Below, in pieces: positions 1 to 64,000 of a stretch of 64,000 nucleotides of DNA. The translations under genes and the position numbers were made by a program. The notes below the pieces were generated by a model, which ran no database searches, was not told the origin of the DNA, and saw only the letters and a program-made list of their open reading frames with translations. The DNA comes from an uncultured Gilliamella sp. (GTDB lineage: Bacteria; Pseudomonadota; Gammaproteobacteria; Enterobacterales; Orbaceae), in contig CAMLPV010000001.1 of NCBI GenBank assembly GCA_946482005.1, positions 124,001 to 188,000 of the forward strand. The letters are read 5' to 3'. The number at the start of each line of letters is the position of its first letter. Position 1 is the stretch's first letter.

Positions 1-1
1 T

Positions 2-325
2 ATTCACTTAACGCCTTATGATAACGACGTTTACATTGTAGTTTCCGAAGCCGCTTGGATAGATATTACCGAATACAACGTCCACAAAGGTAATACCATC
101 AAAAAATTACAACAAATTTTAAATGTCACCTATCATGAAACCATGGCTTTTGGTGATGGTATCAATGACATCGAACTTCTCGAACAAGCCGACTTCAGCT
201 TTGCGATGCGCAATGCCTTCGATGAAACCAAAGCCGTAGCTAAATTTATTACCGGTCTAAATGATGAAAGCGCAGTAATGAAAACTATTCAGCTTATGTT
301 AGGCTTACAAAGCAAAACTAATTAA
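2..325 (+). CDS. Cof-type HAD-superfamily hydrolase, C-terminal part (5' truncated by window)
   Basis: Open frame from base 2; HAD motif MAFGDGINDIELLEQADFSFAMRNA. Confidence 0.85.
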   Translation: MHLTPYDNDVYIVVSEAAWIDITEYNVHKGNTIKKLQQILNVTYHETMAFGDGINDIELLEQADFSFAMRNAFDETKAVAKFITGLNDESAVMKTIQLMLGLQSKTN

Positions 326-474
326 AAGCAACACATGCATGATATGGAGTTTTTTAAAGCTTTAGCATCCACCAATTTTTTAAATAGATGCAAATAATCT
401 TTGATTTTCTCCATTAACTTCCTATTTTTCACTTATTTTAGAAGTTTTTTGCACTTTATTCGCAATTAAGAGCT

Positions 475-500
475 AAAAATGCGAATGATTATCTTTTAAA
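475..500. promoter_or_regulatory. Possible Fur box upstream of feoABC
   Basis: AAAAATGCGAATGATTATCTTTTAA partly matches the GATAATGATAATCATTATC consensus, 5' of feoA. Confidence 0.5.
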
Positions 501-541
501 ATGTCGCATTTATTGAAATACAACCGTATTTGATAGGAAGT

Positions 542-784
542 ATGATGTCTGTATTTACGCTTGATCACCTTTCATCAGGACGAAAGGCTATTATTAAACG
601 CTTGTTACCTGAATCGTTACCTTTTCGTCGTAAACTTTTAGCTATGGGCATGACCCCCGGATGTCAGTTGACTGTTATGCGAATTGCGCCATTAGGTGAT
701 CCAATTGAAATAAATCTTCGTGGTTTTCTGCTTTGTTTGCGTCGTCATGAGGCTGCTGCCATTGAAGTCGAGGTAGCTGCATGA
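542..784 (+). CDS. feoA: Ferrous iron transport protein A
   Basis: Small SH3-like protein (LLAMGMTPGCQLTVMRIAPLGDPIEINLRGFLLCLRR) overlapping feoB start; ORF track begins at an upstream TTG, ATG at 542/545 preferred. Confidence 0.93.
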   Translation: MMSVFTLDHLSSGRKAIIKRLLPESLPFRRKLLAMGMTPGCQLTVMRIAPLGDPIEINLRGFLLCLRRHEAAAIEVEVAA

Positions 785-3099
785 AAATTGCCTTAATTGG
801 TAACCCCAACTGTGGTAAAACCACCTTATTTAATTTGTTAACGGGTTCAAAACAGCGTGTTGGTAATTGGCCAGGGGTGACGGTAGAGCACAAGTCTGGT
901 ACGTTTGATTATCAAAATCAACATTATGATATTGTGGATTTGCCGGGGACTTATTCGATCGAGCCAGATCCCACAGGTGTCGCGCAAGATGAATTTATTA
1001 CTCGTCAGTTTTTGTTAACTGATAAGAATAGCCTGATAGTTAATGTTATTGATGCCACTAATTTGCAACGTAGTTTGTATTTAACTTTTCAGTTAATTGA
1101 TATGCAAGTACCGATGATAATTGTGCTTAATATGGTTGACGCATTGCAAGCTATGGGTGAGAAGTTAAATATTACTAGATTAGCCAAAGTATTAGGTTGT
1201 CCGGTTGTGGCGATTTCATCGACACAAAAGATGGGATTAACTCAGTTTTATCAGCAAATCGGAATTAGCACTCAGGATTTAAAAGCCGCTACACCAACAA
1301 TAGATACCTTAAGTTGGGATTCACAAGCCATTTTTAATCGTTACTTAACTGAGTTACCTGCGACAAGTGCGATTCATCAATTCAATCGTTGGCAATTGAT
1401 AGAAGCATTGCTTAATGGTGCTGATTCTTCATTAGATTTAGTCGAAAACGAAAAGCTAGATACTTGTCGTCGTTTGTTATCGATCAATTTCGATAATCAA
1501 ATAGATGTCGCTCTTGCTAGTGCGCGTTACGATACGATTGACATTGTTTGTAAGATGGTGATCGATAAACCGCGAGAGGCGAGTATTAATATCACTGAGA
1601 AATTAGATAAATTGGCTCTAGGACGAATAACCGGTATTCCATTATTTTTGTTGGCAATGTATGCCATGTTTTTAGTTGCGATTAATTTTGGTACGGTTTT
1701 TGTTGATTTTTTTGATGGCATATTTAGCACCATTTTTGTTGATGGTTTTGCTTATCTTTTAAATATGTTACATGCACCGACATGGTTGACGGTCATTTTA
1801 GCAGACGGACTAGGGAATGGTATCACGACAGTGTCGACATTTATTCCTGTGATTGCGGCGATGTTTTTTGTTTTGTCGTTTTTAGAAGATTCAGGTTATT
1901 TAGCTCGTGCTGCGATGATTGTCGATCGTTTTATGCGATGTATTGGATTACCTGGTAAAGCTTTTGTGCCGATGCTAATGGGATTTGGTTGTGGCGTGCC
2001 AGCAATTATGGGAACGAGAACATTAGATAGCCCACGTGATCGTATTTTATCTATTTGTTTAATTCCTTTTATGTCATGCAGTGCACGCTTACCGATTTAT
2101 GCTTTGTTTGCTGTCGTTTTTTTCCCTAATTATGCCTCAACTGTGGTTTTTATGTTGTATCTGTTAGGGATTTTTGTGGCGATGCTCACGGGATTCGTCT
2201 TAAAAAATACCTTACTTCAAGGTGAATTAACGCCATTTATTATGGAAATGCCTGTTTATCGAATCCCGACTCTACGTAGTATGTTGCGAATAACTTGTCA
2301 ACGTTTGAAAAGCTTTGTTTTGCGGGCGGGAAAAGCGATCGTGGTGATGGTGACAATACTAAGTGTCTTAAACTCATGGGGTGTTGATGGCTCTTTTGGG
2401 CATGAAAACTCCAATGATTCAGTGTTATCAGCCATTGGTCGGAAAGTCACCCCAGCATTTATTCCAATGGGAATCGATAAACAAAATTGGCCAGCAACCG
2501 TTGGTATCTTTACTGGGATTTTTGCTAAAGAATCGGTGGTTGCTACGTTAAATTCCCTTTATTCAATGGATCATCATGAACAAGAAGATTTTTCGTTTTA
2601 TGCTGGGATTAAGTCAGCGTTTGCCACCATTCCTGACCATCTTATTGATTTAGCAAGTTCAATAGGTGATCCGCTTGGCTTGTCTAGCGTCAATCAAGAT
2701 GTGAAAAGCGTACAAAATCAATTGTCCGTCGATTCAAGTACGATATCTAAAATAAGCAGTTCATTTGTTACTTCGACATCTGCCATTGCTTATCTTATTT
2801 TTGTTTTACTTTATACCCCGTGTGCAGCAGCGTTGGGCACTATTTATCGTGAGGCTGGGCTAAAATGGATGATGTTTGTCGCGGTTTGGACATTTGTCGT
2901 CGGTTGGCTATGCGCAACGGTATATTACCAATTTAGCTTATTAGGCCAATCGCCATCAGCGCTTTATTGGTTAACTGGTATCGGTTTATTGGTTATTTTG
3001 GTATTCATCATTATGCGTAAACTTGGGCGTTTGCCATGCTTCAATCAACACCAGCTACCTACAGCAAAATCACATAAACAATCAGCCTGTTGTGAATAG
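781..3099 (+). CDS. feoB: Ferrous iron transporter B
   Basis: 772 aa, N-terminal G1 motif GNPNCGKTTLFN, FeoB membrane core with Gate motifs. Confidence 0.98.
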   Translation: MKIALIGNPNCGKTTLFNLLTGSKQRVGNWPGVTVEHKSGTFDYQNQHYDIVDLPGTYSIEPDPTGVAQDEFITRQFLLTDKNSLIVNVIDATNLQRSLYLTFQLIDMQVPMIIVLNMVDALQAMGEKLNITRLAKVLGCPVVAISSTQKMGLTQFYQQIGISTQDLKAATPTIDTLSWDSQAIFNRYLTELPATSAIHQFNRWQLIEALLNGADSSLDLVENEKLDTCRRLLSINFDNQIDVALASARYDTIDIVCKMVIDKPREASINITEKLDKLALGRITGIPLFLLAMYAMFLVAINFGTVFVDFFDGIFSTIFVDGFAYLLNMLHAPTWLTVILADGLGNGITTVSTFIPVIAAMFFVLSFLEDSGYLARAAMIVDRFMRCIGLPGKAFVPMLMGFGCGVPAIMGTRTLDSPRDRILSICLIPFMSCSARLPIYALFAVVFFPNYASTVVFMLYLLGIFVAMLTGFVLKNTLLQGELTPFIMEMPVYRIPTLRSMLRITCQRLKSFVLRAGKAIVVMVTILSVLNSWGVDGSFGHENSNDSVLSAIGRKVTPAFIPMGIDKQNWPATVGIFTGIFAKESVVATLNSLYSMDHHEQEDFSFYAGIKSAFATIPDHLIDLASSIGDPLGLSSVNQDVKSVQNQLSVDSSTISKISSSFVTSTSAIAYLIFVLLYTPCAAALGTIYREAGLKWMMFVAVWTFVVGWLCATVYYQFSLLGQSPSALYWLTGIGLLVILVFIIMRKLGRLPCFNQHQLPTAKSHKQSACCE

Positions 3100-3117
3100 C
3101 GTTAAGTATCTATTAAT

Positions 3118-3354
3118 ATGTTAATAACTTCTATCCGCGATTATGTACAATTAAAAGGACGAGTCAATTTGCAAGATGTGGCTCGTCACTTTCGTTTATC
3201 GGCAAGCGCCACCGAACCTATGCTTAATTTTTGGGTGAAAAAAGGAGTGATTAAATTAGTTAATAATGATTTATTTACATGTGCAGGCAAGCAGTGTTCG
3301 GCATGCATTAGTTGTCATTTGACCCTTTATCCTAATTATGTGTGGATTGAGTAA
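3118..3354 (+). CDS. feoC: FeoC-like transcriptional/regulatory protein
   Basis: Winged-helix N-terminus followed by C-x4-CSAC-x2-C cysteine cluster, directly after feoB. Confidence 0.88.
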   Translation: MLITSIRDYVQLKGRVNLQDVARHFRLSASATEPMLNFWVKKGVIKLVNNDLFTCAGKQCSACISCHLTLYPNYVWIE

Positions 3355-3545
3355 GTTAACCTTTAAAGTGATCACCATTAATTCTATTGATAAGTTTGAA
3401 TTATTGTTGATGTATCAAATGTGTTAATCATTAACCTTTGATTAAATTTTATTACTTTTTTTATTTCACTCCTTAATTTTTACCTAATTTTCACTTTTTT
3501 GTTGCGTAAAAAAGCCCAATAATTTTTTTCTTTGAATATCTTTTT

Positions 3546-3561
3546 TGAGACCTATGTCACA
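3546..3561. promoter_or_regulatory. Putative CRP site upstream of rpiB
   Basis: TGAGA-CCTATG-TCACA, one mismatch to TGTGA-N6-TCACA, about 80 bp upstream of the rpiB start. Confidence 0.5.
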
Positions 3562-3642
3562 AAAATAAATTTATTTATACCTCAAAATAACAAATGATAT
3601 TAATATGAACTTATGTTCATTTTAGCGCGTGAAGGAGAATAT

Positions 3643-4098
3643 ATGAAGCCTATAGCAATTGGTGCGGATGATGCTGCATTCGAATTCAGGGATAGTATTG
3701 TACTATATTTAAAACAACTAGGATTTGAAACGGTCGATTATAGTAGTGATAAACAAGCAACTAATTCATTGTATCCCGATGTGGCAAATGCAGTTGCTTA
3801 TGCGATTAAAGATAAAAAACATGATAGAGGTATTTTAGTTTGTGGAACGGGAATTGGGATGGCAATCACTGCAAATAAAGTTCCCGGCATTCGTGCCGCA
3901 CAATGCCATGATGTATTTTCAGCCGAACGAGCAAGAAAGAGTAATAATGCTCACATTATGACCATGGGCGCAAGAGTGATTGGTATCGAATTAGCCAAAA
4001 AACTGGTTCATGCGTGGTTAGAATCTGAGTTTGAAGGCGGACGATCAAGCGAAAAAGTACAACGTATTGATTATTATGATAAGTTATATAGTAAGTGA
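3643..4098 (+). CDS. rpiB: Ribose-5-phosphate isomerase B / LacAB-RpiB family
   Basis: MKPIAIGADDAAFEFRD..., GILVCGTGIGMAITANKVPGIRAA; RBS GAAGGAG upstream of ATG 3643. Confidence 0.92.
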   Translation: MKPIAIGADDAAFEFRDSIVLYLKQLGFETVDYSSDKQATNSLYPDVANAVAYAIKDKKHDRGILVCGTGIGMAITANKVPGIRAAQCHDVFSAERARKSNNAHIMTMGARVIGIELAKKLVHAWLESEFEGGRSSEKVQRIDYYDKLYSK

Positions 4099-4305
4099 TT
4101 ATCTTACTATTTTATAAGATGTTTTACTTTTGAAATAAATTTAGCTAGTTTAAAATTGCTGATATTTAATTTTAATTGTACCTTGTTTTTATACTATTTT
4201 TGATAAAAATAGTCTTAACTGAAACGACTATGTCCTGTCGTTTTATTATTTAATAGATGTTATTATAACAATGTTTAAAAAACATGTAGTAGAGGAATTA
4301 GAAGT

Positions 4306-5256
4306 ATGAGTCAATTAGATGAATTTAAAAAGTTAACCGTAGTGGTTGCCGATACCGGTGATATCGATTCGATTAAACAGTTTTCTCCAGAAGATGCAAC
4401 CACCAATCCCTCTCTTGTTTTAAAAGCTGCTCAACTTCCTCAATATCGTTATTTAATTGATTCTGCTGTTGAAACTGCAAAAAAACTTGGTGGCAGTAAA
4501 GAACAACAATTAGTTAATGCCTGTGATCAAGTGGCAGTAAATATCGGTGCTGAAATATTAAAAACCGTACCGGGTCGAATTTCAACCGAAGTCGATGCGC
4601 GATTATCGTTTGATAAACAAGGTTGTATAGAAAAAGCGCGTAGAATTATTGAATTATACCAACAAAAAGGGATTGATAAATCAAGGATTTTAATCAAAAT
4701 TGCTTCCACTTGGGAAGGAATTAAAGCGGCAGAAGTGTTAGAAAAAGAGGGAATTAACTGTAATTTAACCTTACTGTTTTCATTTGCTCAAGCGCGCGCT
4801 TGTGCTGAAGTAAATGCATTTCTTATTTCACCATTTGTTGGTCGTATTTATGATTGGTATCAAGCTAAAAAACCAATCGACCCTTATGTTGCTGATCAAG
4901 ATCCTGGAGTGGTATCGGTTCGTAATATTTATAACTATTATAAGCAACATGGTTATAAAACGATCGTGATGGGCGCAAGCTTCCGTAAAGTCGATCAGAT
5001 ATTAGCGTTGGCGGGTTGTGACCGTTTAACAATTTCCCCTAATTTATTGGCAGAAATGCAACAATCCAATGCACCAGTTGAGCGGAAATTAAATCCAAAC
5101 CAAACTGTGGTTGAACGTCCAGCATTAATGACAGAAGCTGAATTTAGATGGCAACACAACAGTGATGCAATGGCAGTGGAAAAACTAGCTGAAGGAATTC
5201 GTGCCTTTGCTGTCGATCAGGGTAAACTTGAAGATATGATCGGCGCATTGCTTTAA
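4306..5256 (+). CDS. tal: Transaldolase
   Basis: 316 aa; [50 protein letters not shown]. Confidence 0.96.
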
Positions 5257-5257
5257 T

Positions 5258-5292
5258 TAGCAATAAAAGAGGGGAGATAGTTCCCCTTTTTA
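5258..5292 (+). terminator. Possible hairpin downstream of tal
   Basis: AGAGGGGAGATAGTTCCCCTTTTT. Confidence 0.55.
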
Positions 5293-5371
5293 ATTTAACT
5301 ATAACCTGTTTTATTCGTCTGTTGGCAACAGGCAATCAATGAATTATTAATTTATTTTGGAGATTATTATC

Positions 5372-7378
5372 ATGAATGCAACCACACTATCCCACCGCGA
5401 ACTAGCAAATGCGATAAGAGCATTAAGTATGGATGGCGTGCAAAAAGCAAAATCAGGCCACCCAGGTGCACCTATGGGGATGGCTGATATGGCCGAAGTA
5501 CTTTGGCGTGGATTTTTAAAACATAATCCAACCAATCCTAATTGGGCTGATCGGGATAGATTTGTATTATCAAATGGTCATGCATCAATGTTAATTTATA
5601 GCTTATTACATTTGACTGGTTATAACGTAACGCTTGATGACATAAAAAACTTTCGTCAATTAAATGCTAAAACCGCAGGTCACCCTGAATATGGCCATCT
5701 TCCGGGCATTGAAACAACCACAGGCCCATTAGGTCAAGGTATTGCTAATGCTGTTGGTATGGCAATCGCTGAAAGAACATTAGCTGCACAATTTAATAAA
5801 TCAGGTCATACTATTGTTGATCACCATACTTACGTATTTATGGGTGATGGTTGTATGATGGAAGGCATTTCTCATGAAGTTTGTTCATTAGCCGGAACCC
5901 TTAAACTAGGCAAACTGATTGCTTTTTATGATGATAATGGTATTTCAATTGATGGTGAAGTCGAAGGTTGGTTTACCGATGATACTGCTAAACGTTTTGA
6001 AGCATATGGTTGGCATGTGATTCGTGGTATTGATGGACACGATGCGAAAGCATTAGCTCAAGCGGTTGAACAAGCACAAGCAGTGACTGATAAACCATCA
6101 TTATTAATGTGTAAAACAGTTATCGGCTTTGGTTCTCCAAACAAAGCAGGAAGTCATGATTGCCATGGTGCGCCACTTGGTGATGCTGAAATTGAAGCAA
6201 CTCGCAAAGCATTAGGTTGGTCTTATCCTGCATTTGACATTCCAAAAGAGTATTATGACGCATGGGATGCGAAAGCAAAAGGTAAACAACGTGAAGACGA
6301 ATGGAATGCTCGTTTTGATGCGTATGCTAAAGCTTATCCAGATTTAGCCAAAGAATTTAAACGCCGTATGAATGGTGATCTACCAAGCAATTGGCAACAA
6401 ACAGCTAAAGATTTTATTAATAAATTACAAGCAAATCCGGCAACTATTGCTACTCGTAAAGCCTCACAAAACGCGATTGAAGCTTTTGCGCCAGTGTTAA
6501 CTGAATTCTTAGGTGGTTCTGCTGACTTAGCACCAAGTAATTTAACTATGTGGTCAGGCTCTAAAGAAATTTTAGCTAATCCAGCTGGTAACTATATCCA
6601 CTATGGTGTACGTGAGTTTGGTATGTCAGCTATTATGAATGGTATTTCTCTACATGGTGGCTTTATTCCTTATGGCGCCACTTTCTTGATGTTTATGGAA
6701 TATGCGCGTAACGCAGTCCGTATGGCAGCGTTAATGAAAATTCGCTCTTTATTTGTCTATACCCATGACTCAATTGGTTTAGGTGAAGATGGCCCAACGC
6801 ATCAACCAGTAGAACAAATGGCAAGCTTACGTGTAACACCAAATGTAAGTACGTGGCGTCCTTGTGACCAAGTTGAATCAGCTATTGCTTGGCAATACGC
6901 GGTTGAACGTAAAGATGGTCCTACTGCACTTATCTTCTCAAGACAAAATCTTAAACAACAAGAACGTACTGAAGAGCAATTAGCTAATGTTTATCGTGGT
7001 GGTTATATCTTAAATGATTGTAGCGGTACCCCTGAACTTATCCTTATTGCTACCGGTTCAGAAGTTGAACTTGCCGTTGCTGCATATCATGAACTAACTG
7101 CAGCGGGTAGAAAAGTGAGAGTGGTTTCAATGCCATCAACCGATGCATTTGATAAACAAGATCAAGCCTATAAAGAATCAGTATTACCTTCATCTGTAAC
7201 GGCTCGCTTAGCTATTGAAGCAGGTATTAGTGACTTCTGGTATAAATATGTTGGCCTAAACGGAAAAATTATCGGTATGACAAGCTTCGGTGAATCAGGC
7301 CCAGCAGATCAACTGTTTGCTAAGTTTGGCTTTACTGTTGAGAATGTTGTAGAACAAGCGAAAAGTTTGTTGAAATAA
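5372..7378 (+). CDS. tkt: Transketolase
   Basis: [40 protein letters not shown]; full length. Confidence 0.97.
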
Positions 7379-7401
7379 ATTATAGTTTGCTTAATAGTAT
7401 A

Positions 7402-7435
7402 AAACTTCGCTAATAACTTTAGCGGAGTTTTTTAT
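7402..7435 (+). terminator. Rho-independent terminator after tkt
   Basis: AAACTTCGCTAA-TAAC-TTTAGCGGAGTTTTTT. Confidence 0.8.
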
Positions 7436-7598
7436 ATGCTTATTTTATGTTTTTTGAGGAATTTAATTTTAGTTTTAAAACGTATTTATCGATTATTTTA
7501 GTCACTTATATATCCAACTTCCAGTAATGAAAGTTATTTTATAACTTATTGTTTATTATTTTATTTTAAATTTTTCTCCCACCTTGGCACAATCAAAA

Positions 7599-7837
7599 AA
7601 TCGATGCTTTTGATAAGCAGATCAAACCTATAAAAAACACTATTACCATCATCAGTAACGGTTCGTTTAGCTATTGAAACTGGTATTATTGACTTCTGGT
7701 ATAAATATGTTGGCCTAAACGGTAAAATCATCGGTATGACAAGCTTCGGTGAATCAAACCCAGCAGAACAACTGTTTGCTAAGTTTGGTTTTACTGTTGA
7801 TAATGTTGCGGAACAGGTGAAAGAATTGATTAAATAA
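7599..7837 (+). pseudogene. Degenerate duplicate of the tkt 3' end (copy 2)
   Basis: Aligns to tkt ~7140-7378 (GACTTCTGGTATAAATATGTTGGCCTAAACGG...ATCGGTATGACAAGCTTCGGTGAATC) with indels and a stop; no start. Confidence 0.93.
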
Positions 7838-7910
7838 TGATAAAAACTCCTTTGACATGAAAGTTTTTAGGAGTTTTTTACTAAAAATAATAATCAATTT
7901 ATCTACTATT

Positions 7911-8966
7911 CTATTCAAAAAAAGTGACAATGACTTTTGATGAGATATTTTTATCTGTTGCAGTGATTAGCGCTTGTTCTACATCTTGATATCGATACTC
8001 ACTAGAGATTAACGGACGAGGATCAATAAGCCCTTGTTCGAGCCACTTAACGGCAATGCCGAATTCATCAATAAAACGAAATGATCCTTTCCACGTTAGT
8101 TCTTTAGCTAACATTTGCGCAACCGGATATTGGACAGGACTTGCTCCCATTCCAACTTGTACGACAATACCATTAGCCCGAGTGACCGCAACTGTTGATT
8201 CAATTGCAGCGGCGGCGCCACAAGCCTCAAATGTAACATCAAAATAACCTTTATCCTTGCTAAATTCATTAAATATTTCTTTATCTAATGGGCTAATGGC
8301 TTTATGGGCTCCCATTTCCAGCGCTATTTTTTGACATCGCTCACTAATATCTGATGCGATAATTTCTACTGCTCCCGATGCTTTTGCTGCGGCGATGATC
8401 AATCCACCAATAGGACCGGCTCCCATAACCAGAACTTTTTTTCCGACTAAGCTACCCGCGACATTAATCGCATGAATAGCTACAGTGGTAGGTTCAGAAA
8501 AAGCCATAATTTGTGGTGAAATACTACTATCATAAGGAAAACATTGTTCCTCTGATACAACAACATATTCAGAAAACCCACCATGAACATGAGGATTAAA
8601 TTGAGCACTTCCCATAAATCGCATGTTGGGGCACTCATTTTGTTTGCCTGCTAAACAAAAATCACATTTATTGCAAGGTTGTGATGGATTAATAGCAACT
8701 TTTTGACCTACTTTTAATTTAGAATCTATCGGTGCTTTGTAAATTTTACCCACAAATTCGTGACCAATAACCATGGGATGTTTTAGAACAGATAACCCAG
8801 CATGACCTTCTTGATAATAATGAATATCTGATCCACAAATACCACCAGCTTCAACTTTAACAACGATATCGTTAGAGGTATAAACAAGCTCGCGTTCTTC
8901 AATACGGATATCTTTTTTGCTATGAGCAAAACAAGCGTTACATTTTAGTTTTTCAGCCATTTGCAT
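7911..8966 (-). CDS. idnD: Zn-dependent alcohol dehydrogenase, L-idonate 5-dehydrogenase / RspB-like
   Basis: GGICGSDIHYYQEGHAG...HPMVIGHEFVGKI, CNKCDFCLAGKQNECPNMRFMGSA. Confidence 0.82.
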   Translation of the reverse strand: MQMAEKLKCNACFAHSKKDIRIEERELVYTSNDIVVKVEAGGICGSDIHYYQEGHAGLSVLKHPMVIGHEFVGKIYKAPIDSKLKVGQKVAINPSQPCNKCDFCLAGKQNECPNMRFMGSAQFNPHVHGGFSEYVVVSEEQCFPYDSSISPQIMAFSEPTTVAIHAINVAGSLVGKKVLVMGAGPIGGLIIAAAKASGAVEIIASDISERCQKIALEMGAHKAISPLDKEIFNEFSKDKGYFDVTFEACGAAAAIESTVAVTRANGIVVQVGMGASPVQYPVAQMLAKELTWKGSFRFIDEFGIAVKWLEQGLIDPRPLISSEYRYQDVEQALITATDKNISSKVIVTFFE

Positions 8967-8978
8967 ACTCCTCCTTGA

Positions 8979-9746
8979 TCATAAAACAGCTAACCAGCCA
9001 CCATCTACATAAATCACTTGGCCATTAATATAATCGGAGGAAGGGGCGGCAAGAAAAATAGCTGTTCCAATAAGCTCTTCTGTTTTACCCCAACGTTTTG
9101 TAGGATTACTATTTTTAACCCAATTATCAAAAGCTTCATCTTTAATTAAAGCTTCATTCATATCAGTTAGAATGTAGCCAGGACCAATCGCATTGGCTTG
9201 AATATTAAATTGCCCCCATTCAGCTGCCATTGATTTAGTTAACATTTTTATACCACCTTTTGCGGCAGTATATGGAGCAACCGTCGGACGAGCCTGTTCA
9301 CTAGTTAACGAACAGATATTAATGAATTTACCGCCTGATTTACGGGCGATCATTCTTTTAGCCGCTTCACGTGAAACTAAAAAAGTGCCGGTTAAATGAA
9401 TATCTACTACACGTTGCCAATCTTTTAATTCGAGCTCAACCATTGGTTGCCGATGTTGAATTCCTGCATTATTAATGACAATATCAACATGAATACCTTC
9501 CTTATCCATAAGGTTAAACGCATTAATAATTTGTTCTTCTTTAGCAACATCAATAACATAACCAGTTACTTTATAACCTTTAGCTTTTAATTTACTTACC
9601 GCTTCATTAAGAGGCTCCTGATGAAGATCACTTAGTATAATATTAGCACCAGCAGAGGCTAAACCCTCCGCGTAAGAAAAACCTAATCCTCGTGCAGAAC
9701 CGGTGATCAAAGCAGTTTTTCCTGATAAATCAAATAATTTATGCAT
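8979..9746 (-). CDS. idnO: SDR oxidoreductase, gluconate 5-dehydrogenase (IdnO)-like
   Basis: FDLSGKTALITGSARGLGFSYAEGLASAGA, INNAGIQHRQPM, C-terminal INGQVIYVDGGWLAV. Confidence 0.82.
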   Translation of the reverse strand: MHKLFDLSGKTALITGSARGLGFSYAEGLASAGANIILSDLHQEPLNEAVSKLKAKGYKVTGYVIDVAKEEQIINAFNLMDKEGIHVDIVINNAGIQHRQPMVELELKDWQRVVDIHLTGTFLVSREAAKRMIARKSGGKFINICSLTSEQARPTVAPYTAAKGGIKMLTKSMAAEWGQFNIQANAIGPGYILTDMNEALIKDEAFDNWVKNSNPTKRWGKTEELIGTAIFLAAPSSDYINGQVIYVDGGWLAVL

Positions 9747-9789
9747 TATATTTGTCCTTTAAAAATTTGTTGTATGTTTAATAATATTG

Positions 9790-9822
9790 GCGAGATACAT
9801 TGTCATACATTTGCTTGTATTA
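9790..9822. promoter_or_regulatory. Putative GntR-family operator in idnO/GntR divergent region
   Basis: GCGAGATACATTGTCATACA (18/20 identical to 10763-10782), overlapping GTCATA...TATGAC and CTTGTAT-N6-ATACAAG inverted repeats. Confidence 0.65.
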
Positions 9823-9993
9823 TGACATACAAGTTATTGTTAGAATGCATTTAGTTTTTATTTTGATCAAGAAGAGAGTATTAATTTTGTGATCAAGTCT
9901 ACAAAATTAATCGAGAATTTTGATAACTAATTGATTAAAAGCATTGATAAAATAGAAGCAATCAGCTGTAATATCACTAATAACAATTAAAAG

Positions 9994-10707
9994 ATGATAA
10001 AAGTAATGATTCAATCAATTCCAAGAAATAATATAGTTGATTCAGTCTATGAACAGATGTTAAGTAAAATACTAGATGGAAGCTGGCCTGAAGAGAGTAA
10101 ATTACCATCTGAATTTGAATTAACCGATCTTTTTAGTGTCAGTCGTACCAGTATTCGTAGTGCTGTGCAAAAGTTACGTGATTTGGGGATTATCTATACA
10201 AAACATGGTATGGGTTCTTTTGTCTCTAAAAATTTGAATAAGAATAAAATATTAAATATTAATCAACCCATTATGCATTTAAGTCAAGAAGAATTTACTG
10301 ACATGATGGTTTTTAGACAAACGGTTGAATTTAAATGTATTGAACTTGCTGCTATCAATGCTAATGAGCAAGATATTTTAGCAATCGAAGAAGCGCTAAA
10401 CCGTATGTTAATAAATAAGAATGATTACAAAAAATATTCACAAGCTGATTTAGACTTTCATATCGCGATTATAGAGGCATCACATAACAAAATATTTATT
10501 AATATTATTCATACTATTAAGGATGTGTATTATTATTATTTAGAAGAACTGAATCGAGTGTTAGGTATAACACTCGAAAGTATTGAAGCTCATATTAAAG
10601 TCTTTATGGCTATCAAAGAGCATGATGTTATTACCGCAAAACTCTCACTTGATAATGCAATGAAAACCAATGTTGTTGCAATTAATAAACTAAAAGAAGA
10701 AGTTTGA
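9994..10707 (+). CDS. GntR (FadR subfamily) transcriptional regulator
   Basis: N-terminal wHTH (LPSEFELTDLFSVSRTSIRSAVQKLRDLGIIYTKHGMGSFV) plus FCD-type C-terminal domain; ATG at 9994 or 10006. Confidence 0.92.
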   Translation: MIKVMIQSIPRNNIVDSVYEQMLSKILDGSWPEESKLPSEFELTDLFSVSRTSIRSAVQKLRDLGIIYTKHGMGSFVSKNLNKNKILNINQPIMHLSQEEFTDMMVFRQTVEFKCIELAAINANEQDILAIEEALNRMLINKNDYKKYSQADLDFHIAIIEASHNKIFINIIHTIKDVYYYYLEELNRVLGITLESIEAHIKVFMAIKEHDVITAKLSLDNAMKTNVVAINKLKEEV

Positions 10708-10762
10708 TCAATGCTAATTTAAAAAACTTGCATACTATCTGAGATAGTGTTATTTTTAATTT

Positions 10763-10782
10763 GCGAGATACGATGTCATACA
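10763..10782. promoter_or_regulatory. Second copy of the putative GntR operator, upstream of rspA-like gene
   Basis: GCGAGATACGATGTCATACA, matches 9790-9809 at 18/20 positions. Confidence 0.65.
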
Positions 10783-10817
10783 AGTTAGTTAGAAAACAAG
10801 TATACATCGGAGATTTT

Positions 10818-12065
10818 ATGTTAAAAATAACAAATGTGAAAACTATCTTAACAGCACCGGGTGGAATAGATTTGGTTGTTGTTAAGATTGAAACTAACCA
10901 AGACGGTCTATATGGTCTAGGCTGCGCAACATTTACCCAACGAATTTTTGCAGTTGAAGCTGCAATAAACGACTACATAAAACCATTTCTTATAGGTAAA
11001 GATCCCCGTCGAATCGAAGATTTATGGCAATCAGCCGTGGTTAGTGGCTATTGGCGTAATGGTCCAGTAATCAATAATGCTGTATCTGCTATGGACATGG
11101 CACTTTGGGACATTAAAGGTAAAATGGCAAACATGCCTGTCTACGAGCTGTTAGGCGGAAAATGTCGTGATGGTATTCCTCTTTATCGTCATTGTGATGG
11201 TGGGGATGCTATTGCTGCCGAAGACAATATTCGCGCCGCCATGGAAGAGGGGTATCAATATGTTCGTTGCCAGATGGGGATGTATGGTGGTGCTGGCACT
11301 GAAGATCTCAAATTGATCAATACTCAATATGATAAAGCCAAAAATATTCACCCTAAACGTTCACCTCATAACAAAACCTCTGGTATTTATTTCGATCCTG
11401 ATGCGTATGCGCGCAGTATTCCTCAATTTTTTGACCATCTACGCAATAAAATTGGTTTTGATGTCGAATTTATTCATGATGTTCATGAGCGAATTCAACC
11501 GATTGCAGCACTGCAAATGGCAAAAAGTTTAGAGGATTATCGTTTATTTTATTTAGAAGATCCTGTTGCTCCTGAAAATGTAGATTTTTTAAATGTTATG
11601 CGCCAACAAACTTCAACACCAATTGCTATGGGGGAACTTTTTGTCCATATTGCAGAATATAAACATCTCATTACCCAACATTTAATTGATTTTATCCGTT
11701 GTCATATCAGTATGATTGGCGGAATAACACCCGCTAAAAAATTAGCGACACTTTGTGAATTACATGGGGTCCGTACCGCATGGCATGGTCCTGGTGATAT
11801 TTCACCTGTAGGTGTTGCTGCCAATATGCATATTGATTTAAGTATTACTAACCTAGGTATTCAAGAATACACCCCAATGAACGATGACCTGAGAGAAGTG
11901 TTCCCAGGTTGTCCTGAAATTGATCAGGGCTATGCTTATCTAAGTGATAGACCAGGATTAGGCGTCGATATTGATGAACAAAAAGCGAAAAAATTTCCAG
12001 TGATTGGTGGATTACCGTCATGGACAAACGCCCGTACCCCCGATGGAACAGCGGCACGGCCATAA
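10818..12065 (+). CDS. rspA: Mannonate dehydratase-type enolase superfamily protein (RspA-like)
   Basis: MLKITNVKTILTAPGGIDLVVVKIETNQDGLYGLGCATFTQR, EFIHDVHERI, YLEDPVAPE; ATG 10818 with upstream GGAG preferred over 10761. Confidence 0.87.
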   Translation: MLKITNVKTILTAPGGIDLVVVKIETNQDGLYGLGCATFTQRIFAVEAAINDYIKPFLIGKDPRRIEDLWQSAVVSGYWRNGPVINNAVSAMDMALWDIKGKMANMPVYELLGGKCRDGIPLYRHCDGGDAIAAEDNIRAAMEEGYQYVRCQMGMYGGAGTEDLKLINTQYDKAKNIHPKRSPHNKTSGIYFDPDAYARSIPQFFDHLRNKIGFDVEFIHDVHERIQPIAALQMAKSLEDYRLFYLEDPVAPENVDFLNVMRQQTSTPIAMGELFVHIAEYKHLITQHLIDFIRCHISMIGGITPAKKLATLCELHGVRTAWHGPGDISPVGVAANMHIDLSITNLGIQEYTPMNDDLREVFPGCPEIDQGYAYLSDRPGLGVDIDEQKAKKFPVIGGLPSWTNARTPDGTAARP

Positions 12066-12195
12066 TCATTAATTGAGTTAGCTAATTCCAAGTAATTATT
12101 TGCGGATCGATATTCAAAATCTTAAAAAAATATAAACAACTGAGTTAGCTAATTTTGCAATCATTTGATTAATTTATATCTAAAGGTTACAAAGT

Positions 12196-13527
12196 ATGAA
12201 TACGTTAAAAAAGGTAGACAAGGAAAGAAATACTGCCGATTTAGTCAGAGCAGCGATGTCAGGTTGGTTGGGAACGGCATTAGAGTTTATGGATTTTCAG
12301 TTATATTCACTGGGAGCAGCATTAGTTTTCCATCAAATATTTTTTCCTGAACAATCTGCCGCTATGGCCTTAATTCTGGCAATGGGGACTTATGGTGCAG
12401 GTTATATTGCTCGGATTGCTGGTGCATTTATTTTTGGCAGAATGGGAGATAAAATTGGACGAAAAAAGATTCTTTTCATCACTATTACCATGATGGGGCT
12501 TTGTACAACATTAATTGGAGTACTACCTACCTATGCTCAAGTCGGTATTTTAGCACCGTTATTACTTGTTTTATTGAGAATAATTCAAGGATTAGGGGCT
12601 GGCGCTGAAATTTCAGGCGCCAGAACCATGCTAGCAGAATATGCACCCAAAGGTCGAAAAGGTATTATTGCTTCATTAGTTGCAATGGGAACCAACTGTG
12701 GCACCTTGTCAGCAACAGCTATTTGGGCAATTATGTTTTATTTATTTGATAGTGAACAACTATTAGCTTGGGGATGGAGAATTCCATTTTTAGCAAGTGC
12801 TGTGGTAATGTTATTTGCTATTTGGTTACGTTTAAACCTTAAAGAAAGTCCTGTTTTTGAAGAGGTAAATGACGGTAAACAGGCTATAAAAAATAAATCA
12901 TATATTGAAATATTCAAAGGAAAATCCTTTTGGCTTGCAACTGGATTACGATTCGGTCAAGCAGGAAATTCAGGGTTGATACAAACATTCTTAGCGGGTT
13001 ATATGGTGCAAACGTTACTATTTAGTAAGTCAATACCCACCGACGCAATGTTAATTAGTTCATTTGTTGGATTTTTAGTAATACTATTATCCGGATGGCT
13101 ATCAGATAAATTTGGTCGAAAACCTATCTATATTTTATTAACTATTGGTTCAATAATACTTGCTTATCCAATGATTTCAATTATTTTGGATAAAAGCTAT
13201 CAGCCAAGTATTATTATGTTATGTCTAATTATTATTCACAATATTGCCGTATTAGGACAAGCGGCAATTGAAGCAATCACGATGGCTGAAATGTTTGGTT
13301 CGCGCAGCCGATTTGCATCAATGGCTGTTGCTAACGAAATTGGCGGTTTATTGGCAGTTGGCTTAGGACCACTATTTGCTGGGATATTTTGTAATATAAC
13401 AGGATCATGGTGGCCGATTGTCGCCATGATTGTTTTTTATTCAGGCGTAGGGTTGATATCGGCGATTATTATGCCAGAAGTTGCAGATAGGAACCTTGAA
13501 GATCCTAAAGATGCTGCTGAGAAGTAA
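12196..13527 (+). CDS. MFS transporter, metabolite:H+ symporter (MHS)-like
   Basis: Twelve-TM MFS pattern; GRMGDKIGRKKILFITITMMG, RIIQGLGAGAEISGARTMLAEYAP. Confidence 0.9.
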   Translation: MNTLKKVDKERNTADLVRAAMSGWLGTALEFMDFQLYSLGAALVFHQIFFPEQSAAMALILAMGTYGAGYIARIAGAFIFGRMGDKIGRKKILFITITMMGLCTTLIGVLPTYAQVGILAPLLLVLLRIIQGLGAGAEISGARTMLAEYAPKGRKGIIASLVAMGTNCGTLSATAIWAIMFYLFDSEQLLAWGWRIPFLASAVVMLFAIWLRLNLKESPVFEEVNDGKQAIKNKSYIEIFKGKSFWLATGLRFGQAGNSGLIQTFLAGYMVQTLLFSKSIPTDAMLISSFVGFLVILLSGWLSDKFGRKPIYILLTIGSIILAYPMISIILDKSYQPSIIMLCLIIIHNIAVLGQAAIEAITMAEMFGSRSRFASMAVANEIGGLLAVGLGPLFAGIFCNITGSWWPIVAMIVFYSGVGLISAIIMPEVADRNLEDPKDAAEK

Positions 13528-13547
13528 TTAAAATTAATTATTCGCGT

Positions 13548-13583
13548 TATAAACCCTCTGATGTAAAGAGAGGGTTTTTTTAT
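13548..13583 (+). terminator. Rho-independent terminator after MFS gene
   Basis: AAACCCTCTGATGTAAAGAGAGGGTTTTTTTAT. Confidence 0.85.
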
Positions 13584-13784
13584 CAAACCCAGCAGAACAA
13601 CTGTTTGCTAAGTTTGGTTTTACTGTTGAGAATGTTGTTGAACAAGCGAAAAGTTTGTTGAAATAAATTATAGTTTGCTTAACAGTATAAAACTTCGCTA
13701 ATAACTTTAGCGGAGTTTTTTTATATGTTTATTTTATGTTTTTTGAGGAATTTAATTTTAGTTTTAAAACACATTTATCGATTA
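13583..13784 (+). pseudogene. Truncated tkt 3' end plus its downstream flank (copy 3, mosaic)
   Basis: Last 84 bp of tkt frame (13583-13666) then near-identical to 7379-7495 including the terminator. Confidence 0.93.
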
Positions 13785-14117
13785 AAACGATCGTGATGGG
13801 CGCAAGCTTCCGTAAAGTCGATCAGATATTAGCGTTGGCGGGTTGTGACCGTTTAACAATTTCCCCTAATTTATTGGCAGAAATGCAACAATCCAATGCA
13901 CCAGTTGAGCGGAAATTAAATCCAAACCAAACTGTGGTTGAACGTCCAGCATTAATGACAGAAGCTGAATTTAGATGGCAACACAACAGTGATGCAATGG
14001 CAGTGGAAAAACTAACTGAAGGAATTCGAGCCTTTGCTGTCGATCAGGGTAAACTTGAAGATATGATCGGCGCCTTGCTTTAATTAGCAATAAAAGAGGG
14101 GAGATAGTTCCCCTTTA
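13783..14117 (+). pseudogene. Truncated duplicate of tal 3' end and its downstream hairpin
   Basis: Near-identical to 4956-5291; three substitutions noticed in the coding part; predicted ORF 13736-14083 is a chimera starting in tkt flank. Confidence 0.95.
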
Positions 14118-14601
14118 TTTCTCCGCTTTATATAACCAATTTTGTCAAAATTAAAGTTTACGACTGCTAATAATCCCTTAGCTATACTCGAAATAGTTTA
14201 ATTGTTATCTGATGTTAGTGGAGCAAAAGACGTCCAACTAAATTAATTCATTCTGTTAAGTAGATATGATGAATATTTCACATAGCTATATTATATAAAA
14301 ATTATATAAAAATTAAATTTAGTCATTTATCTCGACATATGAAAATATCGCCAAAAACGGAATCATTTTAGCAAATACTCTTTTCATCAGTTAATCAATC
14401 ACAAAATGTGATAACTGTAATAAGTTATTTATTTTTAATTGGTTTAAATATTTTTATTGAAATTTATAACCATGTTTTACTAATATTAGTGATTAACCGC
14501 TAAGCTAATATTTGATTTTTTTCGATTTATGTTACTATGGGTTAAACATTTGTTATATTGATTAACTATTGTTAATTACAAAAAATCGGCAGGAGTGATT
14601 T

Positions 14602-15549
14602 ATGAGATGGGAAGAAAAGCGAGATTTAGTCAAAATTGCGACTTGGTATTACCAGTATGGTTGGACTCAAGCTCAAATAGCTCAAAAGATAGGTATTTCA
14701 CGATCAATAATTTCTAAAAAATTACAGGATGCTAAAGATTTAGGTATTGTTGAAATTTTTATTAAAGATGAAACTGCATATACCGTTGAATTAGAACAAA
14801 AACTTGAATCTAAATTTAAACTCGAAGAAGCGATTGTTGTTGCAACCCATGATCTGTCTTATGAAGAATCCTCTAATTGGTTAGCCAAAAAGGCAGCTTA
14901 TGCATTGAATAAACGAATTTTGAAAGTTAATAAATTAGGTATTTCATGGGGAAAAACAATTAGAAAATTTGTTAATGAATTTCCTTATATTACTCATAAA
15001 GAGCTAGTTATTGTCCCTTTAATTGGTGGTATGGGGACAGAAGAAGTTGACTTGCACTCTAATCAAATTTGTTATGATCTTAAGAAAAAAATGCAGTGCA
15101 CCTGTAAATATCTTTATGCACCTGCGTTAGTTGAAGATCAAACCATGAAATTAGATTTATCTAAAAATAAATATATAAATGAAGTTCTTAATGAAGGTAA
15201 AACTGTTGATATGGCCATCGTCGGTATTGCTAATCCTTATCATAACAGTACTATGCAAGAGATTGGCTATATTAATAACAAAGATCTTGAAGAGTTTCGT
15301 TATTACGATGTCGTTGGCGATTGTAATTCACGTTTTTATACTTCTGACGGCGAAGAAGCTAACAGCCCGATAAATCAGAGAATTATAGGTTTAAGTTTAG
15401 CTGATTTACGTGAAATTCCAACCGTGGTTGCCATTGTATCTGGTGAAAATAAAGAAAAAGCGGTGGTGGCGGCTTTAAATTCTAACATTATAGATATTGT
15501 CGTGATGACTGACAAAATGGCTGAATATATTTTAAATACCACTCTTTAA
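14602..15549 (+). CDS. SorC/DeoR-type sugar-binding transcriptional regulator
   Basis: HTH WTQAQIAQKIGISRSIISKKLQDAKDLGIVEI and C-terminal GLSLADLREIPTVVAIVSGENKEKAVVAAL. Confidence 0.9.
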   Translation: MRWEEKRDLVKIATWYYQYGWTQAQIAQKIGISRSIISKKLQDAKDLGIVEIFIKDETAYTVELEQKLESKFKLEEAIVVATHDLSYEESSNWLAKKAAYALNKRILKVNKLGISWGKTIRKFVNEFPYITHKELVIVPLIGGMGTEEVDLHSNQICYDLKKKMQCTCKYLYAPALVEDQTMKLDLSKNKYINEVLNEGKTVDMAIVGIANPYHNSTMQEIGYINNKDLEEFRYYDVVGDCNSRFYTSDGEEANSPINQRIIGLSLADLREIPTVVAIVSGENKEKAVVAALNSNIIDIVVMTDKMAEYILNTTL

Positions 15550-15559
15550 CGAATTTAAT

Positions 15560-15612
15560 ATTTAAATTTTAGTTAGCAAGCCTCTTTATTTTTATAAAGA
15601 GGCTTTTTTATA
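15560..15612 (+). terminator. Rho-independent terminator
   Basis: AAGCCTCTTTATTTTTATAAAGAGGCTTTTTT. Confidence 0.85.
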
Positions 15613-15648
15613 GCCAAAATTTAAACATAATAGACAAATGTCATTTAG

Positions 15649-15664
15649 TGTGACAAATGTCACA
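15649..15664. promoter_or_regulatory. Consensus CRP-binding site
   Basis: TGTGA-CAAATG-TCACA; a GACAAATGTCA repeat also lies 19 bp upstream (15633). Confidence 0.75.
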
Positions 15665-15766
15665 TAATGGTGTTTTATTAATTGTGGTTATAATTTGTTA
15701 TGTTATCTTTATGATAAATAGATATTAAATCTATTTAATATTAATTTTTATAAGGAGAAAACAAAA

Positions 15767-17014
15767 ATGACCATCTATAAACAATTGTTGCAAAGAGAAG
15801 AAAATGACAACCCAATTAGAGTGGGAGTTATTGGTGCTGGTCAAATGGGAACAGGAATGATAGCGCAAATCGCCACCATTCCGGGAATGTGTGTAACAGG
15901 AATTAGTGATATCAATTTAACAGCTGCACAGCAAGCCGCAAAAGACTATAAAGCGAGTGCAAATAAAAAAAATGATATTTTGGTTTCTAAAAACTTTAAA
16001 GAAGTTATTCAAGCAAAAGAGGTTGAAATTATCGTCGATGCTACAGGAGTACCGGAAGTAGGGGCAAAAATTGCCTTAGAAACATTATTAGCCAAAAAGC
16101 ATCTAGTTCTGCTTAATGTTGAAATTGATATCACAATAGGTCCTTTGATGCACAAACTATTTAGTGCTGCCGATCTAATCTATAGTGGTTCCGATGGTGA
16201 TGAACCCGCAGCAACACTTGAGATGTATGAATTTGCTAAATCAATGGGCATGGAAGTTTTAGTCGTTGGTAAAGGTAAAAATAATAAGTTAAAAATCGAA
16301 GCAAACCCTGATACAGCTCAAGCTGAAGCTGATTCAAAGCATATGTCATCTCATATGTTAGCCGCATTCCAAGATGGTACCAAGACAATGGCAGAAATGA
16401 ATTTACTTTCTAATGCCATGGGATTTATCCCAGATGTCGTGGGCATGCATGGTGTTAAAGGTGACTTGGATTCGGTCCTTCAAGATTTAAACTTAAAAGA
16501 AAATGGCGGCGTTCTTAATAAATTTGGCGTGGTTGAATATGTTGATGGTTTAGCGCCGGGTATTTTTGTCATTGTTAAAGGACAAAATCCTAATGTTAGT
16601 AATGAATTAAATTACTTAATGAAAAAAGGTGACAGAGATCATCATATTTTATATCGCCCTTTCCACCTAGCCAGTCTTGAAACTCCGCTGACTATTGCTA
16701 AGGCCATTTTAAATCACGATACCGCTATTGTTCCTTGTGGCGCTCCTGTCTCTGAAACGGTTGCTGTTGCTAAAAAAAATATTAAGTGTGGTGAAAAACT
16801 CGATGGCATCGGTGGTTTTTGTGTTCGAGGGGTAATTGAAACTCATGCGGATATGCGGAAAAACCAAAATATCCCAATTGGGCTTATCAGCGGTAATGTC
16901 GTTGCTAAACGAGATATACCAAATGGTAAGTTTTTAACTGAAGATGATGTTGTTTTAGATGAAACAACCACAGTTTGGCAATTACGCAAACTTCAAGATG
17001 AAGTCTTTGGTTAA
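15767..17014 (+). CDS. NAD(P)-binding oxidoreductase, predicted homoserine dehydrogenase-like with C-terminal SAF domain (COG4091-like)
   Basis: Rossmann motif VGVIGAGQMGTGMIAQ; C-terminal IPIGLISGNVVAKRDIPNGKFLTEDDVVLDE resembles SAF. Confidence 0.82.
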   Translation: MTIYKQLLQREENDNPIRVGVIGAGQMGTGMIAQIATIPGMCVTGISDINLTAAQQAAKDYKASANKKNDILVSKNFKEVIQAKEVEIIVDATGVPEVGAKIALETLLAKKHLVLLNVEIDITIGPLMHKLFSAADLIYSGSDGDEPAATLEMYEFAKSMGMEVLVVGKGKNNKLKIEANPDTAQAEADSKHMSSHMLAAFQDGTKTMAEMNLLSNAMGFIPDVVGMHGVKGDLDSVLQDLNLKENGGVLNKFGVVEYVDGLAPGIFVIVKGQNPNVSNELNYLMKKGDRDHHILYRPFHLASLETPLTIAKAILNHDTAIVPCGAPVSETVAVAKKNIKCGEKLDGIGGFCVRGVIETHADMRKNQNIPIGLISGNVVAKRDIPNGKFLTEDDVVLDETTTVWQLRKLQDEVFG

Positions 17015-17020
17015 AAATAT

Positions 17021-17054
17021 AACCACTGCTGAATGATAAGACTCAGCAGTGGTT
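17021..17054 (+). other. Perfect 12-bp intercistronic stem-loop
   Basis: AACCACTGCTGA-ATGATAAGAC-TCAGCAGTGGTT, not followed by a T tract. Confidence 0.85.
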
Positions 17055-17093
17055 AGCGCAATAAGTTAAGTTGTTGTTATCGGAGGTAAAAAC

Positions 17094-17477
17094 ATGAATA
17101 TTGTCATTATCGCCAGTGTTATTTTGGCCTCGCAGTCTATATTGAGTTTAATGCAAATTAACTATTATCAAAGATATATGTACAACATCACACAACAATA
17201 TTTGCATTTTAAACATCATCGGCTTTATTCATCTATTGAACGTAAATGGTTAGGCGCAACTGCGATTGTAGTTATGGTGATCGATGAAAACCAAATGGTT
17301 AAAGAATGCCAACTTTTAAAAGGAAAATCAGTCTTTGCCAAATTTAAACCGCTACCAAGATTCTATGGACATCATCTGTCACAAATTTTGATTAACTTAA
17401 CGGAAGAAAGTCAAACGAGAAAACTCTCGCTAGAAGAAAGAGCAATGATAAAAATGGCAAACCAAATTTCTGGGTGA
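17094..17477 (+). CDS. gutM: Glucitol operon activator GutM/SrlM-like
   Basis: Single N-terminal TM, family pattern, located between oxidoreductase and glucitol PTS genes. Confidence 0.8.
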   Translation: MNIVIIASVILASQSILSLMQINYYQRYMYNITQQYLHFKHHRLYSSIERKWLGATAIVVMVIDENQMVKECQLLKGKSVFAKFKPLPRFYGHHLSQILINLTEESQTRKLSLEERAMIKMANQISG

Positions 17478-17521
17478 TTTAACTTATCAACACATTAAAA
17501 ACTAATTCAAAGGAGATAATA

Positions 17522-18043
17522 ATGGACTATATTGAGTGGTTTGGAACCCATTTTATTGGGTTATTTCAGGCTGGCGGACAAGTTTTTGTCGGATTTATGA
17601 CTGGCATCGTGCCGCTATTGATTGTGTTATTAACATTTACTTATTCTTTAATCGCTTTTATTGGTGAACAACGAGTCACCAAAGCTATCCAATTTTCTGC
17701 TAAAAACAGGTTATTGCGTTACAGTTTAATGCCAATACTATCTGTTTTAATGTTGACTAACCCAATGGCTTATACTTTTGGTCGTTTTGTTAAAGAAGAA
17801 CAAAAACCGGCTTTTTATGATTCGGTAGTCTCTTTTTTGCACCCTGTAACCGGTTTGTTCCCATATGCCAATGCCGGTGAGTTATTTGTATTTTTAGGCA
17901 TTGCCAATGGTGTGATGGATGCTGGTTATAACATTTCAAGTCTTTCAGTACGCTACTTTTTGGCGGGCATTATCATTATTTTAATGCGTGGTGTTATCAC
18001 TGAAATGATCACCAAATTCTTGATGCGTAAAGAAAAACTGTAG
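17522..18043 (+). CDS. srlA: PTS glucitol/sorbitol-type EIIC (IIC2)
   Basis: 173 aa; HFIGLFQAGGQVFVGFMTGIVPLLIVLLTF... NPMAYTFGRFVKEEQKPAFYD. Confidence 0.92.
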   Translation: MDYIEWFGTHFIGLFQAGGQVFVGFMTGIVPLLIVLLTFTYSLIAFIGEQRVTKAIQFSAKNRLLRYSLMPILSVLMLTNPMAYTFGRFVKEEQKPAFYDSVVSFLHPVTGLFPYANAGELFVFLGIANGVMDAGYNISSLSVRYFLAGIIIILMRGVITEMITKFLMRKEKL

Positions 18044-18055
18044 GAGAGTGACGTT

Positions 18056-19084
18056 ATGTATAAAACAATTTTTATCGAGAAAGGCCAAGGTGGCTGGGGG
18101 GCAGGTTTTTCTTTAACTCCAACGGCAGAAAAACATAAGATACTCTCTGTGACTGGCGGTGGTATTCATCCAGTTGCACAAAAAATTGCTGAACTCTCCG
18201 GCGGTGAAGCGGTAGATGGTTTTAAAAATGCCATTCCCGAAAATGAAATTTTGTGTGCAATTATAGATTGTGGTGGTACCGCGCGAATTGGTGTTTATCC
18301 AATGAAAAAAATTCCTACCATTGATGTTATTCCATCAGCACCGACAGGTCCTTTAGCAAAACATATTACTGAAGATATTTTTGTTTCAGGAGTGAAACCG
18401 CAAAACATACTATTATCAGAAGGTAATAATGAACAATCAACGATATCTGCGCAGGATGAACAGTTGCAAACACAAACGGGGAAAGATCCACTTTTGGATC
18501 GTGAAAAATTCAAAGAAAAATATGCCCAAATAAAGCAAGAACATCATCAAAATCAAAAAGAAGGTTTATTGATAAAATTATCTCGAGGAATAGGTAAAGC
18601 AATGGGAATCTTTTATCAAGCCGGTCGTGATTCGACGGATATGTTAATTAGAAATATTATTCCTTTTATGGCATTTATCAGCATGCTTATAGGTATTATT
18701 AATTACACTGGTATCGGTCATATCATAGCTACCACCCTGTCACCTTTAGCTGGTTCAATATGGGGGATGATGGTAATTGCGTTCATTTGTAGCTTACCAT
18801 TTCTATCCCCAATCCTTGGGCCAGGAGCGGTTATTGCTCAAGTTATTGGGGTTTTGATTGGTTCACAAATTGCAATTGGTGCAATACCTGTTGCTTATGC
18901 ACTACCTGCGTTATTTGCGATTAATGCGCAGGCTGGATGTGATTTTATTCCGGTTGGCTTGTCTTTAGGAGAAGCCGAACCTAAAACCGTTCAATTTGGC
19001 GTACCAGCAGTACTCTATAGTCGTATGCTAACCGGAATATTAGCTGTGGTTGTTGCATGGGTAATGAGTTTTGGAATGTATTAA
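18056..19084 (+). CDS. srlE: PTS glucitol/sorbitol-type EIIBC
   Basis: FIEKGQGGWGAGFSLTPTAEKHKILSVTGGGIHPVAQKIAELSGGEAVDGFK; C-terminal membrane domain. Confidence 0.92.
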   Translation: MYKTIFIEKGQGGWGAGFSLTPTAEKHKILSVTGGGIHPVAQKIAELSGGEAVDGFKNAIPENEILCAIIDCGGTARIGVYPMKKIPTIDVIPSAPTGPLAKHITEDIFVSGVKPQNILLSEGNNEQSTISAQDEQLQTQTGKDPLLDREKFKEKYAQIKQEHHQNQKEGLLIKLSRGIGKAMGIFYQAGRDSTDMLIRNIIPFMAFISMLIGIINYTGIGHIIATTLSPLAGSIWGMMVIAFICSLPFLSPILGPGAVIAQVIGVLIGSQIAIGAIPVAYALPALFAINAQAGCDFIPVGLSLGEAEPKTVQFGVPAVLYSRMLTGILAVVVAWVMSFGMY

Positions 19085-19102
19085 ACATTAAAAGGATTAA
19101 TT

Positions 19103-19456
19103 ATGGCAAAAAGTATTATTACTGAAATTGGTTCTATCGTTCCAGAATTCAAAGAAGAAAAAGTTATTATTTTATTTGGTCCAATGGCAACACCTGATTT
19201 ACGTGAAATTTGTGTGATACATGAGTTTCATAAAAAGCCTAATCAAACATTAGTTGCGGGTAAAGAATTTAGGTTAGGTAGACATAAATATACCATTAAA
19301 AAGGTTGGTAGTGAGGCTAATAGAAACTTTGAAGAATTAGGACATATTTCTATCTATTTTAAATTAAGTGATGATGGCACCTTGCCAGGTGCCATAGAAG
19401 TTGAACCAGCTGTTTTCCCTGAATTAAATATTGGCGATGATATTTGTTTTGAATAA
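19103..19456 (+). CDS. srlB: PTS glucitol/sorbitol-type EIIA
   Basis: 117 aa IIA-Gut pattern (IILFGPMATPDLREICVIHEFH, YTIKKVGSEANRNFEELGHISIYF). Confidence 0.9.
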   Translation: MAKSIITEIGSIVPEFKEEKVIILFGPMATPDLREICVIHEFHKKPNQTLVAGKEFRLGRHKYTIKKVGSEANRNFEELGHISIYFKLSDDGTLPGAIEVEPAVFPELNIGDDICFE

Positions 19457-19517
19457 TAGATGGTAATTAATGGATTTATATATAAGGGTTTGCTTATTTT
19501 TAGTAATACTCAATTTA

Positions 19518-19560
19518 AAAAACCATCACTATTAATTTAGTGATGGTATAGTGATTTTTA
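19518..19560. terminator. Hairpin between PTS operon and phosphoethanolamine transferase gene
   Basis: ACCATCAC-TATTAATTTA-GTGATGGT. Confidence 0.7.
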
Positions 19561-19577
19561 ACTAAAAAATTGATTAT

Positions 19578-21149
19578 TTAAAATGGATTAGGATCTTTTT
19601 TCAAATTATTAAATGGATATAGTTTATTCTTCCAATCTTTGATTTGAATATTCTTTTGTTCAGGTATATCAGTCAAATCATATTGCATATAATCATGTTG
19701 GACATTCAATTGAATCCCCATCCAATGACTTAATAAATAAACGAATTGATAACCTGAAATTTGTTTATTAATTTTAACCTGATTGGTTTTATCTGAATCA
19801 AAAAATATCAATGGCACTTGAAAACTATTTTGATATTCCCAATTGTGTCTTAAGTCTTGATATTGTTCAGTGTGCGAAAGCCCATGATCTGCAAAGTAAA
19901 CTACAGAGTAATCTTCATTATGTTTTTTTAATATCTCTACTGTTGATTTTATCAAGTCATCCGTTTCTTTAATACTACTGACATAACAGGAAACATTTTT
20001 ATTGTTAAGATCAAATTGCACATCAAACTGCAATCTTTTACAAAAATGAGGATGGGAACCGATTAAATGCATAACAATAAGTTTCGGTTTATCGTGCTGT
20101 TGCGTTAATAATGAATCTAATTCAGGTAAAAGTAATGTATCGTATTTTCCACGGGCTGATTTACCGTTGTATTCGCCTTTTTTGGTATAGAAGATATTTT
20201 TACTATAAGCTGTAATTCTCGGTACCGTTATTTCCATTCTACCTAATTTTCCTTGATTAGATAGCCAATAGGTTTCAAACCCGGCATCATTAGCAATTGC
20301 AATAATATTATTATTTAATTGGGCATTGACTTCACGATTATCTAAATAACTTGATTGACTAATCAAATGCGGAATTGATGATTGGGTATTTGATGCCGGG
20401 GCGATTAATCCATCCCAAATTAATGAGGCATTATTATCGGTAAAAGGGGTATTGCTATATTTAAAGCCATAAGCGCTCATATAATCTTTACGAACACTTT
20501 CACCAATGATAACAACATAAGTTTTATGTTGAGGATTGACAGAAACAATAGGTATTGTATTAGTTTGTTGGAGTTGCTTAAGCTGTTCTTGTTTTTCCGT
20601 TAGATATATTTTTACACTTGAATATAAATCCAGAAAAAATTCAAAAAAAGGATATTTAACATTATCTAATACGGTTGTTGTAATTCTAGTCAATGTAGTT
20701 GGTTGATATTTTATGACTCCTTTGACTGGTCTATAAATACAGATGAGTAATGCTATAGCAATAACGTAATAATTTCCTATTTTAGGAAATTGAAATTTTT
20801 TAAAAAAAAGAATAAAACTTATGACTAATATTAATGGTATAAAATAAAAATAAAGGGGTAATTGCGAACAAAATTCTTGTATTTCATCAATATCAGTTTC
20901 TGCTACTGCACTTACCACTGCAACATTTGGACTTCCATAATAAAATCCTATCGGAAAATAAAGTGCAGCAATAACAAATAATAATCCTAATAAAAAACGG
21001 AAAAATGTGAATCTAGCTAAAAAAATTAGAGAAAAATAAGTAAGCAGTATTCTATCAAATCTTTGTGGGTAACCTAATAAATAAACTAATAAAACAGAAA
21101 GACCGATACAAACAATATGTGAAAATAATTCTTTTTTGGTAAATATCAC
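19578..21149 (-). CDS. Phosphoethanolamine transferase (sulfatase family, membrane-anchored)
   Basis: N-terminal TM helices; VVIIGESVRKDYMSAYGF, HLIGSHPHFCKR, YFADHGLSH. Confidence 0.9.
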   Translation of the reverse strand: MIFTKKELFSHIVCIGLSVLLVYLLGYPQRFDRILLTYFSLIFLARFTFFRFLLGLLFVIAALYFPIGFYYGSPNVAVVSAVAETDIDEIQEFCSQLPLYFYFIPLILVISFILFFKKFQFPKIGNYYVIAIALLICIYRPVKGVIKYQPTTLTRITTTVLDNVKYPFFEFFLDLYSSVKIYLTEKQEQLKQLQQTNTIPIVSVNPQHKTYVVIIGESVRKDYMSAYGFKYSNTPFTDNNASLIWDGLIAPASNTQSSIPHLISQSSYLDNREVNAQLNNNIIAIANDAGFETYWLSNQGKLGRMEITVPRITAYSKNIFYTKKGEYNGKSARGKYDTLLLPELDSLLTQQHDKPKLIVMHLIGSHPHFCKRLQFDVQFDLNNKNVSCYVSSIKETDDLIKSTVEILKKHNEDYSVVYFADHGLSHTEQYQDLRHNWEYQNSFQVPLIFFDSDKTNQVKINKQISGYQFVYLLSHWMGIQLNVQHDYMQYDLTDIPEQKNIQIKDWKNKLYPFNNLKKDPNPF

Positions 21150-21355
21150 GAAAACAGATCCATGTTAAAACAATTAGTTGATAAAGCTGAAAATTATATA
21201 AGTAATCAAATTTTAAGCAATATAAATTTAGGTTAATTTTTTTATTGAGATAACTAATAAGTTATAATTCATATATTAATATTAAGATTTTTAGTTAAAA
21301 ATAATCGCCAAACTTTCAATATTTTTTAATAAATTTGGCGAGGAATTTTGTTTTA

Positions 21356-22744
21356 TTATCTTGAGGCTCTTTTTAATATCACATCTTGCGGTAGTTTTTG
21401 AATGTAGAGCATTCTAGCAATAAGTAAAAATGCTGCTACAGCTAGACCTAATATAATTCCTATCCAAAAACCTGCCGCGCCAATTGGCTGCATAATAAGA
21501 TCGGTTAATCCTAAGATATATCCAACCGGTAATCCCACTCCCCAATAAGAGATTAGGGTAATAAAAAAGATGCTTTTAGTATCTTTATAACCACGTAATA
21601 CATTACTTGCTACGACTTGCAAATAATCTGATGCTTGATAGATGGCAAGTAAAATAATCAATTGTAGACAGATGGTTATTACATCGATCTCATGAGTAAA
21701 TATGGTTATTATCGGTGATCTAAAAATGACCAGAATTAATGCCACGATTACCGCCATCATAAAGGATATAGCTAAACTTATATAAGCAGTTTGCTTGGCT
21801 AGAATTGGTTTATTTTTACCCAATAAGTAACCAACACGAATACTGGTTGCTACTCCCAAAGATAATGGTATAGCAAACGTTAAGCTACTGATAGTGAAGA
21901 TTATTTGGTGTGCAGCCACGGTTATTTGACCAAGTGGCGCAATAAGTAGTGCAACCACCGCAAACAGACTCATTTCAAAAAAATAGGCTAAAGCTAGTGG
22001 TGTGCCGAGGATAACTATTTTTTTGATGATAGCAAAATCAATGAGTTTGGTTAGTGGTGTTTTGCGAATATCACGTTGGCTAGCTGCGGTTAATGTATAC
22101 AAACGAATTAAAGCAAACATCAACCAAAAAATGATAGCGGCAGTAATTCCGCAACCAACACCACCAAAAGCAGGCAATCCAAACTTGCCATAAATTAATA
22201 CATAATTAATCGGAATATTGGCAAGTAGTGCTATAAATATAATCACCATAGCGGGTTTGGTGTTAGATAAGCCTTCGCATTGATTACGATAAACCAAAAA
22301 TAATAAGAAGGCAGGTACTCCCCACATAATTGCGCGTAAGAATGAAACGGCTACATCAACCATCTCTGGATCGATAGGATGATCAGCTGAGCTTCTTAGA
22401 CTAATTATTTTGTCGGAATTGTACAAAACTAGCATCATGATGATGGATAAAATTAACGCAATCACCACCCCTTGACGAGTCTGATCGGCTACTTGCTCAC
22501 GTTTGGCAGCACCATTTAAGTTAGAGATTATAGGGGTTAAAACCGTTAATAATCCTTGGCCAAACAAAACAGTAGGCAACCAAATTGATACAGCAATGGC
22601 TACCCCCGAAAGAGCAGTTTTGCTGTAATTACCCGCCATAATGGTGTCGACAAACGTGATTGCTGTTTGTGATATTTGGGCAATCATCACCGGTATAGCT
22701 AACGTGATTAGGTTTTTTATTTCGTGTCGATAATGTAGCTTCAT
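21356..22744 (-). CDS. MATE family efflux transporter (NorM/MdtK-like)
   Basis: 462 aa; NLITLAIPVMIAQISQTAITFVDTIMAGNYSKTALSGVAIA. Confidence 0.93.
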   Translation of the reverse strand: MKLHYRHEIKNLITLAIPVMIAQISQTAITFVDTIMAGNYSKTALSGVAIAVSIWLPTVLFGQGLLTVLTPIISNLNGAAKREQVADQTRQGVVIALILSIIMMLVLYNSDKIISLRSSADHPIDPEMVDVAVSFLRAIMWGVPAFLLFLVYRNQCEGLSNTKPAMVIIFIALLANIPINYVLIYGKFGLPAFGGVGCGITAAIIFWLMFALIRLYTLTAASQRDIRKTPLTKLIDFAIIKKIVILGTPLALAYFFEMSLFAVVALLIAPLGQITVAAHQIIFTISSLTFAIPLSLGVATSIRVGYLLGKNKPILAKQTAYISLAISFMMAVIVALILVIFRSPIITIFTHEIDVITICLQLIILLAIYQASDYLQVVASNVLRGYKDTKSIFFITLISYWGVGLPVGYILGLTDLIMQPIGAAGFWIGIILGLAVAAFLLIARMLYIQKLPQDVILKRASR

Positions 22745-22753
22745 TGGAAATAT

Positions 22754-24076
22754 TTACTGTATTACAGTACCCCATAAATCGTATTCATCTGAATGTTCAA
22801 TGTTGACTTGAACAATATCGCCGACTTTAACAGTTTTCTCTTCATTCAAATAGACAACACCATCAATTTCTGGCGCATCCGCCATACTTCGTCCGATGGC
22901 ACCTTCTTCATCAACCTCATCAATTAAAACCGATAAAGTTTTGCCAATTTTGTTTTGTAGTTTTTGGGTCGAAATCATTTGTTGTAATTGCATAAAACGA
23001 TGGAAACGTTCTTGTTTTATCGCTTCTGGTATCTGATCTGCTAATTGATTTGCCGCTGCACCTTCAACAGGACTATAAGGAAAGCAACCCACACGATCTA
23101 ATTGCGCTTTTTCTAAAAAGTCGAGTAATAACTCAAAATCTTGTTCAGTTTCGCCCGGATAACCAACAATAAAAGTTGAACGCAAAGTAATTTCCGGACA
23201 AATTTCACGCCAATGATGAATTCGCTCTAATGTTCTTTCGATCGTCCCCGGGCGTTTCATTGATTTTAAAACCGTTGGGCTGGCATGCTGTAACGGCACA
23301 TCTAAATAAGGTAAGATTTTTCCTTCAGCCATTAATGGAATTAAATTATCGACACTAGGATACGGGTACATATAATGTAGACGTACCCAAATTCCAAGGG
23401 TTGATAGTTGTTCACAAAGGGTATAAATATCGGTTTTTAACGGCATACCATTCCAAAAGTTGGTGCGGTTTTTGATATCAATACCATAAGCTGAAGTATC
23501 TTGAGCGATGACTAAAAGTTCTTTTACTCCGCTATCAACTAATCGTTTTGCTTCATCAAGTACATTACCGATAGGACGACTGACCATCTCACCACGTAAA
23601 GAAGGAATGATGCAAAATGTACAGCTATGATTACAACCTTCTGAAATCTTTAAGTATGCATAATGTTTAGGTGTTAATTTCACTCCTTGTTGTGGCACAA
23701 GGCTAGTAAATGGATTATAACTCGGTTTAGGTGCATATTTGTTTACATGTTGCAGTACGGCTTCGTAACTGTGTGGTCCTGATATTTCTAGCACTTTAGG
23801 ATGCACATTACGGATCTGATCTTCTTTGGCGCCAAGACAACCAGTGACAATAACCTTACCATTTTCGTTTAGCGCTTCGCCAATAGCTTCTAATGATTCT
23901 TGTACCGCACTATCAATAAAGCCGCAAGTATTAACAATAACTAAATCAGCATTATCGTAGCTCGGCACAACTTGATAACCTTGAGTACGTAACTCGGTTA
24001 AAATTCGCTCAGAGTCAACTAAATTTTTAGGACAACCAAGGCTCACAAATCCTATAGTAGGGGATGACATATTCAT
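22754..24076 (-). CDS. rimO: Ribosomal protein S12 methylthiotransferase
   Basis: [21 protein letters not shown], radical [14 protein letters not shown]. Confidence 0.97.
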
Positions 24077-24299
24077 AGTAATTATAGTAATTTTAAATTA
24101 ATTGCGGTAATTTTCGACAATCTAAAAACGATTGAATTTAGATTAAGATAACAGATGAACATTCTAACATAATTAAACAGGGCGAAATAAAAATTTTTAA
24201 TTTGATATAAAGAACGATGGATATGGATAAAATCTAAAAAAAGCTCTTATAACAATAAGAGCTTTTACAATTATAGGAAGTTAATTCGGGAGAAAAAGC

Positions 24300-25220
24300 T
24301 TATTTTAATGCATCTATTACTTCATCAATTTGTAGATCTAAACTTTCAGCACCGCCACCAGATAAGTACCAAAGATCTGGAGTTAAGTAGACAACTTTGG
24401 TTTGGCTTTTCGCTAACACTTTTGAGTCGAAAAAGTCACCTGACATTGCTGATTGACCAATAGCTTTACTTCGGTCGACAACATAAATAATGTCTGGTTT
24501 AACTTTACTAATATAACTGTTATCAATAAAGATTGGTTTTGGTTTACCAACACTATTGGTTGGTTGCAATGCAAATGGCGCGGCGCGTTTTACTTTTAAT
24601 ACATCGTGAATTAACGCTGCGCTTGAACTTGCATTGATTAGAATCATTTTCCCGTCATTATGGATAGCTACAATTGCTTTTTTATCGCTCGCTTCAGCTA
24701 TCGCACGTCCACTGGTAATTTTGGCCTCAAGTGATTGAATTAAATTACTCGCTTTTTCTTCAGTGCCGGTAATATTGCCTAAAATATTGATGTGGTGTTT
24801 AGTTGATTCAAGATAATCTTTGGCATCAACGCTTAAATTAATTACTGGCGCTATTTTATTTAATACTTCGGTTCGACTAGCTTGACGACCATCAATGATG
24901 ATAAGTTGTGGTTTAGCTTTTTCGATTGCCTCAATATTAGGCTCTTTCATATTACCAGTGTCGGTAATATCTGCACTTTTATATTGTTCTAGATAAGAAG
25001 GAAGAACGGAAAGTGGTGTTCCTGTAACAATTGAACCTTTACCTAATGCATCTAACGTGTCTAAGGCGCCATAGTTCATCACAACAACTTTACTTGGCGA
25101 TTTAGGTACCACTACCGATTGCTTATTATCTGGGCTTACTGTGATTGATGATTGACAACCAGTTAATCCTAAAATCAGAGCAGTTAGCGTACTTAATAGT
25201 ACCTTTTTTTTGGTATTCAT
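24300..25220 (-). CDS. Siderophore ABC transporter substrate-binding lipoprotein (FatB/CeuE-like)
   Basis: Lipobox LGLTGCQSS; KVVVMNYGALDTLDALGKGS, LWYLSGGGAESLDLQIDEVIDAL. Confidence 0.9.
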   Translation of the reverse strand: MNTKKKVLLSTLTALILGLTGCQSSITVSPDNKQSVVVPKSPSKVVVMNYGALDTLDALGKGSIVTGTPLSVLPSYLEQYKSADITDTGNMKEPNIEAIEKAKPQLIIIDGRQASRTEVLNKIAPVINLSVDAKDYLESTKHHINILGNITGTEEKASNLIQSLEAKITSGRAIAEASDKKAIVAIHNDGKMILINASSSAALIHDVLKVKRAAPFALQPTNSVGKPKPIFIDNSYISKVKPDIIYVVDRSKAIGQSAMSGDFFDSKVLAKSQTKVVYLTPDLWYLSGGGAESLDLQIDEVIDALK

Positions 25221-25239
25221 GGTAATTCCTTTTGCTACT

Positions 25240-25335
25240 TTGAAAATGATAACTATTATTATTTAAACATTATTAATTGTCTAGTGATAAATAAATTTTG
25301 GTAAAGATATTGATAATTATTCTCATATAATATAT
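25240..25335. promoter_or_regulatory. Possible Fur-regulated divergent promoter
   Basis: AAATGATAACTATTATTATT and GATAATTATTCTCATATAAT between SBP and receptor genes. Confidence 0.55.
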
Positions 25336-25388
25336 CGTTACGCACAAATTGCATTGAAAATATCAATATAAATAATAGGGTTAAACAA

Positions 25389-27362
25389 ATGAATACTAGG
25401 TTTAAGTTGGCAACACATGTCATAAATACAAGTATTTTATTATCACTATCAGGTTTAGCGATGGCAGCCGATGATAAAAATACCGATACTATGGTGGTAA
25501 CAGCATCAGGATTTTCACAACAGATTAAGGAAGCACCGGCAACGATTTCGGTAATCACACCGGAAGAGATTAGCAAAAAACCTTATCGTGACGTTACCGA
25601 TGCTCTTAAGGATATTCCAGGTATCACCGTAACAGGCGGTGGTGATTCAACCGATATTAGTATTCGAGGAATGGATGGCAAATATACTTTAATGTTAATT
25701 GATGGTAAAAAAGTGAACACTCGTGAAACTAGACCAAATAGTGATAATTCCGGTTTTGAACAAGGCTGGTTACCACCATTAACAGCCATTGAACGTATTG
25801 AAGTCGTTCGAGGACCAATGTCTTCCTTGTATGGTTCTGATGCTATGGGTGGGGTAATCAATATTATTACTAAAAAGGTATCAAATATCTGGCATAGTGG
25901 ATTACGAGTTGAATCAATTATGCCTTATCGTTCTGATGAAAAAAATACCTATATAGGTAGTTTTTCAACGACTGGACCAATTATTGACGATATTCTCGGT
26001 ATTCAATTATATGGGCAATATACAAATCGTCATGAAGATGAGTTTTTAAATGGTCATTCTGGACAGAAATTACGCAGCTTGAATGGTAAATTATCACTTA
26101 ATGCTACTGATAACCAAAAATTTGATCTCGATTTTGGTCGTTCGTTACAAAATAGTACTTCAATCAGAGGTAAAACAAGAGAAAAATCAAGAGATAAAGA
26201 TTATAAGCGTGATAACGCTAGAAATTCTTTTGCGCTAACTCATAATGGTTTATTTGATGATCTATCGACGACTTCTTTTATTGCTTATGAAGAAAACAAT
26301 AATCCAGAAAGAAAAATGAAAATTCGTAATACCGATCTAGATTCTCGAGTGACGATTCCTTTTAGTATTAATATGCTAACGGTAGGGGGTAAATATAATT
26401 ACCAAGAGCTTCATGATAAAGGTAATGAACTTACTAGTGATATTACTAAAATTGATCGCTGGAATTATGCATTGTTTGCCGAAGATGAAATAAGTATTTT
26501 CGATAACTGGAGTATCACGGCTGGTTTACGTTATAACAAAGATGAAAACTATGGTAGCAACTGGAATCCAAGAGTCTATAGTGTCTGGAATATTGATGAT
26601 AATTTTACCCTGAAAGGCGGTTACTCAACCGGTTATGCAACGCCAAAATTGCGTCAAGTTGTTTCTGACTGGGGACAAGCAACAGGTGGGGGATATTGGG
26701 ATGGTGTAGTTGTTGGTAATCCTGATTTAAAACCTGAAAAATCAAATAATTTTGAAATTGGTCTAGGATATACCAATGATTACGGTATTGATGCTTCTGC
26801 AACAGCTTTTTATACTAAATACAAAGATAAGATTCAATCTTACTATATTTGTGATAATAAAAATATCGAAGAGAAAACATGTTCTTATAAAAACTTTAGT
26901 AAAAAATTTCATTTTATCCAAGGTTTAGAAAATGTAGATAAAGCAGATCTTAAAGGTATAGAGCTCTCATTCAAAACCCCATTATTTACCGATTTCTTAT
27001 TAAGTACTAATTATTCTTGGACTAAAACAGAACAAAAAACAGGTAATAATAAGGGTAAACCTTTAAACCGTACACCTAAACAAAAATTCAATACTCAGCT
27101 TGATTGGAATTTAACCCAACAATTGGATTTATGGACTAAAGTTGCCTATTACGGTGTGGAATCTACTACAGATCGTAAAGGCAAAAAAATTGAGTATCCT
27201 GGTTATACTTTCTGGGATGTGGGGACGTCTTTCCAAATAAACCAAAATGCTAAGATTTATGGTGGTGTTTATAACTTATTTGATAAGGATGTTTCAAACG
27301 ATGATTTTGGTAAAACTTTAGAAGGTCGTCGTTACTTTGTTGGTACTGAAATTAATTTCTAA
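25389..27362 (+). CDS. TonB-dependent siderophore receptor
   Basis: TonB-box-like DTMVVTASGFSQQIKEAPATISVITPEEI, plug and C-terminal F motif. Confidence 0.96.
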   Translation: MNTRFKLATHVINTSILLSLSGLAMAADDKNTDTMVVTASGFSQQIKEAPATISVITPEEISKKPYRDVTDALKDIPGITVTGGGDSTDISIRGMDGKYTLMLIDGKKVNTRETRPNSDNSGFEQGWLPPLTAIERIEVVRGPMSSLYGSDAMGGVINIITKKVSNIWHSGLRVESIMPYRSDEKNTYIGSFSTTGPIIDDILGIQLYGQYTNRHEDEFLNGHSGQKLRSLNGKLSLNATDNQKFDLDFGRSLQNSTSIRGKTREKSRDKDYKRDNARNSFALTHNGLFDDLSTTSFIAYEENNNPERKMKIRNTDLDSRVTIPFSINMLTVGGKYNYQELHDKGNELTSDITKIDRWNYALFAEDEISIFDNWSITAGLRYNKDENYGSNWNPRVYSVWNIDDNFTLKGGYSTGYATPKLRQVVSDWGQATGGGYWDGVVVGNPDLKPEKSNNFEIGLGYTNDYGIDASATAFYTKYKDKIQSYYICDNKNIEEKTCSYKNFSKKFHFIQGLENVDKADLKGIELSFKTPLFTDFLLSTNYSWTKTEQKTGNNKGKPLNRTPKQKFNTQLDWNLTQQLDLWTKVAYYGVESTTDRKGKKIEYPGYTFWDVGTSFQINQNAKIYGGVYNLFDKDVSNDDFGKTLEGRRYFVGTEINF

Positions 27363-27394
27363 TTAGTATTCATCAAAAAATGTAATTATAAATA

Positions 27395-27430
27395 TTGAGT
27401 GGCTGTTAATACAGCCACTTTTTTATTTAA
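27395..27430 (+). terminator. Rho-independent terminator after receptor gene
   Basis: AGTGGCTGTTAATACAGCCACTTTTTTATT. Confidence 0.85.
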
Positions 27431-27515
27431 TAAATAAACTCTATATGAACATTTTAATTCATTAGTTATGATTGAGGATTACTTGACAAAGGGATTTTAA
27501 ATTAATCATGTGCAA

Positions 27516-27595
27516 ATAAGGATGTTTCAAACGATGAGTTTGGTAAAACTTTAGAAGGTCGTCATTACTTTGTTGCTACAGAAATTAATTTCTAA
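27516..27595 (+). pseudogene. Duplicate of the last 80 bp of the TonB receptor gene
   Basis: ATAAGGATGTTTCAAACGATGAGTTTGGTAAAACTTTAGAAGGTCGTCATTACTTTG... vs 27283-27362, a handful of substitutions. Confidence 0.93.
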
Positions 27596-28484
27596 TATTT
27601 AAAATTTATCAGCTAGCTAGTTTTTTAACTGCTGGTTGAGAATTATTTATTTAGCTCAAAATAGCAATTTATTAAAGTTCAATTAATACTTTTTTTAAGA
27701 TTATTGCCATCGGTCAAAAATAACTTTTCTACTATGAAAAATTACCCCTCCTAATACGAATTTCTTACTAAGCTTGTTTTCTTTGAAGCAAAAGTAAATC
27801 AATTAAAAATCACTGCTAGAAATCCTACAACCCAAATACGACTATAGCGAAAAACGTAAGTGAAAGTTGACGACTAATAGCATGATGCAAACACTTAATA
27901 ACGATTTAAATGAGATAACTAATAATTTTCGATTAGGCGAAATATAAAATGTCAGCTGTTGATCTCTTCTATAATGTCGAATAAACGACAATTGTATTTT
28001 TAACCCTATTGGATGTGTGTCAAGCAGTTAGGTAATAACTAATTAGAGGTTAATTTAAACAGATTGAAAATGCAGAGGATAATAATTGCCTGATTATAGG
28101 TTTATTGAATGGTTTTTATTTGGTTTATTAAGTAAAAAGTTAAAAAATGTGTTTTAAATAACTAACATTTGCCAAATCTTATTTCAATAAAGACCTGCAT
28201 GATACAATCGCTTAATCTTTTGTTTTGAGTGCGATCTTATGAACGACATGTTATCTGATTAAATGATATTACTTTTTAATATTTCTCACCAATATTTACC
28301 ATAAATTCATCTCTTTTTACATTGACAACATTTCAGCTATTTCCATTTGATTAGGCGGAAATCGCGGTTAGCTAGTTAATATTTAGATCTTAGTCACAAA
28401 ATTGCTATAAAACCATTTGCGGAGAAAATTTATTGGTTATAATTGAACAAAAGATTAATAAGTAAACATTTGTTCGGAGGTTTT

Positions 28485-28868
28485 ATGGTCAGTATCATTT
28501 TAGTATCTCATAGCAGGAAGATCACTGATGGGCTAAAAGAAATGATTGAGGAAATGGTTGATTCAACAGGGGATGTGAGAATTTTTTCGGCAGGGGGGAC
28601 AGAAGATGGCCGTTTAGGAACTGATTCTGTTGCCATTTATAACATTATTAAACAATCAAGCCAGCATAGTAACATTCTGATTTTTGCAGATATAGGTAGT
28701 GCAATTTTAAGTACCGAAACCGCAATTGATCTAATTGAAGATGAAGAGCTAAAAAGTAAAGTCATATTAGTTGATGCGCCATTAGTCGAAGGTGCTTTTT
28801 ATGCATCAATTCAAGCTATGGTTGATAAGGATGTGGAAGGTATTTTAGCTGAGTTACAAAATATTTAG
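28485..28868 (+). CDS. dhaM: PTS-dependent dihydroxyacetone kinase, phosphotransferase subunit DhaM (EIIA-Man-like only)
   Basis: MVSIILVSHSRKITDGLKEMIEEM, FADIGSAILSTETAIDL; ATG 28485 after GGAGG. Confidence 0.92.
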   Translation: MVSIILVSHSRKITDGLKEMIEEMVDSTGDVRIFSAGGTEDGRLGTDSVAIYNIIKQSSQHSNILIFADIGSAILSTETAIDLIEDEELKSKVILVDAPLVEGAFYASIQAMVDKDVEGILAELQNI

Positions 28869-28875
28869 AGAGAGA

Positions 28876-29361
28876 ATGGCTATGAAATTTTTTCGAAGTT
28901 TTGTTGGTTATTGTATCGCGGGCATGATAGTGATGGCTGTTTGGTCACAATTAGGCACTTATGGCATTTTTGGTGGTTATCTTGCGGCGATAATCATTAT
29001 TGGGCCAATGTGGTATATGAATCATTACATTAATTTAACCGGTAACGAAGATGATGCGGCTTTTGTTGATATGGGGTTAGCTATCGCTGTATGTGGCATT
29101 ATGAGAGATACCTTTATTCAGGGAGGCGATGCTTTTTCAACCTCTTTACCGACAATTTTATTAGTTGGTTGTGGGGCCGCCCTAGGGGGAATTACTGCGG
29201 CATTTATTGAAAAAGACATGGCTAAGAAAAAAGAGTTTGTTAATGAAAATCCAAGAGAACCAGGACTTAGACGTTCTGATTTTGAAAAATTAAAAGAGGC
29301 CAAAGAGAAAATCTTACGCGCTAAAAGAATTAAAATTTTTCAAAAAAAGAGTTCAATCTAG
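28876..29361 (+). CDS. Membrane protein, Lin0368-family putative glycerol transporter subunit
   Basis: Resembles the paired membrane proteins encoded next to dhaM/dhaK in Listeria; four predicted TM segments. Confidence 0.72.
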   Translation: MAMKFFRSFVGYCIAGMIVMAVWSQLGTYGIFGGYLAAIIIIGPMWYMNHYINLTGNEDDAAFVDMGLAIAVCGIMRDTFIQGGDAFSTSLPTILLVGCGAALGGITAAFIEKDMAKKKEFVNENPREPGLRRSDFEKLKEAKEKILRAKRIKIFQKKSSI

Positions 29362-29374
29362 GATTAAGGAGTGA

Positions 29375-29728
29375 ATGATTATGACAATACAATTAGCTAT
29401 TGCAACGTTAATCGGTGGTTTCATTTTCCCTTTTGTCATTCGAATGGCCTGGGGAAGAATGGTTGATAATTGGGGGCCAATCGGTGGGTGGATGGCAGCG
29501 GCATTTATTGTAGGTACCGTATGGTGTATCAATCATGGTATAGCCACACCGATGATTACTCAAAGTGGTACCGTTTGGGTAGATCAGGGGTTAGCTGCTG
29601 GTGTTGGCGTTTGGGTTGCTTCAGCATTAACCGGTGGCAGCAAGCGTAAATCAGTTAAAAATATCGTTGCTGCGGTTAGCGCAGGTATTGTAGGTGGATA
29701 TGTTTTGTCACTTTTTCTTGTTTCTTAA
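29375..29728 (+). CDS. Second membrane protein, Lin0368-family putative glycerol transporter subunit
   Basis: TM protein sharing the (G)GWMAAAFIVGTVWCINHGI / VDQGLA pattern with the preceding gene. Confidence 0.72.
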   Translation: MIMTIQLAIATLIGGFIFPFVIRMAWGRMVDNWGPIGGWMAAAFIVGTVWCINHGIATPMITQSGTVWVDQGLAAGVGVWVASALTGGSKRKSVKNIVAAVSAGIVGGYVLSLFLVS

Positions 29729-29768
29729 GTAAAAGACAAAAGGTTGAAGGATAGAAAGGAGTAACACA

Positions 29769-30767
29769 ATGAAAAGATTAATTAATGATGGTTATGATGT
29801 GGTTGAAGAGCTGTTAGAAGGTTACTGTTTAGCGCACAGTGATTACGTGGAACTCAAGCAAGATTGTAATAGAGTAATTGTAAGTAAAAAAATGAGCTCA
29901 GAACCAAGAGTAAGAATTATCGTTGGTGGTGGCTCTGGTCATGAACCTGCTTTTTTAGGCTATGTTGGTAAAGATTTTGCTGATGCGGCAGCGGTGGGTA
30001 ATGTAAATACCTCGCCATCTCCTGAATATTGTTATGCAGCGGTAAAAGCTGTCGATGCCGGCAAGGGATGCCTTTTTGTTTATGGAAATTATGCCGGCGA
30101 TGTAATGAACTTTGATATGGCTGCCGAACTTGCTGCCGAAGAGGGTATTCGCGTCGAAACGGTAACCACAACTGATGATATTTATTCATCAGAAAATGTT
30201 CAAGATCGTCGTGGTGTGGCTGGTAATGTATTTGTGTTTAAAGTTGCTGGAAGTGCCGCTGCTAAAGGTTATGATTTAGATAAAGTGAAGGCACTTACCC
30301 AAAAAGCCAATGCAAATACTTATTCTATTGGTGTGGCATTATCTTCATCAACACTACCGGTTACCGGCGAGCCGATTTTTGAAATGCAAGATGGTGATAT
30401 GGAAGTAGGAATGGGGATCCATGGTGAACCAGGCATCGAAAGAACTAAACTAGAAAAGGCTGATGTTGTGGTTAGTCAATTAATCGATCATATCTTAGCT
30501 GATTCTAAACTAAAATCCGGTGATGAAATTGAGTTACTCATCAATGGACTAGGCGGTCTGGCATTGATGGATCAATATATTTGTTATCGAAAAGCTCATC
30601 TTTTATTAGCAGAAAAAGGCATCAAGATTTATAAATCATTAGTTGGTAATTATGTTACGTCAATGGATATGGTTGGTATGTCTATTTCAGTTATAAAGCT
30701 TGATGAAGAACTTAAACAACTGTTGGATCATCCTTGTGATGCCCCTTATTTTAAAGTTGCTTATTAA
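29769..30767 (+). CDS. dhaK: Dihydroxyacetone kinase subunit DhaK
   Basis: RVRIIVGGGSGHEPAFLGYVGKDFADAAAVGNVNTSPSP, MGIHGEPGIE. Confidence 0.96.
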   Translation: MKRLINDGYDVVEELLEGYCLAHSDYVELKQDCNRVIVSKKMSSEPRVRIIVGGGSGHEPAFLGYVGKDFADAAAVGNVNTSPSPEYCYAAVKAVDAGKGCLFVYGNYAGDVMNFDMAAELAAEEGIRVETVTTTDDIYSSENVQDRRGVAGNVFVFKVAGSAAAKGYDLDKVKALTQKANANTYSIGVALSSSTLPVTGEPIFEMQDGDMEVGMGIHGEPGIERTKLEKADVVVSQLIDHILADSKLKSGDEIELLINGLGGLALMDQYICYRKAHLLLAEKGIKIYKSLVGNYVTSMDMVGMSISVIKLDEELKQLLDHPCDAPYFKVAY

Positions 30768-30784
30768 CCACAAGGAGAATCGAG

Positions 30785-31435
30785 ATGTGTGCTCTGATGC
30801 TAAATAAATCATATTTTATTGAGACTTTTAAAAAATTGGCTGCAATGGCTGAAGAAAATCGTGACCACTTAAGTAAATTGGACTCAGATATTGGCGATGG
30901 TGATCATGGAATCAATTTGACCATCGGTTTTCGTGAAGTTGAAAAACAGTTACCTCAACTCTCTGAATCAGTAACTGATATAGCCGAATTAATGAAAAAA
31001 GTAGGTATGATTCTCTTAAGTAAAGTTGGAGGAGCATCAGGGCCACTATATGGCAGTTTTTTCATGAAAATGGCGACGCATATAATTGGAAAACAAGAAG
31101 TGACATTTAAAGAATTTTGTCAAATGTACCAAGATGGTGTTGAAGCTGTTCAAATGAGAGGAAAAGCTGAATTAAATGATAAAACGATGCTCGATGCTTT
31201 AATTCCTGGTCTTGCAGTATTAAAAGATTATCAAGAAGGTGATGATCCTATAAATACTTTAGAAAATTGTGTAAATGAAATGAAGTTAGGTTCAGATAAA
31301 ACTATTCCGCTAATGGCCAAAAAAGGTCGAGCGTTACGCTTAGGTGAACGTGCAGTTGGTCATCGAGATCCCGGCTCTGAATCGGCTTGGATGATTATGA
31401 ATGTATTTTTACAACAACTCAAAACGATATCCTAA
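30785..31435 (+). CDS. dhaL: Dihydroxyacetone kinase ADP-binding subunit DhaL
   Basis: LSKLDSDIGDGDHGINLTIGF, GGASGPLYGSFF, GERAVGHRDPGSESAWM. Confidence 0.95.
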   Translation: MCALMLNKSYFIETFKKLAAMAEENRDHLSKLDSDIGDGDHGINLTIGFREVEKQLPQLSESVTDIAELMKKVGMILLSKVGGASGPLYGSFFMKMATHIIGKQEVTFKEFCQMYQDGVEAVQMRGKAELNDKTMLDALIPGLAVLKDYQEGDDPINTLENCVNEMKLGSDKTIPLMAKKGRALRLGERAVGHRDPGSESAWMIMNVFLQQLKTIS

Positions 31436-31505
31436 TCAATGGTTTAGCTATTGATTGCAATTAACGAGTTTTAAATAATATTTAGTAGATACTGGAAGGT
31501 TGAAT

Positions 31506-32285
31506 ATGAAAAAAATCTATATTGGTACAAGTTGGAAGATGAATAAAACTTTAGCTGAGGCGTTACTTTTTTGTGAACAACTTAAAACCTTTTATCCGGA
31601 AAATCTGAAAAGTCATATTCAACCATTTGTTATTCCTCCATTTACTTGTGTTCGGGATGTCACCGATTATATCAATAATCACCAGATTAACTGTTTAACT
31701 GGCGTGCAAAATATGCATTTTGCCCAATCGGGGCCTTTCACTGGTGAAATTTCAGCCAATATGGTTGCTGATACTGGTGCCACCATAGTTGAAATGGGGC
31801 ATTCCGAACGACGAGAATATTTTGCCGAGACAGATAGCTTTGTGAATAAAAAAGTTCATGCTGCATTAAACTACAATTTAACCCCATTAATTTGCATAGG
31901 TGATAGTGCCCAAGAAAAATCTTGGGGTGTATCAGTCGAAACGGTGGTTAAACAAATGAAGATTGCTTTATTTGGCATTGATAAAAATCAGGTGACTAAG
32001 GTAATTATTGCTTATGAACCAATATGGGCAATAGGTGAACAAGGAGTACCTGCGACCCCGGATGAAGCAGAATATATCCATACTAAATTACGTTCTGCAC
32101 TGATTGAACTTTATGATATCGATACCGCTAATCAAGTAATTTTACTCTATGGTGGTAGTGTAAATCTCGAAAATTCTCCATTATTTATTAGCCAACCGAA
32201 CATTGATGGATTATTTATTGGACGTAGTGCATGGCAAGCTAAAGATTTTTGTACTATATTATCTGCTATTAATCAGCAAAGTTAA
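31506..32285 (+). CDS. tpiA: Triosephosphate isomerase
   Basis: GTSWKMNKTLAEA, VEMGHSERREYFAET, IAYEPIWAIGEQGVPATPDEAEYIH. Confidence 0.95.
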   Translation: MKKIYIGTSWKMNKTLAEALLFCEQLKTFYPENLKSHIQPFVIPPFTCVRDVTDYINNHQINCLTGVQNMHFAQSGPFTGEISANMVADTGATIVEMGHSERREYFAETDSFVNKKVHAALNYNLTPLICIGDSAQEKSWGVSVETVVKQMKIALFGIDKNQVTKVIIAYEPIWAIGEQGVPATPDEAEYIHTKLRSALIELYDIDTANQVILLYGGSVNLENSPLFISQPNIDGLFIGRSAWQAKDFCTILSAINQQS

Positions 32286-32304
32286 GATAATAAAGGCAAG
32301 CCTA

Positions 32305-33288
32305 ATGGATATATTTGAAGATAAACAAGAGTCAGAGCTACTTACGGAAATTGCCGTTGCTTACTATGAATATGAACAAACTCAAGAAGAGATTGCTCAG
32401 CGATTTGGTATCTCCCGTATTAAAGTAGGTCGCTTGCTGAAAAAAGCGCGAGCGGAAGGCATTGTTGAAATTAATGTCAAATATCATCCGGTATTTAGTT
32501 CGCGTATTGAACAGCAATTTGTTAATAATTTTGGGATTAAAAGGGCGCTGATAGCTTTAGATCACCAAGATGAAGATGAGCAACGACGACAAGTTGCGGC
32601 ACTTGTTTCTAACTATCTATCCAGTACCTTAAAGAATGGCATGACGATTGCTGTTGGCCAAGGGCGTAATGTTGCCGCTATTGCTAGCCATGTAGGCGTT
32701 TTTCCTGAAAAACAGTGTAAATTTATTTGTGGTATTGGTGGTACCCAGCGAGTTGGCGAGATTATTGACGCCGATCATATTAGCCGTAGTTTAGCAAGAA
32801 AATTCAGTGCCAGTAGTGAAACTTTATATGCGCCAGCTTATGTTGAAAATCGTGAACTCAAACGTGCGTTTATGCAGAATCGAGTAATTAAAGATACCAT
32901 AGAACGTGCAAGTAAAGCTGACATCGCCTTAGTGGGTATTGGTGATATGAATGAAAACTGTTACATGGTGCAATTAGGATGGTTTACGCCACAAGAAGTG
33001 ACTTATGCAACATTAAATCAAGGTGTTGTCGGTGATATTGCCGGTTATGGCTTCTTTGATATTAATGGCAATCCCGTTGATACCAACATGAACGATCGGG
33101 TAATTGGTTTAAGTATTGATGAGTTACGTAATATCCCTTGTGTGATTGCTATAGCATCAGAAAACACTAAAGCGACGGCAATTTTAGGTGCACTTCGTTC
33201 AGGGGTGATTGATATCATTGCAACCAGTGCTTCAAATGCTAGAACGGTACTAAGTTTACAACAAAGTAAAATGCCTACAACAAAGTAA
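32305..33288 (+). CDS. SorC/DeoR-type sugar-binding transcriptional regulator
   Basis: YEYEQTQEEIAQRFGISRIKVGRLLKKARAEGIVEINV; ORF track start 32203 overlaps tpiA, ATG 32305 preferred. Confidence 0.9.
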   Translation: MDIFEDKQESELLTEIAVAYYEYEQTQEEIAQRFGISRIKVGRLLKKARAEGIVEINVKYHPVFSSRIEQQFVNNFGIKRALIALDHQDEDEQRRQVAALVSNYLSSTLKNGMTIAVGQGRNVAAIASHVGVFPEKQCKFICGIGGTQRVGEIIDADHISRSLARKFSASSETLYAPAYVENRELKRAFMQNRVIKDTIERASKADIALVGIGDMNENCYMVQLGWFTPQEVTYATLNQGVVGDIAGYGFFDINGNPVDTNMNDRVIGLSIDELRNIPCVIAIASENTKATAILGALRSGVIDIIATSASNARTVLSLQQSKMPTTK

Positions 33289-33303
33289 AATTCAATTTGG
33301 ATT

Positions 33304-33342
33304 AAACGCTATTTGTCACCAAGCGACAAATAGCGTTTTAAT
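33304..33342. terminator. Bidirectional terminator between SorC gene and pssA
   Basis: ACGCTATTTGTC-ACCAAGC-GACAAATAGCGTTTT. Confidence 0.85.
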
Positions 33343-33352
33343 TAATTTGAGA

Positions 33353-34708
33353 TTATAGTAAGCGTTTAATAATTCGATCTACTCGAATTCGGCTTAAACG
33401 TTTAATTAATTTATGTACATGTTTTGGATAGAATTGGCTAGCTTGAATTTGTTGGAAATGGGTGACTAAGGTCGTTTTTTCACGGATTGTGGCAAGTTCT
33501 TGCTTAATCTGTTTTTGCAATTCATGTTTTGGATCGTGGATTAATAGTGCATTTTCCAGATCTAAACGCCAAGCTCGAGGATTAAGGTTATTACCAGTAA
33601 TCATCATCCATTCATCATCGACCCAAATCCCTTTTAAGTGATAGGTTTGATCCCCATCTTTCCATAATCGAATGATTAACTGTTCTTTATCTATATAACT
33701 TTGTAGCCGTTCCACAAAACGTCTTAAGTTTATTTCATACAAATAAGGTAATCCACCCGAGATATTAAAAGGTTGATCTTCTGGAATATAAAAGTCGTTG
33801 GCAACTTTATCACCAATGATGATTTCCACTTGTTTGCCTTTTCTTAGAAGGCGAATAATATCGCGGACTAATATGTTTGGTAAGTTAAAATAGGGGGTAC
33901 AAAAAGTGATTTTTTGTTCAGTAATATTGATTAGATGATGAATAATCTTATTGAGTTGATTATTGCGACCAAGGCCAACTAGTGGTGAGATGGATAGGGT
34001 ATCATTATTAGTATCGCCTACATATTGGTACTTGGCATCGGTAAGATGTTGGCGTAATGCTTTAATTGCCGCTTTGATTTGTTTCCGGGTTTTATGTTCA
34101 TTAACATCTAAGTGTTGCACACCCTCAAGTGGTAGGAAGTTGTCATTTACATAATTAACCATAGTGTCAGATAAGGCTTTATTGGTGATAAAGTGATATC
34201 TGTCATAACGATATTTATCAAATTTATGTAAATAGACGTTGTTTATACTGGCACCACTATAAATTACGGTATCATCAATAATTAAGCCTTTTAAATGTAG
34301 TACCCCGAGTACTTCTCGGCGATTAATCGGTACACCATAAGTTGGGATATCGATATTTGGATATTGTTGTTTTAAATCATAGTAGTAACGAGCATTGGTT
34401 TGAGTTTTATCTTCACCAATTCTTCCCCGTTGGGCTCGATGCCAATCAACAAAAATCTTGATATCTAAATTAGGGCGTTCAGCTTTGGCTTGGTAAAGAG
34501 CGTCAAGAACTTCGCGACCGGCTTCATCTTTTTCTAAATAAAGTGCAACAATATAGATACGCTGTTGGGCTTTTTTGATATGTTCAAGCAAAGCAATTCT
34601 ATAGGAATTTGGATCGTAGATAATTTGATATTGTTCAGCTTTTTGCTGAATTTTAGCTAACTCATCAAGATGTTTTTGATGATTATATTTTATAAAAGGT
34701 ATTCGCAT
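33353..34708 (-). CDS. pssA: CDP-diacylglycerol-serine O-phosphatidyltransferase
   Basis: 451 aa phospholipase D-family; HLKGLIIDDTVIYSGASINNVYLHKFDKYRYDRYHFI, HLKGIWVDDEWMMITGNNLNPRAWRLDLENALL. Confidence 0.95.
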   Translation of the reverse strand: MRIPFIKYNHQKHLDELAKIQQKAEQYQIIYDPNSYRIALLEHIKKAQQRIYIVALYLEKDEAGREVLDALYQAKAERPNLDIKIFVDWHRAQRGRIGEDKTQTNARYYYDLKQQYPNIDIPTYGVPINRREVLGVLHLKGLIIDDTVIYSGASINNVYLHKFDKYRYDRYHFITNKALSDTMVNYVNDNFLPLEGVQHLDVNEHKTRKQIKAAIKALRQHLTDAKYQYVGDTNNDTLSISPLVGLGRNNQLNKIIHHLINITEQKITFCTPYFNLPNILVRDIIRLLRKGKQVEIIIGDKVANDFYIPEDQPFNISGGLPYLYEINLRRFVERLQSYIDKEQLIIRLWKDGDQTYHLKGIWVDDEWMMITGNNLNPRAWRLDLENALLIHDPKHELQKQIKQELATIREKTTLVTHFQQIQASQFYPKHVHKLIKRLSRIRVDRIIKRLL

Positions 34709-34860
34709 GATCTAAATATCATTAAATCTGACACAAAGTGTAGAATATCACAAATTATGTCAGAAAATAACACTCCTGTTTTTCATAGTTTAACCTATGG
34801 TTAAATTAATTTTTTGTTCAAATTGTTTTTTAATGCAAATTAATATTATTAACGTTAAAT

Positions 34861-35913
34861 TTAAGCTTGTTCATTAACCCAAGTTTGAATGATTTTGTAA
34901 CTTAATGCTAATACCACAGGACCGATAAATAATCCCATAATACCAAAAGCCAGAATGCCACCAATTACGCCAAATAGAATAAGCAGAAAAGGAAGATCGG
35001 CACCTTTTTTAATTAAATAGGCTCGCATTACGCTATCTAATGTTGTTAATATAATGGCAACTACAATTAATACAATACCTGATACCACGTGACCATCCCA
35101 AAATTGCCAAAAAATACAGCCAAGCATAACAATAACTGGCCCAATTTGTGCAACGCAGCAGATAAATAAAACTAATGTTAATATGCCAGGAAATGGCATT
35201 TTAGTAATTAAAAAACTTAAACCACCAATTAAAGCTAAGGTAATAGCCGTGACAACAACGCCTAATGCGACTGCACGTATCGATTGGCCAGCTAAGGTAA
35301 CGGTAGTTGTTCCATATTGTTTGGATAAACGATTAGCAAAAACATAAACATATTTGGTAATGCTCTCTCCTCTAAGGAACAGTAATAAACTAAATATAAT
35401 CATCACGCCAGCATGAAATATAAAAACGCCAATATTAGTCACTTGTTCTAAAAGCCAACCAATCATTATGCCAATATAGGGTTGAATATCGGACATCAAT
35501 TGCGTGCCATCCGTTTTGATAAGTTCAAGCCATTTTTGGTGAAGTTCTTCGCCAAACATCGGTATACTCATTAACCAGTCGAAAGTAGGTAATTCCCGAT
35601 GAGAAAGCGTTCTAACCCATTCAATTAAATAATGTCCATTCTGAGCAACACTGCTAATGATGAGAATAAAAGGAATAACACAGACAAATGCCAATAGTAA
35701 AGCCATGACTAAAAGAGATAACCAACGTTTATTAAAAAGTTTTTGTTGGATTTTTATCATCAATGGCCAAGTTGCAATAACCACCATTACCGCCCAAAAA
35801 AAGCCAAATAAGAATACTTCGATCACCCGATAAGTTACAACAATAAGTAAACCTATTAATAATAAGTTTAAAATAAGTTTCAGCAAGTCATCAGTTTTTT
35901 TTTCCGCTGGCAT
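34861..35913 (-). CDS. ydiK: AI-2E family transporter YdiK-like
   Basis: Multi-TM AI-2E family pattern; GVIGGILAFGIMGLFIGPVVLALSYKI. Confidence 0.88.
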   Translation of the reverse strand: MPAEKKTDDLLKLILNLLLIGLLIVVTYRVIEVFLFGFFWAVMVVIATWPLMIKIQQKLFNKRWLSLLVMALLLAFVCVIPFILIISSVAQNGHYLIEWVRTLSHRELPTFDWLMSIPMFGEELHQKWLELIKTDGTQLMSDIQPYIGIMIGWLLEQVTNIGVFIFHAGVMIIFSLLLFLRGESITKYVYVFANRLSKQYGTTTVTLAGQSIRAVALGVVVTAITLALIGGLSFLITKMPFPGILTLVLFICCVAQIGPVIVMLGCIFWQFWDGHVVSGIVLIVVAIILTTLDSVMRAYLIKKGADLPFLLILFGVIGGILAFGIMGLFIGPVVLALSYKIIQTWVNEQA

Positions 35914-36014
35914 TTTTACCTCATATTCTTTAATCTAGATAGTGTTATTATACGCATTATGTTTTAAAAAGAATATGATGTTGTATAAAATAGACAATTT
36001 ATTGGAGGTATAAA

Positions 36015-36509
36015 ATGAAAAAATTAATGTTATTAGTTTTAATGGGTATGGTACTATCGGCTTGTACAAGTGGGCAAAAGGTTCAACAAACTGAGCAAAA
36101 GTTAAATGAAATAGCACCTTATCCCGATGCTAAAGCAGACGCTACTCGTTATGTAATTCATCTACCAAGCTTAAAAGATGAAGCTAACGCTAAAGTAGAA
36201 ATACTAATTGGTAAAGAGATGAATGTGGATTGTAATACCCGTAGTTTAGGTGGAACTGTTAAAGAACAAGAGCTTAAAGGTTGGGGTTACTCATACTATG
36301 TTGTTGAAGAAGCTAAAGGTAGCATCTCTACTATGATGGCTTGCCCTGAAGGTACTAATGAGAATAAATTTGTTACAATCAATCATAATTTAGGTTTATT
36401 AAATTACAACAGCCGTTTGCCATTAGTATTCTATGTTCCAAAAGATGTGACGGTTAAATATCGTATATGGCAACCGGAAGCAAAAATTTTGCAAGCTAAC
36501 GCCGAATAA
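36015..36509 (+). CDS. eco: Ecotin-family serine protease inhibitor with lipoprotein-type signal peptide
   Basis: EIAPYPDAKADATRYVIHLP, NVDCNTRSLGG, GWGYSYYVVEE, STMMACPEGTNENKFVTI match ecotin; lipobox VLSAC. Confidence 0.92.
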   Translation: MKKLMLLVLMGMVLSACTSGQKVQQTEQKLNEIAPYPDAKADATRYVIHLPSLKDEANAKVEILIGKEMNVDCNTRSLGGTVKEQELKGWGYSYYVVEEAKGSISTMMACPEGTNENKFVTINHNLGLLNYNSRLPLVFYVPKDVTVKYRIWQPEAKILQANAE

Positions 36510-36822
36510 AAAAAGTAAATTAATTGTTAATAGCTCGCTAATAAAGGGTTGATTGATTAAAATCTAGTCACTCAATCCTTAATCTTAGAATATTTGATTT
36601 TTTAAGTAGACATCTGGAAAAAAAAAGGTATTTTATCCCACGTAATGCAAGGTTAGCTCTACTTGTTCATTAATTATATTAATGACTTGTGATTGCCTGA
36701 TTACCTCGATTTCGCCATATTATTAAATTCAATAATAATGGTAAAATTTGGGGGTCCGTTGTATTTAACAATGGGCTTGTGTCTAACATGTAATATCCCT
36801 AACTAGAGGAGAAGTGGTGAGC

Positions 36823-37932
36823 ATGTTTACTCAACGTAAAACAATTCTTTCAATCATCGCTGGTGTATCACTAGCACTATCTCAATCTGCTATAGCAAAA
36901 GACCGTGTCGTGCATTTTTATAATTGGGCAGGTCAAATTGGTAATAGTACAATCTCTGATTTTGAAAAATCAACTGGTATTAAACTGGTTTATGATGTGT
37001 ATGATTCCAATGAAGCGCTTGAAGGTAAACTAATGGCCGGTCATTCAGGTTTCGATGTGGTTTCGCCTTCAGACAGTTTTTTAGCTAGACAGATCAAAGC
37101 TGATATCTATCTACCATTAGATAAAAGTAAATTACCTAATTGGAACAACCTCGATCCTAATTTAATGAAGTTAATGGCTAACCATGACCCTGATAATAAG
37201 TATGCAATTCCATATGTATGGATGACTACAGGTATTGGTTATAACATTGATAAAGTTAAAGAACGTCTTGGTGAAAATGCCCCAGTTGATAGTTGGGATT
37301 TAGTTTTTAAACCTGAAAATATGGAAAAACTCAAAGATTGTGGTGTGGCATTCTTAGATGCGCCAACTGAAATCTTTGCTAGTGCGCTTAAATATTTAGG
37401 TAAAGATCCAAACAGCACTGATGCTAAAGATTATACAGAAGCTGCTTATGGAGTGTTGGCAAACGTCAGACCAAATATTCGTTATTTCCATTCATCTCAA
37501 TATATTACTGACTTAGCAAATGGTGATATTTGTGTGATTTTAGGTTGGGCAGGCGATATTTTACAAGCTCGCGACAGAGCTAACGAAGCGAATAACGGTG
37601 TTCATATTAATTACAACATCCCGAAAGAAGGTGCACTGGTTTTCTTTGATACCCTTGCAATTCCAAAAGATGCAGCTAATCCTGATGAAGCACATGAGTT
37701 TTTAAACTTTATTTTGAAACCAGAAATTGCAGCTCAGGTGACTAATGATGTTAACTTTGCTAGCCCAAATAAAGTTGCAAACGATAAGTTTGTAAAACCT
37801 GAAGTGAGAAATGATCCAGCGGTTTATCCAAAACCAGAAGTGATGGAAAATTTATTCACTTTAACGGTAAAAGAACCTAAACTTGAACGTGTGATTACTC
37901 GCACATGGACAAAACTGAAAACGGGTAAATAA
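36823..37932 (+). CDS. potF: Putrescine/spermidine ABC transporter substrate-binding protein
   Basis: VVHFYNWAGQIGNSTISDFEKSTGIKLVYDVYDSNEALEGKLMAGHSGFDVVSPS. Confidence 0.94.
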   Translation: MFTQRKTILSIIAGVSLALSQSAIAKDRVVHFYNWAGQIGNSTISDFEKSTGIKLVYDVYDSNEALEGKLMAGHSGFDVVSPSDSFLARQIKADIYLPLDKSKLPNWNNLDPNLMKLMANHDPDNKYAIPYVWMTTGIGYNIDKVKERLGENAPVDSWDLVFKPENMEKLKDCGVAFLDAPTEIFASALKYLGKDPNSTDAKDYTEAAYGVLANVRPNIRYFHSSQYITDLANGDICVILGWAGDILQARDRANEANNGVHINYNIPKEGALVFFDTLAIPKDAANPDEAHEFLNFILKPEIAAQVTNDVNFASPNKVANDKFVKPEVRNDPAVYPKPEVMENLFTLTVKEPKLERVITRTWTKLKTGK

Positions 37933-38033
37933 CCGTTTGAAAACGTCAACTAATTGACTTATATATTCTAGACGGGGAGATTTAAAATCTTTCCGTCTTG
38001 TTTTTTTTGGCTTGTTGTTATGAGGAAAAAAGC

Positions 38034-39170
38034 GTGAACGATAAAACAACAATTCAGGTACAGCCTAAAAAAAAGATGATAACTCCATTATTGGAGATCA
38101 AAAATTTAACTAAAGTTTTTAATGATGATTATTATGCCGTTGATGATGTCAATTTAACCATTTATACCGGAGAGATTTTTGCCTTATTAGGCGCTTCTGG
38201 TAGTGGTAAATCAACATTATTGCGGATGCTTGCCGGTTTTGAACAGCCGACTTCCGGACAAATTATTTTAGATGGGAAAGATTTATCACAAGTACCACCT
38301 TATAATCGTCCGATTAACATGATGTTTCAATCGTATGCTCTTTTTCCTCACATGACGGTTGAGCAAAATATTGCCTTTGGTTTAAAACAAGATAAAATAG
38401 ATAAAAGTGAAATTAAACATCGAGTTGAAGAGATGTTGGCACTTGTTCATATGGAACAGTTTGGCAAACGTAAACCTCATCAACTTTCAGGTGGTCAAAG
38501 ACAACGTGTTGCTTTAGCCAGAAGCTTAGCGAAAAGACCAAAATTACTACTGTTAGATGAACCAATGGGGGCATTGGACAAACAACTTCGTGATCGTATG
38601 CAACTTGAAGTGGTCAGCATCTTAGAACAAGTAGGCGCAACCTGCGTAATGGTTACCCATGATCAAGAAGAAGCTATGACTATGGCAGGCCGTATTGCGA
38701 TTATGAATAAAGGCCAGTTTGTGCAGATAGGTGAGCCTGAAGAGATCTATGAACATCCAAATAGCCGTTATAGTGCCGAGTTTATTGGTTCTGTAAATGT
38801 TTTTGACGGTATTTTACAAGAGACCTTAGAAGATGGATTAATTATCAGTTGTCCGATGATTAAACACCCATTAAAAGTCGATTACGATTCACCGGCGGTT
38901 GAAGGTGTACCTATTCAAGTCGCATTACGACCGGAAAAAATTAAACTTTGTGATGAAATTCCAGCCGATGGTTACAACGTTGCCACGGGTGAAGTAGTTG
39001 AAATTGCTTATTTAGGTGATCTGTCGATTTACCATGTAAAATTACAAAGTGGACAGATTATTATTGCTCAACTACAAAACGAACACCGTTATCGTAAAGG
39101 GATGCCAACTTGGGGTGATATTGTCAACTTAAGTTGGGAAATTGATAGCTGTGTTGTGCTGACCGAATAA
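38034..39170 (+). CDS. potG: Putrescine ABC transporter ATPase
   Basis: Walker A GASGSGKST, signature LSGGQRQRVALARSLAKRPKLLLLDEP; GTG start at 38034. Confidence 0.94.
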   Translation: MNDKTTIQVQPKKKMITPLLEIKNLTKVFNDDYYAVDDVNLTIYTGEIFALLGASGSGKSTLLRMLAGFEQPTSGQIILDGKDLSQVPPYNRPINMMFQSYALFPHMTVEQNIAFGLKQDKIDKSEIKHRVEEMLALVHMEQFGKRKPHQLSGGQRQRVALARSLAKRPKLLLLDEPMGALDKQLRDRMQLEVVSILEQVGATCVMVTHDQEEAMTMAGRIAIMNKGQFVQIGEPEEIYEHPNSRYSAEFIGSVNVFDGILQETLEDGLIISCPMIKHPLKVDYDSPAVEGVPIQVALRPEKIKLCDEIPADGYNVATGEVVEIAYLGDLSIYHVKLQSGQIIIAQLQNEHRYRKGMPTWGDIVNLSWEIDSCVVLTE

Positions 39171-39185
39171 ACACAAGAGGATAAA

Positions 39186-40367
39186 TTGATGCGATCCATT
39201 TTATGGGGTTTGTTGTTAAATGCCTTAGTGTTACTTGGTGTTTATTTACGTTTTGTAACCATCAATGCATTTGACAATCTGTTTTTAGATGCGTTATTTA
39301 CGTCAATGGTATTGAGTTTATTAGTATCATGTGTTGGCGCATATTTGGCACATTATAAACCATCTAAATTTGCTTATCGGTTGATTATAGCCGGCAGTAT
39401 TTTATATATACCTGCTGGATTAGGTTTAGTGGCGATCTATTATGCTTATCACAAGATGCGACTACAACGTGATGATTCTGATTTGATGACACTCTACGGT
39501 CGTCTATTAGTAATAGCTATTCCATATTGTTGGATGTTGTTGCTATTTTTATTACCGTTTTTGATTGTATTTCGAATCAGTTTTTCCGAAGTGGCGATAG
39601 CCGTACCACCTTATACTGAACTACTAAGTTATGAAGATGGCCTAGTCAATATTGTATTAAACTTTGGTAATTATTTTAATTTACTCGAAGATACTATTTA
39701 TCTAGACTCTTATTTACAATCATTAAAAGTTGCAGCAATTTCCACATTGCTATGTATTTTGATCGGTTACCCTTTGGCTTGGGCTATTTCGCAATGTAAA
39801 CCGTCAACCAGAAATATTTTATTGCTATTAATTATTTTGCCATCATGGACTTCGTTTCTAATTCGGGTTTATGCTTGGATTGGGATTTTAAATCCTAATG
39901 GGCTATTAAATAATTTCTTAATGTGGTTAGGGGTTATAGATCAGCCATTAATCATAATGAAAACCTATCTGGCGGTTTATATCGGTATAGTCTATTCTTA
40001 TTTACCATTTGTGGTATTACCAATTTATACCTCATTAAGTAAAGTAGACACAACACTGATTGAAGCTGCGTTAGATCTTGGTTGTAAACCAATTAAAACC
40101 TTCTTCAAGATTATTGTACCGTTAACCAAAAATGGCGTTATTGCTGGAGGTATGTTGGTATTCATTCCTGCGGTAGGTGAATATGTTATCCCAGAATTAT
40201 TAGGTCCATCCGATGGTCTAATGATTGGTACACAGCTATGGACTGAATTCTTCAATAATCACGATTGGCCAGCCGCGTCAGCAGTGGCAACAGTGATGTT
40301 ATTGATATTAATTGTACCTATTTACTACTTTAATAAGTTCCAGAACCGACAAATGGGAGGTAAATAA
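39186..40367 (+). CDS. potH: Putrescine ABC transporter permease, N-terminally extended
   Basis: C-terminal permease core with EAALDLGCKPIKTFFKIIVPL; about 75 extra N-terminal residues. Confidence 0.9.
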   Translation: MMRSILWGLLLNALVLLGVYLRFVTINAFDNLFLDALFTSMVLSLLVSCVGAYLAHYKPSKFAYRLIIAGSILYIPAGLGLVAIYYAYHKMRLQRDDSDLMTLYGRLLVIAIPYCWMLLLFLLPFLIVFRISFSEVAIAVPPYTELLSYEDGLVNIVLNFGNYFNLLEDTIYLDSYLQSLKVAAISTLLCILIGYPLAWAISQCKPSTRNILLLLIILPSWTSFLIRVYAWIGILNPNGLLNNFLMWLGVIDQPLIIMKTYLAVYIGIVYSYLPFVVLPIYTSLSKVDTTLIEAALDLGCKPIKTFFKIIVPLTKNGVIAGGMLVFIPAVGEYVIPELLGPSDGLMIGTQLWTEFFNNHDWPAASAVATVMLLILIVPIYYFNKFQNRQMGGK

Positions 40368-41369
40368 ATGAATAATTTACCATTAGTCATGCGATCAGCA
40401 TTGATTGTTTTTATTGCTGCATTATTCGGTTCAATAGTGCTATCGGTTTTGATCTCTGCATCAGGATTTGCACTATTAGCTAGTGCTAGCTTGTATGTCG
40501 GTTGCTTGCTATTTAGCCTTATCTTAACAACTATTGTAACAATCGCGTTATTAGTGAGATGTTTAAAAGGATTAATTCTCTTAGTAGTATTTTCTTTTTT
40601 ATATATCCCTATGATTATTCTGATTGTTTATTCATTTAATAGTTCAAGGCTGGTAACGGTATGGGCAGAATTTTCCACCAAATGGTATGTTGAGTTAATA
40701 CATAATGACACTTTACTCAAAGCAGTAGGATTGAGTTTGACTATCGCGGCAGGTGCAGCCTCATTAGCGATTGTACTGGGTACTTTAGCTGCTTTTACTA
40801 TCATTCGGTTTAGACGATTCCGTGGCTCCAACCTGTTTTCATTTATGACTACTGCACCGTTAGTTATGCCGGATGTCATTACTGGTTTAGCCTTATTACT
40901 GCTATTTGTCGGAATGGGACAAGCGCTTGGTTGGCCAAAAGAACGCGGTGCATTGACTATTTGGATGGCGCATGCAACATTCTGTACCGCCTATGTGACA
41001 GTTGTTATCAGTGCTAGATTGCGAGAGTTAGACAAGTCAATCGAAGAAGCGGCTTTAGATCTCGGTGCTAATCCATTAAAGGTATTTTTCATAATTACTT
41101 TACCAATGATTGCACCAGCACTGGTTTCTGGTTGGTTATTGGCATTTACTTTATCACTTGATGATGTGGTTATTGCTAATTTTGTTACCGGACCGGGGGC
41201 AATGACATTACCAAAACTAGTATTTTCTAAAGTTCGTTTAGGTGTCGATCCACAAGTTAATGCCTTAGCGACCATTATTTTACTAATTGTTGGTATTATC
41301 GGCTTTATTTCATGGCTTTGGATGCGTAACGCCGAAAAACGGCATTTAAGAGAGATTCGCATGCGATAA
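40368..41369 (+). CDS. potI: Putrescine ABC transporter permease, N-terminally extended
   Basis: YSFNSSRLVTVWAEFSTKWYVELI, EEAALDLGANPLKVFFIITLPMI; about 50-60 extra N-terminal residues. Confidence 0.9.
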   Translation: MNNLPLVMRSALIVFIAALFGSIVLSVLISASGFALLASASLYVGCLLFSLILTTIVTIALLVRCLKGLILLVVFSFLYIPMIILIVYSFNSSRLVTVWAEFSTKWYVELIHNDTLLKAVGLSLTIAAGAASLAIVLGTLAAFTIIRFRRFRGSNLFSFMTTAPLVMPDVITGLALLLLFVGMGQALGWPKERGALTIWMAHATFCTAYVTVVISARLRELDKSIEEAALDLGANPLKVFFIITLPMIAPALVSGWLLAFTLSLDDVVIANFVTGPGAMTLPKLVFSKVRLGVDPQVNALATIILLIVGIIGFISWLWMRNAEKRHLREIRMR

Positions 41370-41382
41370 TCTATCTATTAAT

Positions 41383-41413
41383 TATTGCCGCTTTTGCGGC
41401 AATTTTTTTATCC
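41383..41413 (+). terminator. Rho-independent terminator after potI
   Basis: ATTGCCGCTTTTGCGGCAATTTTTTTA. Confidence 0.9.
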
Positions 41414-41480
41414 TTATAAAATATACGTGTTTTTTTAGCCATTTTATATTATAGTGTGCGCAGTCAGGTTACTGACAAAA

Positions 41481-41612
41481 TTCTCAGGGCGGGGCGCAAT
41501 TCCCCACCGGTGGTATAGCCCACGAGCGCTTAGTAAAATTCTATTTTATTAAGGACAGCAGATTTGGTGAGATTCCAAAGCCGACAGTTAAAGTCTGGAT
41601 GAAAGAGAGTGG
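41481..41612 (+). ncRNA. FMN riboswitch (RFN element)
   Basis: TTCTCAGGGCGGGGCGCAATTCCCCACCGGTGGTATAGCCCACGAGCGC ... GGTGAGATTCCAAAGCCGACAGTTAAAGTCTGGATGAAAGAGAG. Confidence 0.97.
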
Positions 41613-41764
41613 CTTATCTTTTCTATATTTGCTTTATAGCAAAATCACTATGGTCAAGCACTTGCCCTGATTCTGGTATTTAATATATTTAATGCTTAAT
41701 AAATTTAGTTTAGTTAATTAAGAATAAATATATTTAGTTTAATAAAACAGGATAGGTATCTACC

Positions 41765-42403
41765 ATGAATCAGTTTAATTTAAATGAATTCGGAACCCCA
41801 ATTGAGCGCGTAAAAAGAGCAATCGCGTCAATCAAAGCTGGATCTGGCGTATTAGTTTTAGATGATGAAGATCGTGAAAACGAAGGGGATATTATTTGGG
41901 CAGCCGAAACAATCACAACCGAGCAAATGGCACTAACTATTCGATATGGTAGTGGTATCGTCTGTCTATGTATGCCGCAATCCTATTGTGATAAATTGGA
42001 ACTACCAATGATGGTTGCCAATAACACGAGTAAAAATCATACCGCTTTTACCATTACTATTGAAGCGGCAAAAGGTGTTACTACCGGTGTGTCAGCGGCG
42101 GATAGGGTCACTACAGTAAAAGCTGCGGTCGCCGACGACGCTAAACCAAGTGATTTGAATCATCCAGGACATGTCTTTCCATTAGTTGCCAAAGAGGGTG
42201 GGGTATTAAACCGTCGGGGACACACCGAAGCCTCTGTGGATTTAGTGGCATTAGCGGGTTATAAACCAGCAGCAGTGATTTGTGAATTAACGAATGATGA
42301 TGGTTCAATGGCTAGAGCGCCACAAGTTGTTGCGTTTGCTAAACAGCATCAGCTACCGGTAGTCACCATTGAAGATATAGTGGCCTATCGCCAATCAAAT
42401 TAA
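41765..42403 (+). CDS. ribB: 3,4-dihydroxy-2-butanone-4-phosphate synthase
   Basis: [60 protein letters not shown]. Confidence 0.97.
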
Positions 42404-42416
42404 CTATAACCACGAT

Positions 42417-42445
42417 TAACTGTCGAATTGATTATTCGACAGTAA
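42417..42445 (+). terminator. Hairpin after ribB
   Basis: AACTGTCGAATTGATTATTCGACAGTA. Confidence 0.65.
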
Positions 42446-42533
42446 TTTCAGCTTTATTTAGTTTAACATTGGTAAACTCAACATATTTAGCCTATCTTAT
42501 AGTTAATTGATAATTGATATTCTGGTGTAATTT

Positions 42534-43463
42534 ATGTCACGATTAAGTTTTTTTTATATCCTAATGGTGTTTGTCATCACTGGTTGCCAGTCAAAATCTC
42601 ATCTGTCGAAAGTTGTGACTATCCCGAATACTCATATTGAACTATTTCATTCAAAAACCAATGGCGATTATAAAGTAACGATTTATACTCCTAATAAACC
42701 GACTCCCGACGGTGGTTGGCCAATTATTTATCTACTTGATGGTGACAGTTACTTTTTAGCAACTAAGCAAATAATTACAAATCAAACGTGTGAACGTTGC
42801 ATTATTCAAGAAGGCATCATTGTTGCCATAGATTATTTTAATCAAACACGGCGTGATGTTGATTTTTTACCTAAACCAGAGAATTATGTTTTTGAAGTTT
42901 TGCCCAATAAGCAAATAAATTTGGCCAGTAGGTACGGCGGAGCAGATGCTTTTTACGATTTTTTAACCCAAGAGCTTAAACCGGAAATAGAAAAGCGCTA
43001 TGTTATTAATCCTAACCAGCAAGCCATTTTTGGCCATTCCTATGGTGGATTATTTAATTTATACATTTTTTTAACTAAACCAGTGGTTTTTAATACTTAT
43101 GTGATATCCAGCCCATCTCTGTGGTTTAGTGATGGTTATATGTTTAGTGTGTTATCAAAATATCTACTAAGTCATCAACATTCTTTAAATCAACCCGTTA
43201 ATTTGTTGATCTCTGTGGGCGGTGCCGAACAATCTTTACTGCCTGTTGAGCAGGCATTACCCGAACAGCAGCGAAAACTGCTATTAAAACACCGCCAGAA
43301 TCGAAAAATGGTCGATTATGCAAAACAGCTATTTACTCGATTAAAACAAGCTAAACTTAATCAGCTCGCCATAAGTTATAAAGTCTATCCTGAACAATCG
43401 CACAAAACAGCGGCTATTATTGCGCTACAAGATAGCATTCAATTAAATTTCAAAGTTAAATAA
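42534..43463 (+). CDS. IroE/Fes-like siderophore esterase (alpha/beta hydrolase), putative lipoprotein
   Basis: Lipobox FVITGCQS; GWPIIYLLDGDSYF, IFGHSYGGLFNLYIFLTKP. Confidence 0.85.
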   Translation: MSRLSFFYILMVFVITGCQSKSHLSKVVTIPNTHIELFHSKTNGDYKVTIYTPNKPTPDGGWPIIYLLDGDSYFLATKQIITNQTCERCIIQEGIIVAIDYFNQTRRDVDFLPKPENYVFEVLPNKQINLASRYGGADAFYDFLTQELKPEIEKRYVINPNQQAIFGHSYGGLFNLYIFLTKPVVFNTYVISSPSLWFSDGYMFSVLSKYLLSHQHSLNQPVNLLISVGGAEQSLLPVEQALPEQQRKLLLKHRQNRKMVDYAKQLFTRLKQAKLNQLAISYKVYPEQSHKTAAIIALQDSIQLNFKVK

Positions 43464-43536
43464 AAATTTATTTAATCCAAATATCCCTAATTAGCTTGAA
43501 TATAAATGAATTTCATTTATATTACTTCGGCTTAAT

Positions 43537-43557
43537 TAATAATGATAATCATTATTA
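43537..43557. promoter_or_regulatory. Fur box upstream of TonB receptor gene
   Basis: TTAATAATGATAATCATTATTAATA, near-perfect match to consensus. Confidence 0.85.
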
Positions 43558-43578
43558 ATAAAATATCAGGGATAATAT

Positions 43579-45825
43579 ATGAATACAAAATATAAATCGA
43601 CTTACTTATTAGCAACACTCATCAGTTTTATTTGTCACAATGCCTATGCAGATAATGGTGATTCATCAGCACATAATGATAACGATTCCGATGAGGTTAT
43701 GGTCGTCACCGCCGCAGAGCAGAGCAAACAAGCGTTAGGTGTTTCAGTGATTACCCAAAAAGAATTAAGTAAAATGCCACCTAGAAATGATATTTCAGAA
43801 ATCATTCGCACCATGCCTGGTGTTAGTTTGACCGGTAACTCTACTAGTGGTCAACGCGGTAATAATCGACAAATCGATATTCGCGGAATGGGACCAGAAA
43901 ATACCTTAATTTTAGTTGATGGACGACCAGTAAAAAGCCGTATGTCAGTTCGCTATGGCTGGCGGGGTGAAAGAGATACTCGCGGTGATACCAATTGGGT
44001 ACCTGCTGAAATTATCGAAAGGATTGATGTTTTGCGTGGTCCAGCCGCCGCGCGTTATGGTGATGGTGCTGCTGGTGGTGTCGTGAATATTATCACAAAA
44101 CAGCCGACTAAAGAGTGGCATATTTCGTGGAATAGCTATTTAAATCTACCTTCACATAGAGAAGAAGGGGCAACCAAAAGGACCAATTTTTTATTAACTG
44201 GTGGCTTAACGGATAATTTAAGTATGCGTTTATATGGTAATCTCAACAAAACTGAGGCTGACGATTGGGATATCAACAAAAAACATCAAATTAATCCATC
44301 TTCGGTTAGTGCCGGGCGTGAAGGGGTGCGTAATAAAGATATCAATGGCATACTTCGTTGGGATATCACTGATAAACAGTCACTAGAATTTGAAACAAGT
44401 GTTAGTCGACAAGGTAATATTTACGCTGGGGATACCCAAAATAATAATCCTGATAAATTGGTTAGTCGATTTTATAATGACGAAACTAATAGAATGAATC
44501 GTCAAAATTACTCAGTTACTCATCGTGGTTATTGGGACAATGGCGTGAATACCATGTCTTATATCCAACTTGAAAAAACACATAATAGTCGTTTGAATGA
44601 AGGTTTAGCTGGCGGTACTGAAGGCCGCTTTAAAGATGATAATTTTTCAACGATTACATACAATAATTTTACTTTACATAATGAAACTAGTTTTCCGTTA
44701 ACCATTGTGGTTCCACAAACCATGACTATTGGTGGTGAATATAATCATCAAAAGATGAAAGATCCCACTTCCAATACACAAACTATTACAGAAGGTGGCA
44801 GTATACCATGGATTAAAAATAAAGATCGCAGTGAAAACGCTTCAGCTAATCTTTGGGGCGTGTTTGTTGAGGATAACATCGAACTCACCCAAACTACCAT
44901 GTTGACGCCAACGATACGCTATAATCATCAAAGCGAGTCAGGTAGTAACTGGAGTCCAGGGTTAAATTTATTTCAGGAAATAGGTGACTATTTTAGTTTA
45001 AAACTGGGTATTGCTAGAGCCTATAAAGCACCTAATTTATATCAAACTAACCCTAATTATCTGCTTTATAGTCGTGGACAGGGCTGTTATGGCGCGGGTG
45101 GTAGTTGTTACTTAATAGGTAACAAAAAATTAAAAGCGGAAACAAGTGTAAATAAAGAAATCGGTTTAGAGTTTCATAATAATGCAGGCTTAATTGCAGG
45201 CTTAACTTATTTCCGTAATGATTATCATAATAAAATCGATTCGGGTACTAGCCCTATTGGTCAAGCAGAAGGTGGCCAAAATAAGTTTAAAAATTCGAAT
45301 ATTTTTCAGTGGCAAAATGTACCTAAATCGGTAATTGAAGGATTGGAAGGTAGTATAACTATTCCTGTTACATCAACCGTTAATTTTCGTAATAACTTAA
45401 CTTGGATGTTGCAGTCAAAAAATAAAAAAAGCGGTGATTATTTGTCAATCATCCCGAAATATACCTTAAACTCCTCAATAGATTGGCAAGCAACGGACAA
45501 ATTTTCATTATTAACTGCTGTTACTTGGTATGGCAAACAACGACCGAGAAAATATGACTATTTGGGTGAAAAACTTACAGATAGTTCAACTAATCAACTC
45601 AGTCCTTATGCGCTTTTAAATTTAAGTGGACAATATCAATTTAACAAGAATTTTACGTTCACAGTTGGTGTTGATAATTTATTTGATAAACGTCTGTTTA
45701 GAAAGGGGAATTCTTCTTCTTTAAAAAATCCTCAAAACGGTGTAATCAGTGTTCGAGGTGCTGGTGCTGCAACATATAACGAACCAGGGAGAACCTTATT
45801 TATTAATACTAATGTCTCATTTTAA
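43579..45825 (+). CDS. TonB-dependent catecholate siderophore receptor (FepA/IroN-like)
   Basis: DEVMVVTAAEQSKQALGVSVITQKEL; 748 aa; ends in F. Confidence 0.95.
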   Translation: MNTKYKSTYLLATLISFICHNAYADNGDSSAHNDNDSDEVMVVTAAEQSKQALGVSVITQKELSKMPPRNDISEIIRTMPGVSLTGNSTSGQRGNNRQIDIRGMGPENTLILVDGRPVKSRMSVRYGWRGERDTRGDTNWVPAEIIERIDVLRGPAAARYGDGAAGGVVNIITKQPTKEWHISWNSYLNLPSHREEGATKRTNFLLTGGLTDNLSMRLYGNLNKTEADDWDINKKHQINPSSVSAGREGVRNKDINGILRWDITDKQSLEFETSVSRQGNIYAGDTQNNNPDKLVSRFYNDETNRMNRQNYSVTHRGYWDNGVNTMSYIQLEKTHNSRLNEGLAGGTEGRFKDDNFSTITYNNFTLHNETSFPLTIVVPQTMTIGGEYNHQKMKDPTSNTQTITEGGSIPWIKNKDRSENASANLWGVFVEDNIELTQTTMLTPTIRYNHQSESGSNWSPGLNLFQEIGDYFSLKLGIARAYKAPNLYQTNPNYLLYSRGQGCYGAGGSCYLIGNKKLKAETSVNKEIGLEFHNNAGLIAGLTYFRNDYHNKIDSGTSPIGQAEGGQNKFKNSNIFQWQNVPKSVIEGLEGSITIPVTSTVNFRNNLTWMLQSKNKKSGDYLSIIPKYTLNSSIDWQATDKFSLLTAVTWYGKQRPRKYDYLGEKLTDSSTNQLSPYALLNLSGQYQFNKNFTFTVGVDNLFDKRLFRKGNSSSLKNPQNGVISVRGAGAATYNEPGRTLFINTNVSF

Positions 45826-45839
45826 ACAATTACGCTCAA

Positions 45840-45868
45840 TGAACCGCCGAAATAATCGGCGGATTTAT
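45840..45868. terminator. Hairpin between receptor and peptidase genes
   Basis: AACCGCCGAAATAATCGGCGGATTTA. Confidence 0.75.
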
Positions 45869-45871
45869 TGC

Positions 45872-46972
45872 TTAACCTAAAACTTTCAAAGCACAAGTTT
45901 TAGTAATTTTTACTCCATTTTCTAATGCAGATGTATCAAAAGTCATATCAGGATGATGAAGACCGGGTGTCAAATCAACACCTAAGCCCCAAAAACCAGA
46001 TTTTACATCTCTTTCACGCGGATAATTAAAGAAGTCTTCGCCACCTGGTGTGAAAATTGGTTCTTTCAATCCCTCTTTGCCAAGTACATCGATAATAGAT
46101 TCAGCAATAATTTGCGTAACTTCATCATCAATTTCCGCAGCAGGGATTTCCTTCGATACTTTGATATCAGCTTTAGCACCGATAGATGCTACACTTAATT
46201 CAATCGCTTTAAGCGTTTTGGCTTTTAATTCATCCATAGCCGGGTTGGTTGGTGCGCGTAAATCCCAACAAACATAAGCCTCGGACGGAATAGCATTGGT
46301 TACACCGGCATCACAAATACAACGAGTTGCTTTGACGCTATAGGTTAAACTTGGTGCTAGATGAATGGTATTCACGGCTTGAATTGCCATAGTTGCCGCA
46401 TCTAAAGCGTTGACGCCTAAATGTGGTCTTGCCCCATGTGCGGGAATACCATGAATATTGACTTCAACTGTGGTTGAAGCCGAATAGAACATAGCAGCAG
46501 ATGCAAAGCCTTTAGGGCATTCTTCTTTAGGACGAACATGTAAACCGATGATCATATCAACATCGTCAATTGCACCGCCCTCAATCATAGCTAATGCACC
46601 AGAACCTAACTCTTCAGCAGGTTGGAAGATCAACTTTAGTTTGCCTTTTTTGATATTCCCTTCTTTAATAAGCTCTTGGGCGGCGGTCAATAACATTGAT
46701 GAATGGCCATCGTGACCACAGGTGTGTCTGGCACAATGTTGACCATCAATAATATGTCCTAAAGCGTCCATATCAGCGCGTAATGCCAGTACGGGGCCTG
46801 ATTTACCACTATCATATTCAGCCACAATTCCGGTGGTATTATTAATATTACGCGTGACTTTATAACCGGCTTCTTCCAGTTTAGTGGCTATATAGTTGGA
46901 TGTTTTAACTTCTTCAAACCCAAGTTCAGGAATTTGATGCAAATAGTGGTAGTGTTCGAGTACGTTCGACAT
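45872..46972 (-). CDS. M20-family amidohydrolase/peptidase (N-acyl amino acid amidohydrolase-like)
   Basis: HQIPELGFEEVKTSNYIATKLEEAGYKV, HTCGHDGHSSMLLTAAQEL, FQPAEE; start MSNVLEHYHYL after AAGGAG. Confidence 0.92.
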   Translation of the reverse strand: MSNVLEHYHYLHQIPELGFEEVKTSNYIATKLEEAGYKVTRNINNTTGIVAEYDSGKSGPVLALRADMDALGHIIDGQHCARHTCGHDGHSSMLLTAAQELIKEGNIKKGKLKLIFQPAEELGSGALAMIEGGAIDDVDMIIGLHVRPKEECPKGFASAAMFYSASTTVEVNIHGIPAHGARPHLGVNALDAATMAIQAVNTIHLAPSLTYSVKATRCICDAGVTNAIPSEAYVCWDLRAPTNPAMDELKAKTLKAIELSVASIGAKADIKVSKEIPAAEIDDEVTQIIAESIIDVLGKEGLKEPIFTPGGEDFFNYPRERDVKSGFWGLGVDLTPGLHHPDMTFDTSALENGVKITKTCALKVLG

Positions 46973-46986
46973 AGATATCTCCTTTA

Positions 46987-47460
46987 TCACACAATAAATC
47001 GCATAATGATCATAGCTATTAACGCATTAACAATACTATTAACCATTAATAGTGGCCAATATTTTTTAGGCACATCAGCAACCCCTAATAGGCGTCCCAT
47101 ATATTGTAATTGTGAACCCATTAAGAAAATAGCTGGTGCTAAAATTGTGATATCCATACCACTAAGAGTGCCAGTACTAATTAAATTTACTGCAACCCCT
47201 GTTCCTGCCGAGGCTGATAACCAAGCAGTCAATAAAACGGTAATTGCTTCACCCGGTAAACCAAATAGTCCCATGACCGGGGCAAATACTTCACCAATTA
47301 ATTGCATTAAGCCAAGTCTTTTTAATATTTCGGTAATAACAAATGCCATAATGATGTTAGGCATTAAATTGTTAATCGCAATATTAAAGCCTTTACGCGC
47401 ACCAATGACAAAAATGTCTAATGGATTGTTAGTCTGTTTTTGATTGCTTGAATTACTCAT
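46987..47460 (-). CDS. yjiG: YjiG-family membrane protein (nucleoside-recognition domain)
   Basis: Spore-maturation-like membrane protein overlapping the yjiH-like gene. Confidence 0.8.
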   Translation of the reverse strand: MSNSSNQKQTNNPLDIFVIGARKGFNIAINNLMPNIIMAFVITEILKRLGLMQLIGEVFAPVMGLFGLPGEAITVLLTAWLSASAGTGVAVNLISTGTLSGMDITILAPAIFLMGSQLQYMGRLLGVADVPKKYWPLLMVNSIVNALIAMIIMRFIV

Positions 47461-48109
47461 TGATAAAATCCTTTTTATAAACTGAATTTAAAACAAGGCG
47501 GACTAAAATTGCACCGACAAATTTCAATACAATCATAATGACGAGTGGCGTAAATATTGCGACAGACATTGAAGCAAATAGTGCTGAACCAATCGAAAAA
47601 TAGTTATTTATCAACCCGGCTCCAGAATATTGCCATGCGCTAATGATGATCAGATCTTTTTTCGTGATCTGCTTCTCATCATATAATTCCTTGGTTAATA
47701 CCGCGCCAGCATCAGTACTTTGTAAATCCGTAATTAACGCTAAACCCGTTTTTCCCGGAACGCCTAAGATAGGTTTAAGTAGTGGAGTTAATAATTTATG
47801 AGCAGCACGGATGGTACCATAATGGGTAAAGATTTCTAACACGCCTAATGCAAGCATAACGGTTGGGATTAATGACAGAGCGAAAATAAAGCCTGCTCTG
47901 GCGCTAAGTCCACCCTCACCAACGAAGGTATTTTTCTCGGGATGAAGCATTGTGCCAAACTTACCACTTAAACTGGTAAAATCAAATGCCCCCAACCAAG
48001 CCTTTCCATCTACATTATAAAATAGTCCGGAAAAAAACAGTATGGCCACAATAAGTGATACATAAGCTTTTATGCCGACTTTAAATTCATCGTCCGATTT
48101 TTTTGACAT
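47453..48109 (-). CDS. yjiH: YjiH-family membrane protein (nucleoside-recognition domain)
   Basis: GKTGLALITDLQSTDAGAVLTKELYDEKQITKKDLIIISAWQYSGAGLINNYF. Confidence 0.8.
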   Translation of the reverse strand: MSKKSDDEFKVGIKAYVSLIVAILFFSGLFYNVDGKAWLGAFDFTSLSGKFGTMLHPEKNTFVGEGGLSARAGFIFALSLIPTVMLALGVLEIFTHYGTIRAAHKLLTPLLKPILGVPGKTGLALITDLQSTDAGAVLTKELYDEKQITKKDLIIISAWQYSGAGLINNYFSIGSALFASMSVAIFTPLVIMIVLKFVGAILVRLVLNSVYKKDFINE

Positions 48110-48621
48110 TATCTATTCCTTTTGATTTATCTGACTTATTCTTTAATAAAAGTATTAAATAAGTTGTGTTTAAAGTACTTGAATTATTTTGCTTTCGAAA
48201 AGAACTAAAGCACTAAGCAAAGTATTCTATATTGATTTAATTGAAAAAAAACCCCTTTCCGCAAATTTTTTACAATTCAAATTGTCTATATTCATTAATT
48301 CATATTAATAATAAAGCTGAATAAAGCTAAACTATCGTTGGTATTAAAGGCAGAATCAACCCATTAAAAGCTGATCATGTTGGGTAAGAAATATGGGTTA
48401 AAAGCACTATTTTTCTTTCTACTTTTAATGATTTTTGAGAAAGTTATTTAAAAGCATGTAATTAACAATTACTCTAGGCTTGCCATTTTGCAACCGTCAT
48501 TATAGAATTATAAATATATGGCAAGAAATAGTAATAAAGTATCAATAACCTGTTTCCGAATTATCGATATTTTATATAAAGTTGAATTGTTTCTCTGCAT
48601 AAACATCATAATCTTTAGGTG

Positions 48622-48680
48622 GCAAACCTTCTAGTTTGCGAACCGTCTTTTGTTTTCATTAAGCACATTAATGAAAAGAC
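48622..48680 (+). other. Two successive hairpins in the leader of the SMR gene pair
   Basis: GCAAAC-CTTCTA-GTTTGC, then TTTTCATTAA-GCACA-TTAATGAAAA extended by GTC/GAC. Confidence 0.6.
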
Positions 48681-48726
48681 AAAATTAAGCAATATAAATT
48701 AAAAATAAAAAAATAATGAGGTCATT

Positions 48727-49050
48727 ATGTACAGCAGGAATAAAGAGTGGGCATTTGTTGTTCTCACCTGCTTTTTTGAATTGTGTTGGGTATTTGGTTT
48801 TACTACTGCAAATCAGTGGTGGCATTGGGTTATTGTTATACTCATAATCGTTATTGATTTTACGTTTTTAACTAATGCATGTAAAACCATTCCTACTGGC
48901 ACCGTATATGCAATCTTTTCCGGCGTCGGGGCCATTGGTTCATTAGTTATTGACATGGTTGTATTTGGTAAAGAAATCAAACTTATTGAAATATTTTTTG
49001 TTGCATTAATTATTATCGGTGTTGTGCAACTTAAACGAGCAGATAGCTAA
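48727..49050 (+). CDS. SMR family transporter subunit (YkkC-like)
   Basis: Four TM, FELCWVFGF, KTIPTGTVYAIFSGVGAIGSLVIDM. Confidence 0.88.
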   Translation: MYSRNKEWAFVVLTCFFELCWVFGFTTANQWWHWVIVILIIVIDFTFLTNACKTIPTGTVYAIFSGVGAIGSLVIDMVVFGKEIKLIEIFFVALIIIGVVQLKRADS

Positions 49051-49073
49051 TTAACTCAAATTTGGATTAAGAT

Positions 49074-49388
49074 ATGGGATGGTTATTTATTTTAACAGCT
49101 GCAATTTTTGAAGTTGTTGGCGCTATTGGTCTTAAACTTTATTCTCAGCAAAAAAGCTTGTTTCGCTTAATGCTGTATTGGGGTGGTTTTTTCGTTTCGT
49201 TCACCCTGTTTTATTTTTCACTTCAATATCTAGATTTAAGTATCGTTTACCCTGTCTGGGTAGGACTTGGTACTTCGGGTGCCGTATTAGCCAATATGTT
49301 TATATTTAATGAGCCCAAAAATTGCACGCGAATATTTGGGCTAAGTGTTATTGTTATTGGTATTGTCGGTTTGCATGTTACTATGTAG
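49074..49388 (+). CDS. SMR family transporter subunit (partner)
   Basis: Four TM, FEVVGAIGLKLYS, VYPVWVGLGTSGAVL; 23 bp after the previous SMR gene. Confidence 0.88.
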   Translation: MGWLFILTAAIFEVVGAIGLKLYSQQKSLFRLMLYWGGFFVSFTLFYFSLQYLDLSIVYPVWVGLGTSGAVLANMFIFNEPKNCTRIFGLSVIVIGIVGLHVTM

Positions 49389-49485
49389 CAAGAAAAGCGT
49401 GTTGAATTTAGTTATTATATTAATTTCAAACTAGAAAATGTTGCATTACTCTATAAAGTTATATAAAATAATGCCACTTTCCAGT

Positions 49486-49561
49486 GGGTTGTTAGCTCAG
49501 TCGGTAGAGCAGTTGACTCTTAATCAATTGGTCGCGGGTTCGATCCCCTCACAACCCACCA
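49486..49561 (+). tRNA. tRNA-Lys(CTT)
   Basis: Cloverleaf: acceptor GGGTTGT/ACAACCC, anticodon arm GTTGA-CTCTTAA-TCAAT, encoded CCA; one C-T mismatch in the T stem. Confidence 0.93.
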
Positions 49562-49671
49562 TTCTATAATTTATTATCTCTCAAATATGTTCACAAAAAT
49601 CCTTGCAAATAAAGAACGCTAAAGTAATCTTATTTCAAGTAATTTCAACAATTTTTCTCAAAATTCAGACT
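49539..49671 (+). repeat. Direct repeat, left copy: tRNA-Lys 3' end plus ~110 bp flank
   Basis: Matches 51157-51289 with few differences. Confidence 0.95.
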
Positions 49672-49918
49672 GTTATGTTAGGCGTTATATTATAGGCTCA
49701 CATATAACTTAGCGTTTATAACATCGCAAAGATTATCAAGCCCTGAAATGAGTCTCAAACGGTTAGGCAATGGTAAATAATTGACGTTGATATATGGAGC
49801 ATCACACAATTACAAAAATATCGGCTTGGTTGTCGAGCCATTCCCACAGGCGTATATACTATTTTAGGGGATAGTTACATATGCACGCTAAAACTCAACT
49901 TCAAAAACAGCCAAGGTA

Positions 49919-50154
49919 TTTATCAGCAGTAATCTGATTAAACACAATGGCGCTCCTGTTCTGGCTTAGGTTATTGCTAATGCGGTTATGGAGACAGATA
50001 CCAACATTAAACCAAATAAAAAGAAAGTAACGACAGGATAGATCCTGCAGTTGCTTTTCCCATGTTATTCGGTATTGAATATGGCGAGATAGATATCAAC
50101 CTATCAGACGAACAAAAACAAGCGTTAGACGAATTTAAAGGGATTGAGCTATAA
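49919..50154 (+). pseudogene. Decayed C-terminal fragment of a phage terminase large subunit
   Basis: FISSNLIKHNGAPVLA*VIANAVMETDTNIKPNKKKVTT (frameshift) RIDPAVAFPMLFGIEYGEIDINLSDEQKQALDEFKGIEL*. Confidence 0.75.
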
Positions 50155-50187
50155 TTAATAACCTAATATTTGCAGGAGATAATAATT

Positions 50188-50904
50188 ATGCCTTTTTCTA
50201 GAGTTTGTCCATTTTGTAATGTTTTATCTACCATAACTGAAAATGACATTCAACATACTAATGCTTTTTGCTATACCGATTATTCAAAGGGTAAATTTTA
50301 TCATCTTAAAACTTATGTAGTTACTTGCCCATCTCAACAATGCAAAAAAGCCGAAATTTATACTCAGAAGTTAAGTGATAAAATAAATGGCGTAGGATAC
50401 CATGTTCCTGATTATGAGTGCATAATTAAATCGTGGAATCTCGAGCCAGAAGCTAGTATCAAAATTTTTCCTGATTATATTCCCGAACAAATATTACAGG
50501 ATTATAAAGAGGCAAAATTAATTGTCAATATTTCTCCAAAAGCTTCAGCAACAATATCTAGACGTTGTTTGCAAACTATGATAAGAGATTTTTGGGCTAT
50601 AAAAGGTAAAAAATCTTTACATCATGAAATTGAGGCAATTAAAGATAAAATAGATACCAATATGTATGACGCTATTATGGCACTTAAATCTATTGGTAAT
50701 ATAGGTGCTCATCCAGAGAAAGATATTAATATAATTGTCGATGTTGAACCCGGTGAAGCAGAAGAATTAGTGTGGTTAATTGAAACATTAATTGAAGATT
50801 GGTACATGGTGAGACATGACCGCGAAAATAGGATAAATAAAATAAAATCAATTAATACTGAAAAACAATTAGAAAGAAAAATAGATCCCTATTCAACTAA
50901 TTAA
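50188..50904 (+). CDS. DUF4145-like domain protein with N-terminal zinc-binding-like cysteines
   Basis: CPFCN...TCPSQQCK; SRRCLQTMIRDFW...LHHEIEAIKD...LKSIGNIGAHPEKD...GEAEELVWLIETLIEDWY. Confidence 0.8.
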   Translation: MPFSRVCPFCNVLSTITENDIQHTNAFCYTDYSKGKFYHLKTYVVTCPSQQCKKAEIYTQKLSDKINGVGYHVPDYECIIKSWNLEPEASIKIFPDYIPEQILQDYKEAKLIVNISPKASATISRRCLQTMIRDFWAIKGKKSLHHEIEAIKDKIDTNMYDAIMALKSIGNIGAHPEKDINIIVDVEPGEAEELVWLIETLIEDWYMVRHDRENRINKIKSINTEKQLERKIDPYSTN

Positions 50905-51156
50905 CAACATACAACACTATAATAACACGTGATTAATTTACTGATTATTAATAATTAATTTTGTTAGTGTTGTTAGTGTCATAAAATCACAAAAAAGAAG
51001 TTTTCTTTTAACTTTTTACTTTATTGTTAATAGATGATATATTATATATCGGTGATAAGTTGAGTGGGTCATCAATATTTAATGTTATACATTATGTTAT
51101 ATGTTTAGCATATTGTTTTTATAATATCATTACATATCAATATGTTATCATTATAA

Positions 51157-51289
51157 TTCGATTTCCTCACAACCCACCTTTCTATAATTTATTATCTCTC
51201 AAATATGTTCACAAAAATCCTTGCAAATAAAGAACGCTAAAGTAATCTTATTTCAAGTAATTTCAACAATCTTTATCAAAATTCAGACT
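51157..51289 (+). repeat. Direct repeat, right copy (tRNA-Lys 3' remnant plus flank)
   Basis: TTCGATTTCCTCACAACCCACCTTTCTATAATTTATTATCTCTCAAATATG... matches 49539-49671. Confidence 0.95.
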
Positions 51290-51475
51290 TTTTTATAAGG
51301 TAAATGATTTCGATTGCTATGACGGTTAGAGTCATTTTTGAAATGTTGTGGTTAAATTTAATAATTTTCATAATTGTACCACTTAAGTAATCATGTAATT
51401 CTGTCAGAACAGTCGAGTTGTCTTTTTACACTATGATTAATAATATGCGTCATTAATCAACAATTATTTTTTCTT

Positions 51476-51620
51476 TTTTTATTTTTCTTTTAGTAGTTCA
51501 CATTCTACAAAAATATTTTTTTCGAGTTCCGCAAATAACGGTTGATTTTTGAGCAGTTCGCTTTCCTGAGCTGTTAAGTATGTGCCGATAATCAAGAACG
51601 ATCGGAATTGCCGGCACGGT
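51476..51620 (-). pseudogene. Possible remnant of small element/phage protein
   Basis: Minus-strand open frame without clear start: RQFRSFLIIGTYLTAQESELLKNQPLFAELEKNIFVECELLKEK*. Confidence 0.35.
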
Positions 51621-51649
51621 AAGTTAGTTGTTTTTTTCGTTGTCTTTAT

Positions 51650-51919
51650 CTATTCATAATTTAACTCGCTATCAACAGAAAGATAACCATCATCACCAAG
51701 CTTTGATTGATAACGATAAACGTTTATTTTCTTGCTATTGCAAGTCATCAATAAGAGATGCTTATTATCATACTGCATATTATATAATTGCCAAAATGCA
51801 GTTTTTGCCACTTCAAAGCTAACCGTGTTTGTTTTCGTTTCTAAAAGTATTTCACTTCCACCTTTTCTTTGTTTTAGTACATAAATGCGATAAGTTTTTA
51901 AATCTTGAGGTGCAACCAT
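51650..51919 (-). CDS. Hypothetical protein (89 aa), probable mobile-element-associated
   Basis: Plausible codon usage; MVAPQDLKTYRIYVLKQRKGGSEILLETKTNTVSFEVAKTAFWQLYN. Confidence 0.55.
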   Translation of the reverse strand: MVAPQDLKTYRIYVLKQRKGGSEILLETKTNTVSFEVAKTAFWQLYNMQYDNKHLLLMTCNSKKINVYRYQSKLGDDGYLSVDSELNYE

Positions 51920-52536
51920 TTTCGTTCCTTAAATCGTTGTAAAGTTCCATTGTTTTATTGTTCTGGTACTTTAATGGTAATTATTTATAAATCAATAGGT
52001 TGATAGTCATCCTATTACAACCCACTATTAAAAATTTTTCTTTTTGAGGACATTCAAAAGATTAACAAGCCAATTTAAATTAACGTATTTTGTTTTAAAT
52101 TTAAGATTATTAATTAAGTCGTTTTTTTAACATTCTCAACTCGACCAACTTTAATCTAGAAATTTTTTTATTTAATTCTAATATTATGCTTATATTCAAT
52201 AGGATAATAAAACTTAAATCATACTCATCTAGCTCATCAGGTGTTTAGTACATTTTTAATTAATGATATGTTGCGTTACACCTCAACACCATCTTAATAG
52301 ATGTAATATAAACAATAACTGCATGCTTAATAATCTGTTGCAGTGGCACTTGATAGTAAGTAATAGATTTTATCGTAGTGGAAATATTCTGATTATAATC
52401 CAATGATTCTGGGCAGATGATAGCCAGCGTATGTTGGCTAAAACTTGCCGAAATATCATCAATCGCTATGTTTTTATCTAGGATAATAATATAGTGTATC
52501 TATTAAATTAATTGTGTCTTTGTCAGTGGTATTTTA

Positions 52537-52998
52537 ATGAAAACATTATCGAGCTATATTAAATCATCAGATACTATTAGCATTTATCTGCTTGCTGAAG
52601 CGTTAGGTTGTGATAGATCTACTCTAGATAGCTGGATAAAAGATGAAACTCTTTCATTTCCTAAACCTACTCAACTAGGTAAAGACGAAATACATTTGAT
52701 CAGTCAAGAGATTCAGGGAGGATTAAGTAAAAGACCGACATTCAACGGTTCTTATAATGGAAATGCAGATAATTTTATCATTAACCATAATCAAATTGTT
52801 GCAGCAAATTCTAAGATAGATACCTTGATTAATAAACAAGCCTTGAATGAAATACGTACCAAAATTAAACCAGGCAAAGAAAATATGTTTTTAATTAATA
52901 CTAATATGGTTATGCCATGTATTTCAATTGATGGTGTTGATTTGTTTTTTTCTGATAAATTTTCACAATATTTATCTCGTTGTGAAAAAAATTTTTGA
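52537..52998 (+). CDS. Hypothetical protein with possible N-terminal HTH
   Basis: Isolated 153-aa ORF; IYLLAEALGCDRSTLDSWIKDE looks HTH-like. Confidence 0.55.
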   Translation: MKTLSSYIKSSDTISIYLLAEALGCDRSTLDSWIKDETLSFPKPTQLGKDEIHLISQEIQGGLSKRPTFNGSYNGNADNFIINHNQIVAANSKIDTLINKQALNEIRTKIKPGKENMFLINTNMVMPCISIDGVDLFFSDKFSQYLSRCEKNF

Positions 52999-53834
52999 AT
53001 AATTTTAATGATAAAGAATCAAAAAAAGAAAAAAAGTATATAAATTCCAACTCGCCGAAGCTAAAGCGCATAACAACATTATAACTGTTCCAGTGAATTT
53101 TAAACTGAACTTACTACATCATTTTTAGCTACCGCAAAAAAACAATGGCTATAAAATTAACCTGATCACTAAAAGTTACTATTTTAATTGATGAGACTTA
53201 TCTGTCATTATAGTTATTGTTGATAAATCACTTGTTGATTTTTTCATTGTTCTATTTTTACTATATCCAATTATTAAAAACGTAACGTTAATAATAAATG
53301 ATCGAGTTACAATATCATCGGTGTTATAAATAACTACATCACCCTTGATAGACTTAACCTTTGAGGAATGTTTATCTAATCAATGAAATATTAAGATTTT
53401 TAAGAAATGTTATAAATTATAGCCATAACTACACTAGCACTATATGAAAGATTTTATTACTTTTTTAGCAATTTATATTGTTTGATATTAAAATAGATGC
53501 ATATTAAAATAAATAGCGTATTCAAGTTTAGCAAAATTGCTGTCAAAAAATCAGCTAATTTGCTGACGTTAATCACCCAATATTAATAAAAGAGACTGCA
53601 AGTTCCTTATTTTTAAGTATAATAAACAGCAATAGCCGATGTTGGTTATATTTTATATATGGGCATTTAAGCTAATCATTTATTAGTAGGTACCTTAACC
53701 ACTATTAACCGTTGTAATATTCCATAAATCATAATCTATTTAACGCATTTTAATATCGCAATACTCTATAAAAATGTACCACAACGAGTCTATATCCTAT
53801 TGATTAAAATTTTAACTTATTAAAGAGTAATCAT

Positions 53835-54167
53835 ATGAACGCATATCTACTACTTTTTGGGGCAATTATCTGTGAGGTCATTGCAACATCTTCATTAAAA
53901 CTATCTAATGGTTTTACCAACTTGGTTTTTTCGATTATCACCATAATCGGTTATAGTGCCTCTTTCTATATTCTATCGCTAGCCTTGAAAACTATACCTG
54001 TGGGCATAGCTTATGCAATTTGGTCTGGAATAGGGATTATTATCATCAGTTTAATCGCCTGGATCTTCTTAAAGCAGTCATTAGATCTGGCGGCATTAAT
54101 TGGTATGGGGTTTATTATATTTGGCGTGGTAATTATCAATCTATTCTCCAATGTTTCTGGACATTAA
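53835..54167 (+). CDS. SMR family multidrug transporter (EmrE/QacE-like)
   Basis: [51 protein letters not shown]. Confidence 0.92.
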
Positions 54168-54229
54168 TAAACAATTAATGATTAAACTGTTATTTAGATA
54201 AATTATTTTAACGTTTAAAGAAACAAAAA

Positions 54230-54258
54230 AAACCGGAGGTAAACTCCGGTTGAAATCA
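54230..54258. terminator. Hairpin between SMR and peroxiredoxin genes
   Basis: AACCGGAGGTAAACTCCGGTT. Confidence 0.8.
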
Positions 54259-54303
54259 GAAGGAAAGTAAGAAAATTATTAATTATTTAATGTCAGAAAA
54301 TGT

Positions 54304-54906
54304 TTAGATTTCGTTAGCGTGTTGTTTTAAGTAGCTAGCAACACCATTTGGGTTGGCTTGCATACCTTGTTTGCCTTTAGTCCATTGTGCCGGACACACT
54401 TCACCATGTTCCTCATGGAATTGGAAAGCGTCAACAATACGTAGCATTTCATCAATGTTGCGACCAATTGGTAAATCATTAATGGTTTCGTGACGCACCA
54501 CACCTGATTTATCGATAAAGAATGAAGCACGAAGTGCAACGCCAGCTTCAGGATGTTCAACACCGTAGTCTTGCATAATGCTATGTTTAATGTCAGCTAC
54601 GATTGGGAATTTTACTTCACCAATACCGCCTTTATCTTGTGGCGTGTTTCGCCATGCATTATGAACATATTCAGAATCCATAGAGACACCAATTACTTCA
54701 ACACCACGTTTTTTGAATTCTTCTAAACGATGATCAAATGCAATAATTTCAGATGGACATACAAAAGTAAAATCCATAGGCCAGAAAAATACTACAGCAT
54801 ATTTACCTTTAATATGCTCAGCTAAATTAAAATTATTAACAATCTCACCAGAACCCAGCACCGCTGCTGAAGTAAAATCTGGTGCTTTACGAGTTACTAA
54901 TGTCAT
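54304..54906 (-). CDS. 2-Cys peroxiredoxin (AhpC/TSA family)
   Basis: FFWPMDFTFVCPSEIIAFD, HGEVCPAQWTKGKQGMQ. Confidence 0.95.
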   Translation of the reverse strand: MTLVTRKAPDFTSAAVLGSGEIVNNFNLAEHIKGKYAVVFFWPMDFTFVCPSEIIAFDHRLEEFKKRGVEVIGVSMDSEYVHNAWRNTPQDKGGIGEVKFPIVADIKHSIMQDYGVEHPEAGVALRASFFIDKSGVVRHETINDLPIGRNIDEMLRIVDAFQFHEEHGEVCPAQWTKGKQGMQANPNGVASYLKQHANEI

Positions 54907-55030
54907 ACAATGTCTCCTTGTGTAACGAATATTTATATTTTATATGCAGTGCATTATAGCAATCTGTGACGAGACGCCAAGTTGTTATCAGCGATTGATT
55001 TCATAAGTTTAACCTATGATAAGTAATTTA

Positions 55031-56341
55031 TTATTCGGTTTTAATTATCATTTTATTAGGTTTTCCCTTATTTTTAGTATCTCGGTGACGTTGTTTTACT
55101 TTTTTCTTTTTCGTCTCTTCCTGTTTTTTAGCCGCATTTTTTTGCTTAGCTTTTTGCGAAGGTTTCTTTTTAGTCACCGGTTTTGGGGCTTTGGTTTTTG
55201 GACGAAGTTCATCAATGGTTCTTAATTTGATTGGTTCACGAATATAACGTTCAATTTTCTGTAACAACTCATTATCGTGAGCTTCAACGAGCATAATGGC
55301 GGTGCCTTTTTTTCCTGCTCTAGCGGTGCGCCCAATTCGGTGTAAATATACATCGGCGGTTTTAGGCGCATCAAAATTAATGACATGGGTAATATCATCA
55401 ATATCAATTCCTCTCGCAGCAACATCAGTGGCGACCAGTACGTTAACGCTGTTATTATTCATTCGTTTGATGGCTTCATTACGCTTGGCTTGCACCATTT
55501 CACCTTCTAAATAACAACTATGAATGCCTGCTTGGTGCAGTAAGGATACTAACTCATGCACTCGTTCACGTTTACGCACAAAGACAATGGTTTTTTTTAC
55601 GTCCTCTTGTTTTAACAGGTGAATTAATAGTGCCACTTTGTGAGTCAAATCATCGGCACGATAATAGAATTGTAAAATCTTTTTTCGTTCTTTTCGCGAA
55701 GGATCGGCATTAATTTCAACCGGTTCGTTAAGAATACGATTAGCAAAACTGTGTAAACCTTCACCCTCTAATGTTGCTGAAAACAGTAGGGTTTGTTTTC
55801 GCCAGCGAGTTTCAGCCGAAATAGTTTCCACATCTTGAGCAAATCCCATATCTAACATACGATCTGCTTCATCTAAGATTAACATTTCAACAGCACGGCA
55901 ATCGAAATTTTCTTCTTTAATGTATTGTAACAAACGGCCAGTTGTCGCAATAACAATATCCTGATTTTTGCTGAAAACTTCGGCGTGATTCATATAAGCA
56001 ACACCACCGGTAATCGTAGCTATACTTAGGTGAGTTGACTCGGTAAGTAACTTAGCTTGCTCAGCTATTTGCATGGTTAATTCACGAGTAGGGGCTAAAA
56101 TTAAAACTCTTGGTGGCCCAGGTTTTCGACGTGGAAAATCAAGTAAATGCTGAACGGCTGGAATGAGAAAGGCTAACGTTTTACCGGTACCTGTCGGCGC
56201 CGATCCTAAAACATCTTTACCGTCTAAAGCTACTGGAATGGTTTGTGCTTGAATTGCGGTGGGTTCGTGAATGTTTTGCGCTTGTAGGTTGTCAATTAAA
56301 ATATCATCTAACTGTAAATCAGTGAAAGTTTGCGTTGTCAT
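55031..56341 (-). CDS. srmB: DEAD-box ATP-dependent RNA helicase SrmB
   Basis: LGSAPTGTGKTLAFLIPAVQHLLDFPRRKPGPPRVLIL, LDEADRMLDMGFAQDVETI. Confidence 0.94.
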   Translation of the reverse strand: MTTQTFTDLQLDDILIDNLQAQNIHEPTAIQAQTIPVALDGKDVLGSAPTGTGKTLAFLIPAVQHLLDFPRRKPGPPRVLILAPTRELTMQIAEQAKLLTESTHLSIATITGGVAYMNHAEVFSKNQDIVIATTGRLLQYIKEENFDCRAVEMLILDEADRMLDMGFAQDVETISAETRWRKQTLLFSATLEGEGLHSFANRILNEPVEINADPSRKERKKILQFYYRADDLTHKVALLIHLLKQEDVKKTIVFVRKRERVHELVSLLHQAGIHSCYLEGEMVQAKRNEAIKRMNNNSVNVLVATDVAARGIDIDDITHVINFDAPKTADVYLHRIGRTARAGKKGTAIMLVEAHDNELLQKIERYIREPIKLRTIDELRPKTKAPKPVTKKKPSQKAKQKNAAKKQEETKKKKVKQRHRDTKNKGKPNKMIIKTE

Positions 56342-56591
56342 AGTGCTCTTCTAATCTATCATTTTGCTCCACATTATAACGGCAATCGCTATAACTACAA
56401 TCTTTATCGACACGCAACTGATTTAGCTTTAAACAAGCATAAAACTGGTTTTGCCGACAAATGCGGTAGATAATTAAGTTCCTACTCGCCTACAACCTTA
56501 TCATAGGTTTGGGATTATGATAGAATTAAACACTTTATAAGATAGCGAATACTATTCACACTTTATCTAAATTGATGATCGAATTAAAAAT

Positions 56592-57689
56592 ATGACAGAA
56601 TCTTTTTCTAACGATAAATATAACCAACAACTAAGCAAAAAAATAACCAATTTAAAAACTATACTATCAGATTTTTCCTTGCCTGAATTAGTGACTTACT
56701 CTTCACCAATCAGTCATTATCGAATGCGAGCTGAATTTAGAATTTGGCATAATGGTGATGAGCTTTATCATATTATGTATGATAAAAAAACTAAGCGAAG
56801 AGTAAGAATTGATAGTTTTCCTATTGCCGCAAAATTAATTAATAGTGCAATGCAGACCATCTTACCGTTAATTCAATATAACGATATTTTACGTCATCAA
56901 CTTTTTCAAATCGATTATTTCTCAACGCTTAGTGGACAGTTATTGATCACACTTTTGTATCATAAAAAATTAGATGCGCAGTGGATAAGTGCCGCGGAGA
57001 AATTGAAACAACAATTAGCTGAGCGAGGTATTAAAGCCAATCTGGTCGGTCGAGCAAGCAATCAAAAAATTGCGGTCAATGTTGATTATGTTGATGAGAC
57101 TTTACCAATATTCGACAAAACTTTTAGTTATCGACAAGTAGAAAATAGTTTTACTCAGCCTAATGCGGCTATCAATATAAAAATGCTGGAATGGGCTATT
57201 TCGGTGACTAAAGGGTCAGAAGGGGATCTACTCGAATTTTATTGTGGCAATGGTAATTTCTCGATTGCCTTGGCACAAAATTTTCGTAAGGTGTTAGCGA
57301 CCGAAATAGCCAAAGCTTCGGTCTATTCAGCGCAACATAATATCAAAATCAATAATATTGATAACCTGATTATTGTGCGATTATCTGCTGAAGAGTTTAC
57401 TAGTGCGATTAAAAAAGAGCGAGAATTTAATCGATTAAAAGAGATTAATTTGGATGATTATCATTGTCAAACGGTGTTAGTTGATCCTCCTCGAGCAGGG
57501 TTAGACGATAAAACGATTAATATTATTCAAAGTTATCAGCGAATTGTCTACATCTCATGTAATCCTCACACCCTAAAAGATAATTTGCAACAACTGACTA
57601 AAACGCACTATATCGAACATTTTGCGATGTTTGACCAGTTTCCTTATACAGATCATGTTGAAACAGGTATTGTTCTTCGTAAAAAATAA
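56592..57689 (+). CDS. trmA: tRNA (uracil-5-)-methyltransferase
   Basis: [70 protein letters not shown]. Confidence 0.96.
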
Positions 57690-58050
57690 CATCAACAATA
57701 TCCAACTAAGGTTAATTTTGCTACAATAACACTAGCTTTACGCTTAATTAACCGTTTTATTCTAATTATTGCATATCAAGTAGTTTAAAAAAGCAAAAAA
57801 AAACCCTAGATAAACTAGGGCTGCATTAAATTGCAAGGAATGGATGAAAGGAAATAAAACAATGAAACAATACTGTCTAGCCTCATGAATCATTGTGGCG
57901 TTACTATAGCAAACCCAAACAGACTAATTAATGACTAGCGAATTACAAAATGGTCATTGATCTGTCATGATGTCATTTGACTTCCTAAGATATCCTATTA
58001 GTACATTATGCAATTTCGATAACCTGATAAAACATTAAGGAATATTCAAT

Positions 58051-58737
58051 ATGAAATTGTTAGTTGTTGAAGATGAACAAAAAACAGGTGAATATCTTCG
58101 CCAAGGTTTAGTTGAATCAGGATTTATTGTAGATCTTACCGATAATGGTCTCGATGGTTATCATCGAGCGATGACGGAAGATTATGATTTAATTATTCTT
58201 GATGTCATGCTACCCGATATTGTGGGTTGGAAGATTATTCAGTCGTTACGTGAGGCTGGCAAAGATACTCAGATTATTCTGCTAACTGCAATGGGTAGTG
58301 TCGAAGATAAAGTGAAAGGGCTCAATTTGGGCGCTGATGATTATTTAGTTAAACCTTTTTCTTTTGCTGAATTATTAGCAAGAATTAAATCGTTATTAAG
58401 ACGCAATGTCCCGCAAGTTAATAATTATCAATTAAGCATTGCTGACTTAGTTATGGATCTGCCAAAACGAACCGTAACCCGAGGTGATAAAAGAATTGAT
58501 TTAACCAATAAAGAATTTTTATTACTCGAATATTTTTTACGTTATCCCGGTGAAGTGTTACCAAGATCACTCATTGCTTCACAAGTATGGGATATGAATT
58601 TTGACAGTGATACCAATGTCATCGATGTGGCAATTAGGCGATTGAGGAACAAAATTGATGCCGATTTTGAACCGAAATTAATTCATACTGTGCGTGGAAT
58701 GGGATATAAATTAGATGTATTGGATGAAGCAGAGTAG
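58051..58737 (+). CDS. cusR: OmpR-family response regulator, CusR-like
   Basis: [56 protein letters not shown]. Confidence 0.82.
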
Positions 58738-60142
58738 CATCATATCGTTTCGTTTACCTCTTATCGTATGCCTGCTAACTTGCGGGCTACTTTACTGTTT
58801 TAGCTATCTTATTGAACATACCTTTGAAAAAATCTCAATTCAACAAAATGTTACGGAATTGAATTCGGTCATTACCTCAGTTGAACGTGAACTCACCTAT
58901 TATTCACCTGATGAAAATCGCGATGAATTCTTTCAAAATCTTCTCCTGATATTAACGGGTCATCATCATCTATTTGTTTATATTATTGATGATGCAGGAA
59001 AAATAGTGTATCGCACCCGTGGCCCTAATTTATCTATTGCTTTACCGCAACAAGATTTTGAACGATTAATTAGCCAAAACAGTACGGCAATTTGGAATAT
59101 AGATAAATCATCTTACCGTATCGGTGCATCTAGAGTGATGTTGGATGGCGGGCGACAATATACGACGATTGTTGCTGTTGGACGCGATTTACAACTTGAT
59201 TTTATCAACAGGTTGCGAAATGGATTAGGTTTACTTATTGCTATTTCTTGTGTGTTAGCCTTGATTGGCTCACTAATTTCCATCTATTACACACAAAAAC
59301 CGATCAATCGTTTAATTAAAAAAATTGAACGAATTAATATGAAAAGCTTAAATTACCGTATTTCAACGGCTTCTGTGCCGGTGAAATATGAGAGCTTAGT
59401 TAAAGCTTTTAATAATATGCTTCATCGTATGGAAGATGTTTTTGAGCGACAACGTAATTTTACTGCCGATATTGCTCATGAAATGCGAACGCCGATCACC
59501 AATCTAACCACTCAAACCCAAATCGTGTTAAATAATGCTCGTTCGACAGAAGAGTATCGAGAAATCCTCTACTCTAATCTAGAAGAGTATGAAAAAATGT
59601 CGCAGATGATATCCGATATGCTTTTTTTAGCTCAGGCAGATAATCATCAATTGGTGCCAAATTTTATCGATATTGATTTGCACTCAATGATTAGTTTGAT
59701 GTGTGAATATTTCGAACCTTTGACTGATGAGAAAAATATTACCTTTGAGCTTGAAGGTAATTGTTCCCATATTCAGGGGGATAAAATGATGTTAGGACGG
59801 GCAATAAGCAATATAATCTCCAATGCGATTCGCTACACATCGGAAAATCAGACAATTAAAATTAAATTGAGTCAGCTAAGCCCGAAAAAAGTTCAGATTG
59901 TTATCGCCAATCCCGGTAAAAAGATTGAAAGTCGTCATTTACCTCATCTTTTTGACCGTTTTTATCGAGTTGATCAATCTCGTCACCGAAATAACAAAGA
60001 TAGTTCAGGAACGGGAATTGGTTTGGCGATTGTAAAATCGATTATCGACACCCACAAAGGTCATATTTATGTTGAATCGGATGATATCTCAACTCGATTT
60101 ATTATTAAACTGCCGACGGTTATTTCACGTCATAATCACTGA
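58715..60142 (+). CDS. cusS: Heavy-metal sensor histidine kinase, CusS-like
   Basis: Two [48 protein letters not shown]. Confidence 0.85.
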
Positions 60143-60320
60143 TTAACAGATTAGCTGCCGCATAGGCAGCTTTTTCGCGTAAATCTTGTGGAACTTGTTG
60201 ATTTTCAACTATTTCATTTAGAACTGTCATTACCGCGCCCAACGCATCATCAATATAACCTAAATCATTACTACCAATTTGCGCATATCGTTCACGTATG
60301 AGCTCATTATATTTGTTCAT
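60120..60320 (-). CDS. yaeP: UPF0253 family protein YaeP
   Basis: [36 protein letters not shown]...[17 protein letters not shown]. Confidence 0.93.
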
Positions 60321-60355
60321 TTTTCTATCCTATTTATTAAAACTTCGATGCTATT

Positions 60356-61318
60356 TTAAATAAAATCAGTTAATTGTTGGTAAACTTCATTGGCAGAGAT
60401 TGATTGCATCGTTTTATCTGTTGAAATGATGCTATGCTGGTTTTTACCATAGCCACCAATTAGTTTTGGATCAGTTTTTCCAAATAAAGTTATATTTGGT
60501 CGATCTAACGCGGCAGTTAAATGGCTCAATCCGGTATCTACAGAGACGACAGCCTTAGAACCAGCAATAATTGTGGCGATCTCGTTAAGAGAGAGTTTAG
60601 GTAATACTTCAACATGATTGAATCCTTGCGCTAAACGCAAAGCGCGCGCTTGTTCATGAGGTGCACCCCAAGGAAGTTTAACCTTGAGTCCTGTTGGTTC
60701 GATTAATTCAATTAACTCTCGCCATGCCGCTTCTGTCCAATGCTTTTCTTCTCGAGTGGTAGCATGAAGAAAAACTAAATATTGTTGATTATCAGCTGGT
60801 AATGCCGATAAAAAGTGACGAGCAATAGCATAATCACCGATTGAATCTGGTTGGGTGTAGTTAAGGCTTTTGGCAAATAACAGACGAACGCGTTCAATGG
60901 CATGCATCTGTTTAGGTACATGGTGTTTGACATCATAAAACCAACTAGCAATTGGCTCTTTAATACTTTGCCGATCTAATCCATGTTTAATGCCTCGAGC
61001 TTTACGAGTAATTAAAAATGCACTTTTAATTAAACCTTGGGCATCAATAATACAATCATACTGTTGCCGTCTTAAATGGGTAATAAATTGCTGACGTTCT
61101 TGGCGAATCGCTTTAGCAAACCAATTTTTTCGCCAACGCCTTATGGCAACAGGAATAACCTCATCTACTGCAAAGTGCCAAGAGGGGATCTGTGAGAAGT
61201 TTTCCTCAACCACCCAATCAAAAGTAATATCAGGTATGCAGTTAGCCGCATCGGTTAAGGCTGGTAACGTGTGTAATACATCACCCATTGATGAAGTTTT
61301 AACAACTAATACACGCAT
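60356..61318 (-). CDS. waaC: LPS heptosyltransferase I
   Basis: MRVLVVKTSSMGDVLHTLPALTDAA, VSVDTGLSHLTAALDRPNITLFGKTDP. Confidence 0.95.
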   Translation of the reverse strand: MRVLVVKTSSMGDVLHTLPALTDAANCIPDITFDWVVEENFSQIPSWHFAVDEVIPVAIRRWRKNWFAKAIRQERQQFITHLRRQQYDCIIDAQGLIKSAFLITRKARGIKHGLDRQSIKEPIASWFYDVKHHVPKQMHAIERVRLLFAKSLNYTQPDSIGDYAIARHFLSALPADNQQYLVFLHATTREEKHWTEAAWRELIELIEPTGLKVKLPWGAPHEQARALRLAQGFNHVEVLPKLSLNEIATIIAGSKAVVSVDTGLSHLTAALDRPNITLFGKTDPKLIGGYGKNQHSIISTDKTMQSISANEVYQQLTDFI

Positions 61319-61320
61319 AA

Positions 61321-62367
61321 TTAATTACTCTTTTCACAGCGAACGATGAGTTTCATCAATGTTTCAAAAACCTGATCTGGTTTGATATCAATCAAACTCT
61401 GATGATAACCTTGTTCAGCATCACCTTTACGAACGCGGTGATAACCGGTAATTAGACGAATAACTTCCGCTTTATTGGATAATGGCGGGGTAAAATCAGG
61501 ACTACTCGGACCATAAAGTGCCACTAAAGGTTTATCAAGCGCTGCTGCAACATGCATTAACCCAGAATCATTTGTGACTATGGCTTTACATGCTGAAATC
61601 ACATTGATTGCTTGGTCTAATTTTGTTTGACCGGCCAGATTGATACATTGATCACCATGTACCATTTTGCCAATAATTTGTTCGCCAACCGGCTTATCTT
61701 TTTCTGAACCAAAGATAATAATTTTAGCATGCTGTTTTACGATTAAATCAGCTAACGCGGCATAGTGATAATCAGGCCAACGTTTGGCAGGACCAAATTC
61801 AGCACCAGGACAGAAGCCGATTAAAGGCACGTCACTAGGAATATTAAACGTTGCTAATGCTTGATCTACTTCATCTTTTTCAACACTAAGTTTTGGCCAC
61901 AAAATTGGTTGAGGTAGATCTTTAGCCGAATGAATATCTTGTTTAGGGTAGGCGAGAGCGACATAGCGTTCTACCATTAATGGAAAAGCTTGTTTATCAA
62001 GCTGCCGTAAATCATTTAATAAACCATAACGCATTTCACCTTTCCAACCAGTGCGTTTAGGAATTTTAGCAAAGAAGGGAATAAGCGCAGATTTAAATGA
62101 GTTGGGTAAAATGATTGCTTGATCGTATTGATTGTTACGTAACTCTTTGCCGAGCTGATAACGTTTAGCTAATGCAAACTCTCCATGACTAATTGGCATA
62201 GCGATTGATTGATTAACTTCAGGCATTTTACTTAATAAAGCACGGCACCAAGCAGGTGCCATTACATCAATTTCCATGGTTGGTTGTAAATGTTTTAAGG
62301 TGCGATATAAGCTTTGTGACATCATCATGTCACCCACCCAAGATGGACCAATAATCAGCGTTTTCAT
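61321..62367 (-). CDS. waaF: LPS heptosyltransferase II
   Basis: MKTLIIGPSWVGDMMMSQSLYRTLK, PGAEFGPAKRWP, TNDSGLMHVAAAL. Confidence 0.96.
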   Translation of the reverse strand: MKTLIIGPSWVGDMMMSQSLYRTLKHLQPTMEIDVMAPAWCRALLSKMPEVNQSIAMPISHGEFALAKRYQLGKELRNNQYDQAIILPNSFKSALIPFFAKIPKRTGWKGEMRYGLLNDLRQLDKQAFPLMVERYVALAYPKQDIHSAKDLPQPILWPKLSVEKDEVDQALATFNIPSDVPLIGFCPGAEFGPAKRWPDYHYAALADLIVKQHAKIIIFGSEKDKPVGEQIIGKMVHGDQCINLAGQTKLDQAINVISACKAIVTNDSGLMHVAAALDKPLVALYGPSSPDFTPPLSNKAEVIRLITGYHRVRKGDAEQGYHQSLIDIKPDQVFETLMKLIVRCEKSN

Positions 62368-62378
62368 TGAAGCTCCTC

Positions 62379-63305
62379 TTATTGCTCGTTAAGCCATTTC
62401 ATATATTCAGTTGTACCTTGGGCAACGGTTTTAAATTCAATTGGACATCCTGTTTTTCTAAAGTTAGTTAAATCTGCTTGAGTAAAGCTTTGATAACGTC
62501 CTTTAAGATTATCTGGGAACGGAATATAATCAATCTCGCCTTTTCGGTGATAATTCAAAACAGCATCGGCTACAGATTGGAAAGATTCAGCTTGACCTGT
62601 GCCACAGTTGAAAATACCGGAAATTTTATTTTTCCAGAACCATAAATTTACCTCAACAACGTCATCTACATAAATAAAATCACGTTTGAAGTTATCACTA
62701 CCTACAAATAGTTTCGGTTTTTCACCTTGGTTAATTTGTTCATTTAAATGAAATGCCACGCTAGCCATGCTACCTTTATGTGATTCACGAGGTCCATAGA
62801 CGTTAAAATAACGGAATCCACAGACTTGTGATTTTGCTGTAGGTAAAACTTGTCTAACATATTGGTCAAACAGAAATTTAGAATAACCATACACATTTAA
62901 TGGTTTTTCATAAGCGCGATCTTCAATGAAATTATCACTGCGCCCGCCATAAGTAGCAGCCGAAGATGCATACAAAAATGGAATACCAAGATCTAAACAG
63001 CAATTTAACAAGTCTTTTGAATATTGATAATTGTTTTCCATCATAAATTTGCCATCCCATTCGGTGGTAGATGAGCAAGCTCCTTGATGAAAAATAACAT
63101 CAATATCCATATCTTCACCGGCTATAACTAATGAGATAAATTCGTCTTTATCCATATAGTCAGCGATCTCTAAATCAACTAAATTACTAAATTTAGTGCC
63201 GTCAGTTAAATCATCCACCACTACAATATCTTTATATCCTAGTTTATTTAAACCTTTGACGATATTACTTCCAATAAAACCAGCACCACCAGTAACAACG
63301 ATCAT
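62379..63305 (-). CDS. hldD: ADP-L-glycero-D-manno-heptose-6-epimerase
   Basis: [42 protein letters not shown]. Confidence 0.96.
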
Positions 63306-63435
63306 AATCACAACCTTTAACTAATAAAATTAATGACACTATAATAGCGATTTATTGATAAATTTTCGAGTATTGATTTTGCCATGTAGTTTGGTTTTTG
63401 GTTATGGATGATTATACGATAAGCTTTGAGAGGAT

Positions 63436-64000
63436 TTAATGATATATATCAGTAATATGAATCATACCAATAAATTTGTTATTATCATCAATCACAGGTA
63501 ACACTGTTATTGGTCTTGGTTGGTGTTGTTGCATTATATTTAAAGCATCGGCAACGAATTTATGTGTTTCAATGGTTATTGGGCTGGATACCATTAATTG
63601 CGACACCTTGATATTTAACAAATTTGGATAATGATTTAATTGCCTTCGAATATCACCATCTGTAATAATTCCAAGTAATGTGTTTCCCTTATCGACTATT
63701 GCAACCACTCCTATCCCAGCATTCGTCATCACAAAAATAGTCTCGGCAATAGATTTTTCGGCAGTAATTGCTATCTGTCTCTCATAGTTTCTAACCAGTT
63801 GTTTAACGGTCATAAGACGTATTTGTCCTAGGCTTCCTCCCGGATGGTAAAAAGCAAAATCATCTTTGCTAAATTTTTTAGCCTGCATCACTGAGATGGC
63901 TAAAGCATCACCTAATGCTAATTGTACCGTTGTACTGGTAGTTGGCGCTAAATTTAGAGGCATGCTTCTTGGGTGATATGGGCATTTAAATTGTAGGTTG
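63436..64000 (-). CDS. kdsD: Arabinose-5-phosphate isomerase KdsD/KpsF family (N-terminus beyond window)
   Basis: LNLAPTTSTTVQLALGDALAISVMQAKKF...HPGGSLGQ plus CBS domains; frame remains open to base 64000. Confidence 0.92.
   Translation of the reverse strand, partial: NLQFKCPYHPRSMPLNLAPTTSTTVQLALGDALAISVMQAKKFSKDDFAFYHPGGSLGQIRLMTVKQLVRNYERQIAITAEKSIAETIFVMTNAGIGVVAIVDKGNTLLGIITDGDIRRQLNHYPNLLNIKVSQLMVSSPITIETHKFVADALNIMQQHQPRPITVLPVIDDNNKFIGMIHITDIYH

Follow-up and report, generated by a model that had tools for sequence, protein, structure and literature searches.

The window analysed here is a 64,000-nucleotide stretch from a draft genome of Gilliamella, a honeybee-gut bacterium (genome G000, contig C1, positions 124001-188000; 81% complete, 34 contigs). 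Within it, an intact tal-tkt pair is followed by a cassette of sugar-acid genes bracketed by truncated copies of the tkt and tal 3' ends, and then by a sorbitol operon, an eptA-like gene, and norM. The features are as follows, in window coordinates.

4306-5256, plus strand: tal, intact transaldolase gene (TIGR00874, above cut-off)
5357-7378, plus strand: tkt, intact transketolase gene (TIGR00232, above cut-off)
7379-7598, plus strand: native tkt downstream flank with terminator (about 7401-7433), common to G014, G033, and G021
7599-7837, plus strand: fragment 1, decayed tkt 3' end (87% identical to the intact tkt 3' end, E 1.6e-77)
7911-8966, minus strand: idnD, L-idonate 5-dehydrogenase (NF007375, 522 bits versus a cut-off of 469)
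8979-9746, minus strand: idnO-like SDR of the gluconate 5-dehydrogenase type (top NCBIfam match gluconate 5-dehydrogenase, 295 bits, below the cut-off of 369)
9994-10707, plus strand: gntR, GntR/FCD-family regulator, divergent from idnO-idnD (PF00392, PF07729)
10818-12065, plus strand: ManD-like enolase-superfamily dehydratase (NF043051, 420 bits, below the cut-off of 550)
12196-13527, plus strand: MHS-family metabolite/H+ symporter (TIGR00883, 407 bits, below the cut-off of 443)
13582-13784, plus strand: fragment 2, tkt 3' end plus tkt flank (95%, E 1.5e-86)
13783-14116, plus strand: tal 3' fragment (99% identical to intact tal, E 2e-168)
14602-19456, plus strand: glucitol/sorbitol PTS operon with regulator, oxidoreductase, IIC, IIB, and IIA (NF049923 and NF049924 above cut-off, TIGR00849 below)
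19578-22744, minus strand: eptA-like gene and norM (by synteny in congeners; norM is the conserved right border)

The likely tkt start is the ATG at 5372, with tblastn matches beginning at residue 6 in most congeners, and the putative start of the ManD-like gene is set at 10818 within an open reading frame listed from 10761. All five cassette genes are as the original prediction had described them: idnD scores above its NCBIfam cut-off, and the others encode an SDR, a GntR/FCD regulator, a ManD-like dehydratase, and an MHS symporter. The dehydratase falls below the NCBIfam cut-off for the canonical D-mannonate dehydratase ManD (420 versus 550 bits), the solved structures closest to it are 3tw9, 4ihc, and 3t6c (E about 1e-219 to 1e-231), and its gene context suggests a putative gluconate-type substrate. 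From general knowledge of the named enzyme families, the cassette would likely convert L-idonate to 5-ketogluconate (IdnD), then to D-gluconate (IdnO-like), and then to 2-keto-3-deoxygluconate (ManD-like), a predicted route that likely continues by a kinase and KDPG aldolase; the source genome encodes an Eda-type aldolase. The L-idonate/5-ketogluconate/D-gluconate sets of Enterobacterales such as Pectobacterium (L096) and Leminorella (L097) comprise the same five genes as the Gilliamella cassette. In those sets, however, the symporter gene lies on the other side, whereas the Gilliamella set sits between tkt and norM.

The truncated copies are true homologues of the native genes (E 1e-77 to 1e-168) and, as had been claimed, genuine duplicates of the tal and tkt ends; all three lie on the same strand as intact tal-tkt. 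Fragment 1 has a broken reading frame, and its left edge forms a joint (J1, tkt+220 / tkt-240); the native flank that precedes it aligns to G021 as far as position +219. Fragment 2 (203 bp) is made up of 85 bp of the tkt 3' end and 117 bp of tkt downstream sequence, including the tkt terminator, and its left joint (J4) falls directly 3' of the terminator of the symporter gene. Over its first 48 bp, fragment 2 matches fragment 1 exactly, and thereafter it is of the intact tkt type, a mosaic supported by few sites, which are partly polymorphic within the clade. The tal 3' fragment spans codon 209 to 33 bp beyond the stop, the part encoding the N-terminal two thirds of the enzyme being absent. 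Two base pairs (TA) overlap at J3, the joint on its left side. The longest identical stretch measures 232 bp between tal and the tal fragment and at most 43 bp between tkt and fragment 2.

We compared the locus with the mapped tal-tkt loci of 34 congeneric Gilliamella genomes, one per species. The arrangement is not one that all related genomes carry: fragment 1 is found in 2/34, a downstream tal piece in 4/34, and fragment 2 in 0/34. J3 and J4 occur in none of the congeners compared, and a search of viral contigs for J3 returned no other carrier. Assembly artefacts might be suspected at the 13.58 and 13.78 kb joints, as fragment 2 is present only in the source genome and that genome is an incomplete draft. 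Nevertheless, fragment 2 differs at about 5% of its sites from every other tkt copy, so it is no collapsed or mis-joined copy, and both J1 and the tal piece recur independently in other assemblies; we consider such an artefact extremely improbable.

Across the congeners, the order tal - tkt - variable interval - norM - rimO is conserved. The interval is nearly empty in G015, G018, G002, G030, G012, and G023, and holds eptA alone in G004, G016, G017, G025, and others. A complete idnD-idnO-gntR-manD-symporter cassette occupies it in G029, with cassette variants in G022 and G010, while G006, G007, G020, and G024 carry eptA together with a remnant of the manD 3' end. In G001 and G013, it contains the sorbitol PTS operon, directly after tkt, and eptA. 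The tkt-norM interval is thus a variable chromosomal site with the idn cassette as one of its regular occupants, and the sorbitol operon is an alternative “allele” of the same site. Variation among Gilliamella strains in sugar-use genes, with recombination, is described in PMC11325843 and PMC4161309. Term searches of PMC11325843 and PMC11822680 returned neither idonate nor gluconate and, in the former, no transaldolase; we met no description of the tkt-norM site in this part of the Gilliamella literature.

The cassette core (idnO-gntR-manD-like) lies at the tkt-norM site in three distant species, with manD remnants in four more. Its identity between genomes follows that of tkt (r=0.96 over 15 pairs among six carriers), distant carrier pairs being 80-84% identical in the core and 81-84% in tkt, and six-genome trees of the core and of tal-tkt agree in their main splits. 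Because core divergence tracks tkt divergence, the cassette is most likely old at this site within the genus and no recent arrival. The G+C content of the cassette is 36.1%, against 35.3% for the first 26 kb of the window. A recent foreign origin was rejected on both counts (G+C of 36% versus 35%, and core divergence following tkt), and a hint of Pectobacterium origin, a ManD identity of 89%, was likewise dismissed, as the other cassette genes reach only 68-84%. The distribution of the cassette on the tkt tree is patchy (7 changes), with no trace in the near relatives G021, G004, G015, and G016; repeated loss or recombinational exchange across species could account for this. In G014 (locus L035), the sorbitol operon, about 8.3-11.1 kb beyond tkt, is ~95-100% identical to that of the distant G001, compared with ~84% for the tal-tkt region, which points to recent exchange between species.

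The closest relative of the source genome among the genomes searched is G014 (G. apicola ESL0177), an isolate. In both G014 and the MAG G033, the intact tkt is followed by a tkt 3' piece, a broken eptA, an MFS transporter, idnO-gntR-manD, and a broken norM 3' end, and then by a tal 3' piece, the sorbitol operon, eptA, and norM; two versions of the tkt-norM interval stand there in tandem. The first block is symmetrical, bounded by stretches of tkt and norM of ~240 bp each. The tal 3' piece of these genomes begins at codon 177 and is longer than that of the source genome, which starts at codon 209. The source genome lacks the broken norM end and tal codons 177-208, and has fragment 2 in their place. 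Its cassette core is 97.5% identical to that of G014/G033, with idnD and the symporter as flanks versus another MFS transporter in G014/G033 and G022.

The source genome, G014, and G033 have J1 in identical form, and it is no assembly artefact, because it recurs in two relatives of which one is an isolate. A further joint, J2, leads from the norM end to tal in G014/G033, while in the source genome J4 leads from the symporter to tkt-84 and J3 from tkt+117 to tal codon 209. Each of the four jumps from downstream to upstream on one strand, and such a jump is the signature of tandem duplication. The original prediction had taken the order of the fragments, tkt end before tal end, as inverted relative to tal-tkt. 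The order itself is confirmed and at least two events are required, as proposed, but no inversion is needed, and the arrangement looks like a joint of the tandem-duplication type. The joint from the tal end to the sorbitol operon, which skips tkt, is of the deletion type. Where the joints can be resolved, their two sides share no more than ~5 bp (2 bp at J3 and perhaps ATCAA at J1), and the fragments were therefore probably not created by homologous recombination, although it is possible that they could recombine now. Trees place the tkt pieces, the broken eptA, and the tal pieces all inside the clade of the source genome, with the fragment 1 copies clustering inside the tkt of that clade. A distant donor of fragment 1 was rejected, as it is 72-77% identical to the tkt ends of G010/G022/G029 versus 88-93% within the clade.

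The truncated tkt and tal copies are probably scars of partial tandem duplication (merodiploidy) within the lineage, combined with deletion at the variable tkt-norM site. Their membership in this class is indicated by the backward joints, J1, J3, and J4 here and J2 in G014/G033, and by trees of the tkt end, tal end, and eptA, which make the extra copies in-lineage. The fragments, the joints shared between genomes, and the alternative gene contents of the site are further direct observations, while the order of events and the route, either spontaneous duplication or DNA uptake from a close relative, belong to the reconstruction that follows. A partial tandem duplication of the tkt-norM locus would have arisen within the lineage of the source genome, placing the idn-cassette version and the sorbitol-operon version of the interval in tandem. 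Later deletions would have removed redundant parts, including the second tkt, and the source genome would also have lost the broken eptA and norM ends that G014/G033 retain. Fragment 2, found only in the source genome, would be filler or a duplication joint; copying of a short piece of the nearby tkt end in the course of a deletion would fit. Homologous recombination between the pieces may have followed, without having made them.

Since the comparison set holds one genome per species, we infer the duplication intermediates. Among the congener loci, no full undeleted duplication is found; more of it remains in G014/G033, namely, the broken eptA, the norM end, and the longer tal. Counting against the duplication scheme, fragment 1 is more decayed than the tal pieces, which are mostly 94-99% identical to the intact tal of the clade, and later gene conversion or separate timing would therefore have to be assumed. 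The difference in cassette flanks between the source genome and G014/G033 fits the scheme only in part and is not fully explained by it.

That flank difference bears on the route of cassette gain put forward in the original prediction, by which the cassette was newly acquired through homologous recombination between duplicated tal/tkt ends, for instance by a circular donor recombining with the tkt end. The direct tkt-end repeats bracket the cassette as single-crossover (Campbell-type) integration would leave them, both flanks are unlike those of G014/G033, and fragment 2, with its 48 bp equal to fragment 1 followed by intact-type tkt, would also fit a single-crossover event. Yet the mosaic signal amounts to few sites, partly polymorphic in the clade, and G014/G033 have the core, 97.5% identical, in the same position, with distant congeners carrying it at the site too. 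Moreover, fragment 1 and the left joint are older than the cassette difference between the source genome and G014/G033. Given the core at this site in three distant congeners, manD remnants in four, divergence matching that of tkt, and joints without long homology, we consider this route unlikely. What stands of the earlier interpretation are the real duplicates, the minimum of two events, and the lack of a mobile-element gene.

The patchy occurrence of the cassette on the tkt tree, and its absence from the four near relatives named above, make a regain from a close relative possible. In one form of this, a segment from a close relative (tkt end - eptA - cassette - norM end) would have been added during DNA uptake and restored a lost cassette, one or both of its ends joining illegitimately, as in homology-facilitated illegitimate recombination. 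The symmetrical block of G014/G033 and the lack of the cassette in those four genomes agree with such an addition, as does the high recombination reported for some G. apicola lineages (PMC4161309). However, a fragment with both ends illegitimate would be rare, no donor turned up among the sequences compared, and the ends are also consistent with internal duplication, so that we rate this explanation as quite unlikely.

Movement driven by an IS or integrase, with the fragments as target-site or attachment-site copies, appears very unlikely. Its one indication comes from G029 (L063), where an open reading frame at tkt+6038 to +6286, between the symporter and norM, resembles the end of an IS30-type transposase (no Pfam match). 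The region 7379-14117 holds no integrase or transposase ORF, in line with the original prediction of a cassette free of such genes, and no inverted-repeat pair surrounds the cassette. The repeats are imperfect (87-99%) and unequal in length, their edges differ, and the joints vary between genomes, unlike an integrative genomic island or a composite transposon.

Partial duplication at the tal-tkt locus appears to have occurred more than once, because G021 carries a nearly full-length broken tal after tkt and the tal piece downstream of tkt in G009 is sister to that genome's own tal (100/100). In G009, a 1,102-bp exact direct repeat of a sorbitol-type PTS IIB gene stands on either side of tal-tkt (locus L059, G009 C14, 1-1102 and 9498-10599; also L176 and L177) and joins three contigs, and sugar-PTS-type operons are found on both sides. 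A circle or plasmid formed from this 10.6-kb contig with its exact ends was rejected: the feoB contig and the eptA-norM contig region also terminate in this repeat, and an ordinary repeat between chromosomal contigs explains the exact ends, making a circle unnecessary. We tentatively suggest, as a possibility short of an expectation, that tal-tkt may be a recurrent stacking site, at which partial duplications (in the source clade, G009, and perhaps G021) would place the alternative sugar operons of relatives in tandem instead of replacing one by the other, and leftover direct repeats would allow later excision.

Some further observations were made at these loci and elsewhere in the window. G021 (L036, tkt+215 to +415) and G009 (L059, tkt+201 to +395) share a 77% remnant after tkt, which may represent the beginning of a gene for a BglG-type regulator (no Pfam match). 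A second rpiB-tal pair is present in G025 (L068, 6333-7793), directly upstream of a dihydroxyacetone-kinase operon that resembles the one at 28443-33288 of the window. The stretch 48110-54300 of the window is gene-poor, with a DUF4145 protein (50170-50904) and a weak AlpA-like helix-turn-helix ORF (52537-52998).

The reshuffling of sugar-use genes in a gut symbiont, without integrases, can be read from this locus: a fixed site holds alternative contents and, in one clade, two contents side by side. It also illustrates that bracketing gene fragments do not prove recent cassette gain. Two predictions follow from the repeats, namely, that recombination between the two tkt ends would delete the cassette only, and that recombination between the two tal ends would delete tkt as well.

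Merodiploidy after natural transformation in S. pneumoniae (PMC3784515) likewise leaves two versions of a locus in tandem, free to diverge or be trimmed. There, duplications of ~100-900 kb pair via long repeats (R), whereas the Gilliamella segments are short and their joints lack long homology. Homology-facilitated illegitimate recombination (PMC3240628) allows a foreign segment to be added through one homologous end and one illegitimate end, but for the Gilliamella locus neither a homologous end nor a donor was identified. Genomic islands at gene 3' ends resemble it in that copies of a gene 3' end flank variable cargo, and differ in that the Gilliamella locus is without an integrase and without exact attachment repeats, and its fragments are of different lengths. 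Set beside these systems, the locus shows known processes in clearly legible form, namely, local duplication, deletion, and exchange at a variable site.
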